Source of the DNA: Basidiobolus meristosporus CBS 931.73
Lineage: Eukaryota > Basidiobolomycota > Basidiobolomycetes > Basidiobolales > Basidiobolaceae
Direction of reading: 5' to 3'
Assembly (NCBI GenBank): GCA_002104905.1
Contig: MCFE01000641.1
Span: 1 to 50,630, forward strand
DNA: 50,630 nt
Each line of letters starts with the position of its first letter. The stretch's first letter is position 1. A program made the position numbers and the translations under genes. Shown piece after piece: positions 1 to 50,630 of the stretch. The notes beneath the pieces are model-generated. The model was not told where the DNA came from. It saw only the letters and a program-made list of their open reading frames with translations, and did no database searches.

Positions 1-1
1 G

Positions 2-3000
2 AGAAGAAAATATCTTTACTACAAAGATGCTGCAGGAGAAGAAATGAAAAATCTAATTAACAGAATTACCCTGCTGGTAGATGAGATGGAATCTGTGGGC
101 GTACCAACTACTGATGAGGATGTGATAGTTACCATCCTGAATAGCCTGACAGACGAGTTTCAGGGCCTTGTAACAGCCCTAGAGTCCAGAACTGAAGATT
201 TGACCTTAAATTACGTATATGGAAGGCTCCTGGATGAAGAATTAAGAAAATCAAGCGCCAATAAGAAGGAAGAAGAAAATGCTTTAATAAGCAATGATAA
301 CCAACAAAGGAGGTACCCAAGACCCTACAAAGGCAACAGCAACCTATTTTGCAACTACTGCAAAAGGAAAGGACACACATCAGACCGGTGTTTCAAAAAG
401 AGAGATTATCAGCAAAAGAAGCCTGAATATGGAAATGCTGCAACAACTGAAGATAGACTATTCATATCTGCACTAAATATGACCACAAACAAGGATTCTC
501 AGACGTGGTATATTGACTCTGGAGCTTCTCAACACTTTACACACCAAAAAGAACTTTTTACCCAATATCAAGAAATTCCAATTAAGAAGGTTTTCATGGG
601 TGACGATAGAACACTTGATGCAGTGGGAGAAGGAACTATCCAAGTAAACCTTAGAAGCAGTGAAGGAAGCCATACACTGACCTTTAAAGAAGTACTCTAT
701 GTACCAGAAATAGCCAAGAACCTACTCTCTGTAAGCAAGGCCACAGCAGAAGGACTCAGTTTCAGTTTTGACAATTCTGGATGCAGGATCACTGATCAAA
801 ATGGTGCTCATATTGCTTCAGGCATCAGAGATCAGAACCTATACAAGTTGACTTATATTCCATCATATCTGGAAGCCAATATAAGTAACTTAAATGAAGA
901 AACACCAATGCTTTGGCACAGGAGATTTGGACACATCAATTTTGATTATTTGCGTAAAATGATCAAAGATCAGCTAATTTCTGGAGTGAAAATTGATCCC
1001 CCAGCTAATTTGGAGCACTGTGAAGCCTGCATATATGGGAAACAAGTCAGACAACCGTTCAAGAGCTCTGGGTTAATCAAAACTAAGAAAAAATTAGATC
1101 TAATTCACTCAGATCTGTGTGGACCTATGCAAAATTTATCCTTAGGCGGGATGAAGTATTTAATCACTTTTATTGATGATTATACAAGATACACATGGGT
1201 CTACTTCATGGAGAGAAAGGAAGAAGCTCTGTCTAAGCTCAGGGAGTTTAAAGCCATGGTGGAGAGAGAAACTGGTGAAAAAATCAAGAAAATACGCTCT
1301 GACAATGGAGGAGAATATACCTCAAAACTCTTCATCCACTTCTGCAAAATTCATGGGATAAAGCAAGAGACTACTGTACCATACTCCCCACAGCAAAATG
1401 GAGTAGCAGAACGAGCTAACAGATCAATAATTGATATGGCAAGATCTATGATCCATGATCAAAAATTATCCTATGATTTTTGGGCGGAATCAGTTGCCAC
1501 TGCTGTATATCTTAAAAATAGGAGTTATAACAGAATACTTTGTGATTCTACTCCATTTGAAGCATGGTATGGATACAGACCAAGTGCAGAACATCTAAGA
1601 ATATTTGGGTGTACAGCATATGCCAAAAAACTGGCCGGAAATCAGTCAAAATTTGAGCCAAAAAGTGTAAAATGCATATTTTTGGGCTACTGCAATGAGA
1701 GTAAGGCATACAGACTCTACAATACCGAAGCAAAGAAGCTGATCAAGTCCAGGGATGTGTTGTTTGATGAAAATTCAAAATTTTCACAAAAAATGACATC
1801 AGATGATGACGAAAATTTGATCTCAAGTCCACCAATTGTCAGGATTGAATCAGAGCAAAACAATGAAAATTTTTTCACTCCAGAGGACTCTACAACCGTG
1901 GTTCAGCCAGAATCAGTGCCCAGGAATATCCCAGAAGTGATCATTCCAGTATCAAATGCCCGGAGATCCAATCGGACAAGAAATAGCCCAAATTACTATA
2001 TCAATGAGGGTACAAACTTAGCCTATGCCTATTCAGTCCATGTTGATGAACCCCAGACTGTAAAAGAGGCCCTAAATAGCCCTCAGACAAAGTTTTGGAG
2101 ATCTGCAATGACTGAGGAATATCAGGCCCTGATGGAAAATCAAACTTGGGACTTAGTCAAATTACCAATCAACCGAAAATCAATTGGATGCAGATGGGTC
2201 TTTAAGACAAAATACAAGGCTGATGGTACAATTGAAAGATACAAAGCAAGGCTTGTAGCCAAAGGTTACTCTCAAACAAAAGGACTTGACTATACTGAGA
2301 CCTTTGCACCGGTAGCCAAGTTTAATTCCATCAGATTAATATTGGCTATTGCAGCCAAATATAAGTTTTTTATTCATCAAATGGATGTAAAAACTGCATT
2401 TTTGAATGGAGAACTTGATGAGGACGTGTATATGGACCAGCCTGATGGGTTTGTTGACCAAGATAACCCCCATTTGGTCTGCAAGCTTAAAAAGTCACTA
2501 TATGGTCTCAAACAATCACCGAGAGCCTGGAATTGCAAGATAGATTCTTATTTGGAATCTTTGAGTTTCAAAAGGAGTAATGCTGACTATAGTATATACT
2601 ATAAGCCAGATAGAGCAAATCCAGTTCTATTAGCTCTATATGTGGATGATCTTATTATAGCCACCAATAACCTAGAAACATTGGAAGAGACTAAATCCAG
2701 CCTATCTAAGGAGTTCAAGATGTCCGATCTAGGAGAACTTAGTTACTACTTAGGGATTAAGTTCTCCATAGACAGAAGTACCCAGACTATTACCCTAAGC
2801 CAATCCAAGTATATTCAAGATATACTAAAGAAGTACAAAATGGAAGATTGTAAACCGGCAGCTACCCCAATGGAGACAAACCTTAACTTGGTCAAAACTC
2901 AACCAAATCAAGAGAGCTTGGTGCCATCTGAAAGCCCTGACTTTCCTTATCAATCTATGGTCGGCAGTCTGATGTATATCATGCTTGGAACACGTCCAGA

Positions 3001-3619
3001 TATCTCATATTCAGTGGGAGTTGTCAGCCAACATAATCAGAATTATGGATCTGATCATATTGCAGCAGTTAAGCGGATTTTTAGATACCTAAAAGGAACT
3101 GCTGATATCTGCTTAAGATACACTTATAAGGATTCAGAACAGGATCTTGTGGGATACTCTGATGCTGATTGGGGACGAAATTTAGAAGACAGAAGATCCA
3201 CCACAGGATACACCTTTCTTTACTGTAAAGGAGCAATTTCATGGAATTCAAGAAAGCAACCAACCGTAGCACTTTCTACTACAGAGGCAGAATATATGGC
3301 AGCCTGTGAGGCTACAAAAGAAGCAATGTGGTTAAGAAAGCTGTTTACAGATTTAGGCCTATGTCAAAAAACGCCTATTACTTTATTTCAAGATAATCAA
3401 GGATGTATACAATTAGGTAGAAATCCAACTTTTCATGCTAGAACCAAGCACATAGATATTAGACATCATTTCATACGTGAAGCTATAGAGAATAACTTAG
3501 TTAGCTTAGTTTACTGTCCTACAGATGAAATGATTGCAGACATATTTACCAAACCATTAGCTAGAGACAAGTTTGAATATCTTAGGTCAAAATTAGGACT
3601 AGTCAGTATGAACATTTAG
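2..3619 (+). CDS. Copia gag-pol polyprotein, 5' partial
   Basis: One open frame runs from the window edge to a TAG at 3617-3619. The first ATG in view (44) is internal: the frame is open upstream and matches the gag of the copy at 27.7-32.3 kb. Domains in order, counted from that ATG: end of gag; zinc knuckle near residues 103-116 (CNYC..GH..RC); aspartic protease DSGA near 158; integrase zinc finger (H..H, C..C) near 290-330; integrase core with catalytic acidic residues and QQNGVAERANR near 450; reverse transcriptase with YVDD near 865; RNase H near 1035-1110 (SDADWG, STTEAEYMA). No stop separates gag from pol. Near base 32 it reads CTGCAGG where the copies at 31.5 and 33.7 kb read CTGCCAGG, so a few gag residues may be read in a shifted, compensated frame. 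The protein looks potentially active, but the 5' LTR and gag start are not visible. Confidence 0.93.
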   Translation, partial: RRKYLYYKDAAGEEMKNLINRITLLVDEMESVGVPTTDEDVIVTILNSLTDEFQGLVTALESRTEDLTLNYVYGRLLDEELRKSSANKKEEENALISNDNQQRRYPRPYKGNSNLFCNYCKRKGHTSDRCFKKRDYQQKKPEYGNAATTEDRLFISALNMTTNKDSQTWYIDSGASQHFTHQKELFTQYQEIPIKKVFMGDDRTLDAVGEGTIQVNLRSSEGSHTLTFKEVLYVPEIAKNLLSVSKATAEGLSFSFDNSGCRITDQNGAHIASGIRDQNLYKLTYIPSYLEANISNLNEETPMLWHRRFGHINFDYLRKMIKDQLISGVKIDPPANLEHCEACIYGKQVRQPFKSSGLIKTKKKLDLIHSDLCGPMQNLSLGGMKYLITFIDDYTRYTWVYFMERKEEALSKLREFKAMVERETGEKIKKIRSDNGGEYTSKLFIHFCKIHGIKQETTVPYSPQQNGVAERANRSIIDMARSMIHDQKLSYDFWAESVATAVYLKNRSYNRILCDSTPFEAWYGYRPSAEHLRIFGCTAYAKKLAGNQSKFEPKSVKCIFLGYCNESKAYRLYNTEAKKLIKSRDVLFDENSKFSQKMTSDDDENLISSPPIVRIESEQNNENFFTPEDSTTVVQPESVPRNIPEVIIPVSNARRSNRTRNSPNYYINEGTNLAYAYSVHVDEPQTVKEALNSPQTKFWRSAMTEEYQALMENQTWDLVKLPINRKSIGCRWVFKTKYKADGTIERYKARLVAKGYSQTKGLDYTETFAPVAKFNSIRLILAIAAKYKFFIHQMDVKTAFLNGELDEDVYMDQPDGFVDQDNPHLVCKLKKSLYGLKQSPRAWNCKIDSYLESLSFKRSNADYSIYYKPDRANPVLLALYVDDLIIATNNLETLEETKSSLSKEFKMSDLGELSYYLGIKFSIDRSTQTITLSQSKYIQDILKKYKMEDCKPAATPMETNLNLVKTQPNQESLVPSESPDFPYQSMVGSLMYIMLGTRPDISYSVGVVSQHNQNYGSDHIAAVKRIFRYLKGTADICLRYTYKDSEQDLVGYSDADWGRNLEDRRSTTGYTFLYCKGAISWNSRKQPTVALSTTEAEYMAACEATKEAMWLRKLFTDLGLCQKTPITLFQDNQGCIQLGRNPTFHARTKHIDIRHHFIREAIENNLVSLVYCPTDEMIADIFTKPLARDKFEYLRSKLGLVSMNI

Positions 3620-3630
3620 CTGAGTGGGAG

Positions 3631-3979
3631 TGTTGTAAAAATTCGTAATTCCACCTAAATATTCACCTAACTTAGTCACTTAGATCATTTCCCTCAAATT
3701 CTAGAGAATACTGACCAAATTCCTTGTCGGGATTTACTTAGAATATTTTCACCAAAATATCAGGTACCCAGAACATGAAAATTCTCAAAGTTGTCCAAAC
3801 AGCCCCAAACTTTGCACACATGTTCTTGGGACCTTCCTTAACCTATTCTACGTGTTTGTAATGCCAAGACCAGGTAAAAGTATAAATACCACTTTTACAT
3901 TCAATAAATCATTAAGTGAAAACCACATAATCTACTTGTTCTCCCAATCACTTCCAATATCTCCAAGACTCTTACAACA
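3631..3979 (+). repeat. 3' LTR of copia copy 1
   Basis: 349 bp, TGTTGTAAAA...CTTACAACA, with short inverted ends. It holds a TATAAATA box (3881-3888) and an AATAAA (3903-3908), placing transcription start and polyadenylation close together near its 3' end. Related LTRs occur at 4745, 27674, 31915, 32263 (part), 32574, 32930 and 36409. Confidence 0.93.
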
Positions 3980-5092
3980 GTATCTTGTATAATCATCAAT
4001 AAAAGTGATTAAATAACTCATCCAACCTGAGGATAAATTTGGCATTGGTCCACACAGATCTGAGTGAATTAGATCTAATTGTTTCTTATTTTTGATTAAC
4101 CCAAAGCTCTTGAACAGCTGTCTGGCTTGTTTCCCATATAGGCAGGCTTCACAGTGCTCCAAATTAGCTGGGGGATCAATTTTTACTCTAGAAATTAGCT
4201 GATCTTTTTGCACAAATAATCAAAATTGATGTGCCCAAATCTCCTGTGCCAAAGCATTGGTGTTTCTTCATTTAAGTTACTTATATTGGCTTCTAGATAT
4301 GCTGGAATATAAGTCAACTTGTATAGATTCTGATCTCTGATACCTAAAGCAATATGGGCACCATTTTTAACAGTGCTCCTGCCTCCATAATTGTCAAAGC
4401 TGAAATTGAGTCCTTCTGCAGTGACCTTGCTTACAGATAGTAGGTCCTTGGCTACTTTTGGTACATGGAATACTTCCTTGAAGGTAGTGTATGGCTTCCT
4501 TCACTGCTTCTAAGGCTTGACTGGATAGGTCCTTCTCCCACAGCATCAAGTATTCTATTGTCACCCATGAATACCTTCTTAATTGGAATTTCTTGGTATT
4601 GGGTAAAATTCTTTTTGGTGTGTAAAGTGTTGAGATGCTCCAGAGTCAATGTACCACATCTGAGAATCCTTGTTTGTGGTCATAGAAATTCCAGTAATAG
4701 CAGTAGTGGACATTGCAGAGAGTGACAGCTTGGGACTCATAATCTGTTGTAAGAGTCTTGGAGATACTGGAAGTGATTGTGAGAACAAGTAGATTATTTG
4801 GTTTTCACTCAATGATTTATTGAATGTAAAAGTAGTGTTTATAATTTTACATGGACTTGGCATAACAAACACATTGAATAGGGTTAGCAGAGTCTCAAGA
4901 GCATGTGTGCAAAGTTTAGGGCTGTTTAGACAGCTTATCTAATTTTCATGTTGTAGGTACCTGATATTTTAGTGAAAATATTCCAAATAAATCCTAACAA
5001 GGATTTAGTCAGTATTCTCTAGGATTTGAAGGTAATGATCCAAGTGACTAAGTTAGGTGAGTATTTAGGTGGAATCCCAAATTCTCACAACA
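3980..5092 (-). mobile_element. Copia copy 2, inverted, broken remnant
   Basis: Read on the minus strand it holds an LTR (4745-5092), the start of gag, then a jump into the protease region, then the front of the integrase, which ends at 3980 where copy 1 inserted. Compared with the copy at 27.7-32.3 kb about 775 bases of gag are missing. The frames left (3932-4213, 4452-4649, 4579-4872) are broken by shifts, so no protein is made. The rest of this copy should lie left of the window, beyond copy 1. Confidence 0.88.
4745..5092 (-). repeat. 5' LTR of copia copy 2
   Basis: 348 bp, reading TGTTGTAAGAG...CTCACAACA on the plus strand. It is diverged from the LTR of copy 1 but collinear with it. The flank after it begins CTGAC; the matching target duplication is not in the window. 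Confidence 0.85.
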
Positions 5093-6824
5093 CTGACAAG
5101 AATATCAACATCTGGGACTTTCCCTGAGACACTCTTATCATTGGGTTTGCAAAGGCTCCTTAAAGTAGAAGTGCTTTGTCTGAACTGAATCAAACAACAA
5201 GTGAGTATCATGCAATTATTTGAGCTCTCCAGATCACTTACAATACTCCCTAGAGTCCTGCAACAAGACCAAGGTTAACATTTCTCTTGCTGTCCCATGT
5301 ACATACTTTGCATCCCAGCCCCACCTGGCAAGCCACTTGCCAGGAGATACAAATTTCCTGGCTTATCAATATCTCACTGGAGAAACTCACTGGCTGTGAT
5401 TCCCCTAAATATACATTGCCCAGGAAAGGATCCTTCTTTAGAACAAGTGGAATAGATGTACATGTATATACTGGATGCCTATTAGTTGGCATTAAGCCCA
5501 GAAAGATCTCACTTTTCAATCAATCATCCCAATAGCCAATAAACCACCCCCCACCATCATTGGTAGCTTGGCTGTCTGGTTGACCAGCAGGCTTGAAGGA
5601 GGATCTGGGAGTATGAAGGGACCCAGCAACTGAGGGCAAAAGTTCTGCCACTTGGATGGTGATCCAGGCTCATGGTGAAGCAATTGATATGATGAGGATG
5701 GGATTGACCAATGGAAGGGATGGCAAATGTACCAAAAAAAATAACACCCACTCCTGTGGCAAACCCGGGTAGCAGGGTAACCAGGCCCCATATCCATCTC
5801 ATCTATGCCAGCCAGGAGTTTGTGGGAGTTGGGGAGGAGTTGGGGAGGAGAACCTGAACACTGCTTTCTTATACCAACCGGTCACACCATGGGCGTGATA
5901 AATCGGGTGTAGATGTGGTTTCAGGGGTACACAGCTGCACTACTGCTACTCGTACACCCAGGCGCTTACGAAAGAATGGATCAAGGCCTGTATGATGAGC
6001 ACCTGTTTGGTGCATCCTGCCAACGGGATCCCGTCAATCCATCAGAGGCAAGGTTCTGTAACTGGATGGGTCTGAGTGTTGGGGACGGAAAAGGAATAGT
6101 AAGCGGGGGGGTTAGTTCCCAAGATCGATCACCATTCATGAGACGAGGGGAGGCGTAGGCATCTACCGTGGACTTCACAAGGGCCAACCAGCCAGTGGCC
6201 CCCCCGGGATGTTCGATGGACGGATGGATGGCGTTCCGAAGACGAAGTCCAACACACTAGCGGCAGGTAAATCGATGGGTATGTGGTACGGAAGCCATGC
6301 GCTGAGAAAACACTGGGAGAGGCTTAAGATCTCAATGACTGTTTGTGCCCGGACAGTAGATGAAACACCATGCGTACCGCACCACGCCACACCACACCAC
6401 ATCGCACCCATTTGGCTTCAAGGTATAGGCCATCGGTTATTCCAGTGAGCAGGGAGGATCGGTTACCAGATAGGCCTATTCGCCGTGGCGTACGTCCGAT
6501 CGAGCAAGTGAGGTTATTCCCCGCAAGGTCGACATCAAATCACCGTGGACGGAGTGGTACACAGCCATCGGATGCAGGCCAACTCCAACCATTGCCTCGC
6601 ATTGCAGCACTCACTCGTGCGGAGTAACGAGGCATCATTACTGCCAGGACCGAGCACTCCGATGTGGATGCCGGCTGCATGTGGTGGTCACCCAACCATC
6701 CCGCAAATTCTCCTCTCCGCCGACGAGAAAATCTCCCTTAAAGCCGAGGCGGGGGACAAAAAGGCGGCTCCCCCTCCCCACCACCACCGAGGATTTCGTC
6801 CACACACACACCCACCAACCCATC
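5093..6824. other. Gene-free stretch between copia cluster and first gene
   Basis: No frame has convincing protein character. The left part is moderately AT-rich; from about 5880 on it is GC-richer and CpG-rich like the adjoining genes, with small CAC/CCACAC runs at 6366-6405 and 6800-6820. The right end must hold the promoter and leader of the transporter gene at 6825. Confidence 0.5.
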
Positions 6825-8222
6825 ATGGCCCCGATAGCACCAGCCTTCACGGATTATCTTATCGGCTTCATCGTATCCTTGGCCGCGTCCTTCCTCAACG
6901 CCTTGGGTCTTAACATCATGAAGCGAGACCACTCCCGCAACGAAGCCCTTTCGACGGAACTCCAGAAGCACGAGTTCCTGCGGGTGAATTGGCACATCGG
7001 GCTATACCTTTACGCGGGGAGTCAAATGTTTGGTAACACCATCGCCTTAAGTGCGTCCACCCATTTCCCATTCCCTCTTTCCCCAGGAGGACCTTTACTT
7101 ACCAACCGACCCCCCCCGTTTACCAGATTATCTCAAGACCCAGTGGGTGGCCCCCCTGGGCGCGGTATCGTTGATCTTCAACTTCCTCTTCGCGAAGATG
7201 CTGGTCGGAACGCCCATCACTCGGAAAGACATCTACGGGACGGCGGTGGTGATCCTGTGCGTCGTCTGGATTGTTGTGTGGGGAGGTAGAGGGACCGGGG
7301 AGGATGGTAGGTGGGAGGAACCCGTGGTTGGTTGCGTGCCTTGACATTGACGTGCTCTATTCCACGATCTAGCGGAAAACGATTTGACCCTGGACCGACT
7401 GAAATCCCTGTATCTTCGGCCGGTGTTCATCGTCTACTTCTCCGTCCTCGACTTCATCACCCTGGTGGGCTTTCTCGCCGGGCTTTACGTGAAGTATTGC
7501 CTGGAGGGAGCTGCCGATCGCCACGTGACTCTGCTCGGGTACGTGGTCAGCCGGAGGAGGCTCGAGAAAACCCTGGGCATGTGTATGGCGGGGATTGGTG
7601 GCTTGGTGGCCAGCCAGACGCTGTTGCTGGCGAAAAGCGGGTAGGTTCCAGTGCATTTACCCCCGACGACCTGACTGCTAACGATTACCACAGCGTCAAA
7701 CTGTTCACCATCACCATGACACAGACCAACCAATTCACCGACAGCCTTTCCTTCCTAATCCTGGTGGGGTTGGTGATAACATCCGTCATGCAGGTAAGCA
7801 CCCGGACCCCCTCCCCCAGACCGTCAAAGGCTAGGCTTACTTACGACCGGGCCTGTTTCCCCTAGATCTACTGCCTCAACACCGGGCTTAAGCTGGCCGA
7901 CTCGGTGTTGATCGTCCCGATTTTCTTCGGATTCTACACCTCCACGGGTCTGATCAACACCATCATCTACCTAAACCAACTGGCGAACTACGAGGTATGG
8001 GTGCTCTCCCTGATCCTGGTGGGAATCTTCGCCCTGATCTACGGGGTGAGGCTGCTCTCCCAAGCCAAGCCCGACCCGGGGGCCAGTGTCGAGAGGCTCG
8101 AGTTCGGGAAAGAGAAACAGCTGAGGGTCAGCTACCGGAAACCCGACGACCCCATCAGATACTCCAAGAAATCCCATCTCTGGACCAACGACGACGACGG
8201 TTTTGAAAACATCAAGCTCTAA
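6825..8222 (+). CDS. NIPA-type magnesium transporter (DUF803 family)
   Basis: Five exons: 6825-7050, 7127-7285, 7373-7640, 7694-7793, 7866-8222, giving 369 residues. The junctions keep frame; for example exons 1 and 2 join to give TIALNYLKTQWVAPLG, a NIPA-family signature. NIPA proteins are multi-pass membrane carriers of the drug/metabolite transporter superfamily that move Mg2+ and related cations. Visible parts: TM1 with NALGLNIMKRDH, the GAVSLIFNFLFAKMLVGTPI helix pair, several further hydrophobic helices and a charged cytosolic tail. The ATG at 6825 was chosen because it starts just before TM1; an in-frame extension upstream has no membrane character. Introns are 53-87 nt and intron 3 has GCTAAC before its acceptor. 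It converges on the channel gene, with 240 bases between the stops. Confidence 0.88.
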
Positions 8223-8462
8223 CCCCCCCCCCCCCGAGGACACCCCGCTATCTACCGTTTATCCCCGAGAATGTAAATACCCAATAGATTAAAATAAACC
8301 GGCTTTTTGAACTTTCGAGCATGGAACGGAGGCGGGGTTTTGGAACAGAGGCGTGGTTTTAACTGTCTATTTATTGGATGTCTCGGTGGATGCTATCTAT
8401 ACTCGGTGAAAATGGGAACCTAGGCCAGCTTTGCAGTTGCTCAATTTCCGGACGGCACGGCC

Positions 8463-10423
8463 CTAGCCGACCCCATGATAGGTGATCCCTACGCTGGAGA
8501 CAGCGTCCTTGAGAGCAAACATGAACTGTGCTTCCGGTTAGTCGGTGTGCGGGGAGGGAAGGATGAAAATCCAAGCTTACCATGTTTCGGCGCTTCGAGT
8601 GCTCGCTCTCGTTCTGCCAGTTCCCTTTGTACGGGACCTCGATCTCGAGCGTCATCTGGCTAGGGTCAGGAAAGTCGCTCAGGGTGATCTTGGTTTCGTT
8701 CTTGAACTCCCGGCTACACTCGTTGAGGAATTGGACGAGCTTCAGTTCGAGTTGGTGGATCTGCTTCATCGTCGTGGAGCTGTCCACCAGCACCCGGAGA
8801 ATCTCCGAGATATCGCCGGAACGGCGGATGTTTTCGATGCTAGAGCCGGAGATGCTGTTGTTGGGGATGATGACCACGGTCCCTTCCGGAGTTTCAAAGA
8901 CCGTACTCAGGAGCCCCATCTCCTTCACGATGTAGGATTTGTCGTCGATGTTGACCCGGTCGCCTAGATACGCCTTAGATAAACATCCGATGACCAACTC
9001 AACCTGGCCCACTTACCTACGTCAAAGGGATGGCGGACAAAGAGGAACACGATGCTCTCGAAGACTGCCTGGGCTGAGGATCCGGTCATGAAGCTGACAG
9101 CTACCAGGATAGAACCGGCGGTAGCGATGTATGTTTCAAACTTGGAGACAAACGAGGCCACCAACACGAGAACGACGATCACATACACAATGGCCATGAG
9201 AATGGAATCCAGCTTGGCTGTGGAAAGAAAAGCAGTCAGAAACCCGGGGCAAATCACCAGCATCTACACACGAAACTACCTATTGCTTTGTCCAGATCCT
9301 TGAGGGATTTGGTCAGCGCTTGCTTTTCCTGGTAGATCTCCTGGAGAGAGAGAATCAGGTCATCCCGGACTATGTCGCCTTTCGAGTACTGGTCGAAGTA
9401 GACGAACGCCCGCTCGGCTCTCTCGACGGTCTGGAACACCTCCTTGAACTCCCTGACCGTAATCGCCTTCTTTTCCGGTGGGCACAGTGCGGCGAAAATC
9501 CGTCTGGCCAGCACTCGCGCATCGTGCGAGCTTTGCACGGCGTGAAAGGGCTCCGCCTTGTCGGTGCCCCCGGTGGCGATATCTGATGCGATGGTGCCCA
9601 GCGTCGAGGTGGTCTTCTCCAAGGCGTTCTTGGTCTGAGAGAGGAATCGGAAGACGGTGAACTTGGGTCTTCTGTGCGAGCTCATATCATCGATGATTGG
9701 CATTTCCTTCTCGCGCTCCCTGGTAAACTCGGCCAGTTTGTTGATGATGTTGATGGCATAGCGGTTGATTAGGATGCGATCCTGATAGGATGCCTTGTGG
9801 AATTTGACCGCGATCACCTGGAGAAACAGCTTCTCGATGGTGACGGCCGCACTGGTCACTATTAGAACGATGTATATTTTCTTGAGCCAGTCGGACCGGA
9901 AATCATTGGTGGTCGCTATGACGGCCTCGAATAGAACCCAGGTGACGATGCAAAACACAAGGAAAGAGATATAATTGTGGAGCTGTCGAACGTAGTTCAT
10001 GTACTGCTTCACCAGCGAGGTAAGCTCACCGAGCAGCATCTCCAACAGGTTGGGTAGGACGTGGATGAGGACCCTCGACAGGAAGAAGGTGGACCACAGG
10101 ATGATGGCGAAGACGCACCACCAACCCAGGGTGACCCCGGATATGTTCACCCGACGAAACACTGTGAAGTCCAACGCAGCAATAAGCCCGAATATACAGT
10201 CTACCGGCAAGACCAATATGGCGGTTCGTTGGAAGAGATTGAAACGGTAAAGCCACACCATAAAATGATCCCATCGGGTCTCAACCTCGGGGGTGATGGC
10301 ACCCATCTTCAAGGCAAGGTGGGATATATCATCATCCGAGCTGTGGATCGAGTTCTTCGAACTGTTGGCTTCTAAATCATAAGCGCCCTTTTCCATCGAA
10401 TGGTCAGCTTTTTCTTCGGCCAT
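8463..10423 (-). CDS. MscS-family mechanosensitive channel with EF-hand-like region
   Basis: Four exons on the minus strand: 10423-9280, 9217-9017, 8963-8581, 8525-8463, giving 596 residues. The start is the ATG at 10423; the frame is open above it but has no earlier ATG. The protein resembles fungal Msy1/Msy2-type channels of internal membranes, which open on membrane tension and affect Ca2+ handling under osmotic shock. Seen: acidic N-terminus; about four hydrophobic helices (residues 50-200); a stretch with FDQYSKGDI near 350 where relatives carry an EF-hand, though calcium ligands look incomplete; the pore-lining helix (residues 385-430); then FVRHPFDVGDRV, joined exactly across intron 2, and VIIPNNSI of the MscS beta domain. 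The short last exon ends HGVG. Introns of 61, 53 and 55 nt have standard ends. Confidence 0.9.
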
Positions 10424-11249
10424 GCTTAGAAAAAGGGACTCCGGGCGGCCCAAGAGTCGGCAGGCTTCTTATATGCCACCATGAGAAAGGATAGAAAGAA
10501 CATGTTGTACTGATTTTCCTAACTAGGAAATGATACGGGGATTTTTTTAAGGAAGTGGCATCTGGGAATACTCATCTAGAATGATCAGTGAATTCTGGTG
10601 GGCGCCTTATTCGTTGGCTTCGATAGAAACCACCGCACCCTTACAATGATGCTGCTGGTCTTTTTAAGCTCATATTGCTTCCAAATCCTTGTCGATTGAA
10701 CAAATATGCACACAACCTCAATATACATGACGATTGGACTAATACGCACCCAGCACCCGTCCATCTAGCTGGCCTCAATCCCACTATATCCATTGATTTC
10801 CTCTGCCTGCATTGGCCCGCTTTATTGGCCTGTTTGCTGAATCGGATTGGATTGCCAGGAGATTTATTCAGGTTCCGACAAGGTCGACTAGGAAGCTTAA
10901 ACCCTATGCATAGTCTGATTACTGTCGTAACATCCTCTGCCCCATGATTGGGACTCCTTATAATTAGATTTGATTGAAATTCCCTCTATGGACCATACAA
11001 GAGTCAGGTCATACCATTGTTTTTCCTATTCAATATTGTACCACTGCCTAGTTAAGCAGTTTGTGTATCAGAAGTGCAGAACAAGCTGTTTGCCTCCATT
11101 ACGCCGCTATATCTATGGTGAAAGCACTCCGTCAAGCCTAACCAAGTTCACCTTTACCCTTGAAACGTACCCACCGGAGGCCTCTTTCTTTTCTTTTCTC
11201 TTCTTTTCCTTGGGAGGCCTCTTACTTTTCTTTCCCTGAGCAGTGTTAG
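10424..11249. promoter_or_regulatory. Shared upstream region of divergent MscS and RasGEF genes
   Basis: 826 bases separate the two start codons, so both promoters must lie here. A pyrimidine-rich tract (11180-11225, TTTCTTTTC...) is just ahead of the RasGEF start, a common fungal promoter feature. I see no certain TATA box or other element. Confidence 0.45.
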
Positions 11250-14126
11250 ATGGAAGAGGTACAGCAGCTTCTTAAAAGAGCAGAGGCCTGTCAGGGAGAT
11301 GGCGTTTTTGGAGTAGGTCCCGCGTTTCCTCTTTTGGTTACCCCTTTACTGATATCTCTGTCCTCCCTGTAGGACGCATATTTCATGTACTTGAATGTTC
11401 TGGAGGTGGCCACAAAGCAGCTGCGTTCCGTTGTGTTTGATAGAGAAGGTAAGGGGCGTTTCGGTTGTTGGCGACCCTGGTATTTTGGGATGGCCGCTTA
11501 TTTCCATACGCCTAGTTGTCATAAAGAAGCCGCGCCAGATCAACCTCCTGTTTGCCTCGTGCCAGAGGTCGCTCTCTGAGGCACAGACAATCGTTCAGAC
11601 ACATTCGATGAACATAGAAACGCAAAGTTTGGCCGACCAGAGCACCCACCAGCCTGAACAAGCCGTTCCCAACGAGGTGGAGTTCCGATACCAAACAAGC
11701 GCCCCCAGAAAACGAATGGTCGCAACGAAGCCTTTGAAAAGACTTGCCATTGTTCATGACCACTTCCAACCAATCGCAGGGGGAAGCCATGGTATGGTTC
11801 GAATCAATCCACCCCGTCCTGATGCCAGTCACTAACGCTCACTCTCACCAATTCAAAGATTGGAGTTTCGAGGATTCGGAGCCATCCACGTCCCCAGAGA
11901 ATGAGATGTTCAACGGGATATCACCACCGACTTCCCCTCACTTGAACACATTCTCCCCGCCAGACTCGCCCAACTACCATTCCCACCAGTCGACCACGCT
12001 GTCCATACCAAATACCATGATCCTCCCGCAGCAAACGTACATCCATATCGTCCCAGAGGGGAGCGTGGATCCATTAAATCTCGTGCCGGCACAGATGGGC
12101 GACGATGAGGTTTCGAAAGGCCAATACGTCCCGGTGATCCCCAAATCCCCCTTGCTTATCAGCTACCACACGCTGAGCGAGAAGCTGGAGGCCGTCAACA
12201 GTGAGATGGTGCTTTTGCACAATGTGTGTCGAAAGAACTCTGTACATACGCCAAGGTCTGCCCGGAAGGAAGATCCAGCGGTGATTGAAAAGGCCCAGAG
12301 CCTCAACCTGACCATCACCGAAACCCAGTCGACGTTGGGCAAGATCAACAACCTGGTGCAGCTTGCTGCTGCGTCCACCCACATCACCACCTTCTCGCCC
12401 CGGCTAGTTGCCTACCAGCTGACCTTGATCGAGTCCGCTCTGTTCCAGCGCATCCCTCCCACCGCAGTTCTAACCCACTCACCCAAATCGCCCCACCCGG
12501 CCATCGTGGCTTCGACCGATTTCTTCAACTACTTGACCAGAGTCGTCGAAACCTCTATCCTGCTCTCCGATGAGCCGTCCGACCGGGCCGAGATCCTCAA
12601 CCACTGGATCAGGACCGCCTCGCGCCTGCACGACCTACGCAACTTCCAAACGCTGAAGGCGGTGTTAAGCGCCACCGGAACCCCGCCTGTGCAGAGATTG
12701 AAGCGCACCTGGAACTGCGTTCCCAAGAGGGCCATGTCCCGTCTAGATACGCTGAGAGAGTTGATGAGTGAAGACAACAACTACGGGAAATACCGGGAGA
12801 TCATGATCGGAGGGGACGTGTTGTCCGATGTGAATGCGACGACCAACATCCTTCCGCTGACCAAACCAACCGTACCGTTCCTTGGTGTCTTCATCATGGA
12901 TGCAACCTACCTGCTGGCGGCGACCAAGAAATCCGGCCCCGGTCCCGGCCCCAGCCCCCTGGCCCCCACGCCTACGCCAATGTCCCCGGCCACCCCGCTC
13001 GCGTCCATGCTAGACAAGGGGAAGACAGCCACGTCGAACCGGCTCGAGGATGATCCCCGAATTCAGACGCTTCTATCGGTACTTCGCTGCTACCTGGCCG
13101 GCCCGAGATATCCCTCGACTCCACCACAGGACTTCTTGAAGTCGAAGTCGAAGCTCTTCACCTTCAGCACTAGCACTAGCACCAGCACCAACACCAACAC
13201 CAGCGCAGAGAACCCAGGCCGCCCGTCGACGTACGAAAAACAGGCCCACAACCGACGCAGAAACAAGGAGCTCGACGGGCTGTACACCACCCAGCAAGTG
13301 GTGCTACACTACCTTTTGTCGCAACCATGGTGCACCGAACGTCAAGTCGATGAGATCAGCAAGTCCCGGGAGCCGAAAAAGAAATCGACAAGTGGGTTGA
13401 GAAATCAGCACCGGCAATCGCCTCGCCCTCTCGACCTCCGCCTCCACATCCACCAGCACCAGCACCAGCACCCCGGTCACCACGACAGTCACCTCTTCGA
13501 ATCACTCCAGCGTGGTGGACGAGGCCTCGTGGTCGAAGCACAACAACAGCGGGATCAGGGAGGCGTTCGGCAGCTTGAAGCACCATCTTCACTTCCACAT
13601 CGGCCATTCCCCCGGTCGCCACGAGGAGGAGGATCACAGGCTTGGGCCCCGAAAGCCATCCCTGCCAAATCTGCAGCGGATAAGACACGCCCTGGGAACC
13701 CCGCCTGCGGAGGAGGGGATGAATTACGAGCTTTCGTTTGCGACGATGGAGATCTCACCCCCGATACCACTGGCGCGTGGAATGCGTACCACCTCGTCGT
13801 TGAGGGTGCCCAGGTCGACCAAGAGTGCCGAAAGCCTCCCGGTGGTGACCACAGGTCGATTCGCCAGAGGGAGCATCAACCCGACCATCCAGGAGGAATC
13901 CTACAGCCTCCCGAATGAAAACGTGCTGGCGTCCACGGAGGAGTTGGTGGATCTCTTCCATCCCCATCTGGAGGAGAGGGAGCATCTCCGCCGAAACCAG
14001 ACGGAGTCGAGCCCCACCTGCACCTCCCCAACCCCGACCCCGACCCCGACCAAATTGGGTGGGTCCAACCTGTTCACCAAAAAACTTAAACCACTCACCC
14101 GCACCATAAGAAATATCACCAGCTAA
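11250..14126 (+). CDS. Ras guanine-nucleotide exchange factor (RasGEF/CDC25 domain)
   Basis: Proposed exons: 11250-11312, 11373-11448, 11516-11791, 11859-13391, 13489-14126, giving 861 residues. RasGEFs load Ras-type GTPases with GTP at membranes. The catalytic CDC25 domain covers about residues 320-645, with LVAYQLTLIESALFQRI, LHDLRNFQTLKAVLSA and VPFLGVFIMD, ending QPWCTERQVDEISKSREP. It is interrupted near residue 490 by a Pro/Ser/Thr-rich insert. The N-terminus (MEEVQQLLKRAEA...DAYFMYLNVLEVATKQL) looks like a MIT/USP8-dimer-type helical bundle. The tail is Ser/Thr/Pro-rich and disordered. The first donor could instead be six bases upstream. The last intron (13392-13488) is the least certain: the domain ends in one frame and the plausible tail continues in another. 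This splice keeps frame, but a sequencing shift or other splice site is possible. Confidence 0.8.
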
Positions 14127-15881
14127 CTCGAATGTTCCATAAACAACCAGGGGATGAGTGGGGAGAGAAGCGCCATCGCCAACATCACCATCACCATCAC
14201 CCTCCTCCTCTTCCTCTTCCTCTTCCTCTTCCTCCTCCACTTCCACTTCCATGGCATTGCCATCGTCATCGTAGACCTAAATTTAGCCTTTACCTAAATC
14301 GAAGACATGCACTTTTGATCCGCCAGCCACTTACCATATATAGATCCACAGCTAAGCAATCAACTTACAAAATAAACAGGCTAGCTCCCAACAGATTTCC
14401 ACACGGGTATCCGGATCCAAGATGGTGTCGGGGGGGGGGGGTATCGTTTAGGTTCTTCACGGTGCCGGAGTTGGTATCACCATGGCCATCTCCAGGATGG
14501 TTCGTGATCCACACCAACAATGGAACCCGCATCCATTGACTAATCCTTGGTCGTATCGAACGCACCCACGTCCTTATCTGTACTCGCTCCCCCATTCCCT
14601 ATCTCCATCCATAGATCTGAGCAAACAATGGAATGTTCAGAACTTTTATTCATAGGTGGATACATGATGTCGGGATGGGACACGAGCATGAGTAAAGATA
14701 CAGGTATGGGTGAGTGTGAGTGTGAGTGTGAGAGTGAGGGTGAGAGTGAGGTTGGATGAGAACAAGAACTGGTGTGGAAGCGAGTATGGCTACAAGCAGA
14801 GATACAAGATAGGAGAAAAATGAGAAATGAGAAATGGAAACAAAAACACTGATAATGATGCCGAGATAAGAAAAAGGAAATGCGGGTAAGAGATGCGATA
14901 GGTTGCGATTGGAAATCTGGGTGAGGAACCACCAGCATCATGGGGGTGGAGTAGAAGGGATGGTGGACGGGCGGTCGAGAAAGATCCGGATTGCAATGGG
15001 ATGGGGTTGGCATGAAGTGGGTGGTGTGAGAACGGAATCGGGGTGGATCTAAGGGCTACAGGGCCGCTCAAAGGATATGGCTACGAATATGGCCATGGAG
15101 AAGGGTCCGAGTACAGGATTGGCCACTTCCACGGCCACGGCTGCGGTCATTCTCTGCTACGGAAAACTCGCCGAATTTGGCAATGTCGGAGAAAATGAAT
15201 TCTCGCAGAGCTCCATCGCTCGGGGAAAAACGGGTCCCTCCGGGACTTTTTCCGCAAACACATGAGCGCCAAACCACATTAACACGTACGGGCACAGGCA
15301 CAGGAAGAGGAACAGACACAGATACACGTACACGTACAGGCTCGCGCACACACAGATACACTTGTGAAGAAGCAGCGATGCGCACGCCTCAAACCGGACC
15401 AGATCTTCCGGGGAAATTCGAAACACACTCACTCCATAGCGTTGGGTCAAGGGAAATCGAACTTTAGATGGATTAAAGGAATTTCTCTAAGTAAGGGGAA
15501 ACACTGTACAAATCGTGGGTCAGATTGCACTTGGGTGAAGAACATGAGCGAGGGAGTGGGGGAGGGGAAGAAGGGAAGGGGATAGAGTTGGGAACAAAGC
15601 AAAATAAATGTCTCCACGTGGAGAGGTTGAAAGAATAAATGGGGAGGGGGTGTACTGAGTATTGTGGTGACCGCGATGGTGGTGTTGGCCGGTTGCTTGG
15701 TCTGCTAAAAGCATTGCGAGTATCTTCGATGAGCAGGTGATTGGTAGGGGGGGGGAGTAGGTGGAGTGAGCAGGGCTGAGTAGAGGTGGGGGTCTGGTGG
15801 TTGGTAGGTGAAATAGGTTCCCTTCTTCGGCGTTGAGGTAGGGTCAGAGATTCTTCAGGATGTAAGTGGCATATATTTACA
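14127..15881. other. Long intergenic stretch with low-complexity DNA
   Basis: Between the 3' ends of the convergent RasGEF and cyclin genes. It contains a CACCAT/CTCCTC/TTCC run (14180-14255), GTGAGT repeats (14710-14755), GGCACAGG/ACACGTACACG repeats (15285-15360) and a G-run at 14431-14440. Frames here are long only because of the simple repeats; I see no gene. Confidence 0.55.
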
Positions 15882-16781
15882 TTAATGGAAAGGACGTTCA
15901 TGTGAATTATACAAGGTTGTAGGATGGGAGGTGGGGACGGGTTGCAGGTTAAGAAGGGTGGATGGCTTGGTTTCTATTTCAACCTGGCTATAGGAAGGTG
16001 GGTTAACTGGATTGGTTTTAAGGTTAGGGAGGCCCTGCTCAAAAAGCAACGATGACCAGCGGGAAAACACGGCGGTCGAGACGAAGAGGCGATAGTCCAA
16101 GAGTCGAAGGACAGTCAACTCACAGGCGGAGATTTCCGCGACTTTTAGCCCAGTGATCTTGGCCCAGGCACGGTTCGAGCAGCTACGGTCGGCGAGAAAC
16201 TTCGAGGAAAGAATGAGCGCAGCCAAGAACATTCTTCTACCACATCTGACCAGAGTGTAGGTCAAGGTATCCGCGTCAGCGAGAAGAGTCGGAAGTTCCT
16301 TCGAGGGACAGGTTGAGCCTGGTTCAGATAACTGATTGGCTCTAAAAAACCCATCCGACTTGGGGATATGCTCCTTGATGCGTAGGATATATATAAGAGC
16401 GGTGAGAAGGGTACAGAAGGTGGTCTTGGAGCGTTTAAGAGTCTCGCGAATGAAACTTTTCAAACCCAATACTTGGGTGGAATAAGCTGAGGTGGGTGGG
16501 TTGGGCCAAATGGACTCGATCACAAGGGCAGAAACGTCTGCAGGAAACATAAAGAACAAGTACGTTAATGAGGGTCGACAGGGGGCCTAGAGAACGACGG
16601 TATCCTGCTTCAGCTGAGCGTTTCATACCGAGGTCGCGGTTTCGGACTTACCAACTAGCTTTTCCACAAAGTCACGCTTACTTTGCTGAGCCCGTGGGGC
16701 GGTGTTTAGGACCGGTCCGCCAGGGACAGGGAAATGAGCGTCTTTTCTGTGATTAATCTTGTCATTGTTGGCAAGGTTCAT
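15882..16781 (-). CDS. Pho85-type cyclin (PCL family)
   Basis: Two exons, 16781-16652 and 16537-15882, giving 261 residues; the splice (114-nt intron with GTAAGT and CTGCAG) reads DFVEKLVDVSALVIESIW, a good fit to the start of a PCL cyclin box. PCL cyclins bind the kinase Pho85 and direct it to substrates in cell-cycle and nutrient control. The cyclin box spans about residues 38-190, with SFIRETLKRSKTTFCTLLTA, the RCGRRMFLAALILSSKFL helix and YSNRAW-like SCSNRAWAKITGL, close to Pcl1/2/5/9. A spacer of about 30 residues inside the box is longer than usual. The C-terminal 50 residues are Pro/Thr-rich. Confidence 0.85.
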
Positions 16782-17752
16782 GTTGATACTAGTAGGTGGA
16801 CTGGTTGTTCAAAGCTTGGGGGAAGTGGTTGGAAAGTGGTCTACAAAATAGTACTGTTGAGTAAAATAGGGGTTTGTAGTGGGTAAAGAAAGTAGATGAT
16901 AATCGAAGTGGGGAGAAACGGTAACTTTCAGAGCAGTTTAGAAGCAAAGGAAGCAATCTTCATTTGAAGTCAAATTATAATCTAAACCAGTGCCGCAGTT
17001 GATCTAATTATGACGCTAACTTAGGCGGAGCTGGAAGCTTGATGTTAAGAATGACCAGGCCCAACTACCAACCAAATTGGTCCATTTCTCTTGTTCAACG
17101 TGAGATTTATGAAGCTGCGGTCCAATAGAAAAGAAGAACCTAGATCTCAAGAAATTAAATCCAGGGAGTTTGCCCATCCTCTATGATCAAAACCACCGAG
17201 ATCTGATGAAATATGGCATTTTAGCCCGGTTACGTAAAAAAAAGCGGACTACCGCAGTCAGGAATTCATTGCGGGCCTCGATAGTTTAGGTGATCACGAT
17301 ATATCCACGGGTCCAATCAGATCATAGGAATTGTAGGAGCTTGCGGCATCCCCAAAGAGTTTGACCCGCAGATTTGTTATCAGGACAATTGGAAATCTAC
17401 AAATGTGCAACGATTGTTATTAGTCAGGCATCTGGCCAATGAGCAGCTGGACGCAGTGTAAGTGACATCTGGTGCGTCGAGTATAGATCAAGTGGGAGGT
17501 CATCTGGGTCAGTCTGACACTCTGGCTTTTTTTGGTTAGCGCTTTAATGAGAGGGTGTTATTGAGTGGCTCGCATGGATGGTGCTTAACTGGAGTGGAGA
17601 TTCATGATCAGCGGCATCTTCCAAAGTGAGGGCAGCCCCTGGTAGAGGAAAACGACTCCAGATATTCGGGGCAGCATGGGAGTCGGATGCTAGCAACTAC
17701 CTCGTCGCCTTCTATCGATCGGCATACTGAGCCTCTGTTTCGCATAGTGAAC
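16782..17752. promoter_or_regulatory. Divergent intergenic region upstream of cyclin and membrane-protein genes
   Basis: 971 bases between divergent starts. No coding frame and no repeat is visible; both promoters must lie here. A run of A (17238-17244) and a T-run (17528-17534) are the only simple tracts seen. Confidence 0.4.
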
Positions 17753-18399
17753 ATGTTTAAAGGTAGATGTCGTAGACTTTGTTACCGATCATACATGATT
17801 TGCGTTTCAAGTACCTCAGCCACTTCTCTAATAAAAGGGCTTCTCATCCTCCAGCGTATCGGCTATTCTTGAAGATGGGAGGCCTGTCGCTCGTATTGCT
17901 AGGTGGTATCTGGGCTACTGCATGCTATTTAGCCAAAGCTAGCCCCCATTACAAGTCCAAACCGGTGGTCGGAATCAGCTTTGGCTATGATATAATTACT
18001 TCACCTGAACCCTACGAAGCAGCCGCCCTTTGGGATGGGTTAGATGCGATCCCATATACTCTGGACAGTTTCATTGATGGTGATTTATCCGGATATGAAT
18101 GGGACAACCTCGCAGATAGAGGTTTGGACGCGCTGACTCCCCTTAGGCCGGTGCAGCCACTTCATCCTCCAGAGTTTGGTAATGCGCCGATGGTCATTCC
18201 AGATCCAGTGCGTCAGGGCTTTCCCTCGCCACTAAAGACTAAAGTCGACCGCGTAGAAACCCTTGGAACCCCCTCAGTCGTAAAGGTGCATAGGCCGGCA
18301 ATCCATGTAGAAACACCAAAGCATCCTGATAGGCAGCCTTGGATGTCTTTTACCACCGACTCGGAGCGATATAGAATTGAGACCTCGAGTGAGGAGTAG
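17753..18399 (+). CDS. Small single-pass membrane protein, function unknown
   Basis: I do not recognise the family. The second exon (17855-18399) is a clear frame. I propose a 10-nt first exon (17753-17762, ATG TTT AAA G) spliced over a 92-nt intron with GTAGAT and CTCCAG ends, giving MFKAYRLFLKMGGLSLVLLG and 184 residues in all. Without it, translation could start at the ATG at 17875. The N-terminus is basic and then hydrophobic (LSLVLLGGIWATACYL), like a mitochondrial inner-membrane or signal-anchor segment; the rest is hydrophilic, Pro-rich and acidic at the end. It converges on the KxDL gene. Confidence 0.6.
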
Positions 18400-18604
18400 G
18401 CTTCAGATTGTATCAATGTCCCTCATTTGGCAGGAGATGGTTTCATTTAAACGCAATGAAGTGACTACCACATACGCTTTGCGGGTGTATGCAGTAAATA
18501 TTAGTTACGTTTTAATGCGGAGAAACTCCATTGCGTGACTTTGTCTTGGGTTATATGCGTACACGAAACTACTATTATGGTTTATTTATTTACAAAACAT
18601 CTCC

Positions 18605-19179
18605 CTATTCCTCTTCGGAAGGCCTCTCGCTTATGACCGTGGCCATTTCTTCAGGGTAAAGCTGACCAATGCGTGATTTCAGAGCTCTAACGTGTACACT
18701 TAGAGGGGAGGACGTGGTAATCTCTGTAAAAATGAGTTGAGCACTTACCGAATCCTCCGAAAGACGTGTTCCAAGTCAGTCCTCAGATGTGTCAGCAATT
18801 CAGTATGCTTCTGAAATCGGCCTTGTAATTCTTGGTATTTGCTTTGGCTGAATTCGTTGAAGATGGCGAGTTCTTCGGTTCGAGAATGAAGAACCTGTGC
18901 GCTAGGATTCGTTTTCGTTTAGTAAAGTAGGTGTGAGGCTTGAGAGACTATCACATTGAGGGACTCTTACGTCTCTTGCTGAAACTGTAACATCATATCC
19001 ACCATCTCTGGGCTGACCAATTCCATGCATCTTTCCAAGAATTTTTCTGAGCCATCCACTTTTTGCAGTTCCTCCTGAGGAACTTGCTCGTTGGATAGAT
19101 TGCTGTCAGGGAGCGCTTTAAACTGAAGCTGGAAGTAATCAGGGCCGGATGGTTCCTGAATATGTGAGGGTGAAGGCAT
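18605..19179 (-). CDS. KxDL-domain protein (BLOC-1-related, Kxd1-like)
   Basis: Three exons on the minus strand: 19179-18971, 18901-18749, 18686-18605, giving 147 residues. Joined, the middle reads FQQETAQVLHSRTEELAIFN and then LRTDLEHVFRRIRALKSRI, the conserved KxDL-family pattern. In animals KXD1 belongs to BORC/BLOC-1-type complexes that position lysosomes; in yeast Kxd1 is a BLOC-1 subunit acting on endosomes. The N-terminal 45 residues are disordered; the rest should form one long coiled coil. The diagnostic K-x-D-L is here RTDL, so the lysine is arginine. Introns are 69 and 62 nt. It shares a 303-base divergent promoter with CHS5. Confidence 0.85.
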
Positions 19180-19482
19180 CTTGTACAGTTGTCACTGCTA
19201 TTTGATTAGCTGATAATAAAGGCGATATTTGAGCCTCAACAATGATCAATTCTGGTGGGCAGAGGATCTGAACATAAATTCAATAAGCCTATGCCCGTAA
19301 GCCTATGCCCCTAGGACTTTGGTCTGACGTGTATTTGATTTGAATTGAAAAAGTGCATTACCATCTAATTTGGTCCGTGAACCTCGCTAAATTGGCCTTG
19401 TATCAAAGTACCACTGCTAATCTCATACGCCTTCCAATTTCTACTTGACGCGCTATATAGATCTATACCTCGCTTTAGACTC
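19180..19482. promoter_or_regulatory. Bidirectional promoter region of KxDL and CHS5 genes
   Basis: 303 bases separate the two ATGs. It contains an imperfect direct repeat (GCCTATGCCC at 19288 and 19302) and a CGCTATATAGATC stretch (19450-19462) about 30 bases before the CHS5 start that could act as a TATA element. Confidence 0.45.
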
Positions 19483-20329
19483 ATGGGTACTTCGGTTCGC
19501 TTTACTGTTGGGAAGATTGATGCCGGCATGGTAACTTTAAAGGGTAGAGGACCCACCAACCACTCTCAATACCAACTCGCTTGTTTATTCTTAGGCAATT
19601 CTTTTGACGGAGGACAATCATCTCATAGAATTTCCTTCCCTTTTGCTCCCTTCAGGGGTGACTTCGGGTAGTATCATCAACATCGACGTAAACAGAGATT
19701 ACTTGGAAGAGAAGAAACGAAAGCAAACCTTCTGGGAGTTGCAGGACGAGATTCTTGCCGAATTCGGCGCTCACACACCAGAAGCGCCCACGCTTCGCGC
19801 CAAAGGAGTCACCCAAACCTCCTTGGTCCTCGAATGGGATCCGCTGGTCCTTTACAACGCCGAGCTGCGCAGTGTGAATATTTTCCGCGACGGACACAAG
19901 CTTAGCCACCACGTTTCGGAGGGAGTCAACTACTTCAAGATCAGTGGGCTAGACATGGACCACGAGTACCTGCTACACATTCAGGTCAAAACATCCGCTG
20001 GCACTTTCGAAAGCAACAAGGTGCTGGTCAAAACACACACCATCGAAAACCTCACGGGAATCAACATATGCTTGGGGGAGTTCGATCGACCAGAGGAGAT
20101 CGAAGAGCTGAAGCAGTGCGCTGAAAGAATCGGGGCCAAGTGGTCGGACACGATGTCGGTGGAAACCACACATCTTATTTGCAAGCACCCGGGAGGGATC
20201 AACTATCAAAAAGCCACAGGATGGAACATCCCCATCGTCAAGCCACTATGGTTGACGTCCTGCGAGGCCTTGAAGAAGGTTCAGCCTGCTTTGACATACT
20301 ATCTTGAGCCAGAGCCGGCCGCGAAATAA
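19483..20329 (+). CDS. CHS5: Chs5-like exomer scaffold (FN3 + BRCT)
   Basis: Two exons, 19483-19530 and 19595-20329, give 260 residues; the splice reads KIDAGMAILLTEDNHLIEFP, matching the Chs5 N-terminus. Chs5 is the core of exomer, an Arf1-dependent coat at the trans-Golgi that carries chitin synthase and other cargo to the plasma membrane. Residues 1-75 form the oligomerisation and cargo-adaptor-binding region (FPSLLLPSGVTSGSI), 76-165 a fibronectin type III domain (VTQTSLVLEWDPL), 166-255 a BRCT domain (GINICLGEFDRPEEI, ending PLWLTSCEALKK). It lacks the long charged C-terminal tail of the S. cerevisiae protein, which is over 600 residues; the conserved core is complete. Confidence 0.92.
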
Positions 20330-20612
20330 ATACCTGTGCACATCGGGCGGGTGCTCTTTTGTGCTGTCATCAACGTAATCATTAAAGCGCTTTATCCCCT
20401 TGATACACTGGCGCCAATCATTAAAACACAATATTCCATTTGTGCACTGGAGGCTTCGAGTTTTATTTAGATTCGATGGGATGAAGATGTCTAAACATGT
20501 CCTGATGGAAGCTCCTTCGGGGCAATTCGAGGGAATTAGTGACTGCCATGAGTGTACAACAGTGTGGGGTTTCTGAGCCAGGTGGGAGGTGGTTTATATC
20601 AACATGATTCGG

Positions 20613-22015
20613 TCACATGGAGTCTAGGAGGTAATTGGTGGCTTTGACCAGGTCGTAGTCGTGTGCTTTCAAGGCCCGGATGGCTTGCTCCTTACTGAAT
20701 CCCATGTTCACCAACTCGCGGACCTGGGGAACATTTGCTTCATTCTCAGCTTGGTCTTCGTGGAGGGACGCTGGAAGCGGAGGGATGGGTGGCGGCATGC
20801 TTGTTTCAGAGTCATACCAGCTTTTTGCGGGCTTGGGTGGCAGTTGGGGAGGCATAGCGTGGTTAGTCTTGGAAGATCCTGGAGTGGTGTATCGTGCAGA
20901 GTGATGTGGCGCTGACAGTTGTGAGTGGGAGTCGTAGTAAGATTTTGCGGTGTGGCTGGGGTAGCTTGCTCCTTGAGACGAAGGAGCGATGTGAGGTTGG
21001 CTTGGATGGCGATATGGCGGATTTGGGCTACTGTGGAGTGGCTGGCCGTAGCTGTATGTGTTGGACCGAGGTAAGTTGTAATGGTTGGGGCTAGTGTCGC
21101 TGAGCGACAGTTCCGTGACACTGCGTGCGATAAACTCAGGCGCCTGCGCATCGGAAACGACATCAAGTCCATTGTGTATGATTGGCTGACTGGTCTTGTA
21201 AGAGCTAGGCTTGGATTTTGAACTGGATAATGGTGCAAGAGGGTCGAAGTCTGGGTCGAGGCCGACATGTGGGGTTTGGTTCACTGCTCCGGCAAGAACG
21301 TCTTCTAAAATTTTCAGGTCATCTTCGGACGTTTTCGGGGTATCCCAGGGGTTGGCAGGAGGTAGGCCGTTTTCAAATTCCAAATAATTGAAGTTTCGTG
21401 GTTTTCCTCCCTAAAGTACGAGTTGCGTCAGCTTGACTTGAATTCATTGACGGCTGATAATTTACCTTGTTATCGGAAGCAGGTCTTAACATTTCTAGAG
21501 TGGGCGACATCTCTCTTCTGGTCTCCAGCTCTGGTGACATGGAGGCGGCTCTTCCGTGCGATGATACCACGGGAACTGGCTGCAGTATTTCCCCCTCACT
21601 AGAAAGACCCGGGGCTACTGCTTTCAAGCGGGCTCTTTCTTTATCGACTTTTTCTTTGTCGACCATCTTACGTGATTCCTCCTGAGCTGCAGCACGTGCC
21701 TCTTCTTCCTTTCTTTTTTCATCTGCTACAGTAACTATGTGCCTTTCCAGCTTGAAATCGTAGGCCGACTGCAACTGCGAAAAAGTTAGATGCTAAGGAA
21801 ACAACGCTACTACTGCATGGCATTCTTGGTGAGAATCATACCAATTGCTTTAGATGTGGAAGAGGGGCATATTCGCTCGGAAGTTTGACCTGTCAGCAAG
21901 GAAATTAGCCAATGTCACCAAGTGAGTGCAAAGTAAAACCTACCGATTTGGGTAATTTCTTCTTTAGTGTTGTTGTTAAAGGGACATCCGATAGCGCAGA
22001 ATACATAAGTGACAT
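20613..22015 (-). CDS. UBAP1-like ESCRT-I subunit (UMA-like N-terminus, C-terminal UBA)
   Basis: Four exons on the minus strand: 22015-21944, 21889-21842, 21774-21466, 21410-20613, giving 408 residues. The N-terminus reads ALSDVPLTTTLKKKLPKS then VKLPSEYAPLPHL, resembling the UMA box of animal UBAP1 that joins ESCRT-I; next come an amphipathic charged helix beginning YDFKLERHIVTVADEKRKEE (UBAP1 has YDFSLEKK here) and a conserved patch NYLEFENGLPPANPWDT. A long Ser/Pro/His-rich linker follows, and a UBA domain at the C-terminus (residues 365-408, VRELVNMGFSKEQAIRALKA). In animals UBAP1 links ubiquitinated cargo to ESCRT-I at endosomes. The fourth exon alone would be called an unknown UBA protein; the two small first exons give the assignment. 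Introns 54-67 nt. It converges on CHS5. Confidence 0.72.
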
Positions 22016-22436
22016 TATCGACGAGACTCTCAGCAGCTTTGATTCTTCTCGAGGTGTTTGGGGGATGTGGCAACTGTGAGTAGGGTGTATGTGCTAGAGA
22101 TAGACTGGTATGTGGCAAGGAATTCAGATAGAAATTATGTCATGCGATAATCACTCTGACAATAGTTAATTCATACTCAGATATCACGCATTTTCCTCAC
22201 TGCCTTTACGCTACATATTTCCTCAATAATCTGCAAATCAGGTTGAAGCCGATGTAAATCGGCTAATAAACACAACTGCTGTTCATTGATTTTCAGTAAA
22301 TCACCCAAAAATATGCATAAATCCCCGATACGTACATACAACTTGACTTTGCTGGCTATGCATTGCACATGTGTGTATGGTGGTTGGTGAAATTGAAACA
22401 TTTATTGGACCTCAATATTCCGACTCCAGCCAAACC

Positions 22437-22733
22437 TTAGAATTCGTAGCGGACACATGTCCCACTCCCACCGAGTAATCCTTCATAATCTTGCTTACAT
22501 CTGAACCCTCGGGGGCAAAAGACGCGAGCACTTGGATTGCACCGCACTATAGGGGGGCGCCGGCGTACACACCTTCCATACCCTCCAGGAAGGCCCCTGC
22601 GTTCCGGTTCGCACTCAAAGCCGCGAGGACAAAATAGACGAGCACTCGGGTTGCATCTGAACTCCAGCGCTGCCATACCATTCCATAAGGAAGCCACTAA
22701 GATGAAGATCAGTAGTCCAGTTCTTGCGTACAT
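22437..22733 (-). CDS. Small secreted cysteine-rich protein with two tandem repeats
   Basis: 98 residues from the ATG at 22733 (the frame is open further up but only with a GTG). A signal peptide (YARTGLLIFILVASLWNGMA) is followed by two repeats of about 33 residues: RCNPSARLFCPRGFECEP..GGYGRCV and RCNPSARVFCPRGFRCKQ..GGSGTCV, four cysteines each. The mature part is basic and should be disulphide-bonded outside the cell. I do not recognise the family; size and layout suit a secreted effector or defence-like protein. A dead paralogue lies 260 bases upstream. Confidence 0.72.
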   Translation of the reverse strand: MYARTGLLIFILVASLWNGMAALEFRCNPSARLFCPRGFECEPERRGLPGGYGRCVRRRPPIVRCNPSARVFCPRGFRCKQDYEGLLGGSGTCVRYEF

Positions 22734-22995
22734 ATCAGAGATGTTGGGATATTTGCCTGGTGATTGTTTGGCCACTGCATCCTTTTAAATCAAAGATACA
22801 TACACACTGCTTTGAGCTTAGAGTTGAAACCGGTGAGCTGTGCATTGCAGCCAGAGTCTTTTAAACTATCAGAATGGGTGACGACTTCCAATCTTGAACT
22901 GAAAGATGGTGCTGATTTGTCTACCAGGTTCAGAGCTATTTTAATATCAGTAACTTTGTCATAATGTATCCTTTCACCGTTATGCTCTAACATCT

Positions 22996-23381
22996 TCAGT
23001 GTATAATTGATGAAAAGATACGCCAGTCATAGTGTTTATCGAATGCTCTACATATGCACACACATATTCCACTTCCATCTTCCTTGTCCGGTTTACATTC
23101 GTATCCTCTTGGGCAGAAGACTTGAACATCATTATTACATCTCCGGCGTCCGGCTAATATCCTGAACACAGTTCCACTTCCTTCGGAAAAATCCATATGT
23201 TCTGGTTTACACGCGAATCCAAGCGGCAGACATGTCAGAGCTGGGATTGCACCTCCCATGCTTTAGACCAGCCTCACGCACGCATACTCCACTTCCTTTG
23301 CATTCAAGCCTTTGGCAGTATTTCCTAGAGCTCGGTCACACCTGATTTGGCGGCAGTACTACAGCTCCAGAGAGTAACCAT
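22996..23381 (-). pseudogene. Dead paralogue of the secreted cysteine-rich gene
   Basis: Read from 23381 downward: a hydrophobic start (RISLIMVTLWSCSTAA) like the neighbour's signal peptide, a stop, then in a second frame YCQRLECKGSGVCVR and RCNPSSDM, then in a third frame CLPLGFACKPEHM and RRRCNNDVQVFCPRGYECKP. These are three copies of the same four-cysteine repeat spread over three frames, so at least two frameshifts have killed it. The last piece (22996-23259) is still an open frame of 87 codons. Confidence 0.7.
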
Positions 23382-23673
23382 AATCAAACTGATTCTTGCC
23401 ACATGCTGTTTGCCGGATGGATGGGTGAACTCCAACCATTTATTGTTATATGCTAAAACTGGGCGTTACAAATGAGTTAGAGCCCTGTTATGGAATTTTG
23501 CTGTGACTCGGCTGCATGCTCCTTCCGCAGTCCAACAAATTGGTGGACGTATTTGATCCATTAGCATTTGCTTTCATTCTCCTGACTATACAATGCTCCT
23601 TCTACTTCTGCTCATACATCTGAAAAATGGCCATCGAACGCATTGAATCAACTGAATATTTCTAGGGATTTGC
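23382..23673. other. Intergenic, nothing recognised
   Basis: No frame of note. A short frame starting MAIERIESTEYF (23627) might be the degraded first exon of the acyltransferase relic that follows, but this is a guess. Confidence 0.35.
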
Positions 23674-23757
23674 TCAATCATGGCCATCCTACCTGGTTTA
23701 CTCAATCATGGCCACCCTATCTAGTTTGATCAATCATGGTCACCCTATCTAGCCACG
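23674..23757. repeat. Three tandem copies of a 28-bp repeat
   Basis: The unit begins TCAATCATGGCCACCCTATC and occurs three times in a row, the copies differing at a few bases (GCCATCCTACCTGG, GCCACCCTATCTAG, GTCACCCTATCTAG). It lies directly upstream of the acyltransferase relic. Confidence 0.8.
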
Positions 23758-24540
23758 AGCAAATCATTCCCCAGCCTGCTATCCTCGTCAAGCCACTACT
23801 ACATCCAAGCATGAAGTTGTCGCTCTCTCTCCTATCGATAGTATCGCCCCCGTCATATCGTTTCATTTCCATTTCCAGTTCGTGTACAAGAACCAAAAAA
23901 ATGTCGCAAATTTAGTGAACTCGGAGGCCATGAGGACTTCCTTGGCGGAATTGTTAGTGAAGTATCCGCTGATGGCAGGGAGAGCTAGACCTGAGGACAA
24001 ACGATGGTTTATTGAGAGTAAAAACGCAGGTGCTCCTTTTGTTGTCACTCACTCGGATTTGACTCTCGACGACTCGAACCTCGGGGACTTTGACCAGTAT
24101 CCTAAAGGACTCCACACGCAATGGACCAATCCAAGTGATCCTATAGACTATACAGAATTCCTTGCCAAACGGTCTCATTGTACAGCGAAGTTAATCCATT
24201 TTCGAAAGAGGAATTGCTCACTATAACACACATGGACAGGCTACTGGCTGACCCAGATTTACGCATGTACGCACCTGTATGAATTTGCTAGCTGCTATCA
24301 TGATCTGTCGAATCAAGAGAGTATTTTATCGCTTAATGAGTGATCTTGCTTGTGTCGGTGTTTGTACCACTGTATAGATATCTGGATGGTGTGGCTGGTA
24401 ATTGTTACCTGTTTACTTGGACTACCAAGAGCAAGGCAAAGGTGATGTTGCATGCACCTGTGTTGCATATAGCTATGTCCTTTCCCAACCATAAATGCAA
24501 CTGTTCTACACCTTTCACAACCCGCCATCCAAGGTAAAAT
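23755..24540 (+). pseudogene. Relic of a BAHD/HXXXD-type acyltransferase
   Basis: From about 23755 the frame reads KHEVVALSPIDSIAPV and, further on, SLAELLVKYPLMAGRARPED, which is how fungal HXXXD-family acyltransferases (acyl-CoA dependent, secondary metabolism) begin. The frame stops at 24226. A later piece near 24368-24430 (YLDGVAGNCYLFTWTT) may be the active-site region, but the catalytic histidine is not in place. No complete protein of the usual 450 or so residues can be read, so the gene is broken. Confidence 0.55.
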
Positions 24541-25465
24541 GATTCCGCAGATTGTCTCCATTGGTTCTATGCTTGCCAACCAGCTCCAATGACCCCAATG
24601 ACTGGAATTGCCATGGTTTTCCAGCACTCCACTGCATTTTGAACAGTATCACAAATGTGGGGCGGGTTTGAATGTGATTAGTCTATATTAGCCATATGAG
24701 GTTTTCTCGCACCTGGCAGGAATTTCCTAGTTTGAGTGCACCGATTAGCTTCAAATGGGTATGTGCGCACTGCACCAATGTTGTGGTTAATGGTGGTAGC
24801 TCCTATAAAACTTCAATCTTTTAGGATCCTCGTCACGTAGATAGCCACTTTTCAAGCATGGCCTTCCGCTTACAGTTGGAATCGAGAGCGGTCTTTGGAT
24901 TGGATAGACAAGAATGGAAAGAATGCTTATTGGAGACTGTCTAGAAGAGTACATATCAAGCATCCTGCATGACCAATCTAGAAATTCATAGCCATCCTAG
25001 AGGAGCATATAGAGTTGAATATGGAGTATGCTTCATGGCTCAAGTTTGGACTTATCACTGCCTTCAGCTACGGAAAACTCATGATCATATGAGCCAGGTC
25101 GAAAATCCATGATGCCGGGGTTATGAACATGTATGTGGTGGAAGTAGGATTGCTACTACTAACTATTAAGACGCACTGAACTCATGCCATTGCAGACTAT
25201 CAAGACATTGGATGGCGGTCCGCTTAGTATATTGGTGATTGCCCCTTTCCCGGAAATAAAGCATTTATCAGAGCGCGACCAACTTTATAAGGCTAATCTA
25301 CCTTTCAAAAGCCCAAATAAGCAGCCAATTCTATATTTCTACCTAAGTGCCCAAGCAAACATTATATTTCTTCAGCTTGGAATGCTTCCTATCTCTGTCC
25401 GATAATGACATGTCCCCAATTACACACGCGTTATAAGAGCTGCAGGAGCCGCCAATCCTCCCCAA
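24541..25465. other. Decayed sequence upstream of the secreted protein gene
   Basis: No complete gene. A frame at 25184-25405 (TIKTLDGGPLSILVIAPFPE) may be a further scrap of the acyltransferase, but I cannot show it. The last few hundred bases must contain the promoter of the gene at 25466. Confidence 0.35.
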
Positions 25466-26668
25466 ATGCTGCTATATTGCTTCCTCTACCTTTTGGCATA
25501 CCTTGGAAGCACCCACGCGGGTGATTTTGGCTTTAACTGGCATAATAGCCCGGGCTTCTTCACGGACATTCAAAGCATTTACACTAGCTTCGAAAGCCCA
25601 GAAGGGTACGCTCCCCCAGGCACTTACTGGTGTGTTGCTGCTTGGTACAACGGATATTTCGGCGTCCAGAGGGCCGATGATGGGGTCTACAATTTCATCA
25701 CCTCTGTCTGGAATAATGGCGAAAAGTCACCCCGTGTCGAACTAGGGCTTCCTGGAGGTTTAGTTCAGCAATGCGAGAATGCCGAAAACTGCTATGAAGG
25801 AGCCGTTGCCCATGACCTGGTTTTCGGAAAGACCTGGCTACCTGGAGTCAGATATGATTTCCTTGTTCACTGTGAGCGCGATGGAGAGAACGAGATCTTT
25901 TCTAGTTATGTCCTCAAAGACGATCATTGGATGCTGATCACCAGGTTCATTGGGCCTGGATACAGGCATTACTTGGGAAACTTCATGTACCAGTTTCTGG
26001 AGAATCCCGATTGGATTCGGGGTGCTCCTACTCCGCAGCGCAGAGGGCTCTACTACAACCAACATATTAAATACGTGGGATCTGAGGAGTGGCATCCGGC
26101 CGAAGTCATCTTTCCGGATGGTGGTTTCAATCCAAATGGCGAGTTCTGGGAGTTCATCCCTATGCCGCTGGACAATGGTGTATTGGTTGTTGTGGATGGT
26201 GGTAATTCTAGCACTCTGACTGCACAATCGAGGCAGTCAATGAGGGTGAATCTGACCAACGTGGAGCCTCCGGTGAACGTGCCTACGTCAGTAAAAGGTA
26301 AGCATACAGCAACCGAGGTTTTGACGTATATGTCGTATGGGGCCATTACCGAAAGGGCCACTACCACCACTACCACCCAGCAGCATTGGGTTACTGATCT
26401 TGCGTTGACAACGACCTTAGTGTCGACTACTAAGCAGAAAGTCACGTCGAGAGGAACAAAAACCCGGATGCACACCGTCACCATGCCTACACATAACGTA
26501 ACCGAGACTGAGGTCCGAGTACAAACGACTACCGTCACCCCTGGAACTAGCTTTAGCACAGTAGACGCGACCACTGTCGAGGACTCCACGTTGACCTTGT
26601 ATGAAACTGACCAGCTTACACTTACTGGTCCGGCTGTTACTGTTTATGTCACTAGCATGTTGAAATGA
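25466..26668 (+). CDS. Secreted DUF3472-like protein with Thr-rich tail
   Basis: An intronless frame of 400 residues. The signal peptide (LLYCFLYLLAYLGSTHA) is followed by a globular part (residues 20-255) with YFGVQ, FITSVWNNG, GLVFGKTW-like DLVFGKTWLPGVRYDF and RRGLYYNQHIKYV, the pattern of DUF3472 proteins, which are secreted and of unknown activity. Residues 285-390 are rich in Thr and Val, typical of an O-glycosylated wall stalk; N-glycosylation sites NSS, NLT and NVT are present. No GPI-anchor tail is evident. A 120-bp relic of the same gene lies 800 bases downstream. The domain call rests on motif memory only. Confidence 0.65.
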   Translation: MLLYCFLYLLAYLGSTHAGDFGFNWHNSPGFFTDIQSIYTSFESPEGYAPPGTYWCVAAWYNGYFGVQRADDGVYNFITSVWNNGEKSPRVELGLPGGLVQQCENAENCYEGAVAHDLVFGKTWLPGVRYDFLVHCERDGENEIFSSYVLKDDHWMLITRFIGPGYRHYLGNFMYQFLENPDWIRGAPTPQRRGLYYNQHIKYVGSEEWHPAEVIFPDGGFNPNGEFWEFIPMPLDNGVLVVVDGGNSSTLTAQSRQSMRVNLTNVEPPVNVPTSVKGKHTATEVLTYMSYGAITERATTTTTTQQHWVTDLALTTTLVSTTKQKVTSRGTKTRMHTVTMPTHNVTETEVRVQTTTVTPGTSFSTVDATTVEDSTLTLYETDQLTLTGPAVTVYVTSMLK

Positions 26669-27472
26669 ACCATGCTACTTGTTGATTTAAATAATTAGCT
26701 ATTTATCGAAACCACTTTAGAAAAAAAGAAGTGGTAACTACATATCCATAACTAGGGTGGTGTATACAAACATTGACATATATATTATATGCTGACCCAA
26801 TTCAGTAATAAAAAGATGTAGCAGCGATAGAAATTCTTTGTTTGCAGTGGTCACAAGAGCAAAATGCTTATTCACACCTATACGGAGTGCGTGCTAACAA
26901 AGTCCCGCCGGAGATTGTTCATAAGCAGGTTTCTGCTGTTCCGATTGAGTGTAAAGGTGGTAAACTCTCTGACCTAAGCATTGCCTAATATTCTGCAGAA
27001 AAGTGCACCTAGCTGTTGCCAGATTTGAGGGGTATCGGCGGTGATATGGAGGGCTTGAGAGCAATGTGGAATTATGAGTCAAGGGTAATGTAAGAGAGAG
27101 TGGCCATGCCACTATGGATGTTGTTTACAGCTTCAGCACGACATTGAGGCAGTGTTGAACAGCACCCATGAAACAGATAGTTGAATGGCTCTACCACTGC
27201 CTCTAAATATGGAAAATACTGACCAATTCCAATGATCTAGACCAACACTAAGATCATGTGTGATGGGAGCGGTTAATTATGGGTTAATTACGGGTTAATT
27301 ACCAAATTCACGTGAAGATATACTGGTAGCAGGTTACTGATTATCAAGGCATGGGATAGTGGGAAACCTTGTATGCTATTCGAAAATGTAGCTATCCCAG
27401 ACAACCCTCTTCACTTTGGTCACCTGCGCACTGCGCTTGACTCCCCTTCCATATGTATAATAAGATCGGAAT
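26669..27472. other. Intergenic, with a short TTAATTA repeat
   Basis: No gene seen. A run of three GGGTTAATTA-like units lies at 27271-27302. The copia cluster starts shortly after. Confidence 0.4.
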
Positions 27473-27592
27473 GTTTGGGAGAACATGATCTTTTCTAGTT
27501 ACACCCTCAAAGATGATCATTGGCTGCTGATCAACTGATTTATTGCTCCTGGATATAGCCGCTACTTGTGAAGCTAAACATATCAGCTTCTG
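27473..27592 (+). pseudogene. Fragment of a second DUF3472-like gene
   Basis: About 120 bases match the intact gene at roughly 25885-26000 (shared stretches GATCTTTTCTAGTTA and GATGATCATTGG.TGCTGATC) with in-frame stops (AACTGATTT, ACTTGTGAAG). It is a decayed partial duplicate. Confidence 0.75.
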
Positions 27593-27673
27593 AGCACTTG
27601 ATGCAGTTCCACTAATTTGCAAATACTGCATTTTGTCAGCAGCAAAGAAGCTACCATGTAGGATAGTTCTTAG

Positions 27674-28005
27674 TGTTGTAAGAGTCTTGGAGATATTGGA
27701 AGTGATTGGGAGAACAAGTAGATTATGTGGTTTTCACTTAATGATTTATTGAATGTAAAAGTAGTATTTATACTTTTACCTGGTCTTGGCATTACAAACA
27801 TGTAGAATAGGTTAAGGAAGGTCCCAAGAACATGTGTGCAAAGTTTGGGGCTGTTTGGACAACTTATCTAATTTTCATGTTCTGGGTAAATATTCTAAGT
27901 AAATCCCAACAAGGAATTTGGTCAGTATTCTCTAGGATTTGAGGGTAATGATCTAAGTGACTAAGTTAGGTGAATATTTAGGTGGAAATACGAATTTTTA
28001 CAACA
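27674..28005 (-). repeat. 3' LTR of copia copy 3
   Basis: 332 bp, ends TGTTG..CAACA. It lacks about 16 bp (around 27888) present in the other LTR. Confidence 0.9.
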
Positions 28006-28016
28006 CTCTCACTCAG

Positions 28017-31000
28017 CTAAATGCTCATACTGACTAGTCCTAATTTTGACCTAAGATATTCAAACTTGTCTCTAGCTAATGGTTTGGTAAATATGTCTGC
28101 AATCATTTCATCTGTAGGACAGTAAACTAAGCTAGCTAAGTTATTCTCTATAGCTTCACGTATGAAATGATGTCTAATATCTATGTGCTTGGTTCTAGCA
28201 TGAAAAGTTGGATTTCTACCTAATTGTATACATCCTTGATTATCTTGAGATAAAGTAATAGGCGTTTTTTGACATAGGCCTAAATCTGTAAAGAGCTTTC
28301 TTAACCACATTGCTTCTTTTGTAGCTTCACAGGCTGCCATATACTCTGCCTCTGTGGTGGAAAGTGCTACGGTTGGTTGCTTTCTTGAATTCCATGAAAT
28401 TGCTCCTTTACAGTAAAGAAAGGTGTATTCTGTGATGAAGCTTCTGTCTTCTAAATTTTGTCCCCAATCTGCATCAGAGTATCCCACAAGATCCTGTTCT
28501 GAATCCTTATAAGTATATCTTAAGCAGATATCAGCAGTTCCTTTTAGGTATCTAAAAATCTGCTTAACTGCTGCAATATGATCAGATCCATAGTTCTGAT
28601 CATATTGGCTGACAACTCCCACTGAATATGAGATATCTGGACGTGTTCCAAGCATGATATACATCAGACTGCCAACCATAGATTGATAAGGAAAGCCAGG
28701 GCTTTCAGATGCCACCAAGCTCTCTTGATTTGGTTGAGTTTTGACCAAGTTAGGGTTTGTCTCCATTGGGGTAGCTGCTGGTTTACAGTCTTCCATTTTG
28801 TACTTCTTTAGTATATCTTGAATATACATGGATTGACTTAGGGTGATAGTCTGGGTACTTCTGTCTATGGAGAACTTAATCCCTAAGTAGTAACTAAGTT
28901 CTCCTAGATTGGACATCTTGAACTCCTTAGATAGGCTGGATTTAGTCTCTTCCAATGTGTCTAGGTTATTGGCAGCTATAATAAGATCATCCACATATAG
29001 AGCTAACAGAACTGGATTTGCTCTATCTGGCTTATAGTATATACTATAGTCAGCATTACTCCTTTTGAAACTCAAAGATTCCAAATAAGAATCTATCCTG
29101 CAATTCCAGGCTCTTGGTGAATGTTTGAGACCATATAGTGACTTTTTAAGCTTGCAGACCAAATGGGGGTTATCTTGGTCAACAAACCCATCAGGCTGGT
29201 CCATATACATGTCCTCATCAAGTTCTCCACTCAAAAATGCAGTTTTTACATCCATTTGATGAATAAAAAACTTATATTTGGCTGCAATAGCCAATATTAA
29301 TCTGATGGAATTAAACTTGGCTACCGGTGCAAAGGTCTCAGTATAGTCAAGTCCTTTTGTTTGAGAGTATCCTTTGGCTACAAGTCTTGCTTTGTATCTT
29401 TCAATTGCACCATCAGCCTTGTATTTTGTCTTGAAGACCCATATGCATCCAATTGATTTTTGGTTGATTGGTAATTTGAATAAGTCCCAAGTTTGATTTT
29501 CCATCAGTGCCTGATATTCCTCAGTGATTGCAGATCTCCAAAACTTTGTCTGAGGGCTATTTAGGGCCTCTTTTACAGTCTGGGGCTCATCAATATGGAC
29601 TGAATAGGTATAGGCTAAGTTTGTACCCTCATTGATAGAATAATTTGGGCTATTTCTTGTCAGATTTCATCTCCGGGCATTTGATACTGGAATGATCACT
29701 TCTGGGATATTCCTGGGCACTGATTCTGGCTGAACCACGGTTGTAGAGTCCTCTGGAGTGAAAAAATTTTCATTGTTTTACTCTGTTTCAATCCTGACAA
29801 TTGGTGGACTTGAGATCAAATTTTCTTCATCATCTGATGTCATTTTTTATGAAAATTTTGAATTTTGATCAAACAGCACATCCCTGGACTTGATAAGCTT
29901 CTTTGCTTTGGTATTGTAGAGTCTGTATGCCTTACTCTCATTGCAGTAGCCCAAAAATATGCATTTTACACTTTTTGGCTCAAATTTTGACTGATTTTCA
30001 AATGGAGTAGAATCACAAAGTATTCTGTTATAACTCCTATTTCTAAGATATACAGCAGTGGCAACTGATTCCACCCAAAAATCATAGGATAATTTTTGAT
30101 CATGGATCATAGATCTTGCCATATCAATTATTGATCTGTTAGCTCGTTCTGCTACTCCATTTTGCTGTGGGGAGTATGGTACAGTAGTCTCTTGCTTTAT
30201 CCCATGAATTTGCAGAAGTGGATGAAGAGTTTTGAGGTATATTCTCCACTATTGTCAGAGCATATTTTCTTGATTTTTTCACCAGTTTCTCTCTCCACCA
30301 TGGCTTTAAACTCCCTGAGCTTAGACAGAGCTTCTTCCTTTCTCTCCATAAAGTAGACCCATGTGTATCTTGCTTAATCATCAATAAAAGTGATTAAATA
30401 CCTCATCCCACCTAAGGATAAATTTTGCATAGGTCCACACAGATCTGAGTGAATTAGATCTGATTTTTTCTTAGTTTTGAGTAACCCCAAGCTCTTGAAC
30501 GGTTGTCTGGCTTGTTTCCCATATATGCAGGCTTCACAGTGCTCCAAATTAGCTGGGGGATCAATTTTCACTCCAGAAATTAGCTGATCTTTGATCATTT
30601 TGCGCAAATAATCAAAATTGATGTGCCCAAATCTCCTGTGCCAAAGCATTGGTGTTTCTTCATTTAAGTTACTTATATTGGCTTCCAGATATGATGGAAT
30701 ATAAGTCAACTTGTATAGATTCTGATCTCTGATGCCCAAAGCAATATGAGCACCATTTTGATCAGTGATCCTGCATCCAGAATTGTCAAAACTGAAACTG
30801 AGTCCTTCTGCTGTGGCCTTGCTTACAGAGAGTAGGTTCTTGGCTATTTCTGGTACATAGAGTACTTCTTTAAAGGTCAGTGTATGGCTTTCTTCACTGC
30901 TTCTAAGGTTTACTTGGATAGTTCCTTCTCCCACTGCATCAAGTGTTCTATTGTAACCCATGAAAACCTTCTTAATTGGAATTTCTTGATATTGGGTAAA

Positions 31001-31914
31001 AAGTTATTTTTGGTGTGTAAAGTGTTGAGAAGCTCCAGAGTCAATATACCACGTCTGAGAATCCTTGTTTGTGGTCATATTTAGTGCAGATATGAATAGT
31101 CTATCTTCAGTTGTTGCAGCATTTCCATATTCAGGCTTCTTTTGCTGATAATCTCTCTTTTTGAAACACCAGTCTGATGTGTGTCCTTTCCTTTTGCAGT
31201 AGTTGCAAAATAGGTTGCTGTTGCCTTTGTAGGGTCTTGGGTACCTCCTTTGTTGGTTATCATTGCTTATTAAAGCATTTTCTTCTTCCTTCTTATTGGC
31301 GCTTGATTTTCTTAATTCTTCATCCAGGAGCCTTCCATATACGTAATTTAAGGTCAAATCTTCAGTTCTGGACTCTAGGGCTGATACAAGGCCCTGAAAC
31401 TTGTCTATCAGGCTATTCAGGATGGTAACTATCACATCCTCATCAGTAGTTGGTACGCCCACAGATTCCATCTCATCTACCAGCAGGGTAATTCTGTTAA
31501 TTAGATTTTTCATTTCTTCTCCTGGCAGCATCTTTGTAGTGTAAGAATTTTCTTCTCAGATACATTTTCTTGGCAGCTGAACATGACTGGTAGGTGTCTT
31601 CTAATGCTTTCCAGGCATTCTTTGCTGTTTTTGCTCTTGAGCATTGAATTAGCAATTTGTCCTTGACATTAAGGCAAATGCAGTTAAAGGCACTTTGTTC
31701 TTTCTTCTGGTACTTTAAGGCTTCCTCTCCCACGTTTTTAGGAGGGCATTCTTCTCCCATGACAATATCCCAAAGGCCTCTTTCTTGTAGCAGCATCTTC
31801 ATCTTCACCTTCCACACTTGGTAGTTAGATACATCCAACTTTTCAGCAGAGGGAAAAATTCCAGTAATAGCAGTAGTAGACATTGCAGAGAGTGACAGCT
31901 TGGGGCTCATAACC
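28017..31914 (-). pseudogene. Broken gag-pol of copia copy 3
   Basis: Pieces in order on the minus strand: gag start (MSPKLSLSAMSTTAITGIF) at about 31910, gag to protease 31531-31004, protease/integrase 30961-30374, integrase 30384-29847, then RT and RNase H intact from 29504 to 28017 with YVDD and TTEAEYMA. Stops and frame changes separate the pieces, so no full polyprotein is possible. The 495-codon RT/RNase H frame has no start of its own. Confidence 0.9.
31903..31914 (-). other. Primer-binding site of copia copy 3
   Basis: Directly after the 5' LTR the element reads GGTTATGAGCCC. This is the exact complement of GGGCTCATAACC, the anticodon stem-loop of fungal initiator tRNA-Met, so priming is by an internal (half) tRNA as in Drosophila copia and yeast Ty5, not by the tRNA 3' end as in Ty1. 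The ATG inside the site is also the gag start. The old copy 4 keeps the same site at 33279-33290. Confidence 0.8.
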
Positions 31915-32262
31915 TGTTGTAAGAGTCTTGGAGATATTGGAAGTGATTTGGAGAACAAGTAGATTATGTGGTTTTCACTTAATGATTTATTGAATGTAAA
32001 AGTAGTATTTATACTTTTACCTGGTCTTGGCATTACAACACATAGAATAGGTTAAGGAAGGTCCCAAGAGCATGTGTGCAAAGTTTGGGGCTGTTTGGAC
32101 AACTTTGAGAATTCTCATGTTCTGGGTACCAGGTATTTTGGTGAAAATATTCTAAGTAAATCCCAACAAGGTATTTGGTCAGTATTCTCTAGGATTTGAA
32201 GGTGATGATCTAAGTGACTAAGTTAGGTGAATATTTTGGAGGAAATACAAATTTTTACAACA
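31915..32262 (-). repeat. 5' LTR of copia copy 3
   Basis: 348 bp, ends TGTTG..CAACA; the element's primer-binding site abuts it at 31914. Confidence 0.92.
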
Positions 32263-32474
32263 CCTAGAACATGAAATTAGATAAGCTGTCCAAACAGCCG
32301 CAAACTTTACACACATGCTCTTGGGACCTTCCTAAGCCTATTCTATGTGTTTTTTATGCCAGAACTATGTAAAAGTATAACTACTACTTTTACTTTCAAT
32401 AAATCATTAAGTGAAAGCCACATTATCTCCTTGTTCTCCCTATCACTTCCAATATCTCAAAGCTTCTTACAACA
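32263..32474 (+). repeat. Partial copia LTR
   Basis: The 3' 210 bp of an LTR in plus orientation, starting at CCTAGAACATG and ending CTTACAACA. The missing front is not found at the left flank of copy 3, so it was lost or the insertion was more complex. Confidence 0.82.
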
Positions 32475-32573
32475 TATAGTATACAGGCTTTGGACTACTA
32501 ATCCCTCATTGACTGGATGTGCTATGCTCTTATAAATATTCCAGAACCTACTTGGAGTTTTTTAGCTCATTTT

Positions 32574-32922
32574 TGTTGTAAAAGTTTGTAATTCCACCTA
32601 GATATTCACCTAACTTAGTCACTTGGATCATTACCTTCAAATTCTAGAGAATACTGACCAAATACCTTGTTAGGATTTACTTAGAATATTTTCACCAAAA
32701 CATCAGGTGCCCAGAACATGAAAACTCTCAAAGTTGTCCAAACAGCCCCAAGCTTTGCACACATGATCTTGGGACCTTCCTTAACTTATTCTATGCGGTT
32801 TTAATGCCAAGACCAGGTAAAAGTATAAATACTACTTTTACATTCAATAAATCATTAGGTGAAAGCCACATAATCTACTTGTTCTCCCAAACACTTCCAA
32901 TATCTCCAAAACTCTTACAACA
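32574..32922 (+). repeat. Solo copia LTR
   Basis: A complete 349-bp LTR (TGTTGTAAAAG...CTTACAACA) with no internal region attached. Flanks ATTTT and GTTTT look like a target duplication with one change. This is the usual product of recombination between two LTRs. Confidence 0.85.
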
Positions 32923-32929
32923 GTTTTGA

Positions 32930-35900
32930 TGTTGCAAAAAGTTGCAATTCCACCTAAATACTCACCTAAGTTAGTCACTTAGATTACAGTCAACAAATCT
33001 TAGATAATACTCACCAAACTTCTTGTTGGAATTTACTTTGGTTAATTTTAACCAAATACCAGGTACCAATAGCATGAACACTTGTTAAGTTGTCCAAACC
33101 AACCCAAATGCTGCACACATATTCTTGGAATATCCTGGAGCCTATTATATGTGTTGGGTTTGCCAAGACTATGTAAAAGTACATGTACTACTCTTACATT
33201 CAATAAGTCATTAAGCAAAGCCCATGTTATCAACTCTTTCTCCCAATCACTTCCAATATCTTCAATATTCTTGTAACAGGTTATGAGCCCTAAGCTATCA
33301 TTCTTGGCAATATCCACTATGGCTAGTGCTGCAATTTTTCCATCTACTAAAAAGTTGAATGAATCCAACTACCAATTCTGAGAGGTGAGAATGAAGAAGC
33401 TGCTACAGGAAAGAGGCCTTTGGGATATTGTCATGGGAGAAGAATGCCCTCCAAGAATGTTGGAGATGGAGCCCTAAAGTATCAGAAGAAAGAACTAAGT
33501 ACCTTTTGCTGCAATGGCTTTGATGTCAAAGACAAACTGCTAATTCAATGCACAAGAGCAAAATGACAAGGAACGCCTGCAAGGTATTAGAAGAAACCTA
33601 CCAGTCATACATAGCTGCTCAGAAATTGTATCTTATGCAAAAGTTCTGTCCAAAAAAGATGCTGCCAGGAGAAGCATTGAAAGTATAATTAACAGACTCA
33701 CCTTGTGTGTTGATCAGATGGAATCTGTGAGTGTACCAAATACTAATGAAGATGTAATAGTCACCATCCTGAATAGTCTGACCAACAGGTTTCAGGGCCT
33801 TGTATAAACTTTAGAGTCCAGAACTGAGGATTTGACCTTAAACCTCATATATGGAAGGTGCCTGGATGAAACAACAAGAAAATCAAGAGGCAATAAGAAG
33901 GAAGAAGCAAATGCTTTAGTAAGCAGTAATAACCAACAGAGAATGTATTAAAGATCCTCTAAAGGCAACAGCAAGCTGTTTTGCAACTACTGCAAAAGGA
34001 AAGGACACACATTAGATGTGTTTCTCAAAAAGAGAGATAGATGGCAGAAAAAGCCTGAAAATGAAAATGCTAAAACAACAGAAGATATACTATTCTAATC
34101 TGCACAGAATATCACCACAATCAAGGATTTTCAGACGTAGTGGGATAAAGCAAGAAACTACAGCAGCATACTCCCTAAAGCAAAATGGAGTGTCTGAATA
34201 TGCAAGCAGATCAATAACTGATATGGCAAGATCCATGATCTGTGATCAAAAGTTATCCTACAAATTGTGAATGGAATCAGTTGCTACCATTATACCTCTC
34301 AGAAATAGGAGTCTTTGCAGAATGCTGTGTGCATTTACACCATCTGAGGCATGGTAACAATATTGACCAAGTGCAGAACACCTAGCAATATTTAGGTGGA
34401 CAGCATATGTCATAAAACTGTTTGGACATCAGTCAAAATTGGAGCCAAAAAGTATAAATGCACAATATTGGGTTACTGCATTGAGAGTAAGGCATACAGA
34501 CTCAACAATACCAAAGCAAAGAAGCAGCCCAAGCTCAGGGATATGTAGTTTGATGAAAATTTAAATTTTCACAAGAAATGAAATAAGATAACTACAATTA
34601 TTATATCTCAGGTCCACCAATAGTCAGGATTGACTCAGTACAAGTAGCGAAAGCTTTTTTACTGCAGAGGATTATACCCATATGGTTCAGCCTGAATCAT
34701 TGTTTAGGAATATCCCAGAAGTGCTCATTCAAGTATATTAGGAAGGGAATCCAACAAGACCACTAATAGCATAAGTTGCTATGTAAATGAAGGTTCAAAC
34801 TTAGTATATGCCTATGCAGTCCATATTGGTGCACCCAGACTGTAAAAGAGACCTAAAATAGCCCATAGATAAAGTTCTGGCTATCTGGAATAGCTGAGGA
34901 GTGTCACACCTAGATGGAAAACCAAACTCAGAACTTGGTTAAGTTACCGATCAACCAAAATCAATTGAATGCCAATGGGACTGCAAGATAAGATACAAGT
35001 CTGAAGGTAAAACAAAAAGATTTGAAGCCAGACTTGTGGCTATAGGAAACTCTCAGGCAAAAGGACCTGATTGTACTGAAACCTATTCACTTGTAGCTAA
35101 GTTTTATTCCATTAGACTCATATTGGCTAGCGTAGCTGAATATAGGTTTTATATTTGTCCAATGGATATGAAACAGCATTTTTAAATGAAAGAGCTGATG
35201 AGGATGTGTGTAGCAGCTAGTCTAATGGGTTTGCCAACCAACATAACCCCCATTTGGTCTGCAGGATATGAAATACATATATGGTCCCAAACAAATAACA
35301 AGAGCCTGGAATTGCAGGATAGAATCTTACTCAGAATCATTGAGGTTTCACAGGAGTACTGTGGACCATGTTATCCACTGCAAGCCAGATAGAGCAAATC
35401 CAGCTACATTAGCTCTATATATGCATGAACTTTTTATAGCCAGCAATAGTCATGAAGCCCTAGAAGAGACTAAATCCAGCCTATCTAAGGAGTTCAAGAT
35501 GTCCAATCTTATAGAACTCAGTAACTACTCAGGAATAAAGTGCACCATAGAAAAAAGTACCCAGACTATTACCCTGAGCCAGTCCAAGTATATTCATGAT
35601 ATACTTAAGAAGTACAAAATAGAATACAGTAATCTGGTGGCTACCCTAAAGCAGACAAACCTTGACTTGGTCAAAACTAAACTAAATTAAGAGAGCTTAG
35701 TGCCATTTGAAAGCCCAGAACTCCTTTACCAAGCTATAGTCAGCAGTCTGATGTACATAATGCTTGGATAATGTTCAAATATCTCATATTCAGTGGGAGT
35801 TGTCAGCTGCTATAATCAGAGCTATAGATCTGATCATGTTGCCAAAGTTAGGCAGGCTTTTAGATACCTAGTAGAAACTGCTGATATCTGCTTAAGGAAC

Positions 35901-36755
35901 ACCTTTAAGGAATCAGATCAGAATCTTGTGGGATACTCAGATGCTGAGTTAGGACAAGTATTTGTAGACAGAAGAGACAAAACTGATTACACCTTGTTTT
36001 AATGCAAAGGATCAATTTGATGGAATTCAAGAAAGGAAACAGCTGTAGTACTTTTGAACACAGAAGTAGAGTATATGGCCATCTATAAAAATATAAAAGA
36101 AGCAGTGTGATTAAGAAAGCTTTGGAAAGATAGAGGCTAATGTCAAGAAGTGCTTATAACTTTATTTCAAGATAATCAAGGATGCATATGATCAGGTTAA
36201 AATTCAACTTTTAATACAAGAGCTAAGCACACAGATATTAGACATTGTTTCTTACTTAAACCTTTAGAGAGTAATGTTGACCACTAAGCTTACTGTCTTA
36301 CAGATGAAATGACTGCAGATATATTTACCAAATCATTACCACAAGACAAATTTGAATATTTTAAGTTACAATATGAACTAGTCAGTAAAACATTGAGTTC
36401 AGTGGGATTGTTAGAAAATTTTGCAAATCCACCCAGATACTTGCCTAACTTAGTTGCTTAGATCACTACCTACAGATCTTAGAGAAAACTCACCAAATTC
36501 CTTGTTGGGATTGACCTTAAATATTTTAACCTAAATAGCAGGTATTCACAACAAGAAAATCCATAGAGTTGTCCAAACAGCCCCAAGCCTTGCACACAAG
36601 CTCTGGGGACCTTCCTAAGTATTTGGAGGGCTTGTTATGCCAAGACCATGCAAATGTACAAATACTGCTCTTACATTGAATAAACCATCATATGAAAATA
36701 ACAATATCTACTTCTTCTACCAATTACTTCCCAGATCACCAAGACTCTTACAACA
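32930..36755 (+). mobile_element. Copia copy 4, full length, ancient
   Basis: LTRs at 32930-33278 (starts TGTTGCAAAA, ends TGTAACA) and 36409-36755 (starts TGTTAGAAAA, ends CTTACAACA) enclose a collinear but heavily mutated gag-pol. Recognisable pieces: primer-binding site 33279-33290, zinc-knuckle region near 33980, integrase near 34140-34560, RT near 35270-35690, RNase H near 35790-36000. Dozens of stops, shifts and a large gap between protease and integrase core (near 34135) make it dead. It is the most diverged copia copy in the window. Flanks TTTGA and TGTGA may be a decayed target duplication. Confidence 0.9.
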
Positions 36756-38550
36756 TGTGATGTCATTAGGAACTCTGCTGATTTCTAGTACCTTCTAGAA
36801 CTTGCATACAAGTATGTACTTGGCAATCAGGATTTGTATTTAAGTAGAGTCAATTGCACATCAACATATCATCCTATATATCATTGAGCCTCACTCCTTA
36901 TTGATTAGCAGTTGATCACTGCACCAACCTTTAGCTATTACACTTAAGACTTACTAATGAGTAGTTTTCAGGAAAGTGTAAAGGACACAAAGAGACCTTT
37001 GGAGACACCTGGAGCACCTAGGAAGCTGGGGAAACAGGATCTCCTACCATAGTGATAGATTGAGAGTCACCAGCAGTTTAGACCCTGAGGTTATGGGACC
37101 CATTGGACAACTTAAAGCACCTTGAGTTGTGTAGCTTCTCTGAGTAGTATGTTTAAAACAACACCCCACTTAATTCATATTGACACCTTCCTTGTTCCTT
37201 TGGTGTTGGTGATATTGGTGAAAAGGCTTTTGACAATGACTCTGACCAGATGTTTTGTGCAAAGTTGCTGTTAGTTTAACTTTTCAATACCAAAAGAAAT
37301 TGCTGTACAGTACAAAGTATCTGATTGCTACTGTTGCAAAGGGATTGGAGGTAAAGCACAACCCTTCTTGATATACCATAAATCATTCACCAGGAAGCAG
37401 GCGTGTAGGGTGCCCTTTGATATTGCCTGTGAGTCTTTGGTAGTATGTACAGATATGGAATGATCCATATGAGCTACTTAACCAGCCCACAAGTTTCCTG
37501 CTGAGGGTCAAAGCCATCTTGATAACTTTTCATAAAAGCAAGACTGGGTTGCATGTTATGAAGAATGTATTGAAGAGTGTCTTTGTAGCTGCTTCATATA
37601 ACACAGCTCCCTTGTCCAAGATACTTGGGAAAACTCTTGTATATGTCCAGTGAGTTGAGTACCTGAAAGCAACAGAGTCAGAGTCAAGTGTGGCAATAGA
37701 GAGTACGCCATTACTGCAATATCTCAAAACAAATATTGCATTTATTAGTTTATTTTGCCTTTGCTCCTACAACACATATATGAAAGCTTAGTAATTTTCA
37801 ACTTTGAAGGACAAAACCTCAAGGTCTTGACTATCAGTCCAATAAAGACTAGTATTCCCTGCAGAATGCTCAGTGAACAGTACATGTCTCAAAAACCAGC
37901 CTATTTGAGGCAGTATTCAAGGAGTTATGATCAATAAAGTACAATGAGCAAATTCATTAGCCCCCCTTACTAGGTTGCCCTGGTGACTTCAATTGCATCA
38001 AATTTTTGATTTAGCCATTCAAGTGATATGAGATTCCCACAGGTGCTGCATCTATGTTCAGTCTGTGTTACTGCAAAGGTTAGCATAGTATTTTATGTGT
38101 TGCTTGTACAATAGTCCAAAAACTCTTGTACTTTGGAAACTTCTTCTATATGACTTATCCAGGGGAAAAATAAAAGACAGCCTCTCTTACTAAAATCTCT
38201 GCACTACAATTGAAGTTCAAAGGTTTAAGACTCTTGCCTGCATTACTTACACTGTTGAGTGTCTGGATGTTGATCAGTGCTATGCCAGTAAAGAGACTCC
38301 TCAGCTCACATCATCAAATATAGGCATTACACTTAGAGAGTAGGTGTTATACTAAGGGCTAGAAAAAGGTTAGAAGAGCAGGGGGTCAGGGGGATGCAGT
38401 CCTCTAGAGAAAAAAAGCAGGGGGTTTTGGGGATGCAATCCACCATACTGCTCCCATACACTTTAAATTCCCTCTGGGTTACAATTCCTCCTCCTAGCAC
38501 TTATCACCCATACCACAAATATTTGTACCCTACAATTGGCACATTGTCTT
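36756..38550. other. AT-rich gene-free stretch
   Basis: No frame above chance and no match to the repeats elsewhere in the window. At 38376-38440 a G-rich module occurs twice in a row (AGCAGGGGGTCAGGGGGATG and AGCAGGGGGTTTTGGGGATG). The right end runs into the first retroelement tail at TTAGGGGG. Confidence 0.5.
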
Positions 38551-38552
38551 AG

Positions 38553-39472
38553 GGGGAGGAAAAGTCACCAAGGTAGGTGAAATCTTTATTTGATTTCAGA
38601 CAAGTTTAACTACAAATAAAGAAGCCAGCTGGGAATGAAGATTCCCAAAGTAAACACCAAGTTGAATATGAATAAATCTGAGCTAAAGTTTAGACAGTAT
38701 CCCAGAGTACACTGGAGTTCGGGTTCATGGGGGAGTGAAGCAGATAAGCTTGAGAGATATAATAATCTGCTAAGAAGTGGGTAACAGCAGGTGAAGGGGA
38801 GTTTTTGATAAGTGAAGTGAATCCTGAGAGCAGAGATTCCTCTAATGAGAAGGTCTTGTAAACTGGAGAATCAGGAAACTCTTTAAAGGCATGGTCAGTA
38901 GGTTCCCAGTAAAACTGGTCAGAGACATTTTGAGAAAATTGCCGGGCAATACTTATGTCAAGCACTACCTCCAGAGTGTGATGGTTGATAAATCTCATGT
39001 TAACAATCTTAGACAAATTGTAACCTTGTTGCTTGAGATACATCCTATGCTCAGATATAGGAATAAACTCCACAGTTGGCAAAGTAGCAGACAGCCCAGT
39101 CAGTAGCAGGAAGTAAATCAGAAGTGGCAGGAAGCTTTCTTTCAGTCTTGGGAGGAGCAGCAGGATGTCTTGAGGAAGCAGGAACAGGCTTTTTGACAGC
39201 TTCAGAATTGGAAGAGTGAGCAGGCGCAGACAATTCTTGGGCAGTCTTGTTGACAGGCAAGAGTTGGCACAGGGACAATAAGTCTTGTAGATCAGAAAAG
39301 GCAGAAAAAAGCTTTTGAACTTGTTTCTTGAGTAAAGCATTTTCAGCTTCACCAAGTGCAAGCCTTTCCTCCAGGAAGGAAATCTGAAGGGAATGAAGTG
39401 AAGGAATAAGAAATAAGAAGAAGAGGGTAGTAAATGGTGGGTGGGTGAGAAAATTGGCAGGGAGAAGAGAAG
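38553..39472 (-). mobile_element. ORF1-only telomeric retroelement, copy 1 (inactive)
   Basis: On the minus strand it runs from a 5' end at about 39472 to a 3' tail at 38553 that follows TTAGGGGG. It is collinear with the unit at 47728-48650 over its whole length, and similarity stops at the same 5' base (GAGAAGAGAAGG), so both ends are defined. The tail has AAAGAAGCC and a TCACC..GGTGA hairpin. The coding region is dead: the start codon (39405-39407) is ATT, and a one-base insertion near 39073 splits the frame in two (39521-39051 and 39361-38690). Confidence 0.85.
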
Positions 39473-39816
39473 GAAGAAGCAAAATGAAGATGAAGAACAG
39501 AGTGTTACTTGTGGTGCGCATCCAGATGCAGATATTGTAGATAGTATCAGTGAATCACACTCATCAATTATTTCATGTAAAAGGCCACAATTAACAGCCC
39601 CACCTACAGAAATACCAGTTTTGGGTACATCAATGCCATCATTGCCGCCACCACCACCACCGCCATTATTAATGTCTTGAAGAAGTCAGATAAATAAAAT
39701 CAATGATTCTTTTTTGTATTATGCAGAGTTTAATTGATATATTAATAAAGCATGCATAGTGCATTATCTACTTGCCTAATATTTAACTAGCCAGTTGTAG
39801 ACTATAACAGATAGAC
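39473..39816. other. Junction between ORF1 element and helicase relic
   Basis: A short plus-strand frame (to 39680) ends in a proline run encoded by CCACCACCACC repeats at 39648-39664. It may be the lost front of the helicase gene; nothing else is seen. Confidence 0.35.
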
Positions 39817-42650
39817 TTGAGGCAAGCCACAAAGATAGTTACTCTGCTCATCATGACAACAATAGATATGACAACCGGAGAAAATGATTACAAACTGTAT
39901 CAACAATGTCTTGGTTTATATCTGGCAGGAGTAATATCTGTTACTAGGCGCAGTTATTCTTCAGTGACAGTCACACCATCACTAAGAGACATATTTTTAT
40001 ATGGTGGATATCTTGTGGAGCACTTGAGAGATTTATCATTGGAGGGACACCATAGTAATAGTGGTAGGAGAGGTACCAGTGCTGGTAGCCAAAATTTCTC
40101 TCTAACAGGAATTCTTGGCTAACTTAACTCTGGCATTTTGAGAATTAGAATGACTGATATTTGGAATACTGAAGATACTAGAACCAGTACCTTCAATGGA
40201 CAGCAAGATAGTCAGCCTATTTTTTCTACAGGATACTATTACTAGAATTAGAGTCACAGGAAGACTTCTTCTTAGTAATATTTGCGCAGGTGATCATAAG
40301 AATCTTTATGTATTTGGTGGTTTGAGGTAGAGAACAAAATTTCCAACCCAACAACTAACAAAAGTGGAGATGGAGAAATTATTGAAGCTGCAGCAACTAT
40401 TCATTGTAAAGATAATTTCAATTGTATGGATCCAAGTAAGCTACAAGTTATTTGTTACACAGATGCTGATCAGAAGTGGAGAATGTGTAGTAGTAGTACC
40501 CTTCAAACTAAACCATTCATGGGGAACCCCAAAAACATGCCAACCCAACAAGCCTGGGCAACTCTAACATATGCATACAGTTGCTTATTTCTACTTGGTG
40601 GATATGCCATTTCCAACACAGAAATACCTATATTCCCTCCAGAGGATACCCCCTTTTTAAATGAGTTTTATTGCTTGAGGCTACGCACTGGGACTTGGGA
40701 GAAGCTCTATATTCACTCTACAATTCAGAAGGAGTTACTAGGGAATGCTATTTTGGTTGTCAATGAATCTGCAAATCTAATTCATTACATGAACAAGGAA
40801 AACGTTGCTTTTACATATGACATTGATATTAGAATATGGATTTATCCACCTGACCCAGCACAGCATATTAGTACTAAGCAACTTCTGGGACAAATACTCA
40901 ATGAGTCAGCTGGAGTACCACTCACAAGTATGGATGGAAGAAACAATAATTTACTTAGACAGAGTGCTGAGACTCTCAAAGTTCCTCTTAAGAATCATCA
41001 AATCTTTGGTGTGCATTGGCTTAAATACACAGAAGTACTTCATAATGGAGCATTGCTTGCAGATTCCATGGGGTTGGGGAAAACTCAAGAGATATTGAGC
41101 TTGATTGTGGAAACACCTATGCAACAACCAAATCTCATTATTGTTTCATTATCATAACTATTGAATTGGCCAGAAGAAATCAAGAGCAAAACACAAATAT
41201 CAATGCATGAGATACATGTGTTCCATGGGAAATATCAAGCCATACACATGGTTGATATAAAGGCCAAATGGATTGTCCTCACTACCTATCATATGCTTTG
41301 TGTAGAAGCAAAGAACTCTGGATCACCTATCTGGAAGGTGGAATTTGGTCAGGTAGTAGCTGATGAAGCAGTTATACTGAAGAACTATTCTGGTGGAAGC
41401 ATAAATGCAATAGCCAAGGTGAACGGAAAGTCCTTAATTCTTATCACCATGACTCCTTTTCAAAATGATCTTATTGATTTATACTTGTACTTTATTCTCT
41501 TTGGTCAATGGGAAGGCACTCCAAAGGATTTGCAACAACTATTGAATGAGGAGAATAATGCTAATTGGCTTGTTAACTGGCTGGTGAAAAGATTAGGCCA
41601 TATAGTTTTGAGACAAGTACCCGAGTCTCAACTTTTGGAGAGAGAGCAGTACAAATGACTGATATACAAGAGCAGATTATTCTGTGTCAATTATCCATGG
41701 AAGAACAAAAGAAATATACTGAGCTACTAGCAGAGCTGCCAAATGACATTAGTAAGATGGGAGCTAATACATATTTGTGCCTATTTTCATATCACCCATT
41801 CATGTATACCTGGAGCAGAGAGAAGAATATTAGTTTGCAACAAATAAACACTATTGATGGGGAAGAGGATGATGTAGAAGCTGTTTCTGCTGGTATTCTT
41901 CATCAGAGAGTACATTACTAGGTAGCAGAGAAGAAGAAGAAGAAGAAGCAGTAGAGTGTACATCTTATTCTAACCCCTCTTCATTGTTGCCCAAAATGAC
42001 TCCTGAGCAAGTGGAAATAGATCACGCCATTGATAACAATAATGCCACTCCCAATGATGGCATACTTGTAACAGACACCCAGCAAAGAGGCAATACCACA
42101 GAGGGGTTAGATTTGGAACAAGTCTTAATGGAGGATTTTATTTCTGATGTTGAGAATAACACAGTTAACAAACATAGTGCAAAGACACAGCAATTGATTG
42201 ATATTCTGCAAAAGGAGATATTTGCTAATGGGAGCACAATTAGGTTGTCATATTTTCCTCTTTTAATCTGATGCTTGATTTAATTGCATATCATTTGAAG
42301 AGAAATTCAATCACTTTCCTTACTAAAACCAGATCTACTCCAGTGCAAGCTTAGAAATGCAATCTCAAACAATTTGTACTACCAGTTCCAGAGAATGAAA
42401 TCTGGGTCTTATTAATGAACCTTAAATGTGGTGCCTTTGGGTTGAATTTACAGATGGTGTCAGTGATGATCTTCACTGACAACTGGTGGAATCTGTTTGT
42501 TGAAGCCCACGCAAAAGCTTGTGTACAGAGAGTGAATTAGCCAAAGAATATAGTCAGTGACCAGCTGATAATGCAGGATTTGTTTGAATCCCAAGGACTT
42601 ATTGACAGTCAAACCCAAAAGCTTGACTTATTGACTAGAATGACCTGTAC
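39817..42650 (+). pseudogene. Broken Kelch-SNF2 helicase gene
   Basis: Plus-strand pieces in several frames give, in order: Kelch-like motifs (PSLRDIFLYGGY near 39985; AYSCLFLLGGYAISN near 40580; FYCLRLRTGTWEKL near 40670), then SNF2 motif I as DSMGLGKT (41068), motif II as VADEAVILKN (41357) where DEAH is expected, motif III LITMTPFQND (41440), and the second lobe with FSSFNLMLDLIAYHLKRNSI (42255) and LLMNLKCGAFGLNL plus NWWN (42410-42500). The second lobe is closest to Rad16/HLTF-type SNF2 ATPases. In-frame stops (41155, 41656, 41919, 42269 and others) mean it is dead. It runs almost up to the TTAGGG tract at 42672. Confidence 0.78.
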
Positions 42651-42681
42651 ATGTGTTGATGAATATTCCACTTAGGGTTAG

Positions 42682-44243
42682 GGGGGGAGACATTCACCAA
42701 CAGGTGAAAATCTTTATTTCAGTTGAAACAAAGAAGCCAGCGCTACTGTTGTAGCTTTGATACAAGAGTGTGTAGCTGAGGGGAATTTGTTGGTAAGTTA
42801 ATAAGAAGTGATGATAGTTCTTCAGTGGTCAAGACACTGTTCAGTGGGAAGGGGGGTAGCAAGAGAGGTAAGAATGACTTGTGAACAACATTAATGAGGG
42901 GAATGTGATAAGGATTGATATTCATCATAAAGGGTGTGTGCTGCTGCAGATATTGCTGCCAAAGGTCTGTCAAGTACCTCAGGTAGGCCAGCTTGGGTTT
43001 TTCTGACTGCAGAATAAGTTCAGCAAACTTCTTGACTTCAGGATCTCCAAGTATAGTTCTCCAGCAGGAGTCAGGTGTAGTGTGGTGTGTTCTCTTCCAT
43101 GCCTTAATCAGTGGGTTGTTGCAGTTGTGAAGTCTGAGGTATAATCTGGTTCTAAGGTAGAGAAGTCTGATCTTATAGGGCATAAACCCAAAAGCACCAA
43201 GAATAGCATGTCTGTAGGGGCATTCAGGCAAATCAGGCACCAAGGAGGTAATGCACCATACTGAAAACTTGTCAAGCTTAGTGCAGTCTCTAGAAGTAAG
43301 AGAGAGAAGTGGTAAGCCAAATTCCAGGACAGGGAAGACAAACTGCTTGAGTAGAAGGAGGCAGCTGGGAGCTGAAGTTGTAGGAGGAGTAACAACCAGT
43401 AGCTTGTGGAGTGCCTGTCTTGCCAGGATAATTCTCTTCTTCAGGTGTGCTCCAGAGTCTAGTCCAGTAGGAAGGAAAGGAAAGCCAAGATATGTAGCAG
43501 AAACCTGAGCAGGTAGAGTGGAGTTCTCCAAGTTGATGGGAGAGCCCAAAGGTACTGTCTTTGCAATGGAAAGCTGGAGATTATTCTTCTGCAGATACTG
43601 GTGGATGGTCTGGGAGTCTTGTTGCACATTGGAGGAGGATATTCTGATGTCATCAGCAAAGAGAGTAACCAGGCAGTCAGCTGAGAGTCTTGGGAAATCA
43701 TTCAGGAAGATGGCAAACAGTATAGGACCAAGCACAGAGCCTTGAACCACTCCATTAGGAACTGAGAACACAGCTGATTGCTCACTTGGGTGCAGAATTC
43801 TTGCTTGTGGATCCAGAAACAGAGACCTGACAAGGAGGGTGAGAGAGGTACTGGAGAAGCATTGCAACTTGGATCAAAGCAGATTTCTATCAACTGAATC
43901 AAAGGCCTTAGTAATATCAAACAGAACAGAGGGATACTTGCACTGGAGAAAGTGATCTTGGCTAAGTATGACTGCATATTCCAAGGAGAGGCCAGGAACA
44001 AAGCCAAACTGTGCAGGATGAAACTTGAGGGAGTCGGAGTAGAGCTCCTGAGCAAGCAGAAGCTCAAACACCTTTCTGCAGGTGGGCAGCAGAGATATTG
44101 GCCTGTAGGAGCTAGGATCCAGGTGCTTTCCTTTACCCTTGTACAGTGGCAGAACATTTGCAAAGGACCATTGCTCAGGAGTAGAAAGCTGGGCTGAACA
44201 TTGCTGAAACAGTAGAAGCAGAAGTGCAGACATGGCCTTGGTA
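42682..44243 (-). mobile_element. Telomeric non-LTR element, family A copy 1 (5'-truncated)
   Basis: The 3' tail (42682 onward: TTCACCAACAGGTGA hairpin, ATCTTTATTT, AAAGAAGCC) follows TTAGGGTTAGGG. The body is nearly identical to copy 2 at 45440-47667, but it stops abruptly at about 44243 (after GGTAC) and the next bases are TTAGGGG and the tail of family B. About 700 bases of the 5' end, including the first 220 codons, are missing. Confidence 0.92.
42743..44243 (-). pseudogene. Truncated reverse transcriptase, family A copy 1
   Basis: Encodes the RT core and C-terminal region seen in copy 2. Relative to it, the codon for Trp338 is TGA instead of TGG (near 43868), so the frame is split into 44243-43870 and 43867-42743. 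The upstream frame fuses in phase with codons from the family B tail (start 44323), which is only an accident of the junction. Confidence 0.88.
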
Positions 44244-44249
44244 CTTAGG

Positions 44250-45432
44250 GGAGGGAAAGTCACCAAGTTGGTGAAATCTTTATTTGGGTTAAGAACTAAT
44301 GTAGGTACAAATAAAGAAGCCAATTAAGAGGTCTAGAACCTCTCTAATAAGTAATCTAATTTATGTTTTGTTTCATCTCTAATGTTTGTTTCAATAAAGT
44401 AAAGCTTGTCAGGGGTAAATATAAAATACAGGGGTTTTGGGGGATGTACAAATTGTAGATGTTTCTGATCTATATAATCCAAGACTGGAACCCAGCCTGG
44501 GATTAGGTGTAGTAGGAAAGGTGTGTGGACTTGTAAGTAGCGCTGCCACATAGATCTTAGATGGTCCTGAGCCAGTAGTCTTGGTTTTTCAGCTTTTTGA
44601 AGTTTTGAAGCAAGCTCTGTTACTACAGCAGAGCCAACCAGGGTGTGCCAGCAAGAAGATTTCAGGGAAGAGTTAGATTGAAGCCATTGTTTGATGGAGG
44701 GGTTATGTGATTTCTGAAGTTTGACAAGGAAGGAAGCACGGAGATAGACCATTTGGATTTGGTATGGGTAGAAGCCAAAGGCTCCATTAGTTGAATGGAT
44801 ATAGGGAGATACTGGAAGATAAGGTACCAAGGATCTGATACACTGATGGAGATATTTATCCAGGTGGTGAAGTTCTCTGGAGGTTAGGGGTATAATGTGG
44901 AGACCAAATTCAAGTACCAGCAGTACATACTGCTTCAGAAGTATAGGGATCTTTTGAATTGGAGTGTCTGGAGTGACTACTACCAGAAGCTTTTTGAGAG
45001 CCTGCTGGGCAAGACGGATCCTATTATTCAGGTGGAGCTTTGAGTCAATCCCATGTTGACAAAATGGCAGACCTAGATATATTGCAGTTTGTTGTGGCAG
45101 AATGCTAGTGTTCTGTATAGTTGTAGTGCATCCAATTGGGACTGTCTTGGAAATTGAGAGAGAGAGGTTGTTGGCAGCCAAGTACTTCTCAATGATGGCA
45201 GTGTCTGCTATGGGATCAGGAGTAGCAATCTTGATATCATCCACATAGAGAGTTAGTAGTGGATAGGGAGAGTCTGGTGAGGGGCCTTTTGGAAATAAAG
45301 GAAAGTCATGTAGGAATATCACAAATAGTAAGGGACCTAGTACAGATCCTTGGACTACTCCATTTGGAACCTCATAAGTCTCTGGTGTACAACTTGGATG
45401 CAAAATTTTGGCTGAGTTCTCACAAAATAGAG
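44250..45432 (-). mobile_element. Telomeric non-LTR element, family B (5'-truncated)
   Basis: Tail at 44250 (TCACCAAGTTGGTGA hairpin, AAATCTTTATTT, AAAGAAGCC) after TTAGGGG. The 5' side is cut at about 45432 inside the RT domain and meets the tail of family A copy 2 (TAGGGGGGG). The protein is clearly related to but well diverged from family A, so this is a second family in the same niche. Confidence 0.88.
44333..45432 (-). pseudogene. Reverse transcriptase, family B, 5'-truncated
   Basis: About 365 codons without a genuine start. It keeps VPNGVVQGSVLGPLLFVIFL (motif B), LYVDDIKIA (the YVDD active site, motif C) and the thumb and C-terminal region also found in family A (LEFGL..PLTSREL, GAFGFYPYQIQMVYLRA). 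Motif A and everything before it is missing. No zinc finger or endonuclease is visible after the RT. Confidence 0.85.
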
Positions 45433-45439
45433 AATGTAG

Positions 45440-47667
45440 GGGGGGGGAGACAGTCACCAACAGGTGAAATCTTTATTTCTGTTGAAACAAAGAAGCCAGT
45501 GCTACTGTTGTAGCTTTGATACAAGAGTGTGTAGCTGAGGGGAATTTGTAGGTAAGTTAATAAGAAGTGATGATAGTTCTTCAGTGCTCAAGACACTGTT
45601 CAGTGGGAAGGGGGGTAGCAAGAGAGGTAAGAATGACTTGTGAACAACATTAATGAGGGGAATGTGATAAGGATTGATATTCATCATAAAGGGTGTGTGC
45701 TGCTGCAGATATTGCTGCCAAAGGTCTGTCAAGTACTTCAGGTAGGCCAGCTTGGGTTTTTCTGACTGCAGAATATAGTGAGCAAACCTCTTGACTTCAG
45801 GATCTCCAAGTATAGTTCTCCAGCAGGAGTCAGGTGTAGTGTGGTGTGTTCTCTTCCATGCCTTAATCAGTGGGTTGTTGCAGTTGTGAAGTCTGAGGTA
45901 TAATCTGGTTCTAAGGTAGAGAAGTCTGATCTTATAGGGCATAAACCCAAAAGCACCAAGAATAGCATGTCTGTAGGGGCATTCAGGCAAATGAGGCACC
46001 AAGGAGGTAATGCACCATACTGCAAACTTGTCAAGCTTAGTGCAGTCTCTAGAAGTAAGAGAGAGAAGTTGTAAGCCAAATTCCCGGACAGGGAAGACAA
46101 ACTGCTTGAGTAGAAGAAGGCAGCTGGGAGCTGAAGTTGTAGGAGGAGTAACAGCCAGTAGCTTGTGGAGTGCCTGTCTTGCCAGGATAATTCTCTTCTT
46201 CAGGTGTGCTCCAGAGTCTAGTCCAGTAGGAAGGAAAGGAAAGCCAAGATATGTAGCAGAAACCTGAGCAGGTAGAGTGGAGTTCTCCAAGTTGTTGGGA
46301 GAGCCCAAAGGTACTTTCTTTGCAATGGAAAGCTGGAGATTATTCTTCTGCAGATACTGGTGGATGGTCTGGGAGTCTTGTTGCACATTGGAGGAGGATA
46401 TTCTGATGTCATCAGCAAAGAGAGTAACCAGGCAGTCAGCTGAGAGTCTTGGGAAATCATTCAGGAAGATGGCAAACAGTATAGGACCAAGCACAGAGCC
46501 TTGAACCACTCCATTAGGAACTGAGAACACAGCTGATTGCTCACTTGGGTGCAGAATTCTTGCTTGTGGATCCAGAAACAGAGACCTGACAAGGAGGGTG
46601 AGAGAGGTACTGGAGAAGCATTGCAACTTGGACCAAAGCAGATTTCTATCAACTGAATCAAAGGCCTTAGTAATATCAAACAGAACAGAGGGATACTTGC
46701 ACTGGAGAGAGTGATCTTGGCTAAGTATGACTGCATATTCCAAGGAGAGGCCAGGAACAAAGCCAAACTGTGCAGGATGAAACTTGAGGGAGTCAGAGTA
46801 GAGCTCCTGAGCAAGCAGAAGCTCAAACACCTTTCTGCAGGTGGGCAGCAGACATATTGGCCTGTAGGAGCTAGGATCCAGGTGCTTTCCTTTACCCTTG
46901 TACAGTGGCAGAACATTTGCAAAGGACCATTCCTCAGGAGTAGAAAGCTGGGCTGAGCATTGCTGAAACAGTGGAAGCAGAAGTGCAGACATGGCCTTGG
47001 TACTAGTCTTCAGAAGCTCATAAGAGATTGTGTCCACACCTGGAGCAGTAGAGTTGGGAAGCCTCTTGAGCACATTATGGATTCTCCTTTGATCAAGTGC
47101 AAGTGGGATGGGCAGAGTCTTGAAGTCAGGATGAAAGCCAGGAGTTGAGTACTGCTTTGTAGAGAAGAAGATGTTAGCCAGCTGTTCTGTTGAAGGTAAC
47201 TTCCTGGAAGAGGGCCTCATTGCCCTGTAGAGTCTTGATACTGTTCTTGTTATAGAGTTGGAAGATTGCAGAGGCAAAGAACTCATAATATGATCCCAGA
47301 GCTGAGTATGCAGAGTGTGGTGAATTGCCTTGGAGTGGTGTATTGCTGTCAGGAGGAGTTTCTCTGTTTTTGGGTTAGGGAAACTCAGGTAGCTTTGTTG
47401 CAGGGCTGAAACAATGGATTCCCATTTTCTTGAGGTAACAGCAGTAGTCTTGCATGGTAGTGAAAGGGAGGCAGACACCAGAATCAGATGCTTCACAAAG
47501 AGCCAGGCATAGTTGAGATCATCTGGCAGAGAAAGTAGCAAACTGGCAAGCTTCAAGTTGTTCCCAAAGTCTTTCTTCTGATTCTTGGTAGCTTTGTGGG
47601 TGAGCACAGTAAGTTTTGGCAGCTTCCTCTTCACAACTGGTTGCATAGAAAGGGACCAGGCTGGGTG
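45440..47667 (-). mobile_element. Telomeric non-LTR element, family A copy 2, apparently complete
   Basis: 3' tail at 45440 (TCACCAACAGGTGA, AAATCTTTATTT, AAAGAAGCC) and 5' end at about 47667, which meets GGGTTAGGGTTAGGG. The 5' leader is only about 20 bases before the ATG at 47646. Size about 2.23 kb. Only one copy shows this 5' end, so truncation of a longer element cannot be ruled out; but the frame is intact and begins with an ATG. Confidence 0.85.
45502..47646 (-). CDS. Reverse transcriptase of family A, no endonuclease seen
   Basis: 714 residues. Residues 1-180 are basic and helical; the RT domain spans about 185-480: YKGKGKHLDPSSYRPICLL near 250, motif A FDITKAFDSVDR near 323-334 (catalytic D324), motif B PNGVVQGSVLGP near 377-388, motif C FADDI near 410-414. 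Residues 480-714 are the thumb and a C-terminal region of unknown role. LINE-type ORF2 proteins normally carry an APE endonuclease before the RT, or a CCHC plus PD-(D/E)xK endonuclease after it, as in MoTeR or R2; neither is visible. The closest functional parallel is an RT that uses an existing DNA 3' end as primer. Transcription would run from the chromosome end inward. Confidence 0.88.
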   Translation of the reverse strand: MQPVVKRKLPKLTVLTHKATKNQKKDFGNNLKLASLLLSLPDDLNYAWLFVKHLILVSASLSLPCKTTAVTSRKWESIVSALQQSYLSFPNPKTEKLLLTAIHHSKAIHHTLHTQLWDHIMSSLPLQSSNSITRTVSRLYRAMRPSSRKLPSTEQLANIFFSTKQYSTPGFHPDFKTLPIPLALDQRRIHNVLKRLPNSTAPGVDTISYELLKTSTKAMSALLLPLFQQCSAQLSTPEEWSFANVLPLYKGKGKHLDPSSYRPICLLPTCRKVFELLLAQELYSDSLKFHPAQFGFVPGLSLEYAVILSQDHSLQCKYPSVLFDITKAFDSVDRNLLWSKLQCFSSTSLTLLVRSLFLDPQARILHPSEQSAVFSVPNGVVQGSVLGPILFAIFLNDFPRLSADCLVTLFADDIRISSSNVQQDSQTIHQYLQKNNLQLSIAKKVPLGSPNNLENSTLPAQVSATYLGFPFLPTGLDSGAHLKKRIILARQALHKLLAVTPPTTSAPSCLLLLKQFVFPVREFGLQLLSLTSRDCTKLDKFAVWCITSLVPHLPECPYRHAILGAFGFMPYKIRLLYLRTRLYLRLHNCNNPLIKAWKRTHHTTPDSCWRTILGDPEVKRFAHYILQSEKPKLAYLKYLTDLWQQYLQQHTPFMMNINPYHIPLINVVHKSFLPLLLPPFPLNSVLSTEELSSLLINLPTNSPQLHTLVSKLQQ

Positions 47668-47677
47668 GGTTAGGGTT

Positions 47678-47725
47678 AGGGGGGATGATCATCACCAAAG
47701 GGTGAAATCTTTATTTAAATAATAG
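47678..47725 (-). mobile_element. Tail-only micro-insertion (family C)
   Basis: Between two TTAGGG tracts lie fewer than 50 bases: ATGATCATCACC, AAAG, GGTGAAATCTTTATTT, AAATAATA. This is just the 3' hairpin and AAATAAA part of a retroelement tail, distinct from families A, B and ORF1, with everything upstream lost. It shows that 5' truncation can be almost total and that the hairpin end is what joins the telomeric repeat. Confidence 0.85.
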
Positions 47726-47727
47726 GG

Positions 47728-48650
47728 TTAGGGAGGGAAAGTCACCAAAGTAGGTGAAATCTTTATTTGATTTCAGACAAGTCTAACTACAAATAAAGAA
47801 GCCAGCTGGGAATAGAAGATTCCCAAAGTAAATACTAAGTTGAATATGAATAAATCTAAGCTAAAGTTAAGGCAGTATCCCAGAGTACACTGGAGTTCAG
47901 GTTCATGGGGGAGTGAAGTAGATAAGCTTGAGAGATATAATAATCTTTTAAGAAGTGGGTAACAGCAGGTGAAGGGGAGTTTTTGATAAGTGAAGTGAAT
48001 CTTGAGATCAGAGATTCCTCTAATGAGAAGGTCTTGTAAACTGGAGAATCAGGAAACTCTTTGAAGGCATGGTCAGTAGGTTCGCAGTAAAACTGGTCAG
48101 AGACATTTTGAGAGAATTGTGTTGCAATACTTTTGTCAAGTACTACCTCCAGAGTGTGATGGTTGATAAATCTCATGTTAACAATCTTGGATAAGTTGTA
48201 ACCTTGTTGCTTGAGATACATCCTATGCTCAGATATAGGAATAAACTCCACATTGGCAAAGTAGCAGACAGCCCAATCAGTAGCAGGAGGCAAATCAGAA
48301 GTGGCAGGAAACTTTCTTTTAGTCTTGGGAGGAGCAGCAGGATGTCTTGAGGAAGCAGGAACAGACTTTTTGACAACTTCAGAGTAGGAAGAGTGAGCAG
48401 GAGCAGATGATTCTTGGGGAGTCTTGTTGGCAGGAAGAGTTGGCTCAGGGACAATAGATTCTTGCAGATCAGAGAAGGCAGAAAAGAGCTTTTGAACTTG
48501 TTTCTTGAGTAGAGCATTTTCAGCTTCAACAAGTGCAAGCCTTTCCTCAAGGAAAGAAATCTGAAGGGAATGGAGTGAAGGCATAAGAAATAAGAAGAAG
48601 CGGGTAAGATGGGGTGGGTGGGTGGGAAAATTAGCAGGGAGAAGAGAAGG
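47728..48650 (-). mobile_element. ORF1-only telomeric retroelement, copy 2 (intact)
   Basis: A unit of about 920 bp with its 3' tail at 47728 (TCACCAAAGTAGGTGA, AAATCTTTATTT, AAAGAAGCC) after TTAGGG, and its 5' end at 48650 before GGTTAGGG. It contains a 66-nt leader, one protein frame and a 3' untranslated tail, and nothing else. The second copy at 38553-39472 has the same two ends. Confidence 0.88.
47856..48584 (-). CDS. ORF1-like (gag-like) coiled-coil protein
   Basis: 242 residues from the ATG at 48584; the frame is open further up but without an ATG. Residues 8-42 form a leucine-heptad coiled coil (LEERLALVEAENALLKKQVQ). Next is a Pro/Ser/Lys-rich linker, then a domain from about residue 115 (ISEHRMYLKQQGYNLSKIV, MRFINHHTLEVVLDKSI) that resembles the RNA-binding part of fungal LINE ORF1 proteins. 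Such proteins coat element RNA and chaperone reverse transcription. No RT is in this unit, so it would depend on family A or B enzymes, and could supply them with a coat protein they lack. The resemblance to ORF1 is from motif memory. Confidence 0.7.
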   Translation of the reverse strand: MPSLHSLQISFLEERLALVEAENALLKKQVQKLFSAFSDLQESIVPEPTLPANKTPQESSAPAHSSYSEVVKKSVPASSRHPAAPPKTKRKFPATSDLPPATDWAVCYFANVEFIPISEHRMYLKQQGYNLSKIVNMRFINHHTLEVVLDKSIATQFSQNVSDQFYCEPTDHAFKEFPDSPVYKTFSLEESLISRFTSLIKNSPSPAVTHFLKDYYISQAYLLHSPMNLNSSVLWDTALTLA

Positions 48651-48656
48651 GTTAGG

Positions 48657-48904
48657 GGGGAGGAAAGTCACCAAGTGGTGAAATTTTTATTTACTTATGA
48701 CAAGTATCCAAAGAAGCCATGTTAATCTGAAGTAATTCCTAGAAAGCTAGGTCTGAGAGATATCTTCCTGGTAAGCCAGGTCTGAGAGTTGAGAAGCTGA
48801 GTGGTACTGTATTTCCTAGTTAGCTAGGTCTGAGAGAGGTTTCCTGGAAAGCCAGGCCTGAGAAGTGAGAATCTGAGTATATCTGAGGTGAGTTTTACTG
48901 ATTT
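48657..48904 (-). mobile_element. Telomeric SINE, copy 1 (5'-truncated)
   Basis: Carries the 3' 250 bases of the SINE: tail hairpin TCACCAAGTGGTGA, AAATTTTTATTT, AAAGAAGCC, and the four-hairpin region. It is cut at about 48904 and the next bases are GGTTAGGGG and the tail of copy 2. The tRNA-like head is missing. Confidence 0.88.
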
Positions 48905-48912
48905 GGTTAGGG

Positions 48913-49433
48913 GGAGGAAAGTCACCAAGTGGTGAAATCTTTATTTACTTATGACAAGTATCTAAAGAAGCCAAGTTAATCTGAAGTAATTCCTAGAAAG
49001 CTAGGTCTGAGAGATATCTTCCTGGTAAGCCAGGTCTGAGAGTTGAGAAGCTGAGTGGTACTATATTTCCTAGTTAGCTAGGTCTGAGAGAGGTTTCCTG
49101 GAAAGCCAGGCCTGAGAAGTGAGAATCTGAATATATCTGAGCTAAGTTATACTGGTTTGCGGTAGCTGAATTGTGGCCGGAATGGCCAGTAGACTGGGGG
49201 AACTGAGATGAATTTCTGGGCGATCACTGGCCAAATATACTAGGCAAATCTGGCCAATTAGCATTTCAAGGATTTCAGCCAATCAGAGCCTTTACTTTGC
49301 CCGATGGTTGATCAAGCCATCTCCCAATGAGCACACATCAATTTATTAATCAAATTTTGCTGGATCCAGGATTTGAACCCACCACCATGGGTATGGAAGG
49401 GTTAGGGATAACCACAAGGCTAAGTGTTCTTGG
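48913..49433 (-). mobile_element. Telomeric SINE, copy 2 (full length)
   Basis: 521 bp, tail after TTAGGG at 48907-48912, head ending GTGTTCTTGG at 49433 followed by TTGGGTTAGGGTTAGGG. Nearly identical to copies 3 and 4. It has no long frame. Confidence 0.9.
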
Positions 49434-49456
49434 TTGGGTTAGGGTTAGGGTTAGGG

Positions 49457-49979
49457 GGGAGGAAAGTCACCAAGTGGTGAAATCTTTATTTACTTATGAC
49501 AAGTATCTAAAGAAGCCAAGTTAATCTGAAGTTATTCCTAGAAAGCTAGGTCTGAGAGATATCTTCCTGGTAAGCCAGGTCTGAGAGTTGAGAAGCTGAG
49601 TGGTACTATATTTCCTAGTTAGCTAGGTCTGAGAGAGGTTTCCTGGAAAGCCAGGCCTGAGAAGTGAGAATCTGAATATATCTGAGCTAAGTTATACTGG
49701 TTTGCGGTAGCTGAATTGTGGCCGGAATGGCCAGTAGACTGGGGGAACTGAGATGAATTTCTGGGCGATCACTGGCCAAATTTACTAGGCAAATCTGGCC
49801 AATTAGCATTTCAAGGATTTCAGCCAATCAGAGCCTTTACTTTGCCCGATGGTTGATCAAGCCATCTCCCAATGAGCACACATCAATTTATTAATCAAAT
49901 TTTTGCTGGATCCAGGATTTGAACCCACAACCATGAGTATGGAAGGGTTAGGGATAACCACAAGGCTAAGTGTTCTTGG
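49457..49979 (-). mobile_element. Telomeric SINE, copy 3 (full length)
   Basis: 523 bp. Preceded by a short TTAGGG tract; the head ends GTGTTCTTGG and meets TGGGTTAGGGG. Same structure as copy 4. Confidence 0.9.
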
Positions 49980-50068
49980 TGGGTTAGGGGGAGGAAAGTC
50001 ACCAAGTGGTGAAATCTTTATTTACTTATGACAAGCATCTAAAGAAGCCAAGTTAATCTGAAGTAATT

Positions 50069-50187
50069 CCTAGAAAGCTAGGTCTGAGAGATATCTTCCT
50101 GGTAAGCCAGGTCTGAGAGTTGAGAAGCTGAGTGGTACTATATTTCCTAGTTAGCTAGGTCTGAGAGAGGTTTCCTGGAAAGCCAGG
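50069..50187 (-). repeat. Four tandem mini-hairpins in SINE copy 4
   Basis: On the plus strand: CCTAG-AAAG-CTAGG (50069-50082), CCTGG-TAAG-CCAGG (50098-50111), CCTAG-TTAG-CTAGG (50146-50159), CCTGG-AAAG-CCAGG (50174-50187). Each is followed by T/CCTGAGA. The two halves are a duplication with a period of 77 bases. Stem changes A-T to G-C are matched on both sides. Confidence 0.85.
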
Positions 50188-50445
50188 CCTGAGAAGTGAG
50201 AATCTGAATATATCTGAGCTAAGTTATCATGGTTTGCGGTAGCTGAATTGTGGCCGGAATGGCCAGTAGACTGGGGGAACTGAGATGTATTTCTGGGCGA
50301 TCACTGGCCAAATTTACTAGGCAAATCTGGCCAATTAGCATTTCAAGGATTTCAGCCAATCAGAGCCTTTACTTTGCCCGATGGTTGATCAAGCCATCTC
50401 CCAATGAGCACACATCAATTTATTGATCAAATTTTGCTGGATCCA

Positions 50446-50499
50446 GGATTTGAACCCACAACCATGGGTATGGAAGGGTTAGGGATAACCACAAGGCTA
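50446..50499 (-). promoter_or_regulatory. Internal Pol III promoter (A and B boxes) of SINE copy 4
   Basis: A-box-like TAGCCTTGTGG at 50499-50489 starts 12 bases from the 5' end; B box GGTTCAAATCC at 50456-50446 lies 32 bases further. Spacing and order are those of a tRNA. Copies 2 and 3 carry the same boxes. The sequence between them contains CCCTAACCC, the telomeric C-strand motif. Confidence 0.72.
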
Positions 50500-50510
50500 A
50501 GTGTTCTTGG

Positions 50511-50630
50511 TTAGGTTAGGGTTAGGGTTAGGGTTAGGGTTAGGGTTAGGGTTAGGGTTAGGGTTAGGGTTAGGGTTAGGGTTAGGGTTAGGGTTAGGGT
50601 TAGGGTTAGGGTTAGGGTTAGGGTTAGGTT
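50511..50630. repeat. Telomere, (TTAGGG)n
   Basis: About 120 bases of TTAGGG repeats to the end of the window, beginning with one TTAGG variant. The G-rich strand runs 5' to 3' toward the window end, so this is a true right-hand chromosome end or very close to it. Confidence 0.97.

Follow-up and report, generated by a model that had tools for sequence, protein, structure and literature searches.

The terminal 12 kb of the window, which is the whole stretch of DNA analyzed here (50,630 nt) and an entire contig of an 89-Mb fungal genome, holds the 3' ends of ten retroelements, each lying on the minus strand, and the outer end of this stack consists of ∼20 TTAGGG units. Because five families sharing one 3' hairpin lie with their 5' sides outward and are joined mostly via a single TTAGGG unit, and because long arrays occur only at the true end, we consider it an even proposition that non-LTR retroelements, acting as a guild, lengthen chromosome ends that have lost their protection, that telomerase re-caps them, and that the cycle then repeats.

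A first-pass annotation of this DNA had described a same-orientation stack at a chromosome end, with TTAGGG or G-rich sequence on the centromere side of each 3' end, and we confirm this observation. The shared hairpin (TCACC-loop-GGTGAAA) occurs ten times in the window, always in a minus-strand element, at positions 38565, 42694, 44260, 45454, 47692, 47742, 48668, 48922, 49467, and 49999. A search of the whole window revealed no opposite-strand copy and none elsewhere, and the number expected by chance is 0.04 on average (200 mononucleotide shuffles). Each of the ten hairpins is preceded on the centromere side by a tract of TTAGGG or TAGGG(G)n, while the 5' sides point to the terminal array (50509-50628): in eight of ten elements the 5' side abuts the next element directly, that of the innermost meets a gene fragment, and that of the outermost meets the terminal array. 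Between 38501 and 50500 the plus strand has 18 copies of TTAGGG and zero of CCCTAA. The description as a stack of retroelements holds for the ten elements and does not extend to 39483-42670, a non-retroelement gene fragment on the other strand. The features of the stack are as follows.

38549..39485, minus strand: family C copy, coding for an ORF1-like protein alone; 3' end at the junction of CATTGTC with TTAGGGGG, 5' end directly joined to the gene fragment
39483..42670, plus strand: subtelomeric SNF2-like gene in truncated form, with its break at 42670, beyond which the copy on C1 extends
42672..44244, minus strand: family A LINE, 5' truncated, 1.57 kb, preceded by CTTAGGGTTAGGG
44245..45435, minus strand: family B LINE, 5' truncated, reverse transcriptase (RT) fragment
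45436..47666, minus strand: family A LINE, 5' truncated, 2.2 kb; RT frame 45502-47688
47667..47722, minus strand: family E remnant, 3' end only
47723..48650, minus strand: family C copy; ORF1-like frame 47856-48686
48648..48905, minus strand: family D SINE-like copy, 5' truncated
48905..49436, minus strand: family D SINE-like copy, full length
49436..49980, minus strand: family D SINE-like copy, full length; three TTAGGG units precede it
49981..50508, minus strand: family D SINE-like copy, full length, adjoining the terminal array
50509..50630, no strand: terminal (TTAGGG)n array of about 20 units, the chromosome-end cap

The five families (A to E) have the hairpin in common; the upstream 3' stem was assessed by visual inspection. 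Families A and B encode a LINE RT, families C and E encode an ORF1-like protein alone, and family D is a ∼530-bp SINE-like unit. As regards the RT clade, the best solved relatives are LINE-1 and R2 proteins. Among the 61 RT matches scored, 58 are free of internal stops, at 98 to 100% identity. LINE copies in the window are 5' truncated and lack the endonuclease region. The first-pass annotation had invoked endonuclease-lacking elements, a proposal not borne out by one complete 922-aa family A ORF2 (L041) with APE-type motifs or by its relatives, one of which, 54% identical over the endonuclease region, has a fold resembling TRAS1/R1 endonucleases; on these sequences, the reading of an endonuclease-lacking LINE is rejected. 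The Pfam endonuclease match of family A falls under the cutoff, and a conserved Glu-to-Asp change lies at what is presumably the catalytic metal site of the APE-type endonuclease. Motif searches of one family A ORF2, P0002, P0004, and P0006 found no CCHC motif of the C-terminal REL endonuclease and, in place of its RHD/RPD motif, nothing beyond a stray RAD in P0002. A REL-type LINE is unsupported, there being no CCHC motif and an APE-type domain instead, as is a Penelope-like identity. As to a possible tRNA-derived SINE origin of family D, with a tRNA-like head bearing A and B boxes, a B-box-like GGTTCAAATCC is present, and no tRNA was detected by ARAGORN or by Rfam at an E value of ≤1. A telomerase RBD was detected in the genome.

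A genome-wide pattern search returned 1,487 matches in which TTAGGG runs into the element 3' hairpin (a figure that includes double counts and a pattern that leaves family E outside) and 0 for the CCCTAA version. Among the 172 family A 3' ends listed, 100 lie within 30 kb of the end of a long contig with the 5' side outward. Short contigs hold another 65, the bounds of 5 are ambiguous, and 2 are internal (C402:165365 and C558:97957); one set of 100 family A matches contributed 72 entries, the others being places already counted or second offsets of one place. On C291 and C735, both contig ends bear copies, on opposite strands. The exceptions in orientation are the 2 internal 3' ends and one RT copy in C726, and no examined stretch mixes orientations (C217, C27, and C1257, in which elements faced left, were flipped). 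The single orientation that had been predicted is borne out in nearly all placeable copies, with 5' ends toward the chromosome end as in MoTeR/FoTeR; growth at chromosome ends is likewise supported, and copies in both orientations, named beforehand as evidence to the contrary, did not appear among the pattern matches. This test does not discriminate between mechanisms, since a strand-specific telomere endonuclease of the TRAS/SART type also yields one orientation. The 5' neighbor among 120 examined copies was the next element in 68 (one of these direct joins, in C32, has overlapping boundaries), a terminal array in 10, and other sequence in 20. Family A copies vary widely in length, stop either at a neighboring element or at a telomere array, and have mostly different truncation points. 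For family A 3' ends, 18 of the first 100 listed have no TTAGGG within 9 bases.

Perfect TTAGGG units adjoining the element were counted at 119 joins, a nonrandom sample, since loci were selected either on the TTAGGG-plus-hairpin pattern or as best RT matches: there were 0 units in 12 joins, 1 in 87, 2 in 16, 3 in 2, 4 in 1, and 5 in 1. Interrupted tracts (C96:7484, C23:15739, and C309:7484) score short by this count, and some inter-element tracts have greater length with imperfect repeats (about 6 units at C96:7484). Family A was also counted across the whole genome, independently of that selection of loci, with at least one unit in 639 matches, at least two in 133, and at least three in 18. 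True-end arrays, found at 12 of the 20 right contig ends examined, are 115 to 243 nt long (19 to 40 units). Priming on an intact telomere overhang, as had been suggested, is not supported, since it would leave long tracts between elements. The one-unit rule is a countable signature separating addition to an uncapped end from random insertion into an array.

Beyond the tract, the DNA flanking the elements is arbitrary in sequence. When 63 of the 119 joins were placed on family A to D references and the 25 at reference 5' ends were excluded, an overlap of at least 2 bases was seen at 16 of the 38 remaining truncated-copy joins, compared with 19% in simulation (P = 8e-4). C is in excess before TTAGGG (29/43), which the end-extension model does not account for. 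A T-run (poly-A trace) stands at 2 of 119 joins and at none of the other 117, and a few extra bases are present at some family D 5' ends.

In the proposed mechanism, the starting point would be a chromosome end bare of TTAGGG repeats. A ribonucleoprotein built from A/B-type LINEs (RT) and ORF1-like proteins would bind RNA to this end, and the RNA 3' tail (a C-run plus CUAA, sometimes CUAACC(CUAA)) would anneal by a few bases to the exposed 3' end; the C-run plus TAA is compatible with the pairing to G-rich ends envisaged earlier. As the RNA is copied, the first strand would become the new chromosome end. RNAs of families C, E, and D would be served by this machinery too, and an early stop of the cDNA would often produce a 5' truncation. 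Telomerase would then add 19 to 40 repeats, until erosion or breakage bares the end again for the next round; a template jump from one RNA 5' end to the next RNA 3' tail could add several elements at once. Nicking may also be possible, since the LINE retains an APE-type endonuclease domain, like TART and TAHRE. Overall, the earlier interpretation is partly supported.

The SNF2-like gene is cut at 42670 and capped, while the C1 copy runs on; whether the fragment was captured or invaded is judged from the downstream side of C1 only. The age gradient inside stacks is a weak trend only, with the proximal element older in 36 of 51 pairs (independent comparisons, 14 versus 8; P = 0.29). The weakness of this trend, the C excess, the degenerate longer tracts, the 20 of 120 copies with other 5' sequence, and the 18 3' ends lacking TTAGGG all count against end extension. 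More tentatively, and with somewhat less than even confidence, we suggest that the guild, made up of RT-encoding LINEs together with ORF1-only elements and the SINE-like RNA, may serve this telomerase-positive fungus as a second and general end-repair system, in which RNAs with a one-unit seed are copied onto uncapped or broken ends, nontelomeric ones included, before telomerase acts.

The single unit at joins could instead be what remains of the innermost repeat, not a copy of RNA. If an APE-type endonuclease nicked the G strand at the innermost TTAGGG, target-primed insertion would leave the remaining array distal to the element. We regard this as a serious rival, albeit a less likely one: because the flanking DNA is arbitrary, the innermost unit could not be recognized by sequence alone, the arrays at true ends present 19 to 40 equal sites, and the Glu-to-Asp change is conserved at the presumed metal site. 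The 68 direct joins, the extra bases at some family D 5' ends, and a single unit readable as the RNA 3' end would also suit concatemers made in one event, the RT jumping from RNA to RNA to add several elements per extension and telomerase capping the last; such jumping is known for the R2 RT (PMC8857657). The divergence of stack neighbors (in C96, B at 16.7%, then A at 2.8% and A at 0.6%) rules this out for whole stacks, many copies are truncated, and we judge the explanation improbable.

Recombination (break-induced replication or unequal exchange) could spread and rearrange a few old stacks with little present-day retrotransposition. Repair of this type is described for MoTeR relics (PMC7367193), and the gene fragment at 39483-42670 joins the family C 5' end without TTAGGG; the mostly different truncation points of family A and the stop-free, nearly identical RT matches make this account highly doubtful. 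Another explanation could be an assembly artifact, for which the odd orientation skew of contigs (TTAGGGx4, 7,428 forward versus 81 reverse) might speak. Many distinct joins across many contigs, and right ends that finish in telomere arrays in 12 of 20 cases, render it extremely improbable.

The system works like HeT-A/TART, endonuclease-deficient Penelope-like elements, and MoTeR-type elements, yet lacks one tested defining feature of each. Like MoTeR1/2 (Magnaporthe), FoTeR (Fusarium), and CNL1 (Cryptococcus), it comprises fungal LINEs arrayed next to telomeric repeats at the ends of chromosomes. MoTeRs likewise have 5' sides outward and a nonautonomous partner, and their copies are separated by (TTAGGG)1-10. 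It differs from these three in having two ORFs, five families, and tracts peaking at one unit; moreover, MoTeR1 and FoTeR reportedly have a REL-type endonuclease, whereas the present LINE has an N-terminal APE-type domain, and CNL1 is reported to be R2 related. TRAS/SART (Bombyx) are, as here, two-ORF LINEs with an APE-type endonuclease, situated at telomeres that have telomeric repeats; they are further defined by cleavage of the telomeric repeat at a fixed site. A review reports only full-length telomeric copies of them, whereas copies here are mostly truncated, stacked, and joined to non-telomeric DNA mostly via one unit.

HeT-A/TART/TAHRE (Drosophila) share the head-to-tail arrangement with 3' ends toward the centromere, an RT partner with an endonuclease, and a Gag-only partner, which families C and E resemble as counterparts of HeT-A. 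They replace telomerase repeats and have a 3' poly(A), in contrast to the terminal TTAGGG arrays, the telomerase RBD candidate, the SINE-like member, and the 117 of 119 joins without a poly(A) trace found here. Penelope-like elements that are endonuclease deficient (rotifer Athena and others) are proposed, as here, to prime at deprotected telomeres or breaks, with telomeric repeats later added to the truncated 5' end; they have no endonuclease and are of another RT class, whereas the present elements have an APE-type domain and an RT that is probably LINE-type. Endonuclease-independent LINE-1 copying reportedly takes place on exposed ends of dysfunctional mammalian telomeres as a laboratory bypass, whereas the present arrangement is resident and genome-wide. 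If our reading is correct, Drosophila-like extension operates alongside TTAGGG telomeres and is built from an APE-type LINE, and its one-unit signature could be tested in culture by long reads. With retroelements and telomerase-type repeats sharing chromosome ends in this genome, the arrangement bears on how retrotransposon-made telomeres evolved out of telomerase-based ones; the Drosophila division of labor between an ORF1-only and an RT element recurs in an unrelated lineage, with a SINE-like passenger added.

A motif scan of the whole window (contig C915; 50,630 bases, one of 1,311 contigs in an 89.0-Mb genome) detected ten 3' hairpins at 38,551-50,050, with every element on the minus strand. 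The rest of the window contained no such hairpin, and shuffled window sequence yields 0.04, which bears out the claim of the first-pass annotation that ten or more tails lie on this one strand. An array of about 20 TTAGGG units closes the contig. The proteins of the window are of fungal type (e.g., CHS5 domain, RasGEF domain), and its LINE and ORF1-like proteins have their nearest named relatives in Basidiobolus meristosporus CBS 931.73 and B. ranarum. Three further features were located in the window:

2-3619, plus strand, Copia-type LTR retrotransposon
28017-32051, minus strand, Copia-type LTR retrotransposon
39483-42670, plus strand, SNF2-like gene fragment between the first and second elements

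One of the two Copia-type elements is interrupted by the contig start. The SNF2-like fragment has relatives of 66-69% on other contigs, and its family is reminiscent of telomere-linked helicases.

Common to the five stacked families (A to E) is a hairpin behind AATAAAGATTTCACC near the 3' end. Family A is a LINE of about 4.57 kb when complete (example, C518:92482-97052). Its 523-amino-acid ORF1 frame shows a Cys cluster, recognized by eye, and a zipper-like region that Pfam matches only weakly; its ORF2 has 922 amino acids. Family B is a LINE with a reverse transcriptase (RT), seen in this analysis only as truncated copies. Families C (about 0.9 kb) and E (about 1.3 kb) have coding capacity for an ORF1-like protein only; C matches the family A ORF1 frame at 42% (1e-70), and E matches residues 358 to 508 of it at 29% (2e-17). 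The family D unit (∼530 bp) carries a B-box-like motif; its stretch at 48,700-50,630 lacks any stop-to-stop frame of at least 120 amino acids, and tRNA searches of family D with ARAGORN and Rfam gave zero matches. One window copy per family was folded: the minimum-energy structures of A, B, D, and E contain the hairpin, and for C the centroid structure does. Compared with shuffles, the complete 3' piece was more stable in A, D, and E (z = -3.1, -3.6, and -2.7, respectively) but not in B and C, again for one window copy each. The 5' end of family C repeats at 101-bp spacing in several contigs (e.g., C354, C561, and C110).

Orientation was then scored genome-wide. TTAGGG followed within 14 bases by an A-D-type hairpin matched 1,390 times forward and 97 times in reverse, with double counts left in, and CCCTAA in place of TTAGGG gave 0. 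Because contig numbering runs in size order, unknown contig sizes could be bounded from 40 known ones. The family A 3' ends scored numbered 172, of which 72 came from a two-unit list and 100 from another list; 100 of the 172 lay ≤30 kb from a contig end with the 5' side outward, 65 were on contigs too short for judgement, 5 had ambiguous bounds, and 2 were internal (C402:165365 and C558:97957); the single orientation claimed earlier is upheld for nearly all copies that could be placed. On contigs C291 and C735, copies near one end lie on the opposite strand from those near the other, as the outward-5' rule demands. Of 1,587 candidate RT matches, 61 were scored: 43 were within 20 kb of a right end with the 5' side outward, 1 was at a left end, 10 were on short contigs, 6 could be bounded only widely, and the last (C726:57056-59221, plus strand) ran against the rule in an odd orientation. 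TTAGGGx4 occurs 7,428 times forward versus 81 reverse; contigs with a telomere mostly have it on the right, an odd property of the assembly.

We parsed 119 of the 120 joins marked by hairpins in 264 kb; the remaining one has a divergent core. Between foreign sequence and element there were 0 perfect TTA units in 12 joins (including C466:113142, whose tract was unreadable and scored as 0), 1 in 87, 2 in 16, 3 in 2, 4 in 1, and 5 in 1. Rows read by eye placed TTAGGG a few bases farther upstream in 4 of the 12 zero-unit joins and showed a few longer tracts with interruptions, the one at C96:7484 having about 6 units. Of 20 right contig ends examined, 12 carry a terminal array of 115 to 243 nt, or 19 to 40 units; the other 8 ends, among them the inner side C217, stop within elements or other sequence. 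The genome has 718 family A 3' ends; pattern matches for family A numbered 639 with at least one unit (8 of 90 rows compared were second offsets), 133 with at least two, and 18 with at least three. In the first 100 ends, TTAGGG lay within 9 bases in 82 and was absent there in 18. Addition to an intact overhang, or random insertion into 19- to 40-unit arrays, would leave far longer tracts than these; priming on an intact overhang, as read from the original proposal, is not supported.

On the 5' side, 68 of 120 copies met the next element's tract directly, 10 a terminal array, 20 other sequence, and 22 the end of examined sequence. Complete D copies terminate in CTTGG(TT), mostly continuing as CTTGG|TTAGGG. 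In truncated copies, element and tract overlapped by a mean of 1.34 bases versus 0.74 simulated, and by at least 2 bases in 16/38 versus 19% simulated (p = 8e-4), with 8 unresolved joins entered as 0. The base preceding an exact TTAGGG tract start was C in 29 of 43 joins from the window and extracted stretches L009-L075, C being 16% of nearby bases. Poly-A traces occurred at 2 of 119 joins.

One end has been broken. Two regions, C1:332356-335540 and C1241:4093-7285, match the SNF2-like fragment at 92% identity; C1 runs on beyond the breakpoint, where the window has CTTAGGGTTAGGGGGGG and the start of family A. Past this breakpoint, nothing but elements and the terminal array follows in the window; going by C1, the host DNA beyond it was therefore lost and the stump capped, and family A here is not a plain insertion into an otherwise intact gene. 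On its upstream side, the fragment adjoins a family C 5' end without TTAGGG, which suggests that it is a subtelomeric piece captured by repair; such repair is described for MoTeR relics (PMC7367193). A telomerase RNA-binding domain was found on contig C880 as two exon-like pieces (40.5 and 34.7 bits, above the cutoff), one of which reads through a stop. From this domain and the terminal arrays, we infer that telomerase is probably active.

We favor copying of RNA onto ends stripped of repeats, followed by capping by telomerase. Orientation, stacking, and mostly one-unit joins enter this account as observations, as do, for one end, host DNA that was lost ahead of capping and, further, long arrays only at the tip. 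Element RNA would bring its own telomere-repeat seed, priming would occur on a free DNA end, and families C, D, and E would use a shared RT; telomerase would cap the newly extended end, which erosion would later re-expose. The main rival is endonuclease nicking confined to the innermost repeat. The first-pass annotation held that extension predicts exactly this orientation; the orientation stands, but nicking of the innermost repeat fits it too, so orientation alone cannot separate the two.

In a library with few subscription papers, none of those listed for Basidiobolus together with telomere or retrotransposon, PMC11105155 among them, dealt with such elements in its title or abstract opening. 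Published work covers FoTeR (PMC12857005), MoTeR (PMC7367193), CNL1 (PMC12810828), SART/TRAS (review, PMC4700185), Drosophila telomeres (review, PMC5537684), and R2 template jumping (PMC8857657). The 5' region of family A contains an internal TTAGGGTTAGGG in L069:3678-3831 (C518:96897-97050), and on C427 a ∼100-bp unit occurs twice; both recall the telomere-like 5' ends of MoTeR. The model for EN-deficient Penelope-like elements (PMC3846280) places priming at deprotected telomeres or breaks and has the truncated 5' end later gain repeats; the anatomy is the same as here, but the enzyme is different.
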